DNA of 64,000 bases from positions 1,860,001-1,924,000 of the forward strand of contig NZ_JAASQL010000001.1 of the NCBI RefSeq assembly GCF_011762155.1, written 5' to 3'. The notes beneath the pieces were generated by a model. It worked only from the letters and a program-made list of their open reading frames with translations. It ran no database searches and was not told the DNA's origin. Source of the stretch: Wenyingzhuangia heitensis. Lineage in GTDB: Bacteria > Bacteroidota > Bacteroidia > Flavobacteriales > Flavobacteriaceae. The stretch's first letter is position 1; each line of letters starts with the position of its first letter. Positions 1 to 64,000 of the stretch are shown piece by piece. Position numbers and translations under genes: made by a program.

Positions 1-857
1 CAGGTTAGATCCATGGTTGGTACAGGATGCATAAAAAATGGAATGGAATAACGAGAGGTTCCCCACAATTCTTTTGGTGGATTCACTACTTGATGAATGG
101 TAGATTTTAATTTGTTATTGGTCAATCTAGACAACATGTCTCCAACATTAATCATCAACTCATTAGGCTGGGCAATAGCATCTATCCATTTTCCTTCTAA
201 ATTTTGAACCTGTAATCCTTTGCCTTGAGCACCCATTAATAAGGTGATTAAATTAATATCTCCGTGGGCAGCAGCTCTAAGAGCTCCTTTGGGTTCTGAT
301 TGAATAGGCGGATAGTGTATAGGTCTTAAAATACTATTTCCGTTGTGTATAAATTCATCAAAGTAAGTTTCTTGTATGTTTAAATAGATAGCCAATGCTC
401 TTAAAACATACTTGGCTGTTTTTTCTAATTGCTGATATACTTCTTTTCCAACTTTATTAAAATCAGGAAGTTCTTCTACTATAATATTAGGAATTAGTAC
501 TTTTTGTATAATGTCTAATATTTCTTCATTTTTATCTACATACTGACCAAAATGCCAAAACTCTTTTAAATCTCCTTCTTTTTTCCCTTTGGCACTTTCT
601 TTTCCAAAAGAGGTATAACCACGCTGTCCTCCTAAGCCTTTAACTTCATACTTAGCTTTAACTTCTTGTGGTAAATTAAAAAAGTTTTTTACTTCTTTAT
701 AAAGTTTCTCTACCAATTCATTAGACAAAAAATGACCTTTTAGAGCTACAAAACCAATAGTACTAAATGCATCACCAATTTGATTTACAAATTCTTGCTT
801 GTTGCTTTTATTTTCTGATAAAAATAATTGTAGGTCTATAGATGGAATTTGTTGCAT
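1..857 (-). CDS. Isopenicillin N synthase-like 2OG-Fe(II) oxygenase, C-terminus cut by window edge
   Basis: Begins with MQQIPSIDLQLF and reads left without a stop to base 1, so about 285 residues are visible and only the C-terminus is lost. The iron ligands of the non-haem oxygenase fold are visible: HGD followed by INLITLL, then the distal His in STIHQVVNPP. The 2-oxoglutarate-binding RYS motif of the family follows. The N-terminal helix-rich DIOX_N region is present. Members oxidise small molecules with Fe(II) and usually 2-oxoglutarate; the substrate cannot be told from sequence. It is cytoplasmic, with no signal peptide. Its ATG lies 5 bases after the stop of the DUF6048 gene, so it is probably the last gene of a three-gene minus-strand operon. 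Confidence 0.8.
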   Translation of the reverse strand, partial: MQQIPSIDLQLFLSENKSNKQEFVNQIGDAFSTIGFVALKGHFLSNELVEKLYKEVKNFFNLPQEVKAKYEVKGLGGQRGYTSFGKESAKGKKEGDLKEFWHFGQYVDKNEEILDIIQKVLIPNIIVEELPDFNKVGKEVYQQLEKTAKYVLRALAIYLNIQETYFDEFIHNGNSILRPIHYPPIQSEPKGALRAAAHGDINLITLLMGAQGKGLQVQNLEGKWIDAIAQPNELMINVGDMLSRLTNNKLKSTIHQVVNPPKELWGTSRYSIPFFMHPVPTMDLT

Positions 858-862
858 GGGTT

Positions 863-1630
863 TTATTTTTTATAAAGAGGAATTCTATAGGTTAGCGTAT
901 AGTTTATATTGGCTCCAGTTCCGGTTTTAGTTATTTTACCAAAGCCAGGACTGTAATTGTTTTCTAAATTATCGGCTTCTTTACTTGTGATTATTTTATT
1001 AATGTTTACCATAAACCCTAAATAAAAGTTTTTTAGAACTTCTACTTTAATTCCGGCAACAAACTCTACCCAATGAGCATTTAAACCGTTGTATTTATTG
1101 GAAGATGTTACTTCTTTGGCTTCAAAATATTCACCTTCTTGAAAAATAGTGTAATTGTTTAATTCGTTGGTAAAAGAGGCAAAACCATATCTAGCACCTA
1201 AATAAAGTTCGTTATCCATATCTAACCAATTGGTGTATAAGTTGTAGTTAATACCAGCTTTTAAGTAACTTCCCTTTACGGTGTTGTTAAAAGTATCTTC
1301 TTCTAAGGCTCTATCTGCATAACCTGCTTCTGCGGCAATAAATAATCGGGTGTTAATCCTATAATCTGCAACTATTTCTCCTCCTTTAAATTTTCCGTCC
1401 CAAGAGTAAGTTAAAATGGGTTTAATAATATCTATACCAAATCTGAGCCCATATGTTTTTGGATTGTAAAATTCACCAACGCTATCTTTTACAACTTCTA
1501 AATCTTTAGTGTTTTCTACTATTTTACTTACAAGTTCTGGGTTTGTTTTTTCTTGAGATACAACGTTAAACTGCATCAAAAATATAGCTAAAAAACTAAT
1601 GATATATTTTAACATGAGCTTCTGTTTCAT
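863..1630 (-). CDS. DUF6048-like outer-membrane beta-barrel protein
   Basis: 255 residues with a signal peptide (hydrophobic core YIISFLAIFLMQF, cleavage near VVSQ). The rest alternates short aromatic/hydrophobic strands (YGLRFGIDI, LYLGARYGF, FYLGFMVNI) and ends in a terminal strand with Tyr, as in small outer-membrane barrels. Pairing with a DUF6452 lipoprotein is typical of flavobacterial DUF6048 genes. The first ATG overlaps the upstream gene by 35 bases; an in-frame Met six residues in (1615) would overlap by 20 and leave the signal peptide intact, so either start is possible. No function is known. It probably resides in the outer membrane together with the neighbouring lipoprotein. Confidence 0.65.
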   Translation of the reverse strand: MKQKLMLKYIISFLAIFLMQFNVVSQEKTNPELVSKIVENTKDLEVVKDSVGEFYNPKTYGLRFGIDIIKPILTYSWDGKFKGGEIVADYRINTRLFIAAEAGYADRALEEDTFNNTVKGSYLKAGINYNLYTNWLDMDNELYLGARYGFASFTNELNNYTIFQEGEYFEAKEVTSSNKYNGLNAHWVEFVAGIKVEVLKNFYLGFMVNINKIITSKEADNLENNYSPGFGKITKTGTGANINYTLTYRIPLYKK

Positions 1631-2069
1631 CGTTTATACTTTGTTTAGTAGTTTCGCTATCTAAAATCCAATTATTTTTAGTTGTGGTTGTTGTAACATT
1701 GTTATAAATACTTTTAAAACCACATGCTTGAGATACAAATATGTCTTCTGTTGTATAATTTATAGTTAGGTCGTCTACTGTTCCGTTTCCTAATTCATCT
1801 TGCATAGATAAATGGTAGACTACAAAAGTGTTTTGAGTGTCTAAAGGAAGGCTAAGGTTTCCTGTTTTAGAAACAGTACCGTTAAAAATTGTGTCTTTGG
1901 AGTTTGCCCATACTATTAAATCAATTTCTTTAAGGGAGTCTCTTTCGGTATTATTGTAAAATTCAATCACCAAACTAGGAGTGGTGTTGTCTAAACAAAA
2001 TTCATCTTGGCAACTATTAAAACCAATAAAAGTCGTAATGATAAGTAAGGAGAATAAAAGTTTCTTCAT
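1596..2069 (-). CDS. DUF6452-like lipoprotein
   Basis: 157 residues from the ATG at 2069. A longer reading to 2111 exists, but only the internal Met puts the lipoprotein signal (MKKLLFSLLIITTFIGFNSC) at the N-terminus, so I chose it. The lipobox FNSC predicts a lipidated Cys near residue 20. The mature part is rich in beta strands (PSLVIEFYNN, DTIFNGTVSKTGNLSLPL), consistent with the DUF6452 family, which is coupled to DUF6048 barrels in Flavobacteriia. It overlaps the downstream barrel gene, indicating translational coupling. Role unknown; an outer-membrane partner of the barrel is an inference from gene pairing. Confidence 0.65.
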   Translation of the reverse strand: MKKLLFSLLIITTFIGFNSCQDEFCLDNTTPSLVIEFYNNTERDSLKEIDLIVWANSKDTIFNGTVSKTGNLSLPLDTQNTFVVYHLSMQDELGNGTVDDLTINYTTEDIFVSQACGFKSIYNNVTTTTTKNNWILDSETTKQSINDETEAHVKIYH

Positions 2070-2130
2070 GCGATCAAAGATAATAGATTTCGTGTAATTG
2101 TAAACGTTCAAGCAAGTTTCTTAGTACAAA

Positions 2131-2164
2131 AAAAGAGGGCTATTTTTAATAGCCCTCTTTTTTA
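2131..2164 (-). terminator. Rho-independent terminator after the DEAD-box helicase gene
   Basis: A hairpin with stem AGAGGGCTA / TAGCCCTCT and a short A/T loop is followed, on the minus strand, by a run of T. It lies between the helicase stop (2181) and the DUF6452 start (2069), so it separates the two minus-strand transcription units. Confidence 0.85.
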
Positions 2165-2180
2165 TATTTTTTAAAAGAAA

Positions 2181-3998
2181 TTAATCTCTTTTACGTCCCC
2201 AAGATTTGTTTTGAACGCGAGAAGCTCCACCACTTCTGCTTTCTCTACGTCTTCCTTTAAAATCACTACTGTTGTTGTCTCTATCTCTACGAGGTCTATC
2301 GTTTCTATCTCCACCACGGAAATTTCCACCATCTCTACGAGGTCGTCTATCTCCACGACCACCTCCACCACCTCCAGAGCGACGTTTTTTAGTGATTTCT
2401 ACATTTACAGATCTTCCTTCAAACTCTGGGTTATTAGCTAAAAAGGCATCAATAGTTTCTTTTTCAAAATTCTTATCTAATTCAAAGAAAGAAAAAGTAT
2501 CTAAAATTTCAATTTGTCCAATCTCTACGTTATTGGTAATATTTTGATCGTTGATCAATCCCATTAAACGAGGAGGAGTTAAACTATCTTTTCTACCAAT
2601 GTTGATAAAGAAACGAGACATGTTTTCATCATCTCTTCTTTTTCCTCTATCATCAGATTCTCTAGCAGGTCTGTTGTCGTTAATGTCATTTGCTTTAGAA
2701 TAGTATTCTAAGAAAGCATTAAATTCTACAGAAATAAATTTCTGTATTAATTCTTCTCTAGATAATCCTTCAAATTGTGTATAAATATTTTCTAAGTATT
2801 CAGAAATAGCTTCAGTATTTATTTCTGTACTTTTTACTTTTTCAACTAATTTGAACAATTGAATTTCACAAATTTCTTTTCCGTTAGGAACTTCTTTTTT
2901 AATGAATTTCTTTTGAATTTTACGTTCAATAGGTCTTAATTTTCCAACTTCTCTGTTAGTTACTAAAACAATAGAAGTACCAGTATTACCTGCTCTACCT
3001 GTACGTCCACTACGGTGCGTATAAGCTTCGTTTTGGTCTGGTAATTTATGGTTAATTACGTGTGTTAAGTTGTTTACATCCAATCCACGTGCAGCAACAT
3101 CTGTAGCTACTAACATTTGAATGGTTTTGTTACGGAATTTTTGCATTACACCATCACGCTGTGCTTGTGATAAATCTCCGTGTAAAGAATCTGCATTGTA
3201 TCCATCTGCAATTAATTTCTCTGATACTTCTTGACATTCACGTCTAGTTCTACAGAAAATAATTCCATAAATATCAGGGTTTACATCGGCAATACGCTTA
3301 ATAGCTGCGTAACGATTTCTTTCTGTAACTACATAGTATTCGTTACTAACGTTGTCAGATCCTGTGTTTTTTGTTCCTGCAGAAATCTCTACTGGTTGGT
3401 GCATGTAATTACGTGCAATAGCCTCTACTTCTCTAGGAAAAGTTGCAGAGAATAATAAGGTTTGTTTTGTTTCTGGAGTAGATTCTAAAACAGCATCCAA
3501 ATCATCTTTGAATCCCATGTTTAACATTTCATCAGCTTCATCTAAAACTAGCCATTGTAGGTTTCCTAATTTTAGTCTTCTTCTGTTAATTAAATCTACA
3601 GTTCTACCAGGAGTTCCCACAACAATTTGTGCACCTCTGTTTAATTTTCTAGTTTGATCTTCAATACTTGCACCACCGTATACAGTTACAACTTTTAAAC
3701 CTCTAATATTTTTAGAAAACTTTTCAATTTGATCTCCAATTTGTACCGCTAATTCACGAGTAGGAGATAAGATGATTGCTTGAACATTACTGTTCTCTAC
3801 ATCTATTTGTTGAATAATTGGTAAACTAAAAGCAGCTGTTTTTCCTGTTCCTGTTTGTGCAAAAGCCTTTAAATCATCAGTTGATGTTATTACTTGAGGG
3901 ATTGCTTTTTCTTGAATTTCTGATGGAGTTTCATACCCCATATCAATAAGTGCCGAAAGAATTTCTTCTTTCAAGCCTAATTCGCTAAATGTCGACAT
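2181..3998 (-). CDS. DEAD-box ATP-dependent RNA helicase with DbpA-like RNA-binding domain and RG-rich tail
   Basis: 605 residues from the ATG at 3998 (MSTFSELGLK); a Met seven codons upstream is possible but lies before the Q motif that normally opens the protein. Helicase motifs occur in order: Q motif at about 5-35, Walker A AQTGTGKT at about 47-54, PTRELA, TPGR, DEAD at about 153-156, SAT, and HRSGRTGRAG. After the two RecA domains comes a DbpA-type RRM (MSRFFINIGRKDSLTPPRLM) and a tail of RGG/RRD repeats that should bind RNA without sequence specificity. This is the DeaD/CsdA architecture, which unwinds RNA duplexes in ribosome assembly, mRNA decay and cold adaptation. Stand-alone gene with its own promoter and terminator. 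Confidence 0.93.
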   Translation of the reverse strand: MSTFSELGLKEEILSALIDMGYETPSEIQEKAIPQVITSTDDLKAFAQTGTGKTAAFSLPIIQQIDVENSNVQAIILSPTRELAVQIGDQIEKFSKNIRGLKVVTVYGGASIEDQTRKLNRGAQIVVGTPGRTVDLINRRRLKLGNLQWLVLDEADEMLNMGFKDDLDAVLESTPETKQTLLFSATFPREVEAIARNYMHQPVEISAGTKNTGSDNVSNEYYVVTERNRYAAIKRIADVNPDIYGIIFCRTRRECQEVSEKLIADGYNADSLHGDLSQAQRDGVMQKFRNKTIQMLVATDVAARGLDVNNLTHVINHKLPDQNEAYTHRSGRTGRAGNTGTSIVLVTNREVGKLRPIERKIQKKFIKKEVPNGKEICEIQLFKLVEKVKSTEINTEAISEYLENIYTQFEGLSREELIQKFISVEFNAFLEYYSKANDINDNRPARESDDRGKRRDDENMSRFFINIGRKDSLTPPRLMGLINDQNITNNVEIGQIEILDTFSFFELDKNFEKETIDAFLANNPEFEGRSVNVEITKKRRSGGGGGGRGDRRPRRDGGNFRGGDRNDRPRRDRDNNSSDFKGRRRESRSGGASRVQNKSWGRKRD

Positions 3999-4059
3999 GT
4001 ATGTTTGTTTATGATCCACAAACCCATACGACTAGTTTGCAAATCTGATTATAAAAATG

Positions 4060-4067
4060 CAAATGTA
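4060..4067 (-). promoter_or_regulatory. Predicted -7 element for the helicase gene
   Basis: On the minus strand this reads TACATTTG, matching the Bacteroidota -7 consensus TAnnTTTG, about 60 bases upstream of the helicase ATG. No clear -33 TTG is seen at the expected distance. Confidence 0.45.
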
Positions 4068-4224
4068 CATTATTTAATTAGAATGACCTAGCTAATTGTG
4101 GTTAAACCTATTTAAGATTATGTTTTGTAGATTTTATTTTAGTAGAAAACAAACTTTTTTAATTGTTGTAGGTCTAAAGGATGTGGTGTAAATTTAAAAG
4201 TGTAAATAAATTAAAATATTTTTT

Positions 4225-4788
4225 TTGAAAAACGAAGCAGATTTTATTAAAAAGTTACTGAACCCAAGACAGCGAGACAGGGCTTTTGTTAAGTTATTAG
4301 ACCTGTATCAAGAAAGGTTGTATTGGCATATACGTAAATTGGTTGTTAGCCACGAAAACGCAAATGATGTTTTGCAAAATACGTTTATAAGAGTATATAA
4401 GAGTTTGCCCAACTTTAAACAGCAAAGTTCTTTGCATACTTGGATGTATAGAATAGCTTACAATGAAGCCATACGATTGTTAGAAAAAGAAAAGAATAAA
4501 ACACATTTTTCTGTAGAGGGATTGGAAGAAAGACATTTAGATAATTTAGTAAGTGATGATTATTTTGATGGGGATGAAGCTCAATTAAAACTTCAAAGGA
4601 GTCTTTTAAGCTTGTCTGAAAAACACAGAAATATTTTTCAAATGAAATATTATGATGATTTAAAGTTTAGAGAAATATCAGACATTCTAGACATAAAAGA
4701 AAACACAATTAAAACCATCTATTACAGTGCCGCTAAACAGATAGAAAAATATATGTTAGAAGTAACACTGTTAGAAATAAAAGAATAA
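4225..4788 (+). CDS. ECF-type RNA polymerase sigma factor (sigma-70 family)
   Basis: 187 residues. Region 2 is visible in YQERLYWHIRKLVVSHENANDVLQNTFIRVY and region 2.4-like TWMYRIAYNEA. Region 4 is the HTH around LSLSEKHRNIFQMKYYDDLKFREISDILDIKENTIKT (written here only to name it; residues about 130-168). It should direct RNA polymerase to a special set of promoters. The only start in frame is TTG at 4225, because a stop codon lies at 4207; a rare start codon may keep expression low. The next gene starts 6 bases later and encodes a single-pass membrane protein, which suggests a sigma/anti-sigma-like pair. Confidence 0.88.
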   Translation: MKNEADFIKKLLNPRQRDRAFVKLLDLYQERLYWHIRKLVVSHENANDVLQNTFIRVYKSLPNFKQQSSLHTWMYRIAYNEAIRLLEKEKNKTHFSVEGLEERHLDNLVSDDYFDGDEAQLKLQRSLLSLSEKHRNIFQMKYYDDLKFREISDILDIKENTIKTIYYSAAKQIEKYMLEVTLLEIKE

Positions 4789-4794
4789 ATAGTT

Positions 4795-5187
4795 ATGAAG
4801 TTAGATACAAAAAATACACAAACTAAGGTACACAAAGATATTTCCTTTGATAAAAAAAGAAAGGATAAACATGTTAAGGAGTTAGGATATAAAATACCAG
4901 AAGATTATTTTTTAAATAGTAAGAATCAAATTTTGGCAGAAACAGTTGCTAAAAATAGAAAAACTAGAGTTGTGAAATTATTAAGTTTTTCTGCAGTAGC
5001 TGCTGTAGTAGCATTATTGTTTACTGCAATTAATGTAAATAATAATACCACAGCAGATATAACGATTAATGATGAAGAAAGTAAAGTTTTAATATCTTCG
5101 CTTTTTATGAATGATAAAAAAATTGAAGCTTTATCTGATTCTTATATGTTAGAAGATTTGTATGATGAAACCAATCCTATATATTAA
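4795..5187 (+). CDS. Single-pass membrane protein, probable partner of the upstream ECF sigma factor
   Basis: 130 residues: a charged N-terminal cytoplasmic part of about 60 residues, one transmembrane helix (LLSFSAVAAVVALLFTAINV) and an acidic C-terminal part of about 50 residues outside. This is the topology of anti-sigma factors, and the gene follows the sigma gene by 6 bases, but no anti-sigma zinc motif (HxxxCxxC) is present. The role is therefore inferred from position and topology only. It may hold the sigma factor at the membrane or belong to the envelope stress response that includes the next gene. Confidence 0.55.
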   Translation: MKLDTKNTQTKVHKDISFDKKRKDKHVKELGYKIPEDYFLNSKNQILAETVAKNRKTRVVKLLSFSAVAAVVALLFTAINVNNNTTADITINDEESKVLISSLFMNDKKIEALSDSYMLEDLYDETNPIY

Positions 5188-5219
5188 ATAAAAAAGATTT
5201 TAAATTGATATCAATTCAC

Positions 5220-5675
5220 ATGAAAATAGTAAAACAAATAATAGTAACTGTTTTTACATTGGTAATTGGTCTATCTACAACACAAGCACAAGAAGATAGA
5301 TTTGACAAAGAAAATGTTTTAACAGAGGCTCAGAAAAAAATGATTCATGAGCAAAGAGAGCAAATGAAAGCCAATAGAGAAGCTTTTAAAGCCAATATGA
5401 CAAAAGAACAAATGGCTATTATGGAAAATAAAAACTTGTCTAGATCAGAAAAAAAACGTGCAATAATAGCTACGTTTACTGAAGAGCAAAAAAAAATGAT
5501 GCATAATCACAGAGAACGTATTAGGGAGGCAAAAGAAGTTTTTAGAAAAACACTAACCAAAGAACAAAAAGAATTAATGCAGAGCCAAAGAGGTTCTCAT
5601 CATGGATTTGAACATCTGCCTAGGGGAGGATTTCACGATAAATTAAAAAGAAACAATTCTTTGGAAGAAGAATAG
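5220..5675 (+). CDS. Spy/CpxP-like periplasmic helical protein
   Basis: 151 residues from the ATG at 5220; the preceding five codons before this Met would spoil the signal peptide (MKIVKQIIVTVFTLVIGLST, cleavage near TQAQ). The mature protein is almost all charged helix with repeated LTxxQ-like motifs (LTEAQKKM, MTKEQMA, FTEEQKKMM, LTKEQKELM), the hallmark of the Spy/CpxP family of periplasmic chaperones and stress feedback regulators. A His/Gly-rich tail (GSHHGFEHLPRGGFH) might bind metal. It is the third gene of the sigma factor operon and likely a target or feedback element of the same envelope-stress circuit. Confidence 0.6.
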   Translation: MKIVKQIIVTVFTLVIGLSTTQAQEDRFDKENVLTEAQKKMIHEQREQMKANREAFKANMTKEQMAIMENKNLSRSEKKRAIIATFTEEQKKMMHNHRERIREAKEVFRKTLTKEQKELMQSQRGSHHGFEHLPRGGFHDKLKRNNSLEEE

Positions 5676-5685
5676 TATTGATAAA

Positions 5686-5720
5686 CAAAAAAGGATTATA
5701 GTTTTATAATCCTTTTTTTT
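5686..5720. terminator. Hairpin terminator between convergent genes
   Basis: Stem AAAGGATTATA / TATAATCCTTT with a short loop, flanked by A-run and T-run, so it can end transcription from both sides: the sigma operon and the VF530 gene. Confidence 0.85.
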
Positions 5721-5746
5721 ATGGGGTTTGGTGTATAAGATGCTAC

Positions 5747-5980
5747 TTAAAGATTGTGTATTTTTTTATATTCTAACCAATCTAAATATAAGTTTTCGGC
5801 TTTTGTTCTAGCCCAAGGTGTAATTCTTAAGAATTTTAAACTGCTTTTAAAGGTGGGATTGTTTCCAAAGCATTTAATACCTGTTTCTTTTTCCATTTCT
5901 TCCCATCCAATATTTTCTATTAATTCAGTTAATATATCCGCTAATTTTATTCCGTGCAAAGGATTGTTTGGTTGTGTCAT
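5747..5980 (-). CDS. VF530 (DUF2132) family DNA-binding protein
   Basis: 77 residues from the ATG at 5980; an upstream hydrophobic extension (MSLFLYLYLLLM) is ignored because the family starts at the NNPLHGIKL segment. That segment, the IGWEEM helix and the CFxNNPTFKSSLKFLRxTPWARxKxExLY block are the conserved core of the VF530 fold, a small helical domain reported to bind DNA. Its cellular role is not established. Single gene, convergent with the sigma operon. Confidence 0.82.
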   Translation of the reverse strand: MTQPNNPLHGIKLADILTELIENIGWEEMEKETGIKCFGNNPTFKSSLKFLRITPWARTKAENLYLDWLEYKKIHNL

Positions 5981-6210
5981 AAGTAATAAATATAAATACA
6001 AAAATAGGCTCAAAAAATGAATAAAGCCATTAATTACATTAGAGAATATAATTAATGATTTTTTTAGATAAATAACACAACTGTGCAGGTGTGTTTTCTT
6101 TTACAGTATATGAAATGTGTGTATATGTAAATAAGTAATTTCTGTATTAAACGTATTGTTTTTAGAAAAGTCTAAATCTTGAAAATTAAAACTAAAAATT
6201 AAACCAGCAC

Positions 6211-7749
6211 ATGAATTTTTTATCAAAAACAATCCCTTTAATAGTATTACTCTTACATGTAACTGTATGGAAAACGAATGCTCAAAAGACCCCTAATTTA
6301 CTATATATTATTACAGATGAGCACAATTTTAGAACCATTGGTGCTTATAGAGATTTGTTGTCAAAAGAGCAGGCTTATATGTGGGGTGAAAAAGCATATG
6401 TAGAAACTCCATATCTAGATTACTTGGCACACAATGGAGCTATTTTAACAAGTATGTACGCTACATCTCCGTCTTGCACACCTTCAAGGGCTTCAATGTT
6501 TACAGGTAATTATCCACATACTGTAAAAATGCCCAAAAATGGGTATGTGCTGGCTCACAATGTTCCAACATTAGCAAATGTTTTGGCAGATAATGGGTAC
6601 ACTACTAGTTATACTGGAAAATTACATTTAATAGGAAATCCAAAACCTATGTGGAATCCTGAATATGGATATGGATTTCAGCATAAAAAATATATGTTTA
6701 ATGGAGGGCATTGGAAAAAATTTGGTTTTAATCCTGACGGAACTCCAAAGGTAGCAAGTCTAAATTCTAAAGGAGTGCCAAACACAAACTTAAACGGAGC
6801 AGATGAAAAAACGTTTGCTACAGATTGGTTAACGGACAGAGCTTTGGAGTTTTTTGATGCTCAGAAAAATTCAAAACTTCCATTTTTTGAAGTCGTAAGT
6901 TTTCCAGATCCTCATACAAATAATACAGTAAGAGCTCCGTATGATACTATGTATCCTATAAAAAATATAGAATTGCCTAAAACGTTTAATTTAGAATATC
7001 ACAAGGAGTTACCTAGTTGGAAAAATCCAGAGATTGATTTTGCTGTTGATAAAACCACCAAAGAAAGAAAGTTTAAAAAAGGGTTTACTCCCGAAAAAGT
7101 CAAACAAAAAATGAAAAGCGATATTTCTCAATACTTTGGTATGGTAAAATGTATTGATGATAATATTGGTAAAATGATTCAAAAATTAAAACAAAATGGT
7201 CAGTTAGAAAATACAATCATTATTTTTTCATCAGACCATGGAGATTTATTGGGAGAATACGGACGTGATAACAAAGGTGTTCCACAAGAAGGATCTGCAA
7301 AAATTCCTTTTATTGTGTATTATCCAAATGCCATTAAACCAGGAACTGTTGTAAACAAAGCAGCTAATAATACAGATTTAATGGATACGGTTTTAAGTTT
7401 AATGAATGTAAAAAATTACGATGCAAACACAACTGATGGAAGGGATATTAGTCCGTGGTTGTTAGGTAAAAAAAATAAAGATTTAGAAGATATTACATTC
7501 GTTCGTTATCAATGGTGGGCATCTGTGATTACAGATAGATATAAATTAATTTTTGATAAAAGTAAAACAGAACCTTGGTTGATAGATTTAGAAAAAGATC
7601 CACAAGAATTAATAAATTATATAAAGGATGAAAACTATAATGAAATTGTTAAAAAATTAGCAAAAGAATTAAAAGCCTATGGGCAAAAATACAATGATGA
7701 TATTGTGTTAGATGCTAAAATAAAAGAACAGATAGATGAATTAATTTAA
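6211..7749 (+). CDS. Secreted type I sulfatase (alkaline phosphatase superfamily)
   Basis: 512 residues with a signal peptide (MNFLSKTIPLIVLLLHVTVW, cleavage near TNAQ). The sulfatase signature CTPSR sits at 89-93; Cys89 would be turned into formylglycine, the catalytic residue. Metal ligands are seen at TDEHN near residue 35 and at SSDHGDLLGEYG in the C-terminal half. It should hydrolyse sulfate esters of carbohydrates, likely algal polysaccharides, in the periplasm. It stands alone: no carbohydrate-active enzymes or SusCD pair are next to it, and no formylglycine-generating enzyme is in the window, so the substrate cannot be inferred. Confidence 0.88.
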   Translation: MNFLSKTIPLIVLLLHVTVWKTNAQKTPNLLYIITDEHNFRTIGAYRDLLSKEQAYMWGEKAYVETPYLDYLAHNGAILTSMYATSPSCTPSRASMFTGNYPHTVKMPKNGYVLAHNVPTLANVLADNGYTTSYTGKLHLIGNPKPMWNPEYGYGFQHKKYMFNGGHWKKFGFNPDGTPKVASLNSKGVPNTNLNGADEKTFATDWLTDRALEFFDAQKNSKLPFFEVVSFPDPHTNNTVRAPYDTMYPIKNIELPKTFNLEYHKELPSWKNPEIDFAVDKTTKERKFKKGFTPEKVKQKMKSDISQYFGMVKCIDDNIGKMIQKLKQNGQLENTIIIFSSDHGDLLGEYGRDNKGVPQEGSAKIPFIVYYPNAIKPGTVVNKAANNTDLMDTVLSLMNVKNYDANTTDGRDISPWLLGKKNKDLEDITFVRYQWWASVITDRYKLIFDKSKTEPWLIDLEKDPQELINYIKDENYNEIVKKLAKELKAYGQKYNDDIVLDAKIKEQIDELI

Positions 7750-7770
7750 AAATAATCAACTCCATAACAC

Positions 7771-7806
7771 AACAGGCTATTGTATAAAACGATAGCCTGT
7801 TTTTGT
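7771..7806 (+). terminator. Rho-independent terminator after the sulfatase gene
   Basis: Inverted repeat ACAGGCTAT / ATAGCCTGT separated by 11 bases and followed by TTTTTG. Confidence 0.8.
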
Positions 7807-7865
7807 CTAATTTTTTTAAACAAAGTTTACTTTGTTAATTTGGCCTTAAAATAAACACGTTTTTG

Positions 7866-7873
7866 TACTTTTG
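7866..7873 (+). promoter_or_regulatory. Predicted -7 element for the ABC-F gene
   Basis: TACTTTTG fits TAnnTTTG and lies 22 bases before the ATG at 7896, giving a very short leader. A TTG lies about 23 bases upstream, slightly longer than the usual spacing. Confidence 0.5.
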
Positions 7874-7895
7874 CACCAAATTTAAAACAAGAAGT

Positions 7896-9512
7896 ATGTT
7901 AACAGTTTCAAATTTATCGGTACAATTCGGAAAAAGAATCTTATTCGATGAAGTGAATACAAAATTTACGCAAGGGAATTGCTATGGAGTAATTGGTGCA
8001 AATGGAGCAGGTAAATCTACATTTTTAAAGATTATATCTGGAAAAATGGAGGCTACATCAGGACACGTTACTTTAGATCCAGGAAAGCGTATGTCTGTAT
8101 TAACTCAAGATCATTATGCTTTTGATGAGTATACCGTTTTAGAAGCTGTTTTAATGGGGAATAAAGAGTTGTATAAAATAAAAACAGAAATTGATGCCTT
8201 GTATGCTGATTATACAGATGAAAATGCTGAAAAAATTGGAGAGCTACAGGTTAAGTTTGAGGAAATGGACGGTTGGAATGCAGATGCTGCAGCAGCCACC
8301 ATGTTATCTAACTTAGGTATTAAAGATGATATTCATTATACATTGTTAGCCGACTTAGATGGTAAAACAAAAGTACGTGTATTATTAGCACAGTGTTTAT
8401 TTGGTAATCCTGATGTGTTGATTATGGATGAGCCTACCAACGACTTGGATTTTGAAACCATTGCTTGGTTAGAAAATTTTTTAGCAAATTACGAGAATAC
8501 AGTAATTGTGGTATCACATGACCGTCACTTTTTAGATGCGGTTTGTACGCATATTTCTGACATCGATTTTGGTAAAATTAATCACTTTTCAGGGAATTAT
8601 ACTTTCTGGTATGAATCTTCTCAATTAGCAGCCAAACAACGTCAGCAAGCCAATAAAAAAGCTGAAGATAAAAAGAAAGAATTAGAAGAGTTTATTCGTC
8701 GTTTTTCTGCAAACATGGCAAAGTCTAAACAGGCAACGTCTCGTAAAAAAATGATAGAAAAATTAAATGTTGATGAAATTCAACCTTCTAGTCGTAGATA
8801 TCCAGCAATTATTTTTGATAGAGATAGAGAAGCGGGAGATCAAATTTTAAATATCGAAAACTTATCAAAATCATTTGAAGGAGAGTCTTTGTTTAAAGAG
8901 ATAGATATTAATTTATCTAAAGGGGATAAAGTACTGGTGGTGTCTAAAAACTCAAAAGCAGTAACTGCTTTTTACCAAACAATTATGGGAAATGAGTCTG
9001 CAGACACAGGTGAATACAAATGGGGAATTACGACAAACCAATCTTATTTACCATCAGACAATTCATCTTTCTTTGTAGATGAGAAATTAAACTTGGTAGA
9101 TTGGTTACGTCAATATGCTAAAACAGAAGAAGAAAGAGAAGAAGTGCATTTAAGAGGTTTCTTAGGGAAAATGATTTTTAGTGGAGAAGAAGCTTTAAAA
9201 AAATGTAATGTTTTGTCTGGAGGAGAAAAAGTACGTTGTATGTTGTCTCGTATGATGATGACTAGAGCCAATGTATTGGTGTTAGATGAGCCTACAAATC
9301 ACTTAGATTTAGAATCTATTCAAGCATTAAACAATTCGCTAAAAAACTTTAAAGGAACGGTTTTGTTTTCTACACATGACCACGAATTTGCACAAACGGT
9401 AGCCAATAGAATTATAGAAATTACTCCAAACGGTGTGATTGATAAATACGCTACTTTTGATGAGTATTTAGACGATCCAAAAATTAAAGAATTAAGATCT
9501 AAAATGTATTAG
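7896..9512 (+). CDS. ABC-F family ATPase, YbiT type
   Basis: 538 residues from the ATG at 7896 (MLTVSNLSVQFG), the normal family start; an upstream extension is unlikely because it contains the predicted promoter. Two ABC domains without membrane segments are joined by a charged linker (RFSANMAKSKQATSRKKM) that in ABC-F proteins reaches the ribosome. Domain 1 has Walker A GANGAGKST at about 34-42, but its signature is degenerate (LADLDGKTKVRVLL at about 151). Domain 2 keeps the signature LSGGE at about 440-444, but its Walker A is lost (VSKNSKAV at about 349-356). Overall similarity to E. coli YbiT is strong. The likely role is in translation on the ribosome, not transport. Confidence 0.88.
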   Translation: MLTVSNLSVQFGKRILFDEVNTKFTQGNCYGVIGANGAGKSTFLKIISGKMEATSGHVTLDPGKRMSVLTQDHYAFDEYTVLEAVLMGNKELYKIKTEIDALYADYTDENAEKIGELQVKFEEMDGWNADAAAATMLSNLGIKDDIHYTLLADLDGKTKVRVLLAQCLFGNPDVLIMDEPTNDLDFETIAWLENFLANYENTVIVVSHDRHFLDAVCTHISDIDFGKINHFSGNYTFWYESSQLAAKQRQQANKKAEDKKKELEEFIRRFSANMAKSKQATSRKKMIEKLNVDEIQPSSRRYPAIIFDRDREAGDQILNIENLSKSFEGESLFKEIDINLSKGDKVLVVSKNSKAVTAFYQTIMGNESADTGEYKWGITTNQSYLPSDNSSFFVDEKLNLVDWLRQYAKTEEEREEVHLRGFLGKMIFSGEEALKKCNVLSGGEKVRCMLSRMMMTRANVLVLDEPTNHLDLESIQALNNSLKNFKGTVLFSTHDHEFAQTVANRIIEITPNGVIDKYATFDEYLDDPKIKELRSKMY

Positions 9513-9536
9513 TAATATACATTTTATATAATATAA

Positions 9537-9576
9537 AAAATCCGATTCATGTTAACATGAATCGGATTTTTGTTTT
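9537..9576. terminator. Bidirectional hairpin terminator
   Basis: A nearly perfect 26-base palindrome (TCCGATTCATGTT and its complement) flanked by A-run and T-run sits between convergent genes and can serve both. Confidence 0.88.
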
Positions 9577-9592
9577 TGGAAGAATAGGTTAA

Positions 9593-10537
9593 TTATTCTT
9601 CATTAGTACTAAAAGATAAATCAGCAGCTCCTTTTATTTCGGTAGACATTTCTCCTAAAAAACCTAATTCTAGTTGAGCACCCGTATATACTTTTATAAA
9701 ATCAATTCCTTTTAAACTTACAGAATTCATATCGGTATCTACAGCCCAATCAATATCAAAAACATTTCCATTTCCGTTTTCTTGGTAGGTGCTGTCGTAA
9801 TTATCTACATATCCCCATTCTAAAGGATCTGTTGTTATAAATCCAGTTCCGTTTACTGTAGGAAATAGTCTGGTTCCGGAATAGATAACTTGATCTTGTT
9901 CACTAATAAAAAGAGGGTATTTGTTAAGAGTTCCGGCTGATACGCTGCCGTTACTTCCATTGTTATCTGTCCAAGTGACTGCTTCTGTATCGCTTTTTGG
10001 GTTGGTATACGTAGTTTTGTATTTATGTAACGTTGCTGTTTTAGTATGAGCACTCCCAGCAATTTCATACCAAGTGTCATCTGCTACTCCGTTTCCGTTT
10101 TCATCAAAAGAAACTTGAACGATTCCAGGTTCCGAAAAAGTAGAAAAAGCATTCCCATATATAATAAAATCGTTGTCATCTATTCGATTCATTACAGTGT
10201 GGTCAAAAGTAAAAATGATAGAACCTCCCCAAGCACCCAAAGAAATAAGACCTGTTTTACCTCCTACTATAGTTTCGGCAGAATCTAAATTTCCTAAGTT
10301 TTTATTAATGTATTGCCCAGGAGCAGGTCTATAAGATAAAACTTCAGAAATATATTCACTACTTTCTGATGTTGTTGGACGAGAATATTCTTTAAAAAAA
10401 TCTATAGGTTCAGGATCTTCTTCTAGAGGTTGTTCTATATTCTCTTCTAAAGATTCAATACTTTCTTCTTTTTCACAAGCTGTAAAAGTAAAAAGGGATA
10501 CGCTTAAAAAAGCGGCTAAAAAATGTTTGTTTGTCAT
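9593..10537 (-). CDS. Cobalamin-regulated surface lipoprotein
   Basis: 314 residues; lipobox FTAC gives a lipidated Cys21, followed by an acidic Glu-rich spacer (EKEESIESLEENIEQ), an arrangement like the surface-export signal of Bacteroidota lipoproteins. The folded part resembles the 'cell surface protein' family found in B12-uptake loci of this phylum: segments YRPAPGQYIN, GAWGGSIIF, DFIIYGNAF, and DENGNGVADDTWYEIAGS (a Ca-binding-like DxNGNGxxDD loop). A cobalamin riboswitch lies directly upstream, so expression should drop when B12 is plentiful. It may bind corrinoid at the surface for a TonB receptor, but no BtuB is adjacent. Function is inferred from the riboswitch and family context. 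Confidence 0.72.
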   Translation of the reverse strand: MTNKHFLAAFLSVSLFTFTACEKEESIESLEENIEQPLEEDPEPIDFFKEYSRPTTSESSEYISEVLSYRPAPGQYINKNLGNLDSAETIVGGKTGLISLGAWGGSIIFTFDHTVMNRIDDNDFIIYGNAFSTFSEPGIVQVSFDENGNGVADDTWYEIAGSAHTKTATLHKYKTTYTNPKSDTEAVTWTDNNGSNGSVSAGTLNKYPLFISEQDQVIYSGTRLFPTVNGTGFITTDPLEWGYVDNYDSTYQENGNGNVFDIDWAVDTDMNSVSLKGIDFIKVYTGAQLELGFLGEMSTEIKGAADLSFSTNEE

Positions 10538-10612
10538 TTGTTTGTATTTAAAATAGTTGATAATTCAGATTATTTTAAAAACAAAACACCAAGGAATAAT
10601 AGGATAAATCCA

Positions 10613-10651
10613 ATAAAAATTTACCCAAAGCTATAACTCCCGAAAGCTTTG
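10613..10651 (-). terminator. Possible riboswitch expression-platform hairpin
   Basis: Just downstream of the B12 box on the minus strand, CAAAGCT and AGCTTTG can pair around a 12-base loop, followed by a weak T-rich stretch. It could be the switchable terminator of the cobalamin riboswitch; the U-tract is short, so translational control is also possible. Confidence 0.4.
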
Positions 10652-10663
10652 TTTTTGTAATTA

Positions 10664-10816
10664 TTGGCAGGTATTCTGACTCATTTCACTTATTTAACCC
10701 TTCCCATCATTTTACAGACAGTGGTATTGTTAAAAAGTTGTTTCTGTATTTTTAATACAGAGAAATTTACAGCAGCGGGAACTGTTCAGGATTTACACCT
10801 GATTCCCTTTTAATGC
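10664..10816 (-). promoter_or_regulatory. Cobalamin riboswitch
   Basis: Read on the minus strand, the conserved cobalamin-aptamer blocks occur in order: GGGAAT, GGTGTAAATCC, AACAGTTCCCGCTGCTGTAA (the central CCCGC core), CCACTG, GATGGGAAGG, and the B12 box AGTCAGAATACCTGCC at 10666-10681, which matches the consensus AGYCMGRANACCTGCC at every position. It lies about 125 bases upstream of the surface lipoprotein gene. It should bind adenosylcobalamin or a related corrinoid and turn the gene off. Confidence 0.95.
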
Positions 10817-10852
10817 AAATGTTTTACAAACAAGTACAACCAAAAATCGTGG

Positions 10853-10860
10853 CAAAACTA
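10853..10860 (-). promoter_or_regulatory. Predicted -7 element upstream of the cobalamin riboswitch
   Basis: Minus strand TAGTTTTG fits TAnnTTTG and lies about 40 bases before the aptamer, the expected place for its promoter. No good -33 element is seen. Confidence 0.4.
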
Positions 10861-10908
10861 ATGTATTCTAAGGGTTATATAAAAGAAAATATAAAATAAA
10901 AAAAGGTG

Positions 10909-11382
10909 TTAATATTCGTGTTTTGGAGGGGTGTACATATTATTAATCAATCCATGAATAAAAGTATTGTGATTGCTGTTTATATTTAACCAACTAGTTG
11001 TTGCTTCTATAGAACTAAAAACTTCATAATGGTGATTGGTGAAATGATCATTCAGTGTATAGATCATAGAAGCAACAACCTGTTCTGGGTTAGAGGTTAG
11101 AATAGCAAGTCTAGCCAATCCTGTAAGTTTTAAGTTTTTTGAAACCCATACACCACAGTTGTAAAGATCCTCTTTACTCATTTTTATATAGGTTAGTCTA
11201 AGATCTATAATAAAAACACAATTGCTATTAAATTTTGGGTCATTAATAATTTTTGATGTTAATTCTTTAACGCTTTCTAGTGTAAAGTCTCCTTGATAAT
11301 ATTCTATAATTAAGGACAGGTCGTCTAGTATAGAATACTTGTATACACTTGGAATTTGAATATTAGTAGGTTTTCTGTTCAT
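10909..11382 (-). CDS. Hypothetical protein, STAS/SpoIIAA-like fold suspected
   Basis: 157 residues from the ATG at 11382. A longer reading to 11454 adds a tyrosine/leucine-rich leader (LFLYLYYLYLLL) that looks like read-through of AT-rich upstream DNA, so I reject it. The pattern beta (LSLIIEYYQGDFT), helix (LESVKELTSKII), beta (NCVFIIDLRLTYI), helix, beta (LARLAILTSNPEQVVASMI), helix resembles small SpoIIAA-like regulatory domains. There is no signal peptide. Divergent from metH. I cannot assign a function. Confidence 0.5.
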   Translation of the reverse strand: MNRKPTNIQIPSVYKYSILDDLSLIIEYYQGDFTLESVKELTSKIINDPKFNSNCVFIIDLRLTYIKMSKEDLYNCGVWVSKNLKLTGLARLAILTSNPEQVVASMIYTLNDHFTNHHYEVFSSIEATTSWLNINSNHNTFIHGLINNMYTPPKHEY

Positions 11383-11493
11383 AACTGGGGTTGGGGGTAA
11401 TAACAAATAAAGATAGTATAAATATAAAAATAAGTAAACTGAGTGTTTTCGCAATCATTTATAAAACAATTCTTTAATTAAAGCTATAAACCT

Positions 11494-11501
11494 TATATTT
11501 G
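11494..11501 (+). promoter_or_regulatory. Predicted -7 element for metH
   Basis: TATATTTG, a full match to TAnnTTTG, about 60 bases upstream of the first metH ATG. The -33 region is only T-rich. Confidence 0.5.
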
Positions 11502-11561
11502 CCTGTCAAAATAATGAGTAAGAATTATCTATAATTCCGACCACTTAGCCAAACAAAAATC

Positions 11562-12554
11562 ATGGCAGATATTAGAGAAGAAATCAAAAAAAGAATATTA
11601 GTGTTAGATGGTGCTATGGGTACCATGATTCAGCAATACAAATTTACCGAAGAGGATTACAGAGGAGAACAGTTTAAAGATTTTCATGTATCTGTAAAAG
11701 GAAATAATGATATGTTGTCTATAACACAGCCTACAGCTATAAAAGAAATTCACGCAAAGTATTTTGAAGCTGGAGCAGATATTGCAGAAACCAATACATT
11801 TTCTAGTACCACCATTGCCATGGCAGATTATGAAATGGAAGAGTATGTGTATCAGCTAAACTACGAATCTGCAAAAATAGCTAAAGAAGTTGCTGATGAG
11901 TTTACCGCAAAAGAACCACACAAACCTCGTTTTGTAGCGGGATCTATAGGGCCTACAAATAGAACATTAAGCATGTCTCCAGATGTAAACGATCCGGGGT
12001 TTAGAGCTGTTTCTTTTGATGAGTTACGTATTGCATACAAACAACAAACAGAGGCTTTAATAGATGGTGGAGTAGATGTTTTATTGGTAGAAACTGTGTT
12101 TGATACCTTAAATGCAAAAGCAGCTTTATTTGCTATAGAAGAAGTAAAAGCAGAAAGAGGAATTGATATTCCTGTAATGTTAAGTGGTACAATTACGGAT
12201 GCATCGGGAAGAACCTTGTCGGGACAAACAGCAGAAGCTTTTCTAATATCAGTATCTCATATTCCGTTATTAACCGTAGGATTAAATTGTGCTTTGGGAG
12301 CAGATGCTTTGGTACCTCATTTAGAAGCCATTTCTAGCAATACACAATATGGTGTATCCGCACACCCTAATGCAGGATTGCCGAATGCTTTTGGTGAATA
12401 TGATGAAACTCCATCACAAATGGCAGCTCAAATTCAAGGTTATTTAGACAAAAATTTAATCAATATTATTGGGGGATGTTGCGGTACAACACCTGCACAC
12501 ATAAAAGCAATTGCTGATATTGCTGCTGTGGCAAATCCAAGAGAAATTGCGTAA
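11562..12554 (+). CDS. metH: Methionine synthase, homocysteine-binding N-terminal half (split MetH)
   Basis: 330 residues forming one homocysteine S-methyltransferase barrel. It opens with [11 protein letters not shown] and carries the zinc-binding cysteines in GLNCALG and GGCCGTT near the C-terminus, which activate the thiol of homocysteine. Full-length MetH is about 1200 residues; here the protein stops after module 1 and the remaining modules are in the next gene, 74 bases downstream. Both reading frames are intact and each has its own start, so this is a genuine two-gene form, as seen in many Bacteroidota, not a frameshift. Cytoplasmic; makes methionine from homocysteine with the partner protein. 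Confidence 0.93.
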
Positions 12555-12628
12555 GCAATTTAGTAATAAGTTATACATTTTATGAGTCTTTGTACTTTGT
12601 ACGCTGCACTCAATACTAAGCGAAAGTA

Positions 12629-15325
12629 ATGAGCGATATTAAACAAACAAAATACATGAAATTATCAGGATTAGAACCATTGGTTTTAGGTCCAGATATG
12701 AATTTTATCAATGTTGGAGAAAGAACAAACGTAGCTGGTTCTCGTAAGTTTTTAAGGTTAATTAAAGAAGAACAATTTGATGAAGCCTTAGCCATTGCCC
12801 TACATCAAGTAGAGGGTGGTGCTCAAATTATTGACATCAACATGGATGATGGTTTGATTGATGGAAAGGAATCTATGGTTAAGTTTTTAAATTTAATTAT
12901 GGCAGAACCAGACATTGCTCGTGTGCCTATTATGATAGATTCTTCTAAGTGGGATATTATAGAGGCAGGTTTACAAGTAGTACAAGGTAAATGTGTAGTA
13001 AATTCTATTTCTTTAAAAGAAGGAGAAGAAATTTTTAAAGAACACGTTCGTAAACTTAAAATGTACGGTGCTGCTGTTATTGTTATGGCTTTTGATGAAG
13101 TTGGACAAGCAGATGATTATGAGAGTCGTTGTAGAATTGCAAAACGTTCTTACGACATTATGGTGAATGAATGTGGGTTTCCATCAGAAGATATTATTTT
13201 TGATTTAAACATATTTCCTGTAGCTACAGGAATGGAAGAGCACCGTAGAAATGCCATCGATTTTATTGAGGCAACTCATTGGGTACGTACCAATTTAACC
13301 AATGCAAGTGTAAGTGGTGGGGTAAGTAATGTTTCGTTTTCTTTTAGAGGAAACAATCCTGTGCGTGAAGCTATGCACTCGGTTTTTTTATATTATGCCA
13401 TCAAAAAAGGAATGAATATGGGGATTGTAAATCCAGCCATGTTAGAGGTGTATGATGACATTCCTAAAGATTTATTAGAACATGTAGAGGATGTAATTTT
13501 AGACAGACGAGATGATGCTACAGAACGTTTGTTAGATTTTGCAGAAAGTTTTAAAGGAGAAGTAAAATCTGAAGAGCAAAAGTTGGCTTGGAGAGAATTG
13601 CCTTTACAAGAAAGAATAACTCATGGATTGGTAAAAGGAATCGACCAATTTATTGTAGAAGATGTAGAAGAAGCTCGCTTGCAGGTTGCAAAACCATTAG
13701 AAGTAATTGAAGGTCATTTAATGATTGGAATGGGGGTGGTTGGAGACTTGTTTGGTGAGGGGAAAATGTTCTTGCCACAGGTGGTAAAATCTGCTCGTGT
13801 AATGAAAAGAGCTGTAGCCCATTTAATGCCTTTTATTGAAGCTGCTAAGGATGAGAATAGTCCTGCACAAGGAAAAGTATTGTTGGCAACCGTAAAAGGA
13901 GATGTACACGATATTGGTAAAAATATTGTAGGAGTGGTTATGGCTTGTAACAATTATGCCATTGTAGATTTAGGAGTAATGGTACCACCAGAAAAAATAT
14001 TACAAGCTGCTATTGATGAGAAAGTTGATGTAATAGGTTTGAGTGGATTAATTACTCCATCTTTAGATGAAATGGTTCATATTGCTAAAGAAATGCAACG
14101 TCTGGATTTTAAAATCCCTTTATTAATAGGCGGAGCAACCACATCCAAAGCGCACACAGCCGTTAAAATTGCTCCAGAATACGATGGAGGAGTAGTACAT
14201 GTCTTAGATGCTTCTCGTTCTGTGCCGGTAACAAGTACCTTGATTGGTGAGGATAAAAGTATTTCTAAAGCATTTAAAGATAAAACGTATGCTGAATACG
14301 ATAAGGTTCGTGAGGGGTTTTTAAACCGTGCCCGTAAAAAAGTTTACATTCCTTTAGCAGAAACTAGAAAGAACAATTACAAGTTGGAATTTAATCAAGA
14401 TACTGTTTACACTCCAAACAAAACAGGGGTACAGGTGATTGATAATTTACCTTTGGAGGAATTGGTTCCCTATTTAGATTGGACACCATTTTTTCAGTCA
14501 TGGGAATTACATGGGAAATATCCTGCTATTTTAGATGATGAAATTGTAGGTATACAAGCAAAAGACTTATATAACGATGCTCAAGAAATGTTAGCTAAAA
14601 TCATTAAAGAAAAATGGTTTGTAGCCAAAGCTGTTTATGGATTGTTTCCTGCAAACACAGTCAATTCTGATGATATTGAAATTTATACAGATAATTCTCG
14701 TTCAGAAACCATTCAGACTATGTTAACGTTACGTCAGCAATCAAAAAAAGCAGCAGGGAAACCTCATATTGCTTTGGCAGATTATGTAGCACCAAAAGAA
14801 AGTGGTTTAGAAGATTATATAGGAGCTTTTTGTGTAACAGCAGGTTTTGGGGTAGAAGAAAAGGCAGAAGAGTATAAAAATAGCCTAGACGATTATAATA
14901 GTATTATGGTAAAAGCATTGGCAGATCGTTTTGCAGAAGCTTTTGCTGAATACTTACATGATAAAATTAGAAAACAAGATTGGGGGTACGCTAACGGAGA
15001 AGATTTATCTAATGAAGAATTGATTAAAGAATCTTACCAAGGAATTCGTCCTGCTCCAGGATATCCATCTTGTCCTGATCATACTGAAAAAACTCAGTTA
15101 TGGGAGTTGTTAAATGTAAAAGAAAATATAGGTGTTGAGTTAACAGATAGTTTGGCTATGTTCCCTACAGCATCTGTTTCTGGACATTATTTTGCACATA
15201 AGGATGCTCGTTACTTTGGATTAGGTAAAATAACCAAAGAACAAGTTCACAATTTTGCAGAAAGAAGAGGATTGACTCATGCAGAAGCAGAACGTTGGTT
15301 AAGTCCCAACATGGCGGAGGAATAA
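12629..15325 (+). CDS. metH: Methionine synthase, folate-, cobalamin- and SAM-binding half (split MetH)
   Basis: 898 residues. Order of modules: pterin-binding domain ([17 protein letters not shown], about 25-290), cobalamin cap and Rossmann domain (about 320-560) with the B12-ligating motif DVHDIG at 425-430 (His427 is the lower axial ligand), and the SAM-dependent reactivation domain (about 580-898) with [12 protein letters not shown]. It transfers the methyl group from methyltetrahydrofolate through cobalamin to homocysteine bound by the partner subunit. All key residues are present. A B12-riboswitch gene lies 2 kb upstream, but metH itself shows no riboswitch in its leader. Confidence 0.95.
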
Positions 15326-15384
15326 AATTTTGTAAGTATCAAAGAGATTGATAGACTTATAAATAAAAGCAATTGTAGAAAACT

Positions 15385-15413
15385 TTGATAAGTTGAATAA
15401 TTGTATATTTTTG
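15385..15413 (+). promoter_or_regulatory. Predicted trxA promoter
   Basis: TTG at 15385-15387, 18 bases, then TATTTTTG at 15406-15413: a good Bacteroidota -33/-7 pair. The leader would be about 35 bases. Confidence 0.65.
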
Positions 15414-15455
15414 TTAAGAGAAACAATTGAAGTAAAACATTAAAAAAATAAAATT

Positions 15456-15773
15456 ATGGCATTAGAAATTACAGATGCAACGTTTGAAGAAGTAGTATTA
15501 AAATCAGACAAACCAGTATTAGTTGACTTTTGGGCAGCTTGGTGTGGACCTTGTAGAATGGTAGCTCCAATTATTGACGAGTTAACTGAAGAGTATGAAG
15601 GGAAGGCAGTTATAGGAAAAGTAGATGTGGATGCAAATCAAGAATTTGCAGCTAAATACGGAGTACGTAACATACCTACAGTATTAGTATTTAAAGGAGG
15701 AGAAGTAGTAGACAAGCAAGTAGGAGTAGCTCCTAAAGCAACGTATGCTGGTAAAATTGATGCAGCAATTTAA
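15456..15773 (+). CDS. trxA: Thioredoxin
   Basis: 105 residues, the normal size of thioredoxin 1, with the active site WCGPC at 29-33 and the cis-proline region VRNIPTVLVF. No signal peptide, so it reduces protein disulfides in the cytoplasm with electrons from thioredoxin reductase. Single-gene unit with its own promoter and terminator. Confidence 0.97.
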   Translation: MALEITDATFEEVVLKSDKPVLVDFWAAWCGPCRMVAPIIDELTEEYEGKAVIGKVDVDANQEFAAKYGVRNIPTVLVFKGGEVVDKQVGVAPKATYAGKIDAAI

Positions 15774-15794
15774 TTACTATTTTACATAGATATA

Positions 15795-15825
15795 AAAAAA
15801 GATCACAATTTTGTGATCTTTTTTT
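15795..15825 (+). terminator. Rho-independent terminator after trxA
   Basis: AAAGATCACAA / TTGTGATCTTT hairpin, followed by T-run. Confidence 0.9.
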
Positions 15826-15898
15826 ATGCGTAAAATTCTGGTTTATAGCTAGGTATAATTAGCTGTGTGAAAAAATCAAAAAAAAGCCTACAAACCCT

Positions 15899-15928
15899 TT
15901 GCACAACTGTGATTTAGTTGTATATTTG
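15899..15928 (+). promoter_or_regulatory. Predicted tRNA-Asp promoter
   Basis: TTG at 15899-15901, a 19-base spacer, and TATATTTG at 15921-15928, ending 17 bases before the tRNA. This is a textbook Bacteroidota promoter. Confidence 0.75.
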
Positions 15929-15945
15929 CCACCGCTAACAGCAAC

Positions 15946-16019
15946 GGTCTGGTAGTTCAGCTGGTTAGAATACCTGCCTGTCACGCAGGGGGTCGCGGGT
16001 TCGAGTCCCGTCCAGACCG
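15946..16019 (+). tRNA. tRNA-Asp (anticodon GUC)
   Basis: Full cloverleaf: acceptor GGTCTGG pairs with CCAGACC and discriminator G; anticodon stem-loop CTGCCTGTCACGCAG with GTC; T-loop GGGTTCGAGTCCC. CCA is not encoded. The 3' 21 bases are also present at the right end of the island (51665-51685), so this tRNA is the integration target and its 3' end is now supplied by the element. Confidence 0.97.
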
Positions 16020-16025
16020 CAAGAG
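15999..16025 (+). repeat. Left attachment site (att core)
   Basis: 27 bases from the T-arm of tRNA-Asp to just after the tRNA (starts GTTCGAGTCC, ends CCGCAAGAG), identical to 51665-51691. Confidence 0.9.
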
Positions 16026-16042
16026 AAAAGTTAATCTCTTCC

Positions 16043-16078
16043 AAAACCTTATAAACATTATGTTTATAAGGTTTTTTT
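16043..16078 (+). terminator. Terminator after tRNA-Asp, inside the island
   Basis: Stem CCTTATAAACA / TGTTTATAAGG followed by seven T. A near-identical copy (one loop base changed) lies at 51709-51744 outside the island, which is the original chromosomal terminator; the island has brought its own. Confidence 0.85.
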
Positions 16079-16121
16079 GTATGTGACTATTTCATATAAA
16101 ATCAAAGTATTTTATATATTT

Positions 16122-16141
16122 GGTTCACAAATCGGTTCACA
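16122..16141 (+). repeat. Left arm repeat, probable integrase or excisionase site
   Basis: A 20-base sequence made of two GGTTCAC units (GGTTCACAAATCGGTTCACA), repeated exactly at 51594-51613 near the other border. An inverted GTGAACC lies at 16161-16167. Position 97 bases inside the att core fits an arm-type site of a tyrosine recombinase. Confidence 0.55.
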
Positions 16142-16231
16142 GTTTTAAATTGTGATTTTTGTGAACCAGTTTAAATGATTTAATAGTTGATTTGACTTTC
16201 GTCCATTGTTTAACCACAAAATGACGATACT

Positions 16232-17479
16232 ATGAAATCATTAACAACTTATTCTATCCTGTTTTGGATATACACCAATCGTGCAAAAAACGGTTATACT
16301 AGTGTATTTGCAAGAATTACAATCAATTCACAAAGAGCAAATATCAGTCTTAAAAAGAAAGTAGAAATATCAAAATGGGATTCTTCAAGAGGTAGATTAA
16401 AAGGTAATACCATTGAAGCTCGACAAATCAATAATTTTTTAGACAAGGAACAAGCTAAAATATCCAAAGCTTATCAAGAATTAGAGTACGAAGAAAAGTT
16501 AATTACTGCACAATTAGTTAAAGCAAGGTATTTAGGTACTGACCAAAAACATAAAACTTTACAAGATTTAGTAACTTATCATAATCAAATTGTAGAGAAA
16601 AAAATCCATAAGGACACTTTACGTAGTTACAAAACTTCTCAGAAATATCTTTTTTTGTATATAAATGAACTACTAAAAACTACCGATTTATATCTTAAGG
16701 AATTGGACTATCAATTTTTGTTAGGCTTTGAAACTTATCTAAGAAGCTACCAACCTACAAACGGTCAGTTAAAAATTCAGAATAATACAGTCATGAAACA
16801 CATTCAAAGACTTCGTAAAATGATAAAGATGGCTGTTGAATTGGAATGGATTAACAAAGACCCTTTTATTAGATTCTCTCCTACTATTGAAAAGAAACAA
16901 AGAGAATATTTAACGGAAAACGAATTAGATAAAATTCAAAACTATCATTCAAACATTCCAAGATTACGTTTGGTAAAAGACCTGTTTTTATTTAGTTGTT
17001 ATACTGGTTTATCATACATCGATATCAGAAATTTATCTCCAGATAATATTGTAAAAGGAATTGATGGGGGTAATTGGATTTTTACCAAAAGACAAAAAAC
17101 AGGAACCTCTGTAAAAGTTCCATTGTTAGAACCTGCTGAAAATTTAATAGAATCATCTACCGAAAACTACCGAAAAATTGATTTCAATAAAATCTTCCCA
17201 ACCATCTCTAATCAAAAGGTAAATAGTTATTTAAAAGAAATTGCAGACGTATGTGGAATTACTAAAAATTTAACCTTTCACATGGCACGTCATACTTTTG
17301 CTACAACAGTTACTTTGTCCAATGGAATTCCTATAGAAACTGTATCAAAAATGTTAGGACATACCAAGCTTACCACGACTCAGATTTACGCAAAAATTGT
17401 AGATAAAAAAGTAAGTGAAGACATGAATATCCTTAAGGAAAAATTCTCTTCCAAGTCTTATATACAAAGAGTTTCATGA
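16232..17479 (+). CDS. int: Tyrosine recombinase/integrase of the island (IntDOT-like)
   Basis: 415 residues: N-terminal arm-binding domain (SILFWIYTNRAKNGYTSVFARITINSQ begins it, about 8-90), SAM-like core-binding domain (about 105-215), and catalytic domain (about 225-405). Catalytic residues: Lys in the RQKTGTSVKVPL strand, HMARH at 350-354 (His350, Arg353, His354), and Tyr386 in QIYAKI. The first Arg of the usual RKHRHY set is replaced by Ser261 (TGLSYIDI), as in IntDOT-type Bacteroidota integrases. It should integrate and excise the island at tRNA-Asp. Confidence 0.93.
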   Translation: MKSLTTYSILFWIYTNRAKNGYTSVFARITINSQRANISLKKKVEISKWDSSRGRLKGNTIEARQINNFLDKEQAKISKAYQELEYEEKLITAQLVKARYLGTDQKHKTLQDLVTYHNQIVEKKIHKDTLRSYKTSQKYLFLYINELLKTTDLYLKELDYQFLLGFETYLRSYQPTNGQLKIQNNTVMKHIQRLRKMIKMAVELEWINKDPFIRFSPTIEKKQREYLTENELDKIQNYHSNIPRLRLVKDLFLFSCYTGLSYIDIRNLSPDNIVKGIDGGNWIFTKRQKTGTSVKVPLLEPAENLIESSTENYRKIDFNKIFPTISNQKVNSYLKEIADVCGITKNLTFHMARHTFATTVTLSNGIPIETVSKMLGHTKLTTTQIYAKIVDKKVSEDMNILKEKFSSKSYIQRVS

Positions 17480-17818
17480 TAATCAACTTGAGCGTTTTCA
17501 ACATGTTTTAAATAAGAGCTTTCTAATCAAACAAAGTTTATATCCAAATTATCTTTAAATCTTGTTCGTAAAATTGAATTAGAAGATGCATAAAAAATCG
17601 GTAGTTTTTGGAACTACCGAAAATAGTATTTTTACAAAAATTATTTAAATAAATTCTAAGTTACAAAACCTCAACCCCTATAGACGTTGAGGTTTTGTTT
17701 TTTAATATTTTTTTTTCGGTAGTACCGAATAGGTACCGAATAAATTCCATCAAAGCGTTGCAATTTTGAAAAACGAAAGTCAAATCAAACTATTAGTTAA
17801 TCTTTAAAATTGTAAAAT
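17480..17818. other. Intergenic control region: operators and integrase terminator
   Basis: Contains an inverted repeat TCGGTAGTT / AACTACCGA (17598-17620), a strong hairpin terminator ACAAAACCTCAAC / GTTGAGGTTTTGT with T-run (17663-17706), the palindrome TCGGTAGTACCGA (17716-17728), and two direct copies of GTACCGAATA 11 bases apart (17722-17731 and 17733-17742). The helical spacing suggests operator sites, perhaps for the HTH protein encoded just downstream. Confidence 0.6.
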
Positions 17819-18091
17819 ATGCCAACAGCAATTATTACTACAGATGATTTAAGAGAATTTAAAATTGAATTATTAGAAGATTTTAAAAAACTCTTAGAAT
17901 CAAATTCATCCACAAAAACCAAAAAGTATTTAAAGTCTAATGAGATTATGGAGTTACTTCAAGTGAGTCCAGGAACCTTACAAACACTTCGAATCAATGG
18001 TACTTTACCTTACACCAAAATTGGAGGAATTATTTATTACGATGCTGAAGAAATTCAGAAAGTAATGGATGAGAACAAAGTAAAACATTGA
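17819..18091 (+). CDS. Helix-turn-helix (MerR/excisionase-like) DNA-binding protein
   Basis: 90 residues. The N-terminal half is a charged helix; the C-terminal half is a winged HTH of the helix_turn_helix_17 type (YLKSNEIMELLQVSPGTLQT, followed by PYTKIGGIIYYDAEEIQKVM). Such proteins beside Bacteroidota integrases act as excisionases or regulators. It stops 4 bases before the next gene, with which it likely forms an operon. The CGGTA/TACCG repeats upstream are candidate targets. Confidence 0.78.
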   Translation: MPTAIITTDDLREFKIELLEDFKKLLESNSSTKTKKYLKSNEIMELLQVSPGTLQTLRINGTLPYTKIGGIIYYDAEEIQKVMDENKVKH

Positions 18092-18095
18092 GTTT

Positions 18096-18578
18096 ATGGT
18101 TGAGATTAATTACATATCACATCTCAGTAATTTCTTTGTAAAAATACAAACCGACTCAAAAATGAATCCTACGCATGTAAGCATGTATATGGCTTTATTC
18201 TATCACTGGAATAAAGCCAGATTCTCATCGGAATTTTTTATCAATAGAAATGAAGTGATGCAAATGTCAAGGATTGGATCTAAGGGAACTTATCACAAAT
18301 GTTTACGTGATTTATCAGAGTGGAAATATATCATTTATAAACCCTCTCATAACCCTCATATTGGAAGTAAAATTCACATGTTCAATTTTGGGACAAGTAG
18401 TGAACAAGTAGTGAACCGATACCGTACCAAAAATGGGACAACTACCGTATCAAAAGTGGGACAAGTATCGGGGCCTTATATAAACAATAATAAACATAGT
18501 AAACATTATAAACAGGAAAATCAAAATTCGGATTATTTAAAAGTTGAAAATGATAAAGATTATAACCAACCACTTTGA
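18096..18578 (+). CDS. Replication-initiator-like protein (phage O-like position), iterons within gene
   Basis: 160 residues. The N-terminal 100 residues look like a winged-helix domain (VSMYMALFYHWNKARF, FFINRNEVMQMSRIGSKGTYHKCLRDLSEWKYI), related to the helical domain of phage/plasmid initiators; the C-terminal part is polar and low in structure. The gene is followed by a DnaC-like ATPase, the lambda O/P arrangement. Two 23-base repeats lie inside it at 18421-18466. No catalytic motif is present. Assignment as initiator rests on fold impression, gene order and repeats. Confidence 0.5.
   Translation: MVEINYISHLSNFFVKIQTDSKMNPTHVSMYMALFYHWNKARFSSEFFINRNEVMQMSRIGSKGTYHKCLRDLSEWKYIIYKPSHNPHIGSKIHMFNFGTSSEQVVNRYRTKNGTTTVSKVGQVSGPYINNNKHSKHYKQENQNSDYLKVENDKDYNQPL
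18421..18466 (+). repeat. Iteron-like tandem repeats inside the initiator-like gene
   Basis: Two tandem 23-base units (ACCGTACCAAAAATGGGACA... and ACCGTATCAAAAGTGGGACA...) with 20 of 23 bases equal, plus a partial unit (CAATTTTGGGACAAGT) at 18383-18398. Since 23 is not a multiple of three, the repeats are read in different frames and the protein does not repeat; selection must act on DNA. Confidence 0.6.
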
Positions 18579-18581
18579 TGG

Positions 18582-18603
18582 TCATCGAGCGCAGTCGAGA
18601 TGA
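18582..18603. repeat. REP-like short hairpin
   Basis: TCATC / GATGA stem around GAGCGCAGTCGA. The inner motif belongs to the same family as the CTGAGC(..)GTCGAAG repeats elsewhere in the island. Confidence 0.45.
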
Positions 18604-18822
18604 AAAAAATAGTTCCGGCCGATTTTAAAAAAATGAAAATCTTGTAACAAATGGCATACAAGATTATTTCGTAAAAATGAATCCAAAAATGTTAATCAAA
18701 ATGAATTTGAAAGTTCCAAGAAATAAGTCATGTAATCATGGAAGTGCGTTTCGAAGAAGAGGAGCATGGAATGATGGAGTGACTGGTACGAAGTAATTTC
18801 ATAGGAACCTTCTTGATTTTTG

Positions 18823-18871
18823 CATACTTTTTACTTGTGCTGAGCTTGTCGAAGTGTCAAGAAAAAGTATG
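18823..18871. repeat. REP-like hairpin, copy A
   Basis: A 10-base stem CATACTTTTT / AAAAAGTATG encloses a 29-base core starting ACTTGTGCTGAGC and ending TGTCAAG. Copy B at 48670-48718 has a core of the same length (27 of 29 bases equal) but a different, equally perfect 10-base stem. Confidence 0.65.
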
Positions 18872-18893
18872 GGAATAAAAAATAACAAACCTC

Positions 18894-19544
18894 ATGCACC
18901 CACACATCATACACGAAAAAGAAACCCTATTCGAATTAGGAACCATTGAAAATAATATCATTCACTACGATTTTGATAAAATTGTAGCTTACCTCAACTA
19001 CAAAGGCAGATTAACTTTTGGCAAAAACTTTAAAATTTACGAAGATGACATGTTTTTACTCTATAAGCTTTGCTTGTATTTTATCAGAGATTATAAAAAA
19101 TGTGAAAAATATGGACTAGATCCCCACAAAGGAATTTTACTTTCTGGTCCCGTGGGTTGTGGAAAAACAAGTTGGATGAAATTATTAAAACATATATCTC
19201 CAAACGTTATCAATTACGAAGTAATTCCTAGCAGATTCTTAACCTTTCAATTCAATAGTAAAGGTTTTGAAGTAATAGAGAAATACGGTTCTAGCTTTTC
19301 ATTTTGTTTTGACGATTTAGGAGTAGAACCAGATGGAAAACACTTTGGACAAGATTGTAATGTCATGGGAGAAATATTACTCTCTAGGTACGATTTATTT
19401 ATTCAAAGTAAAAAACTAACCTTTGCTACTACCAACCTCAACGCAGAAGAAATAGGCAAACGTTACGGTTCTAGAGTTCGTTCTAGAATGCGACAGCTTT
19501 TTAATCTAGTTGCGTTTGATAAGAATTGTGGGGATAAAAGATAA
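18894..19544 (+). CDS. DnaC-like AAA+ ATPase, helicase loader
   Basis: 216 residues. Walker A GPVGCGKTS at about 85-93, Walker B FCFDDLG near 140, sensor TFATTNLN and the Arg finger region GSRVRSRMRQLFN are typical of DnaC/phage P-like ATPases that load the replicative helicase. The N-terminal 80 residues differ from chromosomal DnaC. It completes the replication module of the island together with the initiator-like gene upstream. An alternative is an IstB-like transposition helper, but no IS21 transposase is near. Confidence 0.78.
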   Translation: MHPHIIHEKETLFELGTIENNIIHYDFDKIVAYLNYKGRLTFGKNFKIYEDDMFLLYKLCLYFIRDYKKCEKYGLDPHKGILLSGPVGCGKTSWMKLLKHISPNVINYEVIPSRFLTFQFNSKGFEVIEKYGSSFSFCFDDLGVEPDGKHFGQDCNVMGEILLSRYDLFIQSKKLTFATTNLNAEEIGKRYGSRVRSRMRQLFNLVAFDKNCGDKR

Positions 19545-19621
19545 TGTTAATTGAGTATTTTTATACAAATTATTATTTTTGATATAACAAGTTAGGCATA
19601 AATCAAACAAAAAAACATACA

Positions 19622-20776
19622 ATGAAACATATAGAAAAGATTTTTTCAATTGGTTTGATAATACTTATTTTATCTTCTTGTGCTGTTACAAAAGAGTATG
19701 AAAGAGCAGTTTCAACTAATTCAATAACAACATATGAAAATTATCAAAAAGAGTTCCCCAAAAGTAAGTATAAAGTAGACGTTGAAAAAAGGTTAGCATT
19801 TTTATATGAAGAACAAGCATGGAATAAGGCTGTTTCAAAAAATACAATGTATGGCTATCAAGACTATTTAAGTAAATATCCAAGTGGGAAAAATGTAGAA
19901 AATGCCAGGAAACAAATTGGTAAGATTGAAAAACAAAACGAGATAAATAAGACATGGAAGAGTGCAAAATATGAAAACACCATTGAAAGTTACAATTCAT
20001 TTTTAGGTTTATATCCAAGTTCAAAATATACGTATGATGCTAAATCTAAGATCAGGAGGTTAAAGGAAGAGAATACTTGGAAAATTGCCTCTGACAAAAA
20101 TACAATTAATTCATATTCCGACTATTTGAGAAGTTATCCCTATGGGAAGTATAGTAGTTCTGCAAGTGATAAGATAGGGAAACTAAAAGAGGAAAAATAT
20201 GTTTTGCCTGCTTGGAATGAAACGAAAAGAAAGAATACTTACAATACATACTCGGAGTTTTTTAATAAGTATCCTAATTCATCCTATGCTTATTTAGCAA
20301 AAGACAAGATGATTAGAATTGAACAAAATGATTGGGATAAAGCCAGTCGGATTAACACAATTAAATCTTATAAAGCTTATAATAACAAATATCCATATGG
20401 AGCATATGTTAAAACTTCGGAAAAGAAAATAATTGATTTGGAAGTGGATAAAATTTTCAAAGGTGATTATGGAAAATTACCACCAATGAGTAAAACATCT
20501 TATGGTTATTCTTATAACTCTACAAATGCTATTGAAATATACAACAATACTGCATATACATTGACCATTCGATATAGTGGAGCGGATAGTAAAAAAATCG
20601 TTTTATCCCCTCGACAAAGGACTACAACAACACTTAAAAATGGAAAATATAGGATTGCAGCCTCTGTAAATGCCGCTAATGTTCAAAACTATGCAGGTAA
20701 TGAAAACCTATCAGGTGGAGATTACGGTTCTGAATATTATATTAAAACAGAGTCTTATAAAACTTGGGGATATTAA
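19622..20776 (+). CDS. Lipoprotein with six TPR-like repeats
   Basis: 384 residues with lipobox LSSC (Cys20). Residues about 25-275 consist of six repeats of about 37 residues with the pattern W..A...NT..SY..YL..YP.GKY...A..KI..L (for example WKIASDKNTINSYSDYLRSY), which should form a helical solenoid for protein binding. The last 100 residues change to a beta-rich domain (NAIEIYNNTAYTLTIRYSGA, GKYRIAASV). Located in the envelope, probably periplasm-facing. A cargo gene of unknown role between the replication module and the large operon. Confidence 0.65.
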   Translation: MKHIEKIFSIGLIILILSSCAVTKEYERAVSTNSITTYENYQKEFPKSKYKVDVEKRLAFLYEEQAWNKAVSKNTMYGYQDYLSKYPSGKNVENARKQIGKIEKQNEINKTWKSAKYENTIESYNSFLGLYPSSKYTYDAKSKIRRLKEENTWKIASDKNTINSYSDYLRSYPYGKYSSSASDKIGKLKEEKYVLPAWNETKRKNTYNTYSEFFNKYPNSSYAYLAKDKMIRIEQNDWDKASRINTIKSYKAYNNKYPYGAYVKTSEKKIIDLEVDKIFKGDYGKLPPMSKTSYGYSYNSTNAIEIYNNTAYTLTIRYSGADSKKIVLSPRQRTTTTLKNGKYRIAASVNAANVQNYAGNENLSGGDYGSEYYIKTESYKTWGY

Positions 20777-20966
20777 AATCTGTGAAGTTAAAGAAAGATA
20801 TGAATTAGCTCCTATTAGGTAAATTAGAAATGTTAGCTTATAGTGCAATCATTTAAGTTAGTGGGAAAAGGTTGTAAAGCTCTGTTTGTTGTAGATATAA
20901 GCTTACTTTTTGTACGTCAGCTATAATATTCCAAAATCATAGAAAATAACAGTAATTAAAAGAATA

Positions 20967-21569
20967 ATGAGACCAATTTTAACAATACTTTTTTACTTAG
21001 TAGTAATTTTAAACGGATTTACTCAAAACGAATTGACTTCACAAGAACATATGAAATTTAAAGGAATACCAATAGATGGTACTTTAAAAGATTTTGTTTT
21101 AAAATTAGAAAAAAAAGGATTTACGTACGAAAAAACAGAAGAGGGTATAGCATGGTTTGGTGGAGAATTTGCATCCTATAATAATTGTATTATAGCGGTT
21201 GTAAGCTTAAAGCAAAAAGATTTAGTATGCAAAACAATTGTTCTATTTCCTGATAAAGACACATGGTCTAGTTTGTCAAATAACTATTTTTTTTTAAAAG
21301 AATTATTAACAGAAAAATATGGAGAACCATCTAAAGTGGTAGAAAAATTCGATTCTTCTATACAACCAAGTGACGATGAGGACAGAATGAGAAAGGTAAA
21401 ATCATACAATTGCAAATACTATACAAACTATATTACAGACAAGGGTAAAATTCAGTTGACTATTTACCATAGTGAAAAAGATTTATACTCTAGTTGTTTT
21501 GTACGATTGTCTTATTACGATAAAATTAATGGTGAAATAATAAGGCAGAAGGCACTTAATGATCTCTAA
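20967..21569 (+). CDS. Secreted hypothetical protein
   Basis: 200 residues with a signal peptide (MRPILTILFYLVVILNGFTQ). The mature part has an alpha/beta pattern (HMKFKGIPIDGTLKDFVLKL, then CIIAVVSLKQKDLVCKTIVLF) that recurs in Bacteroidota secreted proteins of unknown function. Preceded by a 190-base gap with no clear promoter. Nothing in it points to a reaction. Confidence 0.55.
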   Translation: MRPILTILFYLVVILNGFTQNELTSQEHMKFKGIPIDGTLKDFVLKLEKKGFTYEKTEEGIAWFGGEFASYNNCIIAVVSLKQKDLVCKTIVLFPDKDTWSSLSNNYFFLKELLTEKYGEPSKVVEKFDSSIQPSDDEDRMRKVKSYNCKYYTNYITDKGKIQLTIYHSEKDLYSSCFVRLSYYDKINGEIIRQKALNDL

Positions 21570-22013
21570 AAATAAACCCGAATACATAGCCCTTCATAAA
21601 ATTAATAAGAGGTTTGGTACTTACTCAATGTCTTGCTTTTTTAGTTAGCATAATACCTTGTTATTCTAATTCTTTGAGGTAGTTTAGTTTATACAATAGA
21701 AATAGACCCCTGCTAAGCTTAGTCAAAACCGTTGTGTTTTTTCGCTTAACGGTAAGAAAGCCTATATAAATTCTAAAATTGTATCTTATTTTAAATTAAA
21801 TACGTCACTGATCTAAATGAATTAGGATGTTTTTTAAAATCATAATAACAAATGATATTATTTTGTATCAAAAAAATTTTTCATTTAAAATGAGTTACTA
21901 TATTTATACAAAAATTGTTAATCATTAAAAAGTAATCACCTCCTGATTCAAAAGTTTTTAAATTATATATAAAATCATAAATCTATTGATTTTATAGTAT
22001 ATAAATATATTGT
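21570..22013. other. Intergenic region upstream of the eight-gene operon
   Basis: 444 bases of AT-rich DNA without a supported gene. It must contain the promoter of the operon beginning at 22014, but no convincing TTG-N19-TAnnTTTG pair could be fixed. A short inverted sequence AATCTATTGATTTTATAG lies just before the start. Confidence 0.5.
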
Positions 22014-23378
22014 ATGAAATATCAAAAAGAAAAATTACATCTTATAACAGGTGTGGTTTTAATGTTATTTAGCTTATTAGTTTCATGTGCAAACGAAAGA
22101 AAACCAAGAAGAAATTCGACAAACGAGAACAAAGAAAACACATTAATAGAACAAGCTTCTAATTATTCAAACACGCCAAAAACCAATTCTACGGTTACCC
22201 AATTGAATGAACTCCAGGGGGTAAATGTCTTTTTTGAAAACTCTTTAAGTATGAATGGTTATTTAGGGGGAACAAGTTTTAAAACTAATATGTTTCGTAT
22301 TGATGAGTTTGCTTCTGTATATGGGGAAGAGTATCATAGTTATTTTGTAAATACAGAAGAACATCAGATAACTAATTTTTGGAAAAGAATAGAAAAAAAA
22401 CAGATTAAGAAGGGAAATATTTATCAGTCTAATCATGAGTTTATTTTAAATAACGCACTTAATAAAGCATTAAATGATAGGCTTAGTATTGTCATTACAG
22501 ATGGTATCTATTCAGTAAGTAATGGTGATTTAGATATTGTTCCTTTAGATATAGAAAGGGCTTTTAAAGATGTCAATACAAATGATGATATAGCTACATA
22601 TGTCATTAAATTATCTTCAAATTATAATGGGACTTATTATTATGAGAATTGTGAAGATCGAAAACAAACAAAAATCAACCAAGAAAGACCTTACTATATT
22701 TTACTTTTTGGAAAGCCAAACCATATTAATGAGTTTTTAGATGCTCACAAAAAAGATCTTGTTGGCATTAAAGAATTTACAAATTTTACAAATCGTACTA
22801 ATTATAGTTGTGATTATACTGTTTTAACTAAAGGTGAAGAAAAGATTGGTGATTTTGAAAGCATTAGCAGAAGTGTTTTTCCAGTTTTAAATATAAAAGA
22901 TGCTGAAAAAGGAACTCCAAACAGAGCTAGTGGTAAAAATCAACTACAATTTGTGATTGCAATTAATTTAAATGATCTAAGTCTTTCTCAAAACTATTTG
23001 TTAGATAATGATAATTATACGCTTAACAATACCAAAGCTGATTATTCAATAGAATCGATAAAAGCTATAGAGAAATTGGATAAAAATTCAAAAACATACC
23101 ATGAGCTTGAAAAGATTGAAGAAAGACGTAATAAAAAATATTCACATATTATCGTTGTAAACTCATCAGCTAAAATTTATGGAGACATAAATATCAAACT
23201 AAAAAAACAACTTCCTGAATGGATAAAACAAACAGGAACCAATAACGATTGCGATATTGTAGAAAACACTTCTCAAACGATAGCTTTTGATAGGCTTATC
23301 AATGGAATTTCAAAGGCTTATAAAAGAACAACAGATAAAGATGACTATATCGAGTTTTCAATAAATATTAAACACTAA
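22014..23378 (+). CDS. vWA-like lipoprotein, first gene of the novel operon
   Basis: 454 residues with lipobox LVSC (Cys25). After a polar linker, VNVFFENSLSMNGYL (about residue 76) looks like the first strand and MIDAS loop of a von Willebrand A domain (DxSxSM) with Asp replaced by Glu; SIVITDGIYS later matches the Asp-containing second MIDAS strand. The rest is alpha/beta. It should be anchored in a membrane and face the periplasm, where a vWA domain could sense a ligand or hold partners. It is followed after 3 bases by a membrane protein gene, starting a run of eight tightly packed genes. The vWA call is from motif inspection only. Confidence 0.55.
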   Translation: MKYQKEKLHLITGVVLMLFSLLVSCANERKPRRNSTNENKENTLIEQASNYSNTPKTNSTVTQLNELQGVNVFFENSLSMNGYLGGTSFKTNMFRIDEFASVYGEEYHSYFVNTEEHQITNFWKRIEKKQIKKGNIYQSNHEFILNNALNKALNDRLSIVITDGIYSVSNGDLDIVPLDIERAFKDVNTNDDIATYVIKLSSNYNGTYYYENCEDRKQTKINQERPYYILLFGKPNHINEFLDAHKKDLVGIKEFTNFTNRTNYSCDYTVLTKGEEKIGDFESISRSVFPVLNIKDAEKGTPNRASGKNQLQFVIAINLNDLSLSQNYLLDNDNYTLNNTKADYSIESIKAIEKLDKNSKTYHELEKIEERRNKKYSHIIVVNSSAKIYGDINIKLKKQLPEWIKQTGTNNDCDIVENTSQTIAFDRLINGISKAYKRTTDKDDYIEFSINIKH

Positions 23379-23381
23379 ATT

Positions 23382-23810
23382 ATGAATGATTTTTTTGCAC
23401 TCTTTTTTGAGTTTCTTTTTGATTATGATGCTAATCAGGATTTATTAGATGCTGTTTTTAATAATGGTGATTATAAAATGATTGGTTTGTCAATAATTCT
23501 TATATCAATTATAAGTCCTTTTCTTTTTTATAAAGTATGGGACCCAATACAAAAACAACTCTTAAAATATGTTATAACACTTTTAATAGTAGGAATTATT
23601 CAATTTGTTGTAACAAACTATGTGTTAAATATCAATAATGATATTTTAAATTTAATAGGAAACTATAGTTCAGAATCATACCATATGGATCCAGACTTAT
23701 TCATAATGACGATGGGGGCTATCTCAATGATATATGTGATCATAATATCTTTTTTAACCTCTAGGGTTATAAAAAAAATGAGTATCAACAATAAATACAA
23801 TCCTTTTTAA
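23382..23810 (+). CDS. Small multi-pass membrane protein
   Basis: 142 residues with three clear membrane helices: IGLSIILISIISPFLFYKV, YVITLLIVGIIQFVVTNYVL and FIMTMGAISMIYVIIISFLT. No known family recognised. The gene lies 3 bases after the lipoprotein and 2 before the tubulin-like gene, so it likely belongs to the same complex, perhaps linking the cytoplasmic NTPases to the membrane. Confidence 0.6.
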   Translation: MNDFFALFFEFLFDYDANQDLLDAVFNNGDYKMIGLSIILISIISPFLFYKVWDPIQKQLLKYVITLLIVGIIQFVVTNYVLNINNDILNLIGNYSSESYHMDPDLFIMTMGAISMIYVIIISFLTSRVIKKMSINNKYNPF

Positions 23811-23812
23811 AT

Positions 23813-25285
23813 ATGGCTAAATTATATGTTTTCGGAATAGGAGGTACAGGTTCAAGAGTCATAAAGTCTTTAGCAATGCTATTAGCTTCTGGGGTAAAGT
23901 TAAATGGAAAGTTTGATACTGTTGTTCCTTTGATAGTAGATCCAGATACGGCTAATGGAGATTTAAATAGAACAATTGATATTTTAATTAAATATCAAAA
24001 TATATACAATGAAATAGGGACTGATAATAATTTTTTTGGAACTAAAATTAAAACCTTAAATCAATTATTAGAAGATACGACTCCTACGGTTTCGGATCAT
24101 TTTAAATTTGGATTAACCAATACAGGAGAAAAATTCAACGAATTTATTGGTTATAATGGATTAGATGAAGAGAATAGAGCTTTAATAGATTTACTTTTTA
24201 GTGAAAATAATATAGCAGCTGATATGACTGTGGGTTTTAAAGGAAATCCAAACATAGGAAGTGTAGTTTTAAATAAATTCACAGAGTCAGATGAGTATAA
24301 AAACTTTTGTAATACATTTAATGAAGGAGATGCCGTTTTTATTGTAAGTTCTATTTTTGGAGGTACTGGAGCTTCAGGGTTTCCATTGCTACTAAAAAAT
24401 TTAAGAGAGAATGATGCTGCTATTCATAATTCAAACTTTATTAGTCAGTGTAAGATTGGAGCTATTAGTTATTTACCTTATTTTAAAGTAGCCGAAAGTT
24501 CAGGAACACCTGAAAGTGAAATTGATTCTAAAACATTTTATAGCAAAGCAAAAGCAGCTTTAAATTATTATGAACATTCCATATTTAATAAAAAAGATTC
24601 ATTAAGTGCTTTTTATTATTTAGGAGATCATTCTAATAATATAATGCCCTATGCAGAAGGAAAATCTTCTCAAAAAAACAATGCACATTTTTTAGAACTA
24701 ACAGGAGCTTTATCTGTTGTTGACTTTGTTAAAAACATAGACACTTTTAATAACAATAGCTCAATTATAAAAGAGTTTGGTATTGAGGAAGATTCTAAAG
24801 AAAAATTAGTCTTTAAAAACTTAGGAGAATGGTCTAAAGATACATTAATGCTTCCTATTGCTAAATTTGTATTATTTGATAAGTTTCTAACAAAATCTTT
24901 AAAAAATTTAAAAGAGTCTAAAGGAAGTTTTAAAGGAGAAAATGGAGTAGAATTAGCTTTTTATAACAAAGATTTTTACAACTTATACCTGTCTAAGTTT
25001 TTAAATTATTTTTCTGAATGGATAGATGAAATGGATGACAACGATATTTCTTTTGCTCCGTTTCATGACAATCAAGAGCATAAATATTTATTAGATTTTA
25101 TAAAAGAAACAGAAGTTTCTAGGGGAGGTTTCCTTAAAACAAATAATGCAAATGGAGACATTATTATAAAAGAATTACATAAAATTATAAGTGAAAAAAA
25201 GTTTGATAATGAAACGGTACCATCAAGATTTATAAAATCGTTTGATGTAGTTCTAGAGAATCAAATTAATACTATAATACACTAA
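23813..25285 (+). CDS. Tubulin/FtsZ-like GTPase
   Basis: 490 residues, cytoplasmic. It opens with a nucleotide-binding strand and glycine loop LYVFGIGGTGSRVIKS (loop at 8-13) and carries the tubulin signature IFGGTGASGFP at 181-191, which corresponds to GGGTGTG of FtsZ and binds GTP phosphates. Spacing of the two loops fits 'tubulin-like' bacterial proteins distant from FtsZ. It lacks the FtsZ C-terminal tail. It could polymerise. The neighbours (Hsp70/actin-like ATPase and ZorAB-like motor) make a cell-division role unlikely. Confidence 0.68.
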   Translation: MAKLYVFGIGGTGSRVIKSLAMLLASGVKLNGKFDTVVPLIVDPDTANGDLNRTIDILIKYQNIYNEIGTDNNFFGTKIKTLNQLLEDTTPTVSDHFKFGLTNTGEKFNEFIGYNGLDEENRALIDLLFSENNIAADMTVGFKGNPNIGSVVLNKFTESDEYKNFCNTFNEGDAVFIVSSIFGGTGASGFPLLLKNLRENDAAIHNSNFISQCKIGAISYLPYFKVAESSGTPESEIDSKTFYSKAKAALNYYEHSIFNKKDSLSAFYYLGDHSNNIMPYAEGKSSQKNNAHFLELTGALSVVDFVKNIDTFNNNSSIIKEFGIEEDSKEKLVFKNLGEWSKDTLMLPIAKFVLFDKFLTKSLKNLKESKGSFKGENGVELAFYNKDFYNLYLSKFLNYFSEWIDEMDDNDISFAPFHDNQEHKYLLDFIKETEVSRGGFLKTNNANGDIIIKELHKIISEKKFDNETVPSRFIKSFDVVLENQINTIIH

Positions 25286-25289
25286 AGCT

Positions 25290-28200
25290 ATGGGGAAAAA
25301 AGTTTTTAGAATACATAATGAAGGAGCTAATAGTGTTGATTGGTTTTCTTCAGATAATATTAATTCATCTGTCATTGAGTCAATCAAAACAGATGGAGGT
25401 AACGGTCAATCATTACCTACGTCAATCCCAAGTCCATTTGCTAGAATAGACCTTGTAAGAACTGCTTTTAAGACATTAGGAACTACTGGAGAATTAGATG
25501 GAGTAACAAAAAATGGAATTTGTGTAGCAACAGACAATCACAAATTAGTATCCGATGCATTAGATATTGGGCAGATTTTTTTCAATTTTGACAAACATCA
25601 AAAAGATTTACAACTTATTTCATGGTCAAAAAAAGATAGTATTGAAAAACTACTTAATTCTGGAGATCCTAATCATGTACATCTAGGTAAAACTTTAGAG
25701 TTGTTTTTAAAACAAGATAGCAAACAATACAACTTTAATGAACTTGAAGAAATTGTAATTCTTAAATACAAGTATAAGGTTATAGGTGGAACTTCTCCTA
25801 GAACACTTTTCTTCGCAAGTCCTAATCAAATAGAAACCAGTATTAATTTTGGTCAAGACACCATGTTAGACCAAAAATTATTACCACTATATAAAAGAGA
25901 AAAAAATTACATAAAATATTTATTTGCACTTAGCAAACAATCAAAATTTGATTTTTATTTTCCTGAATTAAACAGTTATCTTTTAAAAACATGGGAACAG
26001 TTAAGATCTTTTAATGCTCAATTATTTGATGAATTAATGTCAATGGACATTACTACTTATCTGGAATCTTTAAGCCCTGTTTATTTTTCAAACAATACAG
26101 GCCACCCTCTTAGTATTATTGAAAATATTTCTATAAAACAATTTAAAAGAAATATAATAGCACTAGCAAAAGAAAGTGATTTTGTAATTGACTCTATCAA
26201 AGAAGACATAAAACCTTTAGTTTTACCTACAGAGCATTTTGCTTATAAGTTAAAGTATACAGAAGATTTTTGGAATCCAAAAACGGAAGTGCCTTATTTT
26301 GATCCAACACCTGTTTTAGAAAGAACGTTACCGGAGCAAGGAGATAAATATCCTTACTTAACTATGAATGATTTTCTTGCGGATGAAATTATAAAATTGC
26401 CATATAAAATAGATACATCTAAATTTGTTTCTTTTGGCAGTGAAGACTATTTATTGCCATTAAAAGATACTTTCTTTGATTATTTTACAACGGAAGATTT
26501 ATTAACAAAAAAACTGTTGGCTATAAAAGAATTAGCGGGTGAAAGTGTAGAGGTAAGTTTAAAAATTCCAATTAAAAAAGGATACATTAGTTACAGAAAA
26601 ATTTATCACACAAAACAATCCGATGATATTTTGGTGTCAAATGATAAAGGGGTAATCAAAGAAGCTTCATTCGCTTTGGCAATATACCCATTCACCAAAG
26701 GTGAAAATATTCAACAGCAATATACAATAGGTATTGCCAATCCAGCGTATGATTTAAATAGTATAGGAGTAGAAATATACAATGATGAAGCTAATAAAAA
26801 ATTAAAACCGCTAACGTCTCAAAAGAGAAGTCAAAATATTTGTGAAACTATTCAAACAGTAGTGAGTGAATCTTTTGATAGGGTAAAAGTATCTCTAGAT
26901 CAATTCTATGGTATGCTAATTCCTGCTTTTGTAAATATAGAAGCTAATGGTGGTGATGTATATACCTTTTCAATAGATTTAGGTACTACAAATACTCATA
27001 TTGAATATAAAATAGAGGGAAAAGGAAGTTCAAAACCTTTTGATATCTTAAATAATGAACAACAAATAGCGTTTAGTTTCCCTTTTGAATTGTCTTATAG
27101 ATCTGATATTTTAGGTAGGATTAAAGACAGTCAAAATTATTTAAAGCAAGAAATTATACCCGTTTCTATTGGAAACGACTCTCTTTATAAAGTACCGTTT
27201 AGAACCAGTTTATTAGAAAATAAAAACATTAATTACAACAAACCTTCTTTTCTTTTTGCTGATGCAAATATTGCTTTTGATTATGAAAAAATACCATTAA
27301 GACCTTATTTAAAGTCGATTACTAACTTAAAATGGTCTACAGAAACAAATAATGAAAAACAAATAGCTCATTATATTGAAGAATTGTTACAACTATGTAA
27401 AAACAAAGTAACAGTTAACAATGGAAACTTAAAGGAGACTAAAGTAATATGGTTTTTCCCAGTGAGTATGACTACAAATCATTTAAGAAAATTTAGAAAT
27501 ATTTGGGTTGAAAAATTTGAAAAAGTATTCAATAAAGATGCAGAAAACAATTTATCTGACTTTCCTGAAAGCGTAGCCCCTTTTTATTATTTTAAGGAAG
27601 TTGAATCAATCAAACATTCTGCAAAACCTTCTGTTTCAATTGATATTGGTGGAGGAACAACGGATATAATGATTTTTGAGAATAATAAACCACAAGTTAT
27701 ATCTTCCTTTAATTTTGCAGGGAATTCTATTTTTGGAAATGGATTTAATGGGAATATAAATTCAAATGGTTTTGTACAAAAATATAAAGAGAGCATTTCA
27801 AAAATATTTGAAGAGAATAAGTTAACAGATGAGCAAGTAATATTTGATAGAATTTACAATGAATATCAGTCTTCTTCAGATTTTATAAATTTCTTATTCT
27901 CTTTAATCGACAATCAGAAAGTCATTGATAAACATTTAGATTTAGATTTTAACAAAATGTTGTCTAATGATGAGGACTTTAAGATAATATTCCTAACATT
28001 CTATTCTTCTATTATTTATCACATTGCTCAATTGATGAAAATGGATGGATACGATATTCCCCGAAACATTGTTTTTAGTGGAACAGGATCTAAGACGGTT
28101 AAGATTTTAGATAATAGCAAAAAGTTAGATACACTAACAGATGTTTTCTCTAAAATTTTCGAGAAAGTTTATGGAGAAGAAGTGGATCAGATGACTCTAA

Positions 28201-28658
28201 AATCAACAGAAAATCCTAAACAAGTAACTTGTAAAGGTGGTTTCTATATTGATAGTGATTTTACTATCAAACACAGTAAATTAACCAAAATAAATCTGGG
28301 TGCTTTTGATAAAAATATTATTCAAAATAAATTTTTAGATGATGATTCAACTGTTTTTTATAAAGATTTAAATGATGATTTATATAAAGACGTTATTTTA
28401 AATGTAAATCAATTTTATAAGTTTTTAGAGGAAATAATAAGAGAATTAGATTTAAAGAATGAAATAGGCTTGTCTAATAACTCAATTGAGATGTTTAATA
28501 AGTTAAAAAATCATGATCAGTTAGATCATATTATAAATGGGGTACAGTTATTAAAAAAAGATACAATAGATACTGATGTAATAGATCAAACACTTTTCTT
28601 TTACCCTATAATTGGATTAATTTATGAAATTTCATCTGAATTAAACGATTTAAATTAG
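25290..28658 (+). CDS. Giant Hsp70/actin-like ATPase
   Basis: 1122 residues. A long N-terminal part (1-550) of no known family is followed by an actin-superfamily ATPase: phosphate-1 loop FSIDLGTTNTH (about 560-570), phosphate-2 loop SIDIGGGTTD at 783-792, and the adenosine motif IVFSGTGSKTVK near 927. These are the motifs of DnaK and actin. No peptide-binding domain of classical Hsp70 is visible. Size and layout recall the SrfB family of large Hsp70-like proteins, but this is an impression to be tested. It starts 5 bases after the tubulin-like gene. With it, the operon holds both an actin-like and a tubulin-like NTPase. Confidence 0.75.
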   Translation: MGKKVFRIHNEGANSVDWFSSDNINSSVIESIKTDGGNGQSLPTSIPSPFARIDLVRTAFKTLGTTGELDGVTKNGICVATDNHKLVSDALDIGQIFFNFDKHQKDLQLISWSKKDSIEKLLNSGDPNHVHLGKTLELFLKQDSKQYNFNELEEIVILKYKYKVIGGTSPRTLFFASPNQIETSINFGQDTMLDQKLLPLYKREKNYIKYLFALSKQSKFDFYFPELNSYLLKTWEQLRSFNAQLFDELMSMDITTYLESLSPVYFSNNTGHPLSIIENISIKQFKRNIIALAKESDFVIDSIKEDIKPLVLPTEHFAYKLKYTEDFWNPKTEVPYFDPTPVLERTLPEQGDKYPYLTMNDFLADEIIKLPYKIDTSKFVSFGSEDYLLPLKDTFFDYFTTEDLLTKKLLAIKELAGESVEVSLKIPIKKGYISYRKIYHTKQSDDILVSNDKGVIKEASFALAIYPFTKGENIQQQYTIGIANPAYDLNSIGVEIYNDEANKKLKPLTSQKRSQNICETIQTVVSESFDRVKVSLDQFYGMLIPAFVNIEANGGDVYTFSIDLGTTNTHIEYKIEGKGSSKPFDILNNEQQIAFSFPFELSYRSDILGRIKDSQNYLKQEIIPVSIGNDSLYKVPFRTSLLENKNINYNKPSFLFADANIAFDYEKIPLRPYLKSITNLKWSTETNNEKQIAHYIEELLQLCKNKVTVNNGNLKETKVIWFFPVSMTTNHLRKFRNIWVEKFEKVFNKDAENNLSDFPESVAPFYYFKEVESIKHSAKPSVSIDIGGGTTDIMIFENNKPQVISSFNFAGNSIFGNGFNGNINSNGFVQKYKESISKIFEENKLTDEQVIFDRIYNEYQSSSDFINFLFSLIDNQKVIDKHLDLDFNKMLSNDEDFKIIFLTFYSSIIYHIAQLMKMDGYDIPRNIVFSGTGSKTVKILDNSKKLDTLTDVFSKIFEKVYGEEVDQMTLKSTENPKQVTCKGGFYIDSDFTIKHSKLTKINLGAFDKNIIQNKFLDDDSTVFYKDLNDDLYKDVILNVNQFYKFLEEIIRELDLKNEIGLSNNSIEMFNKLKNHDQLDHIINGVQLLKKDTIDTDVIDQTLFFYPIIGLIYEISSELNDLN

Positions 28659-28663
28659 TAAAT

Positions 28664-29305
28664 ATGGTGACATTAAATACAACAAATATTACAATTATTT
28701 TGTCTGCTTCTCTTGTAGTGGCTATGGTTATAATCTTTTTTTTAATGCTAAAGAACAAGAAATTAAAATTAGAAATTACAGATATAAAAGAAAAGCTTAG
28801 AAAAATAAAAAAAGAGTTGGAGTTAAGAAATTTTAGACCTCGAGAACCTAGGAGTAAGCAAATTTTAAAAGAAGAAAGTGTTCTTGTTAAAAACGAGACT
28901 CCAAAGATTCAAGAAGTAGCGAAAGATGATGTAATTTCCGAAACCATTGAATTAAATGTGTCAAGTAAAAGTATTGACAATACAAGAACTGTGATTTATC
29001 TACCTGGACCTTTTGAAGATTCTAAGTTTGCTGTAGAAGAGGCAAAAGATATTAAAAAAGAAAATACTTTATACAAAATAACACTAGAGAATAAAACGGC
29101 AACTATTGGAGTCTTAGAAATCCTTTCAGATGTAGATTTTTCAAGAGCTTTAAGTTCTTCAAAACAATATCTGGAAACTGCATGTAGCTATAAAAATGCA
29201 TTCTCTATATCATCTAAAAAAATTAAACAAGTTGAACCAGGTAAAGTAGAATTAAGAGGTACAGATTGGGTTGTCTTAAATAAAATTAAAATTGAATTTC
29301 AATAA
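28664..29305 (+). CDS. Bitopic membrane protein with coiled coil
   Basis: 213 residues: N-terminal membrane helix (ITIILSASLVVAMVIIFFLM), a basic coiled coil (KLKLEITDIKEKLRKIKKEL), a low-complexity linker, and a C-terminal globular domain of about 110 residues (TRTVIYLPGPFEDSKF to the end). The topology puts the C-terminal domain in the cytoplasm if the positive-inside rule holds (KNKK after the helix). No family recognised. It sits between the Hsp70-like and ZorA-like genes and may tether one to the other. Confidence 0.6.
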   Translation: MVTLNTTNITIILSASLVVAMVIIFFLMLKNKKLKLEITDIKEKLRKIKKELELRNFRPREPRSKQILKEESVLVKNETPKIQEVAKDDVISETIELNVSSKSIDNTRTVIYLPGPFEDSKFAVEEAKDIKKENTLYKITLENKTATIGVLEILSDVDFSRALSSSKQYLETACSYKNAFSISSKKIKQVEPGKVELRGTDWVVLNKIKIEFQ

Positions 29306-29313
29306 AATAAAAA

Positions 29314-30993
29314 ATGCTAGTTATTTTAATAGAGAATATAAAAGGTTTCAACTTATTACAAAAAACAGAATTGGTTTTTGTAGGTTTAATTATAGCTTAT
29401 CAAATATATCTATTATTTAGATTAATAAATCTGGTAAGTATTTTTAAAAATATATTTAAAATTTTGCCCGTAGTAAATAATATTAATGGTGATGTTAAGA
29501 ATGAAGGAAGTGTAGGTGATTACTTATCAATTACAGAAGCAACAAACCCTACGTTCCAAAGAATTTTAGATGCTATTAACAACTATTTAAATAAAAATAA
29601 AGGGGCTACAGTAGAATTTAATATTCTTAAAGATATTGTCGATAGAAATGTTGACATAGACGAAGAAGATATCAATAATAGAATCCCAGCTCCTTTATAT
29701 GCAGGATTAGCAGCAACCATGTTGGGAATTATTTTTGGTTTATTCAACATGGATTTTGATATAAACACAGAGTCATCGGATTTAATTAACAATATTGAAC
29801 CCTTAATATTTGGTGTTAAAATTGCAATGATTGCAAGTGTAACGGGATTAATAATAACTACGTTTTTTTCAGTATTTCTGTTTAAAAAATCCAAAACCCA
29901 AATGGACATTGGTAGAAATGATTTTTTAGGGTTGTTACAAAGAGATTTGTTGCCAAGAATGGAACAGTCTAAATTACCAGAGGTAAGTATCCTTTCTCGT
30001 AAATTAGATCATTTTGCATTAAATACTATAAGTTCTATAGATAAACTGGATACTGTTGTTGCTAACTCAATCTCAGTTATAGAAAATGAAAAGAAATTAA
30101 TTGAAGAAATTAAGTCATTAGATATAACAAAGGTTTCTAGTTCAAATTTAGATATTTTCAACAAATTAAAAGGAATGATGGATTCCTTTGATAAGTTTGC
30201 TATATACTATACTACGCTTAATAAATCTCTTGCTACTACAGATAAATTGCTAGTCAATCTTGACAAATTTGTAAATGCTACAGAAAATGTCAATGCCATT
30301 TTAGAATCAATAAAAAATCAAATTGTTACAACGGAAAAAGCAACAAACTTTTTTAATCAACACATCAAATCTTTTGAAAGGTATCAAGAAGCTATAAATG
30401 AAGCAATTGCATCAACAGACTCTAAAATGAGTGATGCAATTATTAAGCTAGGTGAATCGGTAAGTAATCAGATGGATGTTTTTAATGTTGCCGTGTCTAG
30501 TTATGATGAAAAATTAAAACTAGCTTTTGAAAATTCTACTAAAAATTTCACAGAGGTATTAAGATCACAAGCTGAACAAAACGGTATTTTAATCAAAAAC
30601 TTAACAGAAAAAGTTACAATTACACTAGAAGATAGCTATAAGAATCAATTAAGAACCAATGAAAAGTTAATTAGCAATTTTTCTGATGAAATATCAAATA
30701 CATTAAAGAATAGCTTACATAGTTTTGAGCAATTTAAAGAATTAAATAAACTTGATGAACTTGCAATCATTAAGAATGAGATTCAAACAATGAATACCAA
30801 TATAAGGACCAGTCAAGATGAAATGGCTGACTTTATAAAAAACACATTGGATGCAGAAAAAAAGGCAAATACAATTACGCTTAAGCCAAAGAAAACTTTA
30901 TTAGAAAAAATCAATGTATACGTGCAATTTGTGACCTACATATTAGTTATTTCTATTTGTATTTGGTTTCTTATTAAAGAACTAAAAGCATGA
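29314..30993 (+). CDS. ZorA-like MotA/TolQ/ExbB channel protein with long helical tail
   Basis: 559 residues. Membrane helices at about 20-42, 127-145 (PLYAGLAATMLGIIFGLF) and 165-190 (FGVKIAMIASVTGLIITTFF); the last two, rich in Gly/Ala/Thr, are the conserved MotA/ExbB core that forms the ion path. Then follow about 340 residues of almost continuous helix, as in ZorA of Zorya defence, and, unlike ZorA, a further helix at the C-terminus (YVQFVTYILVISICIWFLI). The next gene, overlapping by 4 bases, encodes the matching MotB/ZorB partner. The pair should form an ion-driven rotary motor in the inner membrane. Confidence 0.75.
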   Translation: MLVILIENIKGFNLLQKTELVFVGLIIAYQIYLLFRLINLVSIFKNIFKILPVVNNINGDVKNEGSVGDYLSITEATNPTFQRILDAINNYLNKNKGATVEFNILKDIVDRNVDIDEEDINNRIPAPLYAGLAATMLGIIFGLFNMDFDINTESSDLINNIEPLIFGVKIAMIASVTGLIITTFFSVFLFKKSKTQMDIGRNDFLGLLQRDLLPRMEQSKLPEVSILSRKLDHFALNTISSIDKLDTVVANSISVIENEKKLIEEIKSLDITKVSSSNLDIFNKLKGMMDSFDKFAIYYTTLNKSLATTDKLLVNLDKFVNATENVNAILESIKNQIVTTEKATNFFNQHIKSFERYQEAINEAIASTDSKMSDAIIKLGESVSNQMDVFNVAVSSYDEKLKLAFENSTKNFTEVLRSQAEQNGILIKNLTEKVTITLEDSYKNQLRTNEKLISNFSDEISNTLKNSLHSFEQFKELNKLDELAIIKNEIQTMNTNIRTSQDEMADFIKNTLDAEKKANTITLKPKKTLLEKINVYVQFVTYILVISICIWFLIKELKA

Positions 30994-31634
30994 AAAAAAG
31001 TAGCTACTTTTGGGTGGGATACTCTGATTTAATGACAAGTATGTTTTTTTTAATGCTTGTTTTATATGTGGTAACCTTTACTCAGTTAAAAACTGAAATT
31101 CAGAAGCTAATTGTGACTCAAACAATGGTGGATAAAATAAAAGAAATTCAGAATGCTTTAAATTCTTTAGATGAAAAATATTTCGAATTTGACAAAGAAA
31201 GTAAAAGGTACAAGTTAAAAATTGATGCTAGTTTTAGACCAGGGAGTAAGAATATTTTTGATATCCCGACAGATAAAAGAGAGGAGCTTTTTGATGCAGG
31301 GAATGAATTGTATAACAAATTAGAATCAATTATAAAGCAAAATAAAAATGTAGATTATCTTTTAATTATTGAAGGAAATACGGCTAGGTACCAGAATAAT
31401 TATTTAGAAAATCCTGATAGAGGTTATGAGTTGAGTTATCAAAGAGCTTTAGCGTTAAATAATTTTTGGAAATCTAAAGGAATAGACTTTATAAAATTAG
31501 CACCTCAATGCGAAATTATTTTAGCGGGTAGTGGTTATTTTGGTCAGTCTCGTGATAATATCATTGAAAGTAATAACAAACGTTTTACCATTCAAATTAC
31601 TTCTAAAATAGGTAAATTAATAGAAAATGATTAA
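30990..31634 (+). CDS. ZorB-like MotB/OmpA stator protein
   Basis: 214 residues. A single membrane helix begins right after the key Asp13 (SDLMTSMFFLMLVLYVVTF), the ion-carrying position of MotB/TolR/ZorB, followed by a linker and an OmpA-like peptidoglycan-binding domain (LLIIEGNTAR, YELSYQRALALNNFWKSKGI, NNKRFTIQI). Together with the ZorA-like protein it forms an ion-driven complex fixed to the cell wall. The gene overlaps its neighbours on both sides (4 and 8 bases), showing tight co-translation. Confidence 0.82.
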   Translation: MKKSSYFWVGYSDLMTSMFFLMLVLYVVTFTQLKTEIQKLIVTQTMVDKIKEIQNALNSLDEKYFEFDKESKRYKLKIDASFRPGSKNIFDIPTDKREELFDAGNELYNKLESIIKQNKNVDYLLIIEGNTARYQNNYLENPDRGYELSYQRALALNNFWKSKGIDFIKLAPQCEIILAGSGYFGQSRDNIIESNNKRFTIQITSKIGKLIEND

Positions 31635-33030
31635 TAAGAGAATTGTAACCTTTACATTTTTAATCATATTAACAACCATTGTTACTTCATGTGTGAATTG
31701 TTCTAGGTCTGCAAGATCTAAATTAAGAAACACAGATGAAAACCATCAGATTCATAATACGAATAGAGAAAAAAAAGAAGTCAAAAAACAAACAGTAAAT
31801 AATTTACCTTCATTGTTTCAAAAACTTCAAAAAAGTGTTTTTATGATTTATGGTGTAGATAGCCATAATGAAATAATTCAAGGGAGTGGTTTTGTGATTG
31901 ATAAATCTGGAATTTGTATAACAAATTATCATGTACTTAAAAACTTAAATAAATGTAAGATTAAATTATATGATGGTAAAACATATCATATAACAGAAAT
32001 CATTCAAGCTAGTAATCAAGAGGCTTTAGATTATGTGATTTTTAAAATAAATACAACTTTCAATCATAGTTTAGAAATTAGCAAACAAAACTCTCAAATA
32101 GGAGATGATGTGTTTGCGATTGGAAGCCCACGTGGTCTCGAAAATACACTAACAAAAGGAGCTATATCTCAGTTCAGAAACAATAAATACATTCAAATTG
32201 ATGCAACTATTGATCATGGTAGTTCTGGAGGTCCATTATTTAATATGAAAGGTGAAGTGATAGGAATAACAACTTCTGGAATTGAAGGATCAGACTTAAA
32301 TTTTGCTATTGATATCTCAAAAGTTCCAATTAAAAATATATTCAGAGAAAAAAAAGAGAAGTTAAACATAACTTTTGATAATCATACTTCTACTACAGGT
32401 CAAATAATACATCATAGTTTTTACACATTGTCTTATGTTGAAAAATATGAACAACCAGAATGGGTTGCATATAAGTTAATCCCTCAGTATTTGGTTAAAA
32501 AAGTAGAACGTAGGAATCGTTTTAAAATTGACAGAGCAGTAAAAACAGGTTCTGCTACTTTAACTGATTATAAGGGTTCAGGTTATGATCGAGGTCATTT
32601 AGCTCCTGCTGGTGCGATGTCATTCAGTAGTGTTGCAATGGAGGATAGTTTTTATATGAGTAATATGTCTCCACAAGTACCAGGTTTTAATAGAGGAATT
32701 TGGAAAAGTTTAGAAAGTAAAGTAAGGTATTGGACTTCATCATCCGATAGTTTGTATGTTGTTAGTGGTCCTATTCTAAAAAATATATCAAAAACAATCG
32801 GTGAAAATAAAGTAGGAGTCCCAAATTATTACTATAAAGTAATTGTAAAGTTCAAAAACAACAAAACTCAAGCTTGTGCCTTTTTATTACCCAATAAAAA
32901 AAGCAACAAAAAGCTAAATGATTACCTGTGTACAATTGATGAAATTGAAGAATTATCAGGGATAGATTTTAATGTGAACTTTCCTAATAGTTTAGAAAAT
33001 GAATTAGAAAAAAAATATGATTTTTTCTAA
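31627..33030 (+). CDS. Lipoprotein fusion: trypsin-like serine protease plus NUC1 nuclease
   Basis: 467 residues. Lipobox VTSC (Cys22) predicts an exported, lipid-anchored protein. Residues about 60-240 are an HtrA-like (S1C) protease domain with complete triad: His102 (TNYHVL), Asp135 (EALDYVIF), Ser200 (DHGSSGGPLF); there is no PDZ domain. Residues about 260-465 are a DNA/RNA non-specific endonuclease (NUC1): DRGH at 321-324 with catalytic His324, and metal-binding Asn355 in the FNRGIWKSLE block. It is the last gene of the operon and looks like its effector, acting in the periplasm. Protease control of the nuclease is inferred from the fusion. Confidence 0.82.
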   Translation: MINKRIVTFTFLIILTTIVTSCVNCSRSARSKLRNTDENHQIHNTNREKKEVKKQTVNNLPSLFQKLQKSVFMIYGVDSHNEIIQGSGFVIDKSGICITNYHVLKNLNKCKIKLYDGKTYHITEIIQASNQEALDYVIFKINTTFNHSLEISKQNSQIGDDVFAIGSPRGLENTLTKGAISQFRNNKYIQIDATIDHGSSGGPLFNMKGEVIGITTSGIEGSDLNFAIDISKVPIKNIFREKKEKLNITFDNHTSTTGQIIHHSFYTLSYVEKYEQPEWVAYKLIPQYLVKKVERRNRFKIDRAVKTGSATLTDYKGSGYDRGHLAPAGAMSFSSVAMEDSFYMSNMSPQVPGFNRGIWKSLESKVRYWTSSSDSLYVVSGPILKNISKTIGENKVGVPNYYYKVIVKFKNNKTQACAFLLPNKKSNKKLNDYLCTIDEIEELSGIDFNVNFPNSLENELEKKYDFF

Positions 33031-33090
33031 GTAAACAATAACCTTTGTAAAGGTTATGAGAGTTTATAATCAATTAAAAATAGTGTTATA

Positions 33091-33414
33091 ATGTTAAAAG
33101 AAATAAAAGATACGGTAATAATAAAAGTAATTTTAGTTATATTATTATTCATGTGTTTGTTAAACATGCCCTATGGATTTTATCAACTGGTTCGTTTTGT
33201 TGCATTAGTAGGTTTTGGTTTTTTGGCATACAAATCGAACGAAACCAATAAAAGTACTGATATGTTTATTTATGGAGGGCTTGCCTTACTTTTTCAACCT
33301 TTTTTTAAAATCTCATTAGGTAGAGAATTATGGAATATTTTAGATGTAATCATTGGTATAGGACTTTTGATCAGTCTGTTTTTTGAGAGATCAAAACTAA
33401 AAAAAAGCAAATAA
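33091..33414 (+). CDS. Small membrane protein, DUF6804-like
   Basis: 107 residues with about four membrane helices (VILVILLFMCLLNM, YQLVRFVALVGFGFLAY, FIYGGLALLFQPFF, DVIIGIGLLISLFF). The MPYGFYQLVRF motif resembles the DUF6804 family of small membrane proteins. Placed 60 bases after the big operon with no terminator between, so it could be co-transcribed; relation to the system is uncertain. Confidence 0.55.
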   Translation: MLKEIKDTVIIKVILVILLFMCLLNMPYGFYQLVRFVALVGFGFLAYKSNETNKSTDMFIYGGLALLFQPFFKISLGRELWNILDVIIGIGLLISLFFERSKLKKSK

Positions 33415-33439
33415 TTTTCTTTTAATAGATAAAACTTAC

Positions 33440-33712
33440 ATGAGAAAATTTACAGATTTAGAAAACGGAATTAATATTATTAATTGTACAACTTGCTCTT
33501 TTACGCTAGAAATTAAGATTGAAGAATATGGTCCTCCCAATTTACCTAAGGTAAGAAGTTATGTAGGTCAATGTGAAGAGTGCGGTACAATTATATATAA
33601 TTATAGAAAAGAGCAGTGTGCTTGTGGAGGAAGTTTTGAAACGGAAGCTATCATTTTTTGTGAATCATGCCATGGTACAGATTTTCTAATAGATAGAACT
33701 AATGAGTTATAA
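33440..33712 (+). CDS. Small double zinc-ribbon protein
   Basis: 90 residues with four cysteine pairs (CTTC, CEEC, CACGG, CESC) that can form two zinc ribbons. No enzyme motif. Proteins of this size and type bind nucleic acid or other proteins. It follows the small membrane protein gene by 25 bases. No known family recognised. Confidence 0.55.
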   Translation: MRKFTDLENGINIINCTTCSFTLEIKIEEYGPPNLPKVRSYVGQCEECGTIIYNYRKEQCACGGSFETEAIIFCESCHGTDFLIDRTNEL

Positions 33713-33750
33713 TAATTGATAAATTAAAAAAAGACTAACATCTGTCTACT

Positions 33751-33804
33751 TGTCATTTCGAGTAAAATACGAAACGTAGTGCATTATTTTGTATCGAGAA
33801 ATAG
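33751..33804. repeat. 54-base intergenic repeat, copy 1
   Basis: Begins TGTCATTTCGAGT and ends TGTATCGAGAAATAG. About nine in ten bases equal copy 2 at 33901-33954. Inner AAAAT/ATTTT can pair, so a hairpin is likely. Confidence 0.65.
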
Positions 33805-33900
33805 GTTTAATTGCAGTTAGGTCTTTTTACTACTCATCTTTTTACTTTCTACCCAAAGTCTTTTACTATAAATCTTGATACCTACTACTTTCTACCTCCC

Positions 33901-33954
33901 TGTCATTTCGAGTGAAATACGCAACGCAGTGAAGTATTTTGTATCGAGAAATAG
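33901..33954. repeat. 54-base intergenic repeat, copy 2
   Basis: Same ends as copy 1; inner AAATAC/GTATTT pairing is retained although the bases differ slightly. The sequence type (CATTTCGAGTGAAATACGCA) looks like a dispersed flavobacterial repeat. Confidence 0.65.
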
Positions 33955-34248
33955 TTCTATTATTAAAATGTTTAATTTTATCTATTATTCATCCTTCTAC
34001 CTTCTACCCATAGTCCTTTTACCAACTACCAGATAGCTACTACCAAAAATGCACCCCACCCACACAAATCATAAAAACCATGTCAATTATCAACAAAACC
34101 AATCAATCTATTGGAATGACTTCGTATATTTAACTAAAATTGTGGTCAGTTGTATAATTCCATGTTTATTTTGTCAAAACATTATTAAGAATAAGGTTTA
34201 GATTAAGAACTAAGTAAAAATGTACAACTGAGAAAAACAGGAATAAAG

Positions 34249-35205
34249 ATGACAATAAAAGAGGCTATTTTAAAAAGTTTAAGTGACATAGGAAACCTTA
34301 CAAATTCAATCGAAGTTTGTCAACACATTATAAAGCATCAGTATTATAATTTTAAAGAAGCCAAAACTCCTCCAGCAACAGTCTCAGCTTTGTTGGGTGA
34401 TTTTATTAGGAATGGAGATTCTAGAATAAAAAGAATTAAAGGTAAAAATGGAACATTTTCTTATTACTTAACTAAAAATGAAACAGAAATAGGTGTTGAG
34501 GTATTAACCCAAACAGAACCCAATACAAAACGAATAAATAAGCAAAATACCTACGCAGAAAGAGATTTACATTTGCTGTTAAGTACTTATTTAAAAAGTA
34601 ACAATACCTATGCAAAAACTATTTTTCACGAACAATCAAAAAGTAGTAGCGATAGTCACCAAAAATGGATACATCCTGATGTGATAGGAATTAATTTTTT
34701 AAACCTTCAGTCCAAAGCCAGTCAAACACTTTTAAAAGCAGTAAATAGGGCAGATGTTTTTAAAATAACATCTTACGAGGTAAAAAAAGAAATAAATACC
34801 GATTACGAGCTTAAGAAAACATTCTTTCAAGCAGTTTCAAATTCAAGTTGGGCAAACTATGGCTATTTAGTAGCTTTTGAAATTGCAGACAGCTTATACG
34901 AAGAAATGGAAAGATTAAATCAATCTTTTGGTATAGGGGTGATTGAATTAAAATCAAATCCATACGAAAGTAAGGTGTTGTTTTCTTCAAAATTTAAAGA
35001 ATTAGACTTTAAAACAATAGACAAACTTTGTAAGATAAATACGGATTTTGAAAAATTCATCATTCAAACAGAAAAGCTTTTAACAGCCAACGAAAAATAC
35101 ATAAAGTCTACAGAAAAGGAACTAGAAAGTTTTTGTGATTCATATTTTGAGAGTGATTCAGAAATAGAAGAGTATTGTAGAGTAAAGAAAATTACTAATG
35201 AATAA
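34249..35205 (+). CDS. HARE-HTH protein with PD-(D/E)xK nuclease-like domain (COG2958-like)
   Basis: 318 residues. The N-terminal 80 residues match the HARE-type winged HTH (MTIKEAILKSLSDIGNLTNS, DFIRNGDSRIKRIKGKNGTFSYYL). The middle shows a PD-(D/E)xK-like arrangement: Glu104 in AERDLH, Asp144 in HPDVIG, and Glu177-x-Lys179 in SYEVKK. This combination occurs in predicted restriction endonuclease-type proteins (COG2958). It is 180 bases before hsdM on the same strand and may act with, or be a separate defence gene beside, the Type I system. Cleavage activity is inferred. Confidence 0.62.
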   Translation: MTIKEAILKSLSDIGNLTNSIEVCQHIIKHQYYNFKEAKTPPATVSALLGDFIRNGDSRIKRIKGKNGTFSYYLTKNETEIGVEVLTQTEPNTKRINKQNTYAERDLHLLLSTYLKSNNTYAKTIFHEQSKSSSDSHQKWIHPDVIGINFLNLQSKASQTLLKAVNRADVFKITSYEVKKEINTDYELKKTFFQAVSNSSWANYGYLVAFEIADSLYEEMERLNQSFGIGVIELKSNPYESKVLFSSKFKELDFKTIDKLCKINTDFEKFIIQTEKLLTANEKYIKSTEKELESFCDSYFESDSEIEEYCRVKKITNE

Positions 35206-35385
35206 TAGGTTGTTGTAGAGTTGTTTAACAAACAAATAAGAGTGCTTTATAAGTAGAGCCTTCATAATTGCTTAGGATTCTACACAAATAATCAGAAAGA
35301 CAATACAAGGTCTTTGTATATTGAACCAAATTTTTTAATAAAATCAAAACTGCGAAAGTAGAAATCTTACGGATTAATAAATTAT

Positions 35386-37986
35386 ATGAGTAAAAAATTA
35401 ACGTTATCATGGTTAGAAGGTTTTCTAATGGATGCCTGTGATATTTTAAGAGGAAATATGGATGCATCTGAGTTTAAAGAATATATTTTTGGAATGTTAT
35501 TCTTAAAACGTTTAAGCGATAAGTACGAACAAGATCGTGCAGTTCGTTTAAAAGAATTACAAGCCAAAGGACTTTCAGAACAAAAAATACAACAAGCCTT
35601 AGAACGTGCCAATGCATACCAATACTATGTGCCTACAGCTGCACGTTGGAACTATAAAAAAACAAACGAAGAAGGACAAATTGTAAATGATGGAATCTTA
35701 CATCTCAAAAAAGATGTTGGAGATAAGCTAAATATAGCGCTAGAGGCTTTGGAAGAAGCAAACCCAGATAAACTATCGGGAGTATTAACCAATGTGAATT
35801 TTAACAGAACCATTGGGAAAAATAAAAATGCTTTAAGTGATGAAAAATTAATAGAGTTCATTACACACTTTAACAAAGTAAGTCTAACAGACGATCGTTT
35901 TGAATTTCCAGATTTGTTGGGGACTGCTTATGAGTATTTAATCAAATACTTTGCAGACAGTGCGGGTAAAAAAGGTGGAGAATTCTACACTCCTAACGAG
36001 GTGGTAAAGCTATTAGTAACACTTTTAGAACCCGGAGAGGAATCCTCTATTTACGACCCTACATGTGGAGCAGGAGGTATGTTAATAGAAAACAAAAACT
36101 ATGTAGAAGCGCGTTATGGTGATGCTTCTAGGTTGAGTTTTGCAGGTCAAGAGTTAAATGGAACTACCTGGTCTTTGTGTAAAATGAACATGCTGTTTCA
36201 CGATATTTTTGATGCAGAAATTTTACAAGGAGATACCATTGCGAACCCTTTGCATATAGAGGATGGTGAGTTAAAACGTTTTGACATTGTCATTGCCAAT
36301 CCTCCGTTTTCTGCAAATTATAGTGATATCAAAAACTTCCGTGATCGTTTTCATTATTGGATGCCTAAAAAGAAAAAAGCCGACTTTATGTTTGTGCAAC
36401 ACATGGTATCGGTGTTAAAAGACAACGGCCGTATGGCAGTAGTAATGCCTCATGGGGTCTTGTTTAGAGGTAGCGAAGAAAAAAGCATGAGACAATGGTT
36501 GGTAGATCGTGGTTTGTTAGAAACCGTAATTGGTTTGCCTTCTGGTTTGTTCTATGGTACAGGAATTCCTGCTTCTGTGTTAATCATCAATAAAAAAGGG
36601 GTTGCACAGCGTAAAGAAGTACAGTTTATCAATGCAGATAGAGAATACAAAGAAGGTAAAAACCAAAACAAGTTAAGACCAGAAGATATAGCCAAAATAA
36701 GCTACATCTATAAAAATAAAGAGAATTTAGATGGCTACGCAAGAAAGATATCTAAAGAAGTTTTAGAAAAAGAAGAATACAATTTTAACATTCGTAGGTA
36801 TGTAGACAACAGTCCGCCAGCACAACCGCAAGATGTAAAGGCACATTTACATGGTGGTATTCCAACTGTAGAGGTTGATGAACTAAAAGCCTATTGGAAT
36901 AACTATATAAACTTACGTAGTACTATTTTTGAAATATCAGCAAAAGAGGGTTACGATCAATTTAAAGAGAACATCAAAGCAAAAGAAGATATCAAAACAT
37001 TGGTTTTAACTCATGACGATATTCTTTTTAAAAGAGAACAATACACCCAAGGAATAAACCAATGGTGGTCCAACAATGTGGCTAAATTAGAAGCCTTGCC
37101 TACCGAAAAAAACGTGTTTGACTTACACAGAGATTTTTCTGTAAGCATTGCCAATGATTTTAGTGCCTTGGGAATTTTAGACCTACACAAAAGCCGTGGT
37201 GCTTTTGCTGCTTATTGGAACAGTTTAGAAACTGATTTAAAATCGATTGCAGCCAGTGGTTGGAATGCAGAACTAATTCCTGCCGAAGATATTTTACAAT
37301 CACAATTCCCAGATGTGTTAGAAGAACTAGCAACCAACGAAGCTAGAAGAGACGAATTAGAAGCTTTGTTTAACGAAGTTAATGAACTAGAAGAAGGGGA
37401 GTTTGACGAAGAAAACTACGAAGTCTTTCCTAAAGAGGTATTGACAGAATTAAAAGCAAATATTAAAACGTATAATGCAGAAATAAAAGAGCTTAAAAAG
37501 GAAATAAAAGCCTTAAACATTAGAATAAAAGCGAATGGAATTAAGGATACTGAGCGTAGTCGAAGTGCCGTAGATGGGGAGTCATTAACAGATATCCTAT
37601 CCCAAAAACAACAAGCCCAACAACAAGCTGAAACCAAAAAAGCAACCATAGAGCAACAACTTGCCAAACACACAGAACTCACCAACGAGTTAAAAACCTG
37701 CAAAGCCACCATTGCCGAAATAAAAGCCAAAAAAGAAGACTTAGTAGCCAAAGCACGCGAAAAAATAACCCCAGAAGAAGCCAAAGTATTAATCCTAAAA
37801 CGTTTTAAAGACGTATTACACCATACCGTAATGGATTATGTAAATCGTTACGAACGTGCTTTAATTAACGAGTTAGAAACACGCTTTACCAAATACCAAA
37901 ATACACTGGTTAATATTTTAGAGAGCAGAGCACAAGCGGCTAGCCAATTGAATAATTTTTTAATGGAATTGGGGTATGAAGGATAA
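35386..37986 (+). CDS. hsdM: Type I restriction-modification methyltransferase subunit HsdM, with long C-terminal extension
   Basis: 866 residues; typical HsdM has about 500. HsdM N-terminal helical domain (1-160), then N6-adenine methylase: [13 protein letters not shown]-binding DPTCGAGG at 224-231, catalytic NPPF at 305-308. From about 500 an added region holds a long charged coiled coil ([20 protein letters not shown] and on). Residues 722-728 (TERSRSA) are coded by a REP-like repeat inside the gene (37550-37565). It methylates adenine at sites chosen by HsdS and is needed for restriction by HsdR. The gene overlaps hsdS by 11 bases. Confidence 0.93.
37550..37565. repeat. REP-like repeat inside hsdM coding sequence
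   Basis: CTGAGCGTAGTCGAAG, an imperfect palindrome of the same family as the intergenic hairpins at 18582, 18823, 48086 and 48670. It is in frame and adds the residues TERSRSA to the coiled-coil linker of HsdM. Confidence 0.6.
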
Positions 37987-39199
37987 TTGGAAAAAAGTGC
38001 CTTTAGGTGAGTTAGTAACAATTCAGAAAGGTAAAATTTCAGAACAGTCAACATATCCAATTCAAGGATTTGCCCCAATAATTAACACAGATGTATTAAG
38101 AGGTAATGTAAAGGTTTGGGGTAAAATAAAAGGAAGTGTCAATTGTCTTGAAGACGATGTATTAATACTATGGGATGGTGAGCGTTCAGGATTATGCGCT
38201 ATAGGTCACAAGGGTGTTTTGGGTTCAACTTTTGCAAAAATGAATGTTTCAAGTGAGTTAGTGCCTGAATATTTATTCCGAGTTGTAGATTTTAATTATG
38301 ATTGGATTCAAGGACAAAGAACGGGAACAGGCGTACCTCACGTTCCAAAGGACTTAAAAACAATATTTAAAGTTAATTATCCACCACTACCACAACAACA
38401 AAAAATAGCCAAAATCTTATCTACAGTAGATGCCGTTATAGAACAAACCGAAAGCGCTATTGCCAAATACCAAGCCATAAAACAAGGTTTAATGCACGAT
38501 TTGTTCACACGTGGTATAGATGTAAGCACAGGAAAACTACGCCCAACACCACAAGAAGCACCAGACTTGTATAAAGAGAGTGCTTTGGGTTTGATTCCTA
38601 GGGATTGGGAAGATTCTGTATTTAAAAATCATCTAATCAAAAACTTATATGGACCAAGATTTAGTGGTGATGATTATGATTCAGAAGGAAACGTAAAGAC
38701 AATTCGCGGAATGGATTTTTCAAAAGATGGTGAGATTTTATATAGTCAAGCACCAATTGCGTTACTTCCTAAATCAAAAGTTTATTCACATTTATTAGAA
38801 ACAGGTGATGTTGTAATGGTTACAACAGCAGATTGTGGTTTAACAGCAGTCTTTGAAGAACAAGATTTTCAATTTATACCAAGTGCATATTCTGTGAAAT
38901 TTAGATTTAATGAAGAAATTGAACCATATTTCATTAAGTTTTTCATGCAAACTGATAAAGCGAAACGATTGGTTAACAAATATGTTAGACAAGGAACTCT
39001 TGGCAATTTACCTGGTTCAGATGTTTTAGGTTTCAATATTTCTTTGCCTAAAATTGATGAACAAAAAATAATTATTGAAAAGTTGAAAGCTGTTGAATCA
39101 AAAATCCAAACCGAACAACAAGCTTTAGCCAAATACCAACAACTAAAATCAGGTTTATTGCAAGATTTGTTAACGGGTAAAGTGGAGGTAGGAGTGTAG
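37976..39199 (+). CDS. hsdS: Type I restriction specificity subunit HsdS
   Basis: 407 residues with the duplicated HsdS layout: target recognition domain 1 (about 1-140), central conserved helix ([20 protein letters not shown] to LMHDLF, about 140-185), recognition domain 2 (about 200-355) and terminal conserved helix ([15 protein letters not shown] to LLQDLL). Each domain reads one half of a two-part DNA target. The two domains differ in sequence, so the target should be asymmetric. Translationally coupled to hsdM. Confidence 0.92.
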
Positions 39200-39229
39200 T
39201 TTTAAAAAAAGTTAGAGAGAAAGAGAAAA

Positions 39230-41032
39230 ATGGCTACAAAAAAAAATATTGCAAATTATTTAGGAGAACATACCAATAAAACCTTTGTCGTACCTGCATA
39301 CCAACGTGGTTTTAAATGGGGTGTTACTTATGAGAATAATAAAAGTGCAGCAACGGTATTATTTAATAATATCAATCAAGCTATACAGGCAAACAAACAA
39401 GAATATTTTATACAAGGTGTTACCGTGTATGAAGAAGGTACCAATGTTGTATTAATCGATGGACAGCAACGTACAACAGTCTTGTTTTTATTATTGAGTT
39501 TGTTGTTAAACAAGTTAGAAAAAGAGAAGTATTTGTTTTATCAAAATAGTTTTAAAATTCACTATACTATTAGAGAGCAATCACATACAGTTTTAGAACA
39601 AATTTGTAAAGGGAATAGTATTCATAATACAGAAGAAAATACTCCGCAAGATATTTTCTTTTTTCAACAAGTAATAGAACAGTTTAATGAGTTGTTGATT
39701 TCATTTACAAATGAAGAAAAAAACAAATTAAAAGACTACATACTTAACAAAGTAAAGTTATTTTATATAAAAGTTGCCAAAGAACAAGCCATAAAACTAT
39801 TTACCATGATGAATGGAGCAAAAGCGTTTATGAAAACTGACGAATTGGTAAAAGCAGATATTCTAAGCAAAGCATCTATAATTGATTACAATAGACAAGA
39901 GTCTCCAAAAAACATTCAGGAGAGTTTAGAAATACTTAAAGATCAAATTGGTGAAGATTGGAAATCATCTGCTTTACGTAGTGAGTTTGCTCGTCAGTGG
40001 GATAAGTGGATGTATTGGTGGAACCAAGAAGAGGTAAGTCTATTTTTTAATAGTGGAGAGCACCCTATGGGCTTATTGTTAAAATATTTTTATGAGAGAA
40101 ATTATAAAAATGAAGAAAACAATAGCCAAAAAAAAATAAGAGCTACATATACTAACACATCTTCAGAAGTAGCACAAATGTTTGGTGATTTTCAAAACTT
40201 GTTATTACAAGACAAAAACAATGCTCAGCATAATTTTGAAGCTTTAAGAAAATTACAAAAACGTTTTGAAGATATATTTACCATAATTCCCATATACAAC
40301 TATTTTGGTTTGGCTTTTGAAACTTTAAAAAGTAAAGAAGATCGAAATAAAATCATTAATTTTTTTCTAGAAAACTATAAAGAGATAGCTGTGATAAAGG
40401 AATACGTATTGTTAAAAATACTCAATTTAAACATAGATAAAACTGAAACAATTAAATATGAATTGTCTGCTGTTTTTGAATCATTAAACAATGCAAAGGT
40501 GTATGAAGAAGATGATAAAGAGTTTGCTTTTAGATTGTTATTAAAAATTAATGTAGAAGCAGCTATTGAGCGAAATGTTAAATTTGATTTTTATATAAAA
40601 AATGATGATAAGTTAGAAAGTTTGTACACTAAAAGATCATTAGAACACATATGGCCAAAGTCTAAAATAGCTAAAAAAGATGTTGTAAACACCTATCTGG
40701 ATACCAATAACAATATTATAGAAAGTTCTGATTTAGAGAACTATCTTAAAATAGAAGAACTTGATAAAGTAAGTTTATCTCAACATCATATAGGGAACTT
40801 AGTGTTATTACACAGAAACGACAATTCTACTTTTAATGACAAATTACCAGAAGCTAAAAAGAAAGTCTATTTTGATTTAAACAAAAAGTTGTTAAGCAGA
40901 AACTTATTACACACAATGAGTGTTTTTGCATACGATAATTGGAGTGTTACTAATGTGGCAAATACAATTAAAGAAAATCAAAAGAACGTTTTAAAATTAA
41001 TGAAAAAAGGATATGATGCTTATGTTAACTAG
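39230..41032 (+). CDS. DUF262/DUF1524 protein, GmrSD-like
   Basis: 600 residues. N-terminal DUF262 (ParB-like NTPase) with VPAYQRGFKWG and DGQQRTT at 77-83; C-terminal DUF1524 with the HNH-type nuclease signature EHIWPKS (His473) and HHIGNLVLL...N. This is the architecture of the Type IV enzyme GmrSD that cuts modified (for example glucosylated) DNA. Position between hsdS and hsdR, 30 bases after hsdS and overlapping the next DUF262 gene, suggests it is co-expressed with the Type I system and targets phages with modified DNA. Confidence 0.82.
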   Translation: MATKKNIANYLGEHTNKTFVVPAYQRGFKWGVTYENNKSAATVLFNNINQAIQANKQEYFIQGVTVYEEGTNVVLIDGQQRTTVLFLLLSLLLNKLEKEKYLFYQNSFKIHYTIREQSHTVLEQICKGNSIHNTEENTPQDIFFFQQVIEQFNELLISFTNEEKNKLKDYILNKVKLFYIKVAKEQAIKLFTMMNGAKAFMKTDELVKADILSKASIIDYNRQESPKNIQESLEILKDQIGEDWKSSALRSEFARQWDKWMYWWNQEEVSLFFNSGEHPMGLLLKYFYERNYKNEENNSQKKIRATYTNTSSEVAQMFGDFQNLLLQDKNNAQHNFEALRKLQKRFEDIFTIIPIYNYFGLAFETLKSKEDRNKIINFFLENYKEIAVIKEYVLLKILNLNIDKTETIKYELSAVFESLNNAKVYEEDDKEFAFRLLLKINVEAAIERNVKFDFYIKNDDKLESLYTKRSLEHIWPKSKIAKKDVVNTYLDTNNNIIESSDLENYLKIEELDKVSLSQHHIGNLVLLHRNDNSTFNDKLPEAKKKVYFDLNKKLLSRNLLHTMSVFAYDNWSVTNVANTIKENQKNVLKLMKKGYDAYVN

Positions 41033-43025
41033 TGGAGAATCATATAGTTTGTCTCAGTTTTTCAGTGGTAGTTACAGCATTGTAATTCCAGATATGCAAA
41101 GAGAATACTGTTGGCCTTCTGTAATATCAAGAACCAATAATAAAAATCTAGTAGAAAATTTTGTAAAAGATTTACTAAGCACAGATAAAAATGAGGCAAT
41201 ACAGTTAGGATTGTTATATGCTTATGAAAGCCCTAAAAATGATATGCAACTCTGTGATGGTCAACAACGTGTAACAACTTTGTATTTATTTTTAGGCTAT
41301 ATGTATAGTTTGGTAAAAAATGATAAAGTATCTCAAGAAATAAAAGATTTTTTAATTTCAAACAATAGTTTTAAACCAAATCGTTTAAAATATGCCATAA
41401 GAGAAACTACACTCCACTTTTTAAGTGATTTGGTAGCGATGTTTTTATCCCCAAAAAAAATAACAGATAATGTAAAAACTTCTGGTTATATAAAAAATCA
41501 AGAATGGTATTTTAATGAATATAATTTAGATCCATCCATTAAAAACATATTACAAGCACTAGATGTTTTTGATAAATTTAAGATGGAATTAGATGCTTCC
41601 TTCGCTAGTTTTTTATTACATAAAATAGAATTTTTGTTTTTTGACATGGTAAATAGAACTTATGGCGAAGAACAGTTTGTTGTTTTAAATACCACAGGTG
41701 AACCATTAACCAAAACCGAAAATTTAAAACCACAATTTTTAGGTGATTTGGATGATGGGGAGAAAGTAGATCATAATCATACCAAAACAAAACTTAGATA
41801 TTATGCAGATTTATGGGAAGATTGGGAAACTTTTTTCTGGCATAATAAACATTCGGAACATAAAACAGCAGATAAAGGGTTTAATGAGTTTTTACGTTGG
41901 ATATATATTTTAGAAAAAGTATCAACGAATGATAAAATAGATTCGGAAAAAGATAAATACAACAAAGCACAGATTGCTTTAGCTGATAATAACTTTGATA
42001 TTTTTGATTTAGAAGATGATAAAATTCAAATATTAAACACAATACAGAAGTACTTTACAGCATTAAAAATTCTATGTCTCGATGATGATATCAAGAAAAG
42101 ATTCCTATTTAATCAGCAGCCACTTGCTCAAATTTTAGTGTTTGAGTTTTTACCACTATTGTATTTTATAAAAGAATTTGATGAAAAAATAGAGAGTATA
42201 AATTACTCCAGGTTAAAGCAATTTTTTAAATCTAGAGCCAAAGATGATAATATATCAAAAGCATCAATAACTACTTCTATAAGAGCTGTTCAAATAGTAA
42301 AAAAAATGAAACAAGCAGATGAAAAAGATATTGCCAACTATGCATCATATAAAGAAGTAGCATCTGAAACTATTTTAAACAAGTTAGAGATATTTAAATT
42401 TGATATTTTGAGGGAGTTAGAAAATAGAAAGGATGCTGAAGATGCATTTTGGCAAGCTGAAAACTATAACACTACACAAGGAAATATAGCTTTTCTTTTT
42501 TTCAGTCAGCAGCGTAAAAATAGGATAGAAGACTTATCGATAGAATTATTTGATTTAGATGAATTTAAAAAGGTTAAAAACATTGTTGAAAGTTCCTTTG
42601 AAAAAAATTCAGATTTAATGAGAAGATCTTTGTTGACTTTTGGTCATTATTATCAATGGAATGGTCATACAACAAGTTTACAATCACACAGATATACTTT
42701 AGGAAATCACCCCGAATTTTATGGAGCTATTGCTAATAATTATGAAAATGAACATCAAGGAATTTTGCTTGAGTTTTTAGATAAAGCAAAAAACATTCAA
42801 AACATTAGTATGGTGACATTAAATGATTGGATGCAAAGTACAATTGATAATTTTACCTCAATTGATAGTGGTATATACGAAAAAACTAGATATCTACTGA
42901 TATCAGAAAAAAATATGATTTCTGAGATGGGTAAAAAATTATTCTGTGTATCATATGATAAAGAAAAATCATATATTTTATTTCAACAAAAAGTAACAAG
43001 AGATAACTCTTACAGGGAATTGTAA
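41013..43025 (+). CDS. Second DUF262 protein without recognisable nuclease domain
   Basis: 670 residues. DUF262 motifs are present in the N-terminal part: VIPDMQREYCWP and LCDGQQRVTTLYLFLG. The remaining 500 residues are mainly helical, and I see no DUF1524 HNH motif, so it may be the NTPase partner of the preceding protein. The gene overlaps the previous one by 20 bases and ends 3 bases before hsdR. Three Met codons lie close together at the start (41013, 41016, 41022). Confidence 0.72.
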   Translation: MMLMLTSGESYSLSQFFSGSYSIVIPDMQREYCWPSVISRTNNKNLVENFVKDLLSTDKNEAIQLGLLYAYESPKNDMQLCDGQQRVTTLYLFLGYMYSLVKNDKVSQEIKDFLISNNSFKPNRLKYAIRETTLHFLSDLVAMFLSPKKITDNVKTSGYIKNQEWYFNEYNLDPSIKNILQALDVFDKFKMELDASFASFLLHKIEFLFFDMVNRTYGEEQFVVLNTTGEPLTKTENLKPQFLGDLDDGEKVDHNHTKTKLRYYADLWEDWETFFWHNKHSEHKTADKGFNEFLRWIYILEKVSTNDKIDSEKDKYNKAQIALADNNFDIFDLEDDKIQILNTIQKYFTALKILCLDDDIKKRFLFNQQPLAQILVFEFLPLLYFIKEFDEKIESINYSRLKQFFKSRAKDDNISKASITTSIRAVQIVKKMKQADEKDIANYASYKEVASETILNKLEIFKFDILRELENRKDAEDAFWQAENYNTTQGNIAFLFFSQQRKNRIEDLSIELFDLDEFKKVKNIVESSFEKNSDLMRRSLLTFGHYYQWNGHTTSLQSHRYTLGNHPEFYGAIANNYENEHQGILLEFLDKAKNIQNISMVTLNDWMQSTIDNFTSIDSGIYEKTRYLLISEKNMISEMGKKLFCVSYDKEKSYILFQQKVTRDNSYREL

Positions 43026-43028
43026 ATT

Positions 43029-46000
43029 ATGGCAGAATACATCAATGTAGAAAAACCCTTTTTAGAAAAACTAGAAGCACTAAATTGGCAGGTAATAGAC
43101 CAAGGTAGTTTTGGGATTCCACAAGACCCTTCCAAAAGTTTGCGTACAAGTTTTAAAGAAGTTACGCTTAAAGAAGCGTTTGTAAAAGCAGTTAAAAAAA
43201 TAAATTTGGTGAATGGTGTAGCATGGCTAACCGATAAGCAACTAGACGATATATACAAAGAAGTTACAGCCGTAGAAAAAGCCAATTTATCTTTGTTAGA
43301 AGCTAACAAACAGGTTTTTGAAAAACTGATAGGAATCACCAAAACAACCGTTGCCAAAAACGAAATAACAGGGGAAGAAAATCCATTAGTAAAGCTTATA
43401 GATTTTAAAGATTGGGAAAACAATCAATTTGTAGCCATCAATCAGTTTAGAATTGTAACGCCCGGAGGTCCAAGAGAAGGAATCATTCCAGACATTGTGC
43501 TTTTTGTAAATGGATTGCCATTTGCAGTAGTAGAATGTAAAGATGTGGAGGTAGCAGATCCTATTTCTAGTGCAGTAGACCAAATTATGCGTTATGCCAA
43601 TACTCGTGAAGATGATTTTGGGTATAAAGAGGGAGAAGAACGTTTGTTTTACTACAACTTATTTAGCATTGCTACACATGGTGAAGAAGCTCGTGTAGGT
43701 TCCATTTCAGGGGATTTTGAATATTACTTAAACTGGAAAGATATTTTTCCGGAAGCGTATAAAAACATAGATGTCAACAACTATGTAGAAGAGGAAATAG
43801 CTAGATACCAAAACAACGGATTACAAAACGATCCAAGAGTACGTCAAGAGGTATTAATCAAAGGTATTTTAAACAAAGAAATTCTCTTAGATATTTTGCA
43901 GCACTTTACTTTATTCATGGAAATAAAAGAAGGGGTGCAAATCAAAATTGTTTGTCGTTATCAGCAATACAGAGCCGTAGGTAAAATATTAGATAGATTA
44001 CGCAATGAAACCACTGGAAAAACACGTTCGGGAGTGGTTTGGCATACACAAGGTTCTGGAAAATCTTTAACCATGGTGTTTTTGGTGCGTAAACTTCGTT
44101 CTCAAGAAGATTTAAAAGATTACAAAGTCATCATGATGGTAGATCGTAAAGATTTAGAAAAGCAATTGTCTGCCACAGCACGTTTAACCAATGAGTTTAA
44201 AGAAGCAAATATTGTTAGTGCTCGTAAAGAGTTAAAACCAAAATTAAGTGGAAATGCCTCCAATTTAAACATGGTCATGGTACACAAATTTGTGCAAGAA
44301 GAGTTAAAACATTCTAAAGCATTAATGAAAGCTTTTGTAGAAGAAGGGCGAGTACCCGAATTCAAACCTTTTGAGGTTGTAAATACTTCAGATAGAATAG
44401 TGGTGTTAATTGATGAGGCTCACAGAACCCAAGGAGGAGATATGGGAGATAACTTGTTTACAGCGTTTCCAAACGCAGCCAAAATTGCCTTTACAGGTAC
44501 TCCGTTACTAACAGAAAGACACAAACAAAAAACCCACGAACGTTTTGGAGGTACTGGGGAGTTTATTGATACTTATAAAATTAGAGAAGCAGTAGATGAT
44601 AGAGCTACCTTAGATATTATTTACATAGGTAAAACAACCAAGGACAACATAAAGTCTAAAGAAGCTTTTGATGCTGAATTTGAAGATGTTTTTAAAAAAC
44701 AAAACAAAGAGGTAAAGGAAGAAATTCAAAAGCGTTACGGTACCATGCAAGCCTATTTAGAGAACATGGATCGTTTACGAAAAATAGCAAAAGATTTAGT
44801 CAAACATTATGTAGAAGCCATCTTACCAAATGGATTTAAAGCCATGGTAGTGGGGAGTTCTATTGTGGCAGCTGCTCGTTATCAATTTCTAATACAGGAA
44901 GCTTTAAATGAGCGTGTAGCCTTAGAAAAATCAAAAGCAGTACCAGATCTAGAACTCATAAAAAAAATGGAGTTCTTAAAAATAGGAACGATAGTAACCA
45001 AACAAGATAACAACGAACAAGCTTTTATTAGTGAAGCAAGAAAGAACGCTAGAGAGATAAAAGCCGTAGATAATTTTAAAAAGGACTTTGATTTTAGTAC
45101 AGACCAAGAAGGAAATTATCTAAAACCCGAAACAGGGATAGCTTTTTTATGTGTATGTGATAAATTATTAACAGGTTTTGATGCTCCCATTGCGCAAGTC
45201 ATGTATTTAGACAAAAGCATAAGGGAACATGATTTATTGCAAGCCATAGCACGTGTAAACCGAACCAAAAGAGACAAGTCACATGGTATTCTGGTAGACT
45301 ATTATGGAGTTTCAAATCATTTAAAAGATGCTTTAAATATTTGGGGAGCAGAAGATGAAGAGGATATCAAAGAACTGTTGGAATATTTTAGAGACATCAA
45401 CAAAGAGATTCCTGTGTTAGAAGCACGCTACAATAGAATGTTGCAATTGTTTACAGACAAAGGAATTACAGAGTTTAAAAAGTTTGCAGAACAACGTATG
45501 ACAGATAAAGAAGTAGAATTTCAATTGGCAGAAGATTGTATAGAATTAGCAGCTTCTATTCCTTTTAGAGCACAATTTGATACCTATGTAAAAGCATTTT
45601 TTGATAGTTTGGATTTATTATTTAATTCAGAAGCTGCAAGAAAATACTACATACCAGCCAAACGTTTTGGATACTTATTAGTACGCATTAAAAATCGTTA
45701 CAAAGATCCAAGTATGGATTTAAAATGGGCAAAACCTAAAGTGCGTAAAATGATTGATGCACATTTAGAAACTTTAGGAATTGATAGTCGTGTGGCACCT
45801 GTGAGTCTATTGTCTAAAGATTTTCAAAAAGAAGTAGGAAAGCTAGGGAAAAACACCAAATCAAAGGCATCAGAAATGGAACATGCCATTAGAAGACACA
45901 TCAAAGTAAATATCAACAAAGATCCTGCCTTGTACAAACGTTTTTTAAAACGAATGGAAGAAATCATTGAACGTTATCAAGGAAATTGGGAGGCAATTGT

Positions 46001-46373
46001 AGAGGAGTTTGTAATGCTAAGAGAAGACTTAGCCAAAGGTCGAAAAGGAGACAATGAAGAAGAAGGCTTAAGCGAACAAGAATTACCTTTTTATGATTTT
46101 ATAGTGTTCAGTACTTTCAAAGAGGAAACCCTAACAGAGGTTGAAAAAGAAGTAGTAAAATCGTTAACAATAGAATTAGTATGTTTATTACAAGAGGCTA
46201 TAAACAAACCTAACTTTTGGAAAGGTAGAGCTGCAGAAATAAGAAAACTACAAGGAGAAGTAGAAGATTTAATATCATTTAGTGAGTTAGACAAAGTAGC
46301 CGAATTACACGCGAAATTAAGCGTTGAAGTCATGAATTTAGCCAAACGTAGACATCAAGAATTGACAAAGTAA
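43029..46373 (+). CDS. hsdR: Type I restriction endonuclease subunit HsdR
   Basis: 1114 residues. Nuclease domain PD-(D/E)xK: PDIVLFVNGLPFAVVECKD near 154-172. Translocase: Walker A HTQGSGKS at 339-346, DEAH at 462-465, TGTPLL motif III, and the helicase C-terminal block with LTGFDAPIAQVMYLDK and QAIARVNR. The C-terminal part binds the HsdM/HsdS core. It pumps DNA with ATP and cuts at a distance from unmodified sites. Complete, no frameshift. Followed directly by the YgjP-like gene. Confidence 0.95.
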   Translation: MAEYINVEKPFLEKLEALNWQVIDQGSFGIPQDPSKSLRTSFKEVTLKEAFVKAVKKINLVNGVAWLTDKQLDDIYKEVTAVEKANLSLLEANKQVFEKLIGITKTTVAKNEITGEENPLVKLIDFKDWENNQFVAINQFRIVTPGGPREGIIPDIVLFVNGLPFAVVECKDVEVADPISSAVDQIMRYANTREDDFGYKEGEERLFYYNLFSIATHGEEARVGSISGDFEYYLNWKDIFPEAYKNIDVNNYVEEEIARYQNNGLQNDPRVRQEVLIKGILNKEILLDILQHFTLFMEIKEGVQIKIVCRYQQYRAVGKILDRLRNETTGKTRSGVVWHTQGSGKSLTMVFLVRKLRSQEDLKDYKVIMMVDRKDLEKQLSATARLTNEFKEANIVSARKELKPKLSGNASNLNMVMVHKFVQEELKHSKALMKAFVEEGRVPEFKPFEVVNTSDRIVVLIDEAHRTQGGDMGDNLFTAFPNAAKIAFTGTPLLTERHKQKTHERFGGTGEFIDTYKIREAVDDRATLDIIYIGKTTKDNIKSKEAFDAEFEDVFKKQNKEVKEEIQKRYGTMQAYLENMDRLRKIAKDLVKHYVEAILPNGFKAMVVGSSIVAAARYQFLIQEALNERVALEKSKAVPDLELIKKMEFLKIGTIVTKQDNNEQAFISEARKNAREIKAVDNFKKDFDFSTDQEGNYLKPETGIAFLCVCDKLLTGFDAPIAQVMYLDKSIREHDLLQAIARVNRTKRDKSHGILVDYYGVSNHLKDALNIWGAEDEEDIKELLEYFRDINKEIPVLEARYNRMLQLFTDKGITEFKKFAEQRMTDKEVEFQLAEDCIELAASIPFRAQFDTYVKAFFDSLDLLFNSEAARKYYIPAKRFGYLLVRIKNRYKDPSMDLKWAKPKVRKMIDAHLETLGIDSRVAPVSLLSKDFQKEVGKLGKNTKSKASEMEHAIRRHIKVNINKDPALYKRFLKRMEEIIERYQGNWEAIVEEFVMLREDLAKGRKGDNEEEGLSEQELPFYDFIVFSTFKEETLTEVEKEVVKSLTIELVCLLQEAINKPNFWKGRAAEIRKLQGEVEDLISFSELDKVAELHAKLSVEVMNLAKRRHQELTK

Positions 46374-47054
46374 ATGGTAGTATCAGGAATAGACATAACA
46401 ATTCATAAAAGTGCACGAAAAACAGTGAGCATCTTTGTAGAAAGAGATGGCTCTGTTTCTGCTCGTGTACCTGAAAAATTGGAAGAAGAAGAAATTGAAG
46501 AAATACTAAAAGCCAAAGAATATCAAATTTTTAAAAACTTAGCAGAATGGACACAATTAAACCAAAATGCTGTTGAAAGAGAATATGTAAATGGTCAATC
46601 ATTTTTATATTTAGGTCGTAATTACCGTCTAAGATTTGTAGAAGATAATATAGAAGGGCTTCAATTTATTAAAAACAAATTTTTAATAAATAAAGAAGAA
46701 AAACACAGAGCAAAAGAGCTATTTGTAAAGTTCTATAAAAACAAATTACTGACTAAGATTCATCCTATCATAGATCAATATAAAATGCAACTAGGAGTAG
46801 AGCCTAAGCAGATTAAAATCATGGAATTACAAAATCGTTGGGCATCATGTACTTCAAACGGAAATGTAAACTTCCATTGGAAATGTGCTATGGCTCCAAT
46901 AGATGTTTTACAATATATTGTTGTTCATGAACTAGCTCACTTAATTCATTTAAATCACACAGCAGAGTTTTGGAACGAGGTTGATAAAATTTTACCTAAC
47001 TATGAATCACAAATGAATTGGTTAAAGCTAAACGGTGCTGGAATGGATTTATAA
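46374..47054 (+). CDS. YgjP-like (DUF45) zinc metalloprotease of the restriction operon
   Basis: 226 residues. HELAH at 185-189 with a downstream His/Glu (HLNHTAEFWNEV) forms the gluzincin-like zinc site of the YgjP/SprT-like family; WASCTSNGNVNFHWK is the family hallmark. Its ATG follows the hsdR stop with no gap, a link often seen in Type I operons. The substrate is unknown; control of restriction by cleavage of HsdR or another partner is a reasonable but unproved idea. Confidence 0.88.
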   Translation: MVVSGIDITIHKSARKTVSIFVERDGSVSARVPEKLEEEEIEEILKAKEYQIFKNLAEWTQLNQNAVEREYVNGQSFLYLGRNYRLRFVEDNIEGLQFIKNKFLINKEEKHRAKELFVKFYKNKLLTKIHPIIDQYKMQLGVEPKQIKIMELQNRWASCTSNGNVNFHWKCAMAPIDVLQYIVVHELAHLIHLNHTAEFWNEVDKILPNYESQMNWLKLNGAGMDL

Positions 47055-47165
47055 CTTCTTCATGAAAAAAACACAATCGAGATATTCCGGTTATGATTTA
47101 GTAATAAATGAAGTTTATAATGTGCATAGAGATATATTAACAGAATTAATTTGTATTTAAATAAT

Positions 47166-47900
47166 ATGAATCCAAGTAAAACTTCAAAACTATTAAATAG
47201 TCAAAAACTTAAAAAGGTCAGTATTAAAAATGTCATATGTCCAGATCAAAAAGTTGATACTTTAGCTACTGATAACAAAGGTTTTTTAATTAAAAAAACT
47301 TTTAATAATTGGCAACGTAAGACGAATTTAAATTCGTCAAATCATCGAATAATCTTAGTATTAGAAAGTCCACACATAGAGGAGTTTAAAAATAGTATTG
47401 GACCTGCAAAAGGAATAACTGGAAAAAATATAGCTAATTATATATCTATGGTTTTAGGAAATTCTATTTTAAGTCCTAATACAAATTATGATTTGATATT
47501 GATGAATGCTATTCAATATCAATGTTCTATGGGAGTTAAACCAATTTATTTTAGAACCTTAGCATTTATACATCTATGGTTTGATGGAGGGAAAAGAGAT
47601 TTTATTTATAGGATAATAAACTTAAAACTAAAAAAAGATGATGTATTAATTAACGCATGTACTAAGGGTAATATTTCAAATTGTAAAGAATATTACAAAA
47701 AAACTTTAACAAAAAAGAATATTAAGTTAATTTTAAAAATTAAGAGAAGTCTGAACTTTAATAAAAAAAACAATTATTTAAAAGGACTTATTAATGATAT
47801 TTACTATCTATTTAAAAATAAAATTCCATGTAAATGTTATGAAACAAATCATCCAAGTTCATGGTATAATAGTAATAGCAGATTAATAAAAAAATTGTAA
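47166..47900 (+). CDS. Uracil-DNA-glycosylase-fold-like protein (tentative)
   Basis: 244 residues from the ATG at 47166 (a TTG 15 bases upstream is less likely). Three spaced motifs recall the UDG superfamily: VLESPHIEEF (motif 1-like), LILMNAIQYQC (the strand before the middle motif) and NHPSSWYNS (HPS motif 2). The C-terminal half is Lys/Asn/Ile-rich and AT-biased. The gene sits 111 bases after the metalloprotease; it may belong to the defence region. Catalytic ability is not assured because the water-activating residue cannot be placed. Confidence 0.4.
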   Translation: MNPSKTSKLLNSQKLKKVSIKNVICPDQKVDTLATDNKGFLIKKTFNNWQRKTNLNSSNHRIILVLESPHIEEFKNSIGPAKGITGKNIANYISMVLGNSILSPNTNYDLILMNAIQYQCSMGVKPIYFRTLAFIHLWFDGGKRDFIYRIINLKLKKDDVLINACTKGNISNCKEYYKKTLTKKNIKLILKIKRSLNFNKKNNYLKGLINDIYYLFKNKIPCKCYETNHPSSWYNSNSRLIKKL

Positions 47901-48085
47901 TATTTACTGTTTATTATGTACTAAAATGAATAATAGTTTATTAAAAAAATCAAAATTAAATAAAAAAGGTAAAGCGGTGTTCGTCCGTTCAATCGTCAGC
48001 AAACAACCCCGCCAAAGTAAATAGCACTTTTTTTAAGCATTTCTATTCATCATAAAGTTTAAAAAAGAGCTATTTTACATTTCAT

Positions 48086-48119
48086 GTGCCCGGCCTGTCC
48101 TGAGCCTGTCGAAGGGCAC
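48086..48119. repeat. REP-like hairpin with GTGCCC/GGGCAC stem
   Basis: Six-base stem GTGCCC (48086-48091) and GGGCAC (48114-48119) around a core containing CTGAGCCTGTCGAA, again the island's CTGAG-GTCGAA family, at the left edge of the GC-rich stretch. Confidence 0.55.
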
Positions 48120-48669
48120 TTTGTCACGGTTGTTGCGTTCCTCAATCAGTCCTCACGGCAATTCCTTTGTCTGTTTTTGTCACTTCACTTCATTCACACT
48201 CATGGCTTCGGTTCATTTCGTTCAGCCACATCACAGCCAACCATTGCCATAATTTTAGCTCGCCTTGCAGGTCGCTACGGGCTGCGGGTTCTTGATTGTG
48301 TTGCCTCCGCCTTTTTGCCAACCACATCACCCAACGCACAGGCTCTAGCCAATAAATCTGTCCTCTTGTGTATAGTTCCGTTTCTCTCTAGGTTTTTGTT
48401 TGAAAAATTACAAAAACCTGCCTTTCAACTCCACACATAGCTGCAAACCACATTCGTTACCTCATGCACTTTTTGCACCACCCGTTGCTCCACTCGCAAG
48501 GCGGCTCGCTAGCGCTTGGTCTGTGTCCGCAAACCGTTCCACTATTTGCACACTCAGCCCACCGTTTGGCTCAAGGCTGTTTTACCTCATTTCAATTCGA
48601 TTAATCATTTTTTTAAAATGAAACTAGATGTATAATTATAGCAATGTTTGTGAATCCTTGATTTTTTGA

Positions 48670-48718
48670 TTCATTTTGTACTTGTGCTGTGCTTGTCGAA
48701 GTATCAAGACAAAATGAA
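48670..48718. repeat. REP-like hairpin, copy B
   Basis: Stem TTCATTTTGT / ACAAAATGAA around the same 29-base core as copy A at 18823-18871 (two differences), with a wholly different but perfectly paired stem. Confidence 0.65.
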
Positions 48719-49126
48719 GATACCATCACCCCATGTGCTTGTGGGCATTGGAAGCTTTTAAGAAATAATAAAGTTTACAAAACAATCCCCTCAGCACCGC
48801 ACAGCAAGAGGTTTTTCATTCCACTACGTTACATTACAAACCACTTGCTTTATGCCTTTTCTTAATTTATGATGAGGTTATTTTGATTAAAAAAGCATGC
48901 AAATATAGTTGCTTTCCTTCTGTCAACGCTTTTTGCAGTAAAGGTCAAGCCCTCCGGGTTTTGATAAAAACTTTGAGTAGTATTTCCTTAGTAAACAAAA
49001 ATATCAGTCCAAACTTTTTACCAAAAACCTTGACAGCATCTGCCACAGCAACAATGTTATAGGCATCTTTTTTCTCCAAAAAAATATTGTGGCGAAGCGT
49101 AGCGAAGCAATTTAAATTGGATAGCT

Positions 49127-49558
49127 ATGCACTGTTTTGTAATCAAGACCCACCGTGTAGGGATGACCTACGACAAACCTCATTTTTTTATTTTGAATAA
49201 AGGATTGAACAGTGGCAAGCCACTGCACAACCCTTGTCCGAACTGTTTTGTGATAACCACTACCACTGAAGCGAATAAAAACATCTTATTCCACTTATCA
49301 ATGATGCTTCAAATAGGAGGTTTTTATGCTTATTATTTAAAAGGTAGTGTTATTCCATTCATTAGCATAAATGATTGCTCTAAAACATTAAAAGAAGGAA
49401 TGATTTTAAATGTTGAGGTTCATAAGCACATCAAAATTATTCAAGCAATTAACCAGGAGCAAGAAAGATTATCTCAAGCATTGGAAAAAATTCAACTGTT
49501 AAAAAAGGCTTTTATACAAACTTGTTTTAAAGAAAGTAAAAACAAAATCAGTGCATAA
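49127..49558 (+). CDS. DUF6943-like protein
   Basis: 143 residues. The motifs IKTHRVG, KPHFFILNKGLNSGKP and NPCPNCFVI followed by YLKGSVIPFISI are typical of the small DUF6943 family found on Bacteroidota mobile elements. There is no signal peptide; the C-terminal third is a coiled helix. Function unknown. It sits opposite and convergent to the following minus-strand gene set. Confidence 0.6.
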   Translation: MHCFVIKTHRVGMTYDKPHFFILNKGLNSGKPLHNPCPNCFVITTTTEANKNILFHLSMMLQIGGFYAYYLKGSVIPFISINDCSKTLKEGMILNVEVHKHIKIIQAINQEQERLSQALEKIQLLKKAFIQTCFKESKNKISA

Positions 49559-49587
49559 AAAATGCCTGGAGAATTCCAGGCATTTAT
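49556..49587. terminator. Palindromic terminator between convergent genes
   Basis: A perfect 22-base palindrome (ATGCCTGGAGA/TTCCAGGCAT) flanked by A and T runs. Confidence 0.75.
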
Positions 49588-49606
49588 TTATGATCTTACA
49601 GTAGAT

Positions 49607-49771
49607 TTACTTCAAAAAAATCTTACGTAACAGGAGCGATACAAAGAAACTGACCACAGCACCAATGACCGCCATGATAATGGTGAAGTAAACATCGTGA
49701 AGTTGAATATTTGCTACAGTACTAAACAACGTTCCTCCAAAAATTGTTGATTTTAATTGAAGATTTCCCAT
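49607..49771 (-). CDS. 54-residue small membrane protein
   Basis: Begins MGNLQLKSTIFGGTLFST and has one membrane helix (VYFTIIMAVIGAVVSFFVSL) ending in a basic tail LLRKIFLK, a shape seen in holin-like peptides. It is 6 bases downstream of the next minus-strand gene and in line with it, so it is likely the last gene of a four-gene unit (51148 to 49607). No family recognised. Confidence 0.6.
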   Translation of the reverse strand: MGNLQLKSTIFGGTLFSTVANIQLHDVYFTIIMAVIGAVVSFFVSLLLRKIFLK

Positions 49772-49777
49772 AGCTTT

Positions 49778-49987
49778 TTAGTTTTTGTCTGAAACCACAG
49801 CTTGACTGACCGCAGTGGCCACCGTTCCAGCAACTGCTACATAACCGGCAATGCTAATAACTGCTGCAGGTAACGCAATTGGAGCGGCCAAAATGGCTCC
49901 ACTTGCAGCTGCTAATGCTAGACCAATGTTTCTAAGTTTTCTAAAAAAGGATGGTGTTGGATGTTTTAATCGTTCTTGAATTTTCAT
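49778..49987 (-). CDS. 69-residue Ala/Gly-rich membrane protein
   Basis: A basic N-terminus (MKIQERLKHPTPSFFRKLRN) is followed by about 35 small and hydrophobic residues (IGLALAAASGAILAAPIALP and AAVISIAGYVAVAGTVATA), enough for two short helices. Such peptides lie beside DUF5675 genes on Bacteroidota elements. Function unknown; a holin-like pore or membrane anchor is a guess. Confidence 0.6.
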   Translation of the reverse strand: MKIQERLKHPTPSFFRKLRNIGLALAAASGAILAAPIALPAAVISIAGYVAVAGTVATAVSQAVVSDKN

Positions 49988-49992
49988 AAGTT

Positions 49993-50388
49993 CTAAGATT
50001 TTATAATAAGATTAACAGTTTCACCTCTATCAAAAGCTTGATAACATTTGGAAACCAATTTGTTTAATAAACTTCTGGAAGAAGTACCTTTTCCAATGCC
50101 TGATAAACAAGTTACAGGAGCGATACAGCCTCTTAATTCTTTCAAAGCATCATTGGCAGGATGAATTAAAATAAGTGTCCTATTTTTAACATTTTCCAAA
50201 ATCAAATGATGCCCGAATTTTTGAGAATACCGAGCTTTCAAAATGTAAGCTCCCTCTGGAATGCAAGAAACATTTCTACGATTCTCTAACCAGGGCAACT
50301 CGATACAGAATCCAAAAAAAGAATCGTGAATAAAGAGAGCACCGTTGGTGCCCTCTTTAAAGTAGGTTCTATGCAAATGGATATCCAT
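49993..50388 (-). CDS. DUF5675 family protein
   Basis: 131 residues. The DUF5675 core is clear: GFCIELPWLENRRNVSCIPEG, RYSQKFGHHL, and LIHPANDALKELRGCIAPV. The His followed by a Gly-Cys further on resembles the arrangement of the L,D-transpeptidase (YkuD) active site, which would suggest a cell-wall target, but this needs structural proof. Spacing to neighbours is 4-5 bases on both sides, so it is in an operon with the 251-residue protein and the two small membrane proteins. Confidence 0.78.
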   Translation of the reverse strand: MDIHLHRTYFKEGTNGALFIHDSFFGFCIELPWLENRRNVSCIPEGAYILKARYSQKFGHHLILENVKNRTLILIHPANDALKELRGCIAPVTCLSGIGKGTSSRSLLNKLVSKCYQAFDRGETVNLIIKS

Positions 50389-50392
50389 ATCC

Positions 50393-51148
50393 TTACACTT
50401 TATCAGCTATCTTAATAGCTAAAGCATTGTAAGAACCATTTTTTAATGAATACATTTCACCATTCACTTCTTGATAGAATTCAATACCTAACACCTGAAC
50501 AATGGGAAGTACAGAGTTTGCAGGAGCTGAAGCAGTCAAGTCAATAATGGCAGTATCATTACCATCGTATGGTAAAATAGCGGTTTCATCATTGTCAAAA
50601 GCGAAAGTTTCATTCTTAAAATCTAATTCTGCCACACCAGTCACAATTTTAAAGTGAGTCGTTCCAGAAGGACCTGCAATGTGAGTTGTTGGTTTAAAAG
50701 CAGGAATGTTTACGGTGGCTTCTCCTGTAGCTCTATCCAAAGCATTGTTGAAAGTAGCAAATAAAGTTGCTCCTAATTTCCCATTGATGTTGAATTCAAA
50801 ATTAGTTAACAATCCAAAAGTTCCATCTTGAATGGTTCTTTCCCCACGAGCATGCGTAGTATCTGTTTTAACTACTTTTAAAACAGTCGTTGTTAATCTA
50901 CTAGAAACACGTTTGTCTTTTGCATTTTGCAAAAGAATGCGAATGGCATTTCTAAGTAATTTACCACCTTTACCAGCGGTTCCAAATTCAGAACCATTTT
51001 CACGAGTTCTTTGAAACGCAGGATCGTTTTTAATACGTTCTGCATCCACACCCCCTTTTTCACGAGCCAAATGCCCGTCTGTTGTTTTGTAAAAAGAAAT
51101 ACCACCGATAGTTCCTTTTAATTTGATAATACCTGTTTGTTTTGCCAT
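50393..51148 (-). CDS. Conserved 251-residue protein of Bacteroidota mobile elements
   Basis: Starts MAKQTGIIKLKGTIGGISFY and continues with GHLAREKGGVD and DPAFQRTRENGSEFGTAGK, blocks conserved in this type of island gene. The second half is beta-rich (AELDFKNETFAFDNDETAI, VLPIVQVLGIEFYQEVNG). No signal peptide or membrane segment. First gene of the four-gene minus-strand unit; role unknown. It could be a structural or assembly protein given its DNA- and lysis-type neighbours, but nothing proves this. Confidence 0.55.
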   Translation of the reverse strand: MAKQTGIIKLKGTIGGISFYKTTDGHLAREKGGVDAERIKNDPAFQRTRENGSEFGTAGKGGKLLRNAIRILLQNAKDKRVSSRLTTTVLKVVKTDTTHARGERTIQDGTFGLLTNFEFNINGKLGATLFATFNNALDRATGEATVNIPAFKPTTHIAGPSGTTHFKIVTGVAELDFKNETFAFDNDETAILPYDGNDTAIIDLTASAPANSVLPIVQVLGIEFYQEVNGEMYSLKNGSYNALAIKIADKV

Positions 51149-51295
51149 AATAATATGATTTAAAGATTTATAGCAAAAGAATTAGTATCTTATGTAGAAA
51201 TCAAAAACAGGGTGTTATACAGGCCGTTAAAAGCCTTTCTTTCCGAAATGGTGTATATTTACCCCAAGGATAAAGTATAGTTAAAGTATTAAAAC

Positions 51296-51499
51296 ATGAA
51301 AATTACCAGAGCATGTATTTATCCAAAAGATGTTCAGTGTATAACTGGAAGAAGTGAACGTTATGGTAGGAGGCTATTAAAAGAGATTAGAGAACATTTT
51401 GATAAGCAACCACACCAATTTATTACCTCTGAAGAATTCGCTGAATACAGTGGAATAAATATCGAAATCATTAATAATTATTTGAAGCAAGTATCATAA
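51296..51499 (+). CDS. 67-residue DNA-binding-like protein
   Basis: 67 residues, MKITRACIYPKDVQCITGRS to the end. Contains two helix-turn-helix-like segments (DVQCITGRSERYGRRLLKEI and FITSEEFAEYSGINIEIINN) typical of small regulators. It is divergent from the 251-residue gene and close to the right border of the island, so it may regulate this end. No known family recognised. Confidence 0.55.
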   Translation: MKITRACIYPKDVQCITGRSERYGRRLLKEIREHFDKQPHQFITSEEFAEYSGINIEIINNYLKQVS

Positions 51500-51593
51500 A
51501 ATTTAACACTATTTATATTGATTTATAGAGTGTTAAATCGTAAATTTGTAGAAAGAACGATAGTTAAATAATACTAAAATTATTTAAACTTTA

Positions 51594-51613
51594 GGTTCAC
51601 AAATCGGTTCACA
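51594..51613 (+). repeat. Right arm repeat
   Basis: Exact copy of 16122-16141 in the same orientation, 51 bases inside the right att core. Confidence 0.55.
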
Positions 51614-51664
51614 AAAATAATTTATAAGTGTTAATAGCACTGTTTATAAGGTATAGCGGGAATA

Positions 51665-51691
51665 GTTCGAGTCCCGTCCAGACCGCAAGAG
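51665..51691 (+). repeat. Right attachment site (att core)
   Basis: Exact 27-base copy of the tRNA-Asp 3' end and following bases (15999-16025). The upstream part of a tRNA is missing here, so this is a remnant and not a second tRNA. Confidence 0.9.
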
Positions 51692-51708
51692 TTTATGTAA
51701 ATTCTTCT

Positions 51709-51744
51709 AAAACCTTATAAACATAATGTTTATAAGGTTTTTTT
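51709..51744 (+). terminator. Original tRNA-Asp terminator, now outside the island
   Basis: Hairpin CCTTATAAACA / TGTTTATAAGG with T-run, one base different from the copy at 16043-16078. Confidence 0.7.
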
Positions 51745-52236
51745 CTTTTTTAGGTGATGACTAAGGAGACGAAATAAGATATATGTAAATACACTGCATA
51801 TGTAGACGGTAATTTTGTTTCATAAAAATAGAACTATGAGAGAGCTTATTAGAAACCTTATCTTTTGTATGATAATTGTCTTTATAGCATTGTGTAATGC
51901 GTGTTTTAAATAAAGTGTTTTATGTAGTAAACAGAAAAACTTCTCCATTCTTTTTACCAATCACAGTTAAAATAAAATTCTAGATTCTTTAGGGTTAATG
52001 TGTTGTTTATGAGTTAAAGGAATACAATACTCTTTTTGTTTATTCTAAATTAAAACTAACTTATTTTACCTTATTAAGTGAATAGTAATCAGAAAATAAT
52101 ACTGATATTATAAAATAACGTGTAACTTTAAGATAACATTTGTTTATAAGGAAAAGAAAATGGTGTTTAATTAGAAACTTTATATTATACAAGTATTCGT
52201 AAAATAAAGTGGTAATCACTGTTAAATATCTAAAAT

Positions 52237-55200
52237 ATGGAGGGGAAAGGATATTATATCGTAGGAATTGGGGCATCTGCAGGTGGGTTAGATGCAATAA
52301 AACAATTATTTGATAATATACCACCTAAAACAAAAATGACTTTTGTTATAGTACAACATCTTTTTCCAAATTTTAAAAGTTTAATGGCAGAGTTGCTGGC
52401 TAAGCATACTCAAATGAAAATTTATATAGCAGAGAATCATCAAAAAATTGAACCTAACTGTATTTATCTTAATCAAAAAAATAAAGATATTTATATAAAG
52501 GAGAATAGACTTTATTTGACAGAAAAAAACACCAACACACCACTTAACTTACCTATAGATATTTTTTTACATAGTTTAGGTAAGGAGTACAAACACCAAT
52601 CTATAGGTATTATTCTTTCAGGAACGGGATCTGATGGATCTAGAGGTATAAAAAGTATTAAAGAATTTGGAGGAACTCTTATTGTTCAAGATCCTAAAAG
52701 TGCTCAGTTTGATGGAATGCCTAACTCTTCTATAGCTACTAAATTGGTAGATTATATTTTATCACCACCAAAAATTGCAGAGATCCTTATAAAGATATCA
52801 GAACATAAAACTTTAACGACAGAAAATAAACCAGAAACAGAGGAGACTATTTTTACTCTGATATTAAATTTGATATTTAAATATTTTGAAATCGATTTTA
52901 AAGAATATAAAAAAAACACTTTGCAACGTCGTATGGAAAATAGGATGAATGCAAATAACTTTACAAATCTAAAAGATTACCATACCTATTTAAATAGTAA
53001 CTATGAAGAGGTAAAGAAATTAAAAGATGATTTCTTAATAGGAGTTACCAGCTTTTTTAGAGATGAAGAAGTTTTTGAACAGTTAAAAACTAAAGTATTT
53101 CCAGAACTAGTTAAAAAAAATATAAATAGTAATAAGCCTATAAGAATTTGGGTGGCTGCTTGCTCTACAGGAGAAGAAGCCTATACAATTGCTATTTTGT
53201 TAGATGCTTACTTAAAGAAAAAAGAAATTGATATAGATTTTAAAATTTTTGCAACAGATATTGATCAACGAGCAATAAACAAGGCAGGAACAGCTATATT
53301 TTTACCTAAAAACATAAACCATATTTCTGAGGAGTATATAAATACGTATTTTGTTAAAGAAACTAAAAACGTAAGAATTGTAAAGCGAATTAGAGAACGT
53401 ATTGTGTTTTCAGTTCATAATTTGCTAAAAGATCCTCCTTTCATTCGCATGGATTTAATATCATGTCGTAACCTACTTATCTACTTTGAATCTAGCTTAC
53501 AGAAAGAAGTTTTAATCAATTTTCAATATTCTTTATACCCTAAAGGTTTTTTGGTTTTAGGGAATAGTGAATCTTTAGGAGAGCAATCTCGCTTTTTTAA
53601 TCCAATAAGTTCCAAACAAAAAATATATCAGTGTTTTGTAGATGCCAAACATTTTATGATACAAGATTTAGCTAAACAACACATAAAAACTATGAGCGCT
53701 AAGAAAACAGAAAAAGTTGAAAAAATAAGTCAAATATATAAGATTGAGGAAAGTCCCGAAAATTTATTTTATAAATATATGGGACAAAAATTTAGTCCTA
53801 CCATGGTGTTTTTAGATGCCAGTTTTAATATCCTCTTTGTAAATGGAAATATCACTTCACGTTTGTCTATCAACCAGGGAATGTTTCAAAATAATTTGTT
53901 AAAAATGGTTAATAGCAATATTGGCAACATTATTAGAAGTAGTATTTATAAAGTAGAAAAAGAAGATGTAGATATTGTGGTACGAGATGTAGAAAACACA
54001 CTTGGTAAAGAAAAATATTGTTTTGATTTAGGGTTTCATGTCGTTAAAAATTTTGCAGGATTAGATAAGGTCTATGTCATTCATTTTAGTAACGACAAAC
54101 CTTTTCAGTCTAAAAAAGTAATTACAATTCATAATTCAGAAAGTAAAGACATAAATAAACAGCGTGTTGTAGAGCTAGAAGATGAATTAAAAGAAAATAA
54201 ATCGCAATTACAAAATGTGGTAGAAGAATTAGAAACCAGTAACGAAGAGTTGCAGTCTAGTAATGAAGAGTTAATGGCATCTAATGAGGAGTTACAAAGT
54301 ACTAATGAAGAGTTACAATCAGTAAACGAAGAACTTTATACTGTAAATGCAGAATTGCAAGAAAAAAATGGAGAACTATCTTACATAAATAATGATGTTA
54401 ACAACCTCTTGAATTCAACAGATATAGGAACCCTGTTTTTAGACATAGATTTTCGTATTCGTAAATTTACCCCTGCCTTACAAAAGCATTTTAATTTGCA
54501 ACATGATGACGTAGGTAGAAGTATTTCTAGTTTTGCTTCTAACTTTAAGGAGAAAGATAAAAAATCAATGATTGAGGATTGTAAAAAAGTAATCAATGAT
54601 TTGAAAGTAATAGAATCTGAAGTGAGTGATGAGGAGGGAGTTTCTTTTTTAAGAAGAATAAGTCCATTTATTACTTCTGATAAAAAAATTAACGGTCTGG
54701 TTATTACTTTTGTAAACATAACAGAAGTTTTAAAAATAGAGACTGATCTTAAAAAAAGCGAACGAAAATTTAAATCTGTATTTACCAATGCAGGTTTAGG
54801 AATAGCTACGGTTTCATCCAAAGGAAAATTATTATCAGCAAATCCAGAATTAGAAAAAATTTTAGGATATACAGAAAAGGAATTGATGTCTTTAACTTTT
54901 TCGGACTTTACATACCCTGATGATTTAGAAAAAGATATGAGTCAGTATCTACAACTAGTAGAAGGTAAAATAAACTCCTATAAAATGGATAAAAGATATA
55001 TTCATAAAAAAGGACATGTTATTTGGGGACAACTTACCGTAACAACAGCTAAGAATGAGGATGGAAAAGTTCTTTATTCAGTAGCGATTGTAAAAGACAT
55101 TAGTAAACGTAAATTAGCTGAAAAAGAACTTTTAAAAGCTCAAAAACTAACAGAAGTTAGTGAAAATAGCTACAAAGAGTTGATCGCTAATATAAGTGTT

Positions 55201-56697
55201 GGGGTGGTTGTTCATCATAAAGACTCTACAATATTATTAAGTAATTTAAGATCTAATGAATTGTTAGGGTTAAGTTTTGACCAAATGAAAGGCAAAGTAG
55301 CTATTGACCCAATATGGAAGTTTGTATATGAGGATAACACCACAATACCTGTAGAAGATTATCCGGTAATGCGAATATTAAAAAACAAAAAGGTTTTAAA
55401 AGATATGACTCTAGGTGTTTTAAGAAAAGAAAACGACTTAGTTTGGCTTATGGTTAATGGATTTCCTGTTTTTGATGAAAATGGAGAAATTAAGGAGGTA
55501 ATTATTAGTTTTATAGATATAACTGAGATTAAATTATCAGCACAAGAACTATTAAAAGCAAAAGATAAGGCAGAAATCGCTAATATTTATAAAAATCAAT
55601 TTTTAGCTAATATGAGTCATGAAATACGAACTCCTATGAATGGGGTTGTTGGTTTTGCAGATTTACTAGATGATGATGATATAGATGCAGTTACAAGAAA
55701 AAACTATATCAATATTATAAAAAATAGCTCTAGTCAATTACTAAATTTAATTAATGATATTATTGATATCTCTAAGATAGAAGCTAACGAACTAACCGTA
55801 GATCAAAAAAACTGTGATTTGATAGAGTTGTTAAAAAATACAGAATCTACTTTTAACGAAATCAAAAAACAGAAAGACAAAGAGCATATAAATATAGTTT
55901 GTAATATTCCCCAAAATTATGATCAATTAAGTATTAAAACAGATCCTTTACGTTTGCAACAAGTCTTTTCTAATCTAATAGGGAATGCTCTAAAATTTAC
56001 AATAAAAGGGAATATTGAGTTTGGTTTTAAAATACTATCTAAAGACAAAATTTATTTTTATGTAAAAGACGAAGGAACGGGTATTCCATATGAAAAATTA
56101 GATATTATTTTTAAACGTTTTGAGCAATTAGAGCCCCAAAAACATGTTATGAATGAGGGAACTGGGTTAGGTTTAGCCATATCTAGAGGAATTATTAATT
56201 TGTTAAATGGAGACTTTATGGTGGAATCTGAGTTAAACAGAGGAAGCGTATTTACTTTTACAATCCCTTTAATTACAGCAACCCCTCTTCCTATAAAAAA
56301 CAACTTCAAAGAAAATGATTTAGAACTAATTCGCAATGCTACCCTAATTGTTGCCGAGGATGAACCTGTTAATATTGAGTATTTTAAAGCTTTTTTTGAA
56401 AATTTACCAGTCAATATTATTTACGCACATAATGGAGAAGAAGCTGTTGAGGCTTATCGTTTAAACCCCAAAGTAGATCTTATTTTGATGGATATAAGAA
56501 TGCATATAATGGATGGTTTAGAAGCTACAAAACAAATTTTAAAAATAAATTCCAAAACAAAAATTATAGCTCAAACAGCTTATGCTATGTCATCAGATTA
56601 TGATAAATATATACGTTTAGGTTTTACAGATTATATATCTAAGCCCATAAAGAGAAAAGAACTGTTAAAAAAACTGATATTAAATATTCAGAAATAA
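52237..56697 (+). CDS. CheB-CheR-PAS-histidine kinase-receiver hybrid signalling protein
   Basis: 1486 residues, soluble. Domains: CheB methylesterase (about 1-190; GIGASAGGLDA with Ser14, LSGTGSDGSRG); CheR methyltransferase (about 205-470; CSTGEEAYTIA near 308); a coiled coil (about 640-720) built from heptads such as SNEELQS; three PAS-like domains (about 720-1100); HisKA with phospho-acceptor His1128 (SHEIRTPMNG); HATPase_c (DEGTGIPYEK, GTGLGLAIS); receiver with Asp1419 (LILMDIRM). Because CheB and CheR normally modify chemoreceptors, and none are nearby, the role here is unclear. A single stand-alone gene. Confidence 0.92.
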   Translation: MEGKGYYIVGIGASAGGLDAIKQLFDNIPPKTKMTFVIVQHLFPNFKSLMAELLAKHTQMKIYIAENHQKIEPNCIYLNQKNKDIYIKENRLYLTEKNTNTPLNLPIDIFLHSLGKEYKHQSIGIILSGTGSDGSRGIKSIKEFGGTLIVQDPKSAQFDGMPNSSIATKLVDYILSPPKIAEILIKISEHKTLTTENKPETEETIFTLILNLIFKYFEIDFKEYKKNTLQRRMENRMNANNFTNLKDYHTYLNSNYEEVKKLKDDFLIGVTSFFRDEEVFEQLKTKVFPELVKKNINSNKPIRIWVAACSTGEEAYTIAILLDAYLKKKEIDIDFKIFATDIDQRAINKAGTAIFLPKNINHISEEYINTYFVKETKNVRIVKRIRERIVFSVHNLLKDPPFIRMDLISCRNLLIYFESSLQKEVLINFQYSLYPKGFLVLGNSESLGEQSRFFNPISSKQKIYQCFVDAKHFMIQDLAKQHIKTMSAKKTEKVEKISQIYKIEESPENLFYKYMGQKFSPTMVFLDASFNILFVNGNITSRLSINQGMFQNNLLKMVNSNIGNIIRSSIYKVEKEDVDIVVRDVENTLGKEKYCFDLGFHVVKNFAGLDKVYVIHFSNDKPFQSKKVITIHNSESKDINKQRVVELEDELKENKSQLQNVVEELETSNEELQSSNEELMASNEELQSTNEELQSVNEELYTVNAELQEKNGELSYINNDVNNLLNSTDIGTLFLDIDFRIRKFTPALQKHFNLQHDDVGRSISSFASNFKEKDKKSMIEDCKKVINDLKVIESEVSDEEGVSFLRRISPFITSDKKINGLVITFVNITEVLKIETDLKKSERKFKSVFTNAGLGIATVSSKGKLLSANPELEKILGYTEKELMSLTFSDFTYPDDLEKDMSQYLQLVEGKINSYKMDKRYIHKKGHVIWGQLTVTTAKNEDGKVLYSVAIVKDISKRKLAEKELLKAQKLTEVSENSYKELIANISVGVVVHHKDSTILLSNLRSNELLGLSFDQMKGKVAIDPIWKFVYEDNTTIPVEDYPVMRILKNKKVLKDMTLGVLRKENDLVWLMVNGFPVFDENGEIKEVIISFIDITEIKLSAQELLKAKDKAEIANIYKNQFLANMSHEIRTPMNGVVGFADLLDDDDIDAVTRKNYINIIKNSSSQLLNLINDIIDISKIEANELTVDQKNCDLIELLKNTESTFNEIKKQKDKEHINIVCNIPQNYDQLSIKTDPLRLQQVFSNLIGNALKFTIKGNIEFGFKILSKDKIYFYVKDEGTGIPYEKLDIIFKRFEQLEPQKHVMNEGTGLGLAISRGIINLLNGDFMVESELNRGSVFTFTIPLITATPLPIKNNFKENDLELIRNATLIVAEDEPVNIEYFKAFFENLPVNIIYAHNGEEAVEAYRLNPKVDLILMDIRMHIMDGLEATKQILKINSKTKIIAQTAYAMSSDYDKYIRLGFTDYISKPIKRKELLKKLILNIQK

Positions 56698-57087
56698 CCA
56701 ATAGATGTTTTTACTAGTTTTCTTAAAAATGACTTTTCATTAACATTTATGGGTGCCTTTTTACTTTCGTTTATGTACTAAAACTGCCATTTTATATGTT
56801 TTTCTAAACATTAATTATTGTTTTTAAAGCATTTAGAATTGTCTTTACAAGAAAAGTTTAACAGTAGTATTGCTAATAATGAATATTTCATGTCTTTTTA
56901 GTTTTAATTGCAGTTTATGGTGTTTGTACAGGGGATTAGATTAATGTTTAATTATGGTTTAATCTTTTTTTAAACTAAATACAGACTTTTTTAGCATAAA
57001 ATATGTGTCAATAGATATTAGGAATTATAAACAATAAAAAAGAGCTATTAAATTAATAATAGCTCTCTAAATGGATAAAATTGGGGA
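56698..57087. other. Intergenic region between convergent genes
   Basis: 390 bases, AT-rich, no supported gene. The only clear feature is the terminator hairpin at 57041-57066, which serves the minus-strand genes. Confidence 0.5.
57041..57066 (-). terminator. Terminator of the minus-strand envelope genes
   Basis: AGAGCTATTA / TAATAGCTCT hairpin followed on the minus strand by a T-run. Confidence 0.8.
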
Positions 57088-57297
57088 TTACTTTGCATCC
57101 GTTGCATCGTCTACTTCATCCTTCATTTCTTCATACCCTTCTTTAATATGATCTCCGGTATCGTGTGCACCGTCTTTAATTCCGTCTCCTACTTCTTCTA
57201 AACCGTCTTCTACTTTTTCTTTTGGCGATTTTTTACAGCTAACTGTTAATGCAACTACGGCTAATACTATGGTACTGATTGTAAATAACTTTTTCAT
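57088..57297 (-). CDS. Small acidic lipoprotein
   Basis: 69 residues with lipobox TVSC (Cys21). The mature part is highly charged helix with acidic repeats (VEDGLEEVGDGIKDGAHDTGD), similar to YtxH/CsbD-like small stress proteins in style. Probably sits in the outer or inner membrane face of the periplasm. It is 37 bases downstream of the PorT-type gene and may be co-expressed. Confidence 0.65.
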   Translation of the reverse strand: MKKLFTISTIVLAVVALTVSCKKSPKEKVEDGLEEVGDGIKDGAHDTGDHIKEGYEEMKDEVDDATDAK

Positions 57298-57334
57298 TTC
57301 GATTTGTTTTATAATTAATAATTGATTTGTATTT

Positions 57335-57919
57335 TTAAAAGTCGAATCCTAAGGACACTTGTAAGACTCTATTTTTTTGATTTTCTTCATCGTATACTTT
57401 GTTTAATCCAAAATAATATCTAACTCCTAAATTTATTCCAGAATCTGTTTTAAAACCAGTTCCAATATTCGCTCCAAAATCATAATCGTTGGGAGAAAAT
57501 TCTGTAGTGCTATCAAAAATATCAAAGTTAGCATCTACTTCTTCTGTATGGTTTACTGCTACTGCAAACTGTGGACCTGCTTCTATATAAAAATTATCAG
57601 ATAGGTATCCTTTAAATAGTACAGGCAAGGTTATGTAATCTAATTTTTGGGTAAATTTTCCACTATCGTTGTTTACTTTATACCCATGTTGAGAATATAA
57701 TAGCTCTGTTTGTATAGCAAAATGTTGTTGTAAAAAAATTTCGTTGTAAAATCCAATATGAAAACCATGCCTTTGATCTACGTTATTGTCTCCATTAATT
57801 TGTGCACTTGCCAAATTGTATCCCCCTTTAATACCAATGCTAGATTTTTTGTACAAACTTTCTTGCGCAAACATTAAGGTAGATGTTAGTAATGATAAAA
57901 TTAAAATTGACTTTTTCAT
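57335..57919 (-). CDS. PorT-type outer-membrane beta-barrel protein
   Basis: 194 residues with signal peptide MKKSILILSLLTSTLMFAQ. Strands such as SSIGIKGGYNLASAQ, FAIQTELLYSQHGY, FYIEAGPQFAVAV and INLGVRYYFGLN alternate as in the OMP_b-brl_2 (PorT) family, and the protein ends in a terminal Phe (LGFDF), the usual barrel-assembly signal. Role unknown beyond an outer-membrane barrel. Middle gene of a three-gene minus-strand group. Confidence 0.75.
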   Translation of the reverse strand: MKKSILILSLLTSTLMFAQESLYKKSSIGIKGGYNLASAQINGDNNVDQRHGFHIGFYNEIFLQQHFAIQTELLYSQHGYKVNNDSGKFTQKLDYITLPVLFKGYLSDNFYIEAGPQFAVAVNHTEEVDANFDIFDSTTEFSPNDYDFGANIGTGFKTDSGINLGVRYYFGLNKVYDEENQKNRVLQVSLGFDF

Positions 57920-57948
57920 GTTTTTTTATTTTTAGGTTATAAATTTTA

Positions 57949-58443
57949 TTAAAACTGATATCTAATTCCTAAAGCGGTATCTATATCTAAACCATCAGAA
58001 TAATCATTATTAAAACTAACCTCTGGTCTTAAATCTAAAGAAATAATTAACGGAATTTTAAAATTGTATTCAATCCCTATATCACCACTAGCTACTACAA
58101 AAACTTCATCATCGTTGTTAATATTGTTATTGTCAAAAAAACCAATTCCACCACCTGCACCAACAAACCAGTTAAATCTATTTTCTATAGGATATACCCA
58201 TTGGTGAATGGCAGAAAATTTCATAGCATCATAATTATTAGTGTTTCTCCATCCTAAATCTAATTCTAAACGAGTAGCATTTCCTAAAGCTCTTTGATAA
58301 GAAATTTCAGAACCAAAACCATCATTATCTCCAGCTCTAATACCAATAGCATTGTTTGCAATTGTTTGTGCATTTGCACTAGCTACTCCTAAACCTATAG
58401 CACACATAAGTGTTAAAATTTTTCCTTTAGTTGATGTTCTCAT
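57949..58443 (-). CDS. Small outer-membrane beta-barrel protein
   Basis: 164 residues; signal peptide ends near ANAQ. Strands (FGSEISYQRALG, TRLELDLGWRN, FNWFVGAGGGIGFF, PLIISLDLRPEVSF) and final ALGIRYQF fit an eight-stranded barrel. It differs from the adjacent PorT-type protein, so it is not a recent duplicate. Divergent from the kinase gene at 58614; the shared 170-base gap may hold both promoters. Confidence 0.7.
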   Translation of the reverse strand: MRTSTKGKILTLMCAIGLGVASANAQTIANNAIGIRAGDNDGFGSEISYQRALGNATRLELDLGWRNTNNYDAMKFSAIHQWVYPIENRFNWFVGAGGGIGFFDNNNINNDDEVFVVASGDIGIEYNFKIPLIISLDLRPEVSFNNDYSDGLDIDTALGIRYQF

Positions 58444-58576
58444 GTTATGTTGTTTTAATATTTGTATACTGCAAAGTTAGGAGAGAAGTACGTTGTTTAA
58501 ATTGATGAATGTGCAGGTGTAAATTGATTTTGATCAATTTTAAAATTTAACTCTATTAAACATGTTGTTTATTAAT

Positions 58577-58584
58577 TATCTTTG
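58577..58584 (+). promoter_or_regulatory. Predicted -7 element for the histidine kinase gene
   Basis: TATCTTTG fits TAnnTTTG, 30 bases before the ATG at 58614. No TTG at the usual distance. Confidence 0.4.
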
Positions 58585-58613
58585 AAAAAACAAGTATAAG
58601 AGTCCTGTATATT

Positions 58614-59813
58614 ATGAGCGAGAATCACATTTATAGTGAAAAGTTTACATCTATATTAAACAATCTATTTCACGGAGTTATTTTAATGACTCAAAAAGGG
58701 ATGATATTAGAATTTAACAAAGCTAGTTTAACCTTGTTACAAAAGCAGCCTAAGGAATTAGATGGGGTGTTGTTAAGTGGTTTGTTACCAGATAATTACA
58801 AAGATCCGTTTCAGAATTATTTTGAAAACTGTTTAAATTTAGAAACCAAAAATTACGGTAAGTTCGAAATTAATTATTTTCAGCAAAACAATGAATTGGT
58901 GATGCTAGAAATAGATTGCAACCAAAATTTTGTGTCTGATGAAGACAATAGCGTTTATACAATTTGTATTATAAACGATGTAACCAAGCGTAAAAAATTA
59001 GAAAAAGAATTAGAACATCAGAAAAAAACCAAAGAGGTTATTTTAGAAAAACTAGAACGAGAACAAGAGTTAAATGATATGAAATCTAGATTTATATCTA
59101 TTGCTTCTCACGAATTTAGAACACCTTTGGCTGGAATATTATCATCTGTAGATTTAATAGAACGTTATTTAAAAACTGATGAAAAATTATGGAGTCAATT
59201 TATACACCAAGTAAAAGTAGATTCTCACGTTTCTAAAATTAAAACATCTATAAAAACATTAACCACTACGTTAAATCAGTTTTTGTCATTAGGTCAGTTA
59301 GAAGAAGGTAAAATAGAATATCACGAAGAACGTTTTAATTTAAAAAAATATTTAATCAAATTAAAGGATGAATTTGCTTCCCTAACCAAAGAAAATCAAA
59401 ACATCCATTTTGATTTTACCACCGAAGAAGAATATGCGTATTTAGATAAAAATATATTAAGACATATTTTTACAAACTTATTGTCCAATGCAATTAAATA
59501 TACACCAGCAGGAAAAAATATTTATATAGTTGCTTTTATAGATCAAGAAAACATACATATTTCTGTAAGAGATGAAGGAATGGGAATTCCAGATGAAGAT
59601 CAAGATAATTTATTTAGACGTTTTTTTAGAGCCAAAAACGTAACCAATTTGCAAGGAACAGGTTTGGGTCTAAATATTGTAAGAAAATATGTATTGTTAA
59701 TGAAAGGATCTATTTCTTTTGATAGTAAAGAGAATGTAGGTACAGTATTTAAAATTTCATTTCCAAGAAAAAAAAATAATCAAGAGAATACAGATATAAA
59801 AAAAATGGTATAA
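58614..59813 (+). CDS. PAS-domain sensor histidine kinase
   Basis: 399 residues, no membrane helix, so it senses a cytoplasmic signal. PAS domain (about 5-125, HGVILMTQKGMILEFNKASL), coiled linker, HisKA with His166 (SIASHEFRTPLAG), HATPase_c with N box (LSNAIKYTP), G1 (DEGMGIPDED) and G2 (GTGLGLNIV). It overlaps nothing, but the next gene begins 4 bases later and encodes its likely response regulator. Confidence 0.9.
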   Translation: MSENHIYSEKFTSILNNLFHGVILMTQKGMILEFNKASLTLLQKQPKELDGVLLSGLLPDNYKDPFQNYFENCLNLETKNYGKFEINYFQQNNELVMLEIDCNQNFVSDEDNSVYTICIINDVTKRKKLEKELEHQKKTKEVILEKLEREQELNDMKSRFISIASHEFRTPLAGILSSVDLIERYLKTDEKLWSQFIHQVKVDSHVSKIKTSIKTLTTTLNQFLSLGQLEEGKIEYHEERFNLKKYLIKLKDEFASLTKENQNIHFDFTTEEEYAYLDKNILRHIFTNLLSNAIKYTPAGKNIYIVAFIDQENIHISVRDEGMGIPDEDQDNLFRRFFRAKNVTNLQGTGLGLNIVRKYVLLMKGSISFDSKENVGTVFKISFPRKKNNQENTDIKKMV

Positions 59814-59817
59814 GCTT

Positions 59818-60861
59818 ATGAAAAAAATATTATTAATTGAGGACGATTTAATCATGAGAGAAAACATCTCTGAATTAATTGAGCTAACAGGATACCAGGT
59901 AGAAGTTGCCGAAAATGGAATGGTAGGAGTAGAGAAAACAAAAACATTTCTTCCGGATCTTATTATTTGCGATGTAATGATGCCAGAATTAGACGGGTAC
60001 GGAGTTTTGTATATTTTAAGCCAAAAACCAGAAACAGCTACCATTCCTTTTATATTTTTAACCGCAAAAACAGAAAAAGAAGATTTGCGTAAAGGAATGA
60101 ATTTAGGAGCAGATGATTATTTGTTTAAACCTTTTGAAAGTACAGAACTTATTACCGCTATAGAAAGTCGCTTAAAAAAGAACGATTTGTTAAAACAACA
60201 ATACAGTTCTGGTAGTGATGGTGTTCACGAGTTTTTAAACCAAGCTAAAAAAGTAGTTTCTTTAAAAGATATTAAAGAAAAATCTTATGCTTTTAGCTTT
60301 TCACCTAAAGAATATATTTACAAAGACGGAGAACATGTTCATTTTGTCTACTATATAGAAAAAGGAAGTGTAAAAACGTATAGGTACAGTGATGATGGTA
60401 AAGAATACATTACCTCTGTTTATAACGAAGGACAATTTTTTGGATTTCAACCCATTTTTGAAGAAAGAACGTATGATGAAATTGCAGAATCTTTAGAGGC
60501 TACAGAATTAACCAAAATATCTAAAGAAGATTTTTTAACCTTAGTGTACGAAAACAGAGAAGTAGCACAACAGTTTATGAAAATAATATCTGAAACACTA
60601 AGCTCTAAAGAACAAGACCTAATGCTAATGGCATACAGCTCTGTTAGAAAAAGAGTTTCTAAAAAGTTACAAGAATTATTGGCCGATGAAGATGAAATTA
60701 CTTTACTAAGAACCGATTTGGCTAAGCTAACAGGAACGACTAAAGAGAGTTTAACAAGAACATTGACCGAATTTAAAAACAGTAAAATAATTAAAACCGA
60801 AGGGAAAAAAATTATTCTAGTAGATAGAAAAAAACTACAAAAAATGGATTTAATCTGGTAA
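59818..60861 (+). CDS. Response regulator fused to CRP/FNR-type transcription factor
   Basis: 347 residues. Receiver domain 1-120 with acidic pocket EDD (8-10), phospho-acceptor Asp52 (ICDVMMPEL) and Lys in FKPFE. Then a cyclic-nucleotide-binding-type beta roll (about 150-265, YIYKDGEHVHFVYYIEKGSV) and a Crp HTH (about 275-345, TDLAKLTGTTKESLTRTLTE). The Crp-domain residues needed for cAMP binding are not evident, so phosphorylation is likely the input. It should control the genes that follow and perhaps others. Confidence 0.9.
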   Translation: MKKILLIEDDLIMRENISELIELTGYQVEVAENGMVGVEKTKTFLPDLIICDVMMPELDGYGVLYILSQKPETATIPFIFLTAKTEKEDLRKGMNLGADDYLFKPFESTELITAIESRLKKNDLLKQQYSSGSDGVHEFLNQAKKVVSLKDIKEKSYAFSFSPKEYIYKDGEHVHFVYYIEKGSVKTYRYSDDGKEYITSVYNEGQFFGFQPIFEERTYDEIAESLEATELTKISKEDFLTLVYENREVAQQFMKIISETLSSKEQDLMLMAYSSVRKRVSKKLQELLADEDEITLLRTDLAKLTGTTKESLTRTLTEFKNSKIIKTEGKKIILVDRKKLQKMDLIW

Positions 60862-60878
60862 TACTATTTTTTTATAAA

Positions 60879-60916
60879 AAACAACAAACCCCACTTTTTA
60901 GTGGGGTTTGTTGTTT
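60879..60916 (+). terminator. Rho-independent terminator after the regulator gene
   Basis: Stem ACAACAAACCCCAC / GTGGGGTTTGTTGT around a T-rich loop, with T-run; a strong 14-base stem. Confidence 0.9.
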
Positions 60917-61031
60917 TAATGCCTTAAAAGTTGACGAGAATCAACTTTCTTTTCGGTGCTAATCAACAATTTTAGGGAGTTATATTTAGAAATTTGTAAT
61001 AACAAACAACAAGATATACTTACTAAAGACA

Positions 61032-61748
61032 ATGATAACATTAAAGACACACATATCTACAGAAGATTTTAAAGATTTGGCTAGCACCACAGATTTTAAT
61101 TGTGTTTCTATTTATTGTCCTATTCATACTGGAGAAAAAGTATCAAAAAATAATTTATCTCTTTTAATTACCAAAGTTGAGCAAAAGTTAATAGCAAAAG
61201 GAATAGACCATTCCGAAGCTCAAAACATAATAGGCAGATTAGAACAAATACTAAATAATGATTCTTTATGGGAAGAAGAAGAGTTTAAACAAGACAAAAC
61301 GTTAATCATTTTTTCTAATGATAATAACATACAAACCTTTATTGTACAAAACGTTTTTGATAATTGCATACACATAACCTCTAACTATTATTTGTTGCCC
61401 CTGTTTAAAAAAGCAAGCAACACGCAATTAATAGAAGATTCATTAAAAATTAAGCAAGTAGTTTTTAATGAAGACTTAACCACTAATAGATTAGAAAAAA
61501 TAATCCCTTTAGCGTTTGAAAGTAAAATAGCAAGACTGTATGTGTCATCTAAAAATGGTGTGTATGGAGTCTATGATACAGTGAACAAAACAACCATGAT
61601 TGATAATGAAAAAAACAATCAAAATATGTCACTTATCAATTTAGCGGCTATTACTACATATTTGTATGGAGGTCAGGTTAATATAGTAGATCCAATGTTT
61701 ATGCCCACAAAAGGGACAACTATACAAGCTATTTTAAAAACCAAATAA
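61032..61748 (+). CDS. baeRF-like protein (truncated form)
   Basis: 238 residues. The start region FNCVSIYCPIHTGEKVSKNN with a following long helix resembles bacterial archaeo-eukaryotic release-factor-like (baeRF) proteins, where CVSIYxPTH...G is typical. Full-length family members are about 360 residues, so the C-terminal L7Ae-like domain may be missing or diverged. Ribosome-related stress functions are suspected for the family. First gene of a stress-type series before the MscS channel, 19 bases away. Confidence 0.45.
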   Translation: MITLKTHISTEDFKDLASTTDFNCVSIYCPIHTGEKVSKNNLSLLITKVEQKLIAKGIDHSEAQNIIGRLEQILNNDSLWEEEEFKQDKTLIIFSNDNNIQTFIVQNVFDNCIHITSNYYLLPLFKKASNTQLIEDSLKIKQVVFNEDLTTNRLEKIIPLAFESKIARLYVSSKNGVYGVYDTVNKTTMIDNEKNNQNMSLINLAAITTYLYGGQVNIVDPMFMPTKGTTIQAILKTK

Positions 61749-61767
61749 TCAACCAAAAATAATCAAC

Positions 61768-62661
61768 ATGGAATATTTTAATATCAATAAATCTTACGAA
61801 ATAGTAAAAGAGAAATTAGTAGGATGGGCAGAAGCAATAATTGCCATGCTTCCCAACATAGTATTGTGTATTGTGCTTTTAATTGGATTTTATTTTTTGG
61901 CTAGGTTGGTTAGAATGTTAACCGAAAAAGGAACTAAAAAAATAACCAATAACCAAGCACTAACTAAGCTAATAGGAACCATATCTTTTATTGTTTTTAT
62001 GTCTTTAGGTTTTTTTGTAGCGCTTAGTGTGTTAAAATTAGACAAAGCAGTAACCTCTTTATTAGCTGGGGCTGGGGTAATAGGTTTGGCATTAAGTTTT
62101 GCTTTTCAAGATTCTGCTACCAATTTTATTTCAGGTGTATTTATGGCGGTAAGAAAACCTTTTAGAATAGGTGATGTTATAGAAACTGCAGATGAAATGG
62201 GAGTGGTACAACACATAAATTTAAGAAATATTGTAATGCATTCTTTTAACGGACAAGAAGTAATAATTCCTAACAAAGATGTATTTCAAAACAAAATAAG
62301 AAACTACACCTCTTTGCCTAATAGAAGGGTAGAAATTAACTGTGGAGTTGCTTATAGTTCTGATTTAGTACATGTAAAGGAAATAGGAGAAAAAGCCATT
62401 AGCGCTTTAGATTTTGTAAGTAAATCAAAAGATGTAAACGTATTTTTTAACGAATACGGAGGAAGTGCTATTAATTTTACGTTGTACTTCTGGATAGATT
62501 CTAATGATCAACCAGGGTTTTTAAAAGCTAGAAACGATGCTATTATAGCTTTAAAACAAGCTTTTGATAAAAATGATATTGGAATTCCATTCCCTATTAG
62601 AACATTGGATTTTGATCTACAAAAAATAAAAGAATTAATCACAAATAGTAATAATCAATAA
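61768..62661 (+). CDS. MscS-family mechanosensitive channel
   Basis: 297 residues. Three membrane helices (about 28-48, 67-88, 92-112) lead into the conserved pore and cage: LLAGAGVIGLALSFAFQDSATNFISGV and PFRIGDVIETADEMG, then VVQHINLRNIVMHSFNGQEVIIPN. It opens when turgor rises to release ions and small solutes. Size matches E. coli MscS (286). Followed after 11 bases by the YtxH gene. Confidence 0.93.
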   Translation: MEYFNINKSYEIVKEKLVGWAEAIIAMLPNIVLCIVLLIGFYFLARLVRMLTEKGTKKITNNQALTKLIGTISFIVFMSLGFFVALSVLKLDKAVTSLLAGAGVIGLALSFAFQDSATNFISGVFMAVRKPFRIGDVIETADEMGVVQHINLRNIVMHSFNGQEVIIPNKDVFQNKIRNYTSLPNRRVEINCGVAYSSDLVHVKEIGEKAISALDFVSKSKDVNVFFNEYGGSAINFTLYFWIDSNDQPGFLKARNDAIIALKQAFDKNDIGIPFPIRTLDFDLQKIKELITNSNNQ

Positions 62662-62672
62662 AAATTAAAAAC

Positions 62673-62924
62673 ATGAACACCACAGGAAAAGTAGTACTAT
62701 CATTATTTGCAGGAGTCTTAATAGGTACAGCTGCAGGAGTTTTATTTGCTCCCAAAAAAGGAGAAGAAACTAGAGAAGATATCAAGAACAAAATTTTAGA
62801 GTTAAAAGGAGACGTTTTGGATTTGATAGAAAAAGGAGAAGATATTGCTTCTGAAAAAATTAAAGAAATAAAAGCCAAAATTGCAAGCTTAGAAAAAGAT
62901 TTAAAAAACGCAATGCCTTGTTAA
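62673..62924 (+). CDS. YtxH domain protein
   Basis: 83 residues with one N-terminal membrane helix rich in Gly/Ala (VLSLFAGVLIGTAAGVLFAP) then KKGEETREDIKNK, the exact YtxH signature, and a helical tail. Small stress-associated membrane protein of unknown detailed role. Confidence 0.88.
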   Translation: MNTTGKVVLSLFAGVLIGTAAGVLFAPKKGEETREDIKNKILELKGDVLDLIEKGEDIASEKIKEIKAKIASLEKDLKNAMPC

Positions 62925-62943
62925 TACACTAAAAACTATTGTT

Positions 62944-63255
62944 ATGAAAGATGATTTATTAAAATACTTAGATTTACAAAAAAAGCTATATCACTTTGAA
63001 GCTATTGAGAAAATAGGAGAAATTAGAGCTAAAATATTATTCAGAATTTTTGCAACCCTTTTTCTATTTACATTTTTAATGTTTTTAGGTATTGGTACAG
63101 CGTTGTACTTAAATCATCTTTTTAATAGTATTTATTTAGGTTTTACATTGGTTTCTTTGTTGTTTTTTATCGTTTTAACCATGTCTTATATTTTTAAAAC
63201 CAATATTAAAAATTGGATGTTTAAAAATTACATAAACAATAATATTCCATCTTAA
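62944..63255 (+). CDS. Phage-holin-superfamily-like small membrane protein
   Basis: 103 residues: an amphipathic N-terminus (LLKYLDLQKKLYHFEAIEKI) and two membrane helices (IFATLFLFTFLMFLGIGTAL, GFTLVSLLFFIVLTMSYIF), matching the Phage_holin_3_6 type common beside YtxH genes in Bacteroidota. Not a true lysis gene here given the context. Confidence 0.7.
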   Translation: MKDDLLKYLDLQKKLYHFEAIEKIGEIRAKILFRIFATLFLFTFLMFLGIGTALYLNHLFNSIYLGFTLVSLLFFIVLTMSYIFKTNIKNWMFKNYINNNIPS

Positions 63256-63267
63256 AAACACAACGTT

Positions 63268-63534
63268 ATGAAGAAATCAAATTTTTACCTACACAAACAA
63301 TTATTAGTGAGAGAATTAGAGTTGCAAGAAAGAATTGTAGCGCATCATTTACAAAAACCTTTTAACGTAGCAGAGGTAGTTTTATCTGAGGGAGTATTAA
63401 AAAAAATAGGATTTTCTAAACCTTTTGTTCATATGCTTCACACTAAATTTAACCAGTTACACAGTTCTATACACAAACTAAAGGGAGTTGCCTCTATTGT
63501 AAAAGAAATTCAAAGATTCATTCAAAAAATATAA
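63268..63534 (+). CDS. Small basic helical protein of the YtxH cluster
   Basis: 88 residues, soluble and helical (YLHKQLLVRELELQERIVAH), rich in Lys/His. No known family recognised. It lies between the holin-like gene and the permease gene with 12- and 1-base spacings, so it is co-transcribed with them. Confidence 0.55.
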   Translation: MKKSNFYLHKQLLVRELELQERIVAHHLQKPFNVAEVVLSEGVLKKIGFSKPFVHMLHTKFNQLHSSIHKLKGVASIVKEIQRFIQKI

Positions 63535-63535
63535 A

Positions 63536-64000
63536 ATGAAATTATTAAAACTTACCTATCTGCGTTATGTTACCTATTCTTTAGTTTCGTTAACATTGTT
63601 GGTTTTTGCCGTAGTTAAATGTAAGTTTGTTTTGGCACCTCTTGTTATTTCTATTTTAATAAGTTTGGCATTGTGCTCTGTACTTTCTAGGGTAAAAAAG
63701 TTCATCAAAAATAACTTTGTAGCGGTTACATTGGTCACAGGAACCTTATTTGCCGTTATTTATTTAGTAGTTTATTTAATAAGTTCTCAAATTTCTGATT
63801 TTTACAACGATTATCCAGATATAGAAGAAAGAATTGTTATGTTAATTACCCAAACAGAAAATTTATTAGAGAATGTTTTTGGTATTTCTAACCTTAATTT
63901 TATAGAAGCCACAGAAGAAAATAAAGAACAAATATTATCTTCGGCTTCCTCTACAATTTCTTCATTTTTTGGAAATATAGGAACATTCATCGCCTATATA
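63536..64000 (+). CDS. AI-2E/PerM-family transporter, N-terminal part (runs off the window)
   Basis: 155 residues from the ATG at 63536 to base 64000 with no stop. Membrane helices YVTYSLVSLTLLVFAVV, FVLAPLVISILISLALCSVL and FVAVTLVTGTLFAVIYLVVY, followed by a long soluble helical stretch, fit the AI-2E transporter fold. The true substrate is unknown for most such proteins. Confidence 0.78.
   Translation, partial: MKLLKLTYLRYVTYSLVSLTLLVFAVVKCKFVLAPLVISILISLALCSVLSRVKKFIKNNFVAVTLVTGTLFAVIYLVVYLISSQISDFYNDYPDIEERIVMLITQTENLLENVFGISNLNFIEATEENKEQILSSASSTISSFFGNIGTFIAYI

What the first reader, a model, noticed from the sequence alone, without database searches (positions are those of the whole stretch)
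23813..28658. Tubulin-like and actin/Hsp70-like NTPases encoded side by side
The GTPase signature GGTGASG and the actin-superfamily phosphate loops occur in adjacent genes 4 bases apart. Paired tubulin-like and actin-like NTPases in one mobile-element operon are rare and hint at filament formation or a chaperone-controlled assembly on the motor. The Hsp70-like protein has 550 residues of unknown N-terminal sequence.
Basis: partly seen in the sequence, partly recalled or inferred. Interest (0 to 1): 0.72.

Follow-up and report, generated by a model that had tools for sequence, protein, structure and literature searches.

The report
Motor operon with tubulin and actin
A mobile DNA island in a Bacteroidota bacterium carries a widespread gene set that joins relatives of tubulin and actin to an ion-driven membrane motor and to enzymes that cut protein and DNA and are probably exported; it may be an immune system working at the cell surface.

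Summary
23813-25285 encodes a tubulin/FtsZ-fold protein; 4 bases on, 25290-28658 encodes a protein whose residues 555-996 have the actin/Hsp70 fold (models). Signature residues are kept in nearly all of 44 homologues each. The pair is the middle of an eight-gene operon (22014-33030): vWA-like lipoprotein, small membrane protein, tubulin, actin-like, coiled-coil membrane protein, ZorA-like and ZorB-like motor subunits, protease-nuclease. In 93 loci found through the tubulin, the actin-like gene follows in 91; of 81 with room downstream, 73 have ZorA-like and 69 ZorB-like genes. Behind the motor sit proteases of three folds and nucleases of three folds, many with export-type starts, each class changing at least nine times on the tubulin tree. 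Here the operon rides on a 35.7-kb tRNA-Asp element beside a type I restriction system. Best reading: a Zorya-like envelope immune system with periplasmic effectors; immunity is inferred. It lacks Zorya's effectors and is not SrfB. The tubulin is a divergent relative of FtsZl1/Tubulin_2, linked in 2010 to vWA and OmpA genes. Filaments are untested. My literature searches found no description of this set.

The parts
22014..23378 (+). Lipoprotein with vWA-like N-terminal domain (VWL), 454 aa
   Evidence: Lipobox-like LVSC at residues 22-25; C25 invariant in the 44-row alignment; ENSxSM and (S/T)DGIYS align with vWA DxSxSM and TDG, hhalign E 5e-4, probability 31%, against 0.08-0.38% for the five other operon profiles tried; no Pfam vWA match in 44 homologues. 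Upstream of TUB in 90 of 93 loci.
23382..23810 (+). Small membrane protein (TM4), 142 aa, three hydrophobic segments
   Evidence: 3 segments in 74 of 80 homologues by a hydrophobicity scan; present in 86 of 93 loci.
23813..25285 (+). Tubulin/FtsZ-like GTPase (TUB), 490 aa
25290..28658 (+). Actin/Hsp70-superfamily ATPase (SRF), 1122 aa; actin domain 555-996, N-terminal ~550 residues without a Pfam match
28664..29305 (+). Membrane-anchored coiled-coil protein (CC213), 213 aa, conserved C-terminal domain
   Evidence: One hydrophobic segment near the N-terminus; 76 of 81 loci with room downstream.
29314..30993 (+). ZorA/MotA-like motor subunit (ZORA), 559 aa, long helical tail, hydrophobic C-terminal segment
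   Evidence: PADLOC ZorA1 7.7e-7; profile matches type I Zorya ZorA chain 8vvn_C, E 2.5e-7, in the channel helices; 73 of 81 loci with room.
30990..31634 (+). ZorB/MotB-like motor subunit (ZORB), 214 aa, OmpA-like periplasmic domain
   Evidence: Profile matches type I Zorya ZorB 8vvn_B over 4-206, E 1.3e-14; D13 in the membrane helix and S149/R152 35 of 35; PADLOC ZorB1 35 of 35 scanned.
31627..33030 (+). Predicted exported lipoprotein: trypsin-like protease (86-214) fused to Endonuclease_NS/NucA-type nuclease (250-453), 467 aa
   Evidence: Pfam Trypsin_2 1.9e-22, Endonuclease_NS 1.2e-52; lipobox-like VTSC at residues 19-22 (sequence).
33091..33414 (+). DUF6804 membrane protein, 107 aa, possible accessory
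   Evidence: Pfam 3.5e-34; family member in 11 of 84 loci.
16232..17479 (+). Tyrosine integrase of the element that carries the operon
   Evidence: Phage_integrase 3.2e-18.
15999..16078 (+). Left attachment repeat, 3' end of tRNA-Asp (15946-16020)
51665..51744 (+). Right attachment repeat, 89% identical over 80 nt, first 27 nt identical

Best explanation
The pair is the NTPase core of an envelope-spanning, motor-driven immune system of Bacteroidota. Shown by sequence: a fixed operon of a lipoprotein with a vWA-like domain, a small membrane protein, a tubulin-like GTPase, an actin/Hsp70-like ATPase, a membrane coiled-coil protein and, in most loci, a ZorA/ZorB-type ion motor, followed in most by interchangeable proteases and nucleases, many with export signals. 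Inferred: ZorB anchors the motor to peptidoglycan; when a phage breaches the envelope, ion flow turns or strains the motor; the tubulin-like and actin-like proteins, in the cytoplasm under the motor, act as nucleotide-dependent assembly switches (filament or cap) that set the threshold; the signal is passed outward through the membrane proteins to the lipoprotein and the exported protease, which frees or activates the exported nuclease to cut incoming DNA in the periplasm.
For: Operon conservation in 93 loci found through TUB: SRF next in 91, median gap 5 nt, VWL 90, small membrane protein 86; CC213 76, ZorA-like 73, ZorB-like 69 of 81 loci with room. Phyletic coupling: SRF beyond a short stretch of the actin domain in 11 of 13 TUB genomes and in none of the other 382 as far as listed. 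Motor: match to the solved type I Zorya ZorB/ZorA and intact membrane Asp; ion flow, ZorB peptidoglycan binding and the ZorA tail are needed for Zorya defence (PMC11890865, abstract and passages). Effectors: of 125 downstream genes, Trypsin 20, aspartyl protease 14, transglutaminase-like 8, Exo_endo_phos 11, SNase 10, Endonuclease_NS 8; none of these among the 25 commonest families of 120 upstream genes; protease and/or nuclease in 44 of 61 motor loci, both in 24, against 1 of 60 upstream. Each class changed at least 9 times on the TUB tree. Patchy distribution: 8 of 199 family genomes, 13 of 395 phylum genomes. In the window, a type I RM system and two GmrSD-type genes on the same element.
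Against: No experiment and no phage-challenge data. 17 of 61 motor loci show no recognised protease or nuclease beside ZorB. Defence company rests on one window, where 4 of 10 further genes scanned match PADLOC models; I did not measure defence-gene enrichment across loci. The protease/nuclease profiles were built from the same downstream genes (the Pfam tally is independent). PADLOC of 2023 has no model that matches the tubulin or actin protein at E<=1. 12 of 81 loci with room lack ZorB, so the motor is not universal. Export rests on signal-like starts; a lipobox-like motif was found in only part of each class (SERP 13 of 20, ASPP 9 of 18, TGP 2 of 8, EEP 5 of 15, SNASE 11 of 15, NUCA 7 of 9), partly because starts were called mechanically. 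The His of the Zorya ZorB peptidoglycan site is not kept. Loci are not independent: five pairs have tubulins at least 90% identical.
Confidence: 0.5

Rival explanations
1. A non-immune envelope machine: membrane or vesicle remodelling, or surface processing of DNA and protein for nutrition, powered by the motor and regulated by the two NTPases.
For: FtsZl1 operons with vWA and OmpA-type genes were proposed to remodel membranes (PMC2875224). Exported SNase, EEP and NucA enzymes with proteases also suit scavenging. A histidine kinase and a response regulator lie in the fetched flanks of 12 and 13 of 84 loci.
Against: Patchy distribution, carriage on an integrative element with restriction genes, and repeated exchange of unrelated nuclease folds fit conflict better than housekeeping.
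Confidence: 0.27
2. Both NTPases are non-polymerising switches: SRF works as an Hsp70-type chaperone that loads or unloads TUB or the effector proteins, and no filament forms. (A claim about mechanism; it can hold together with the best explanation.)
For: FtsZl1 proteins lack clear T6-H7 elements (PMC2875224), and in my model too the elements after residue ~270 cannot be matched with confidence; SRF has ~550 extra N-terminal residues; DnaK and BiP rows (Z 12.2-11.5) lie within 1.5 Z of the best MreB row.
Against: The top rows are the filament formers MreB and MamK (Z 12.8-12.6) and CetZ/FtsZ (Z 15.4-15.3), though Z differences under 1 are ties; N289, E295 and E321 of TUB are invariant in 44 of 44.
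Confidence: 0.4
3. Interbacterial antagonism: the nuclease/protease lipoproteins are toxins handed to neighbours by a motor-driven device.
For: Nuclease cargo exchange at one locus. Small membrane or lipoprotein genes recur beside some effectors (DUF6804 in 11 loci, family f19 in 5 loci) and could be immunity proteins.
Against: These small genes are absent from most loci; many effectors have their own signal-like starts, and no delivery domain is among the Pfam matches listed.
Confidence: 0.07
4. Partition or positioning system of the mobile element (TubZ/ParM type).
For: Tubulin-like and actin-like NTPases occur in partition systems (recalled).
Against: No DNA-binding adaptor was recognised in the fixed set, whose other members are membrane or lipoprotein-like; the window's SRF finds 1 of 72,556 plasmid records, a 1.77-Mb Prevotella replicon, and its TUB no phage record.
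Confidence: 0.03

Closest known systems
Zorya anti-phage systems (ZorAB motor; type I structure 8VVN, PMC11890865, abstract and passages seen)
   Same: ZorA-like channel helices with a long helical tail, ZorB-like subunit with membrane Asp and OmpA-like periplasmic domain, nuclease as partner.
   Different: No ZorC/D/E/F/G match in the window operon; adds tubulin-like, actin-like, vWA-like lipoprotein and two further membrane proteins; many nucleases and proteases carry export-type starts, whereas Zorya's nucleases are thought to be recruited by the cytoplasmic ZorA rod; 39 of 70 ZORA proteins have a hydrophobic segment at the C-terminus.
FtsZl1 / Pfam Tubulin_2 operons (Makarova and Koonin 2010, PMC2875224; parts 1-2 of 5 of the text and search passages seen)
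   Same: Divergent FtsZ-like GTPase with vWA and OmpA-type genes; a Bacteroides caccae member is in that paper's alignment.
   Different: The main text holds 0 occurrences of hsp70, motb, mota, exbb, nuclease, protease and peptidase, and the passages shown for 'actin' name no actin-like partner; it lists kinases and GTPases as partners. Its supplementary gene tables were not seen, so part of this gene set may be listed there.
GTPase-centric conflict systems and peptidase-NucA systems (Kaur et al. 2020, PMC7159879; sections 27-29 and 32 and passages seen)
   Same: Tubulin or HSP70 with vWA proteins near the membrane; trypsin fused or linked to NucA nuclease.
   Different: There tubulin and HSP70 occur in separate, non-overlapping themes with TRAFAC GTPases and GAP1; 'mota' has 0 occurrences in the main text.
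SrfB (PF07520)
   Different: Window protein has no PF07520 match; 1 of 44 homologues at E 0.0042.

Membership tests
Zorya | ZorA: MotA/ExbB-type subunit with long cytoplasmic tail | tested here: met
   ZorA1 PADLOC 7.7e-7; 8vvn_C E 2.5e-7 in channel helices, tail matched only as weak coiled coil.
Zorya | ZorB: one membrane helix with ion-carrying Asp, OmpA/Pal-like periplasmic domain | tested here: met
   8vvn_B E 1.3e-14 over 4-206; D13 35/35, R152 of LSxxRA 35/35; the position of the His of GHT is N/M/Q/Y/S.
Zorya | Type-specific effectors ZorC+ZorD, ZorE, or ZorF+ZorG in the operon | tested here: not met
   None among the 10 window genes 20967-33414 at E<=1; not tested in the other loci.
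FtsZl1 / Tubulin_2 (PF13809) | Match over the curated cut-off of PF13809 | tested here: not met
   Window protein 23.8 bits, cut-off 27; six-frame search of the own genome gave none at E<=0.001; 41 of 44 relatives match at E<=0.01, best 4.5e-8, so kin but divergent.
FtsZl1 / Tubulin_2 (PF13809) | Operon with vWA and OmpA-type genes | tested here: inconclusive
   VWL vs vWA profile E 5e-4, probability 31%, no Pfam vWA hit; OmpA weak in ZORB, E 0.062.
Tubulin/FtsZ superfamily | Tubulin GTPase fold and GGTG loop | tested here: met
   Z 15.4-14.2 to FtsZ, CetZ, tubulin over residues 1 to about 355; motif 44/44.
Tubulin/FtsZ superfamily | T7 loop acid and polymerisation | tested here: inconclusive
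   Elements after residue ~270 not placed with confidence; polymerisation not testable here.
Actin/Hsp70 superfamily | Actin fold with phosphate-1, phosphate-2 and adenosine motifs | tested here: met
   Z 12.8 to MreB at 556-990; residues.
SrfB (PF07520) | Match to PF07520 | tested here: not met
   No match for the window protein; 1 of 44 at 0.0042; 0 of 198 class genomes, but no control genome rang.
GAP1/DO-GTPase systems (Kaur 2020) | TRAFAC DO-GTPase and GAP1 genes | tested here: inconclusive
   No P-loop GTPase among the Pfam matches of the window operon; no dedicated model was run.

The most novel reading that the evidence does not exclude
A new class of bacterial immunity in which a tubulin-like and an actin-like NTPase assemble together on an ion-driven rotary motor and trigger periplasmic proteases and nucleases, so that phage DNA is destroyed during injection, before it reaches the cytoplasm.
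Probability: 0.3. Interest if true: 0.9.

Novelty: new variant of a known kind. Interest (0 to 1): 0.72.

Why it matters
The operon ties three themes that are normally studied apart (tubulin, actin and ion-driven motors) into one fixed genetic unit found in cultured bacteria such as Polaribacter, Maribacter, Flavobacterium, Chitinophaga, Parabacteroides and Prevotella. It makes the role of an FtsZl1-related tubulin, predicted but not explained in 2010, directly testable, and suggests that Zorya-type motors can drive effectors outside the cytoplasm. If confirmed, actin and tubulin relatives would act in one bacterial machine.

Tried and rejected
SrfB as the family of the large protein: rejected on Pfam evidence; no control genome rang. 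vWA by Pfam: no match; a first hhalign try used loci in the wrong orientation and is void; the corrected run is. N-terminal half of SRF: the fold search lists only the actin domain, so that half is untested, not shown to be new. PDB profile searches with TUB (best CetZ 3zid E 0.058), VWL and CC213 gave only marginal, chance or coiled-coil rows. The empty-site test failed: the flanking 1486-aa gene is too paralogous and relatives carry a related integrase module at the same tRNA. Genes behind that module in a relative (L162) looked by eye like a restriction system but the one tried matched no solved structure, so I do not claim it. Phages: no TUB; IMG/VR: 3 contigs, context not studied. The G083 hit (E 3e-4) has no such operon (L017), so I count 8, not 9, of 199. 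Two phylum genomes have TUB without SRF: G472, a distant tubulin with none of the partner families in the first 9 kb of its contig, and G575, a broken copy (stop in TUB, split neighbours, SRF missing, motor genes present) in a genome given as 13% contaminated. One search counted effectors on either strand and double-called proteases; I use (same strand). TUB and SRF of the window show no hydrophobic segment of membrane length, but 42 of 83 TUB and 29 of 84 SRF homologues show at least one by the same crude scan, so a cytoplasmic place is inferred.

Rows dropped: L011-L014 (same contigs as L018, L022, L037, L065) and L017 were left out; 3 of 128 downstream genes under 70 aa were left out, which includes genes behind loci without ZorB; of 218 upstream genes 171 passed a filter, and one search scanned 120 of them, none from loci after L075, and shows 25 of 161 families, so a family with one or two members could be hidden. 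The match list is cut near E 1.2e-4.

Literature searched for this gene set: (open-licence PubMed Central only; listings show no paper on a tubulin + actin + ZorAB operon). Hu et al. 2025 on Zorya is not held.
Full report
Observation. The two reading frames are present as described, 4 bases apart on the plus strand. The smaller protein matches Pfam Tubulin (1.4e-5) and Tubulin_2 (3.1e-5), both under the curated cut-offs; the larger matches FtsA (1.3e-4) and other actin-superfamily models at 774-903, also under cut-off. With 44 homologues each the signature residues are invariant or nearly so. AlphaFold2 models give the tubulin/FtsZ fold for residues 1 to about 355 (best Z 15.4) and the actin/Hsp70 fold for residues 555-996 (best Z 12.8). 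Both folds stand, as predictions.

Surroundings. The operon starts with a lipoprotein gene at 22014 and ends with a protease-nuclease lipoprotein gene at 33030. Genes 6 and 7 are motor subunits: ZORA matches PADLOC ZorA1 (7.7e-7) and ZORB ZorB1 (2.9e-10). A profile of 35 ZORB proteins finds the solved type I Zorya ZorB (8vvn_B, E 1.3e-14) over nearly its whole length, and a profile of 44 ZORA proteins finds Zorya ZorA (8vvn_C, E 2.5e-7) in the channel helices (8VVN is the Shewanella type I ZorAB). All 35 ZORB proteins scanned match PADLOC ZorB1 models. The membrane Asp and the Arg of the peptidoglycan-site motif LSxxRA are 35 of 35, but the site's His is replaced.

Conservation. 8 of 199 genomes of the same family (less G083) and 13 of 395 of the phylum, own genome included, carry the tubulin. 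In the phylum set 11 of the 13 tubulin genomes have SRF beyond a short part of the actin domain; none of the other 382 does in the rows listed, whose matches lie within profile positions 753-889. The two exceptions are a distant tubulin without the partners and a decayed copy. A genome-collection scan found 344 relatives, 80 kept. Over 93 loci, SRF follows TUB in 91 (median gap 5 nt), VWL lies upstream in 90 and the small membrane protein in 86; of 81 loci with at least 8.3 kb downstream, CC213 is in 76, ZORA in 73, ZORB in 69. Five pairs of loci have tubulins at least 90% identical, so the loci are not all independent. Loci without ZORB include L015, L016, L100, L105, L106 and the distant L098 (TerD and OmpA genes downstream) and L099 (MotA_ExbB-like gene).

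Effector cassette. Of 128 co-directional genes behind the core, 125 were scanned: trypsin-like 20, retropepsin-like aspartyl protease 14, transglutaminase-like 8, Exo_endo_phos 11, SNase 10, Endonuclease_NS 8. 120 upstream genes scanned the same way show none of these among the 25 commonest families. With profiles built from the downstream genes, 61 motor loci with 1.5 kb of room show a protease in 39, a nuclease in 29, both in 24, neither in 17; upstream, 1 of 60 shows one. On a quick tree of 61 tubulins the protease class (38 rows) and the nuclease class (27 rows) each change at least 9 times; three classes need only two changes if each arose once. Part of these proteins (from 2 of 8 to 7 of 9 by class) begin with a lipobox-like motif by a simple pattern. 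The recurring feature is thus 'protease and nuclease, probably exported', not one enzyme family. The window has both in one chain.

Mobile setting. The 3' end of tRNA-Asp (15946-16020) is repeated at 51665 (80 nt, 89%, first 27 nt identical), with a tyrosine integrase at 16232: a 35.7-kb element that also carries HsdM, HsdS, HsdR and two GmrSD-type genes. Three congeners have a related integrase module at the same tRNA, with other genes behind it.

How it may work. The motor, the lipoprotein and the export-type enzymes put the action at the envelope; the two NTPases of the window have no signal or membrane segment by a simple scan and are taken as cytoplasmic. By analogy with Zorya, where ion flow, peptidoglycan binding and the ZorA tail are needed for defence (PMC11890865, abstract and passages), I propose that envelope damage sets the motor going, that TUB and SRF assemble on its cytoplasmic side in a nucleotide-dependent way, and that the output is periplasmic. 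The direction of signalling, filament formation and the immune role are inference. The polymer question is open: the elements of TUB after residue ~270 cannot be matched with confidence to T7/H8 of FtsZ, and a similar doubt was voiced for FtsZl1 proteins in 2010.

Known or new. The FtsZl1 family with vWA and OmpA-type neighbours was described in 2010, with a Bacteroides caccae member; its main text does not hold the words mota, motb, exbb, hsp70, nuclease, protease or peptidase, but its supplementary tables were not seen. Kaur et al. 2020 describe tubulin or HSP70 in GTPase-centred conflict systems and trypsin-NucA pairs as a separate system. None of the texts I saw joins tubulin, actin-like ATPase, ZorAB motor and exported effectors. 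I rate it a new variant of a known kind: Zorya-like motor, FtsZl1-related GTPase, new combination and probably a new site of action.

Noticed in passing
15999-51744: tRNA-Asp attachment repeats and integrase bound a 35.7-kb integrative element; three congeners (L159, L161, L162) have a related integrase module at the same tRNA, with different genes behind it (L161 looks like a remnant).
   Followed up: partly
35386-46373: Type I restriction genes HsdM-HsdS and HsdR with two GmrSD-type genes (HEC-06/Orf5-like and SspE-like by PADLOC) between HsdS and HsdR, the first overlapping the second.
   Followed up: no
L036, L043, L065, L071, L082, L089, L096: A protein of about 600 aa without a Pfam match (tested on L065), five hydrophobic segments in 6 of 7 copies, encoded behind ZORA and, where the contig reaches it, before ZORB.
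   Followed up: no
L098:990-13107, L099:2328-14484: Distant TUB-SRF loci in other families of the phylum: one with TerD and OmpA-domain genes downstream, one with a MotA_ExbB-like gene.
   Followed up: partly
L015, L016, L100, L105, L106: Loci with VWL, small membrane protein, TUB, SRF and a CC213-type protein but without ZORB; in L015/L016 a membrane coiled-coil protein, and in L100, L105, L106 a ~430-470 aa protein, stands behind.
   Followed up: partly
L167 (G575:C38:38000-50000): A decayed copy of the operon: stop in TUB, SRF missing, small membrane protein and ZORB split, motor and aspartyl-protease genes still recognisable.
   Followed up: partly
29314-30993 and homologues: 39 of 70 ZORA proteins, the window's included, have a hydrophobic segment within 45 residues of the C-terminus, so the tail may return to the membrane.
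   Followed up: no
33091-33414: DUF6804 genes lie in the fetched stretch of 11 of 84 loci, several right behind the effector genes.
   Followed up: no
L019, L020, L037, L046, L065, L085 and others: A histidine kinase (12 of 84 loci) and response regulator (13 of 84) lie in the flanks of the operon, often together and close upstream.
   Followed up: no
19622-20776: Lipoprotein with YfiO/TPR-like repeats between the integration module and the operon.
   Followed up: no
33734-33959: Two 76-nt imperfect direct repeats (82%) 150 nt apart in a stretch without a long reading frame behind the operon.
   Followed up: no
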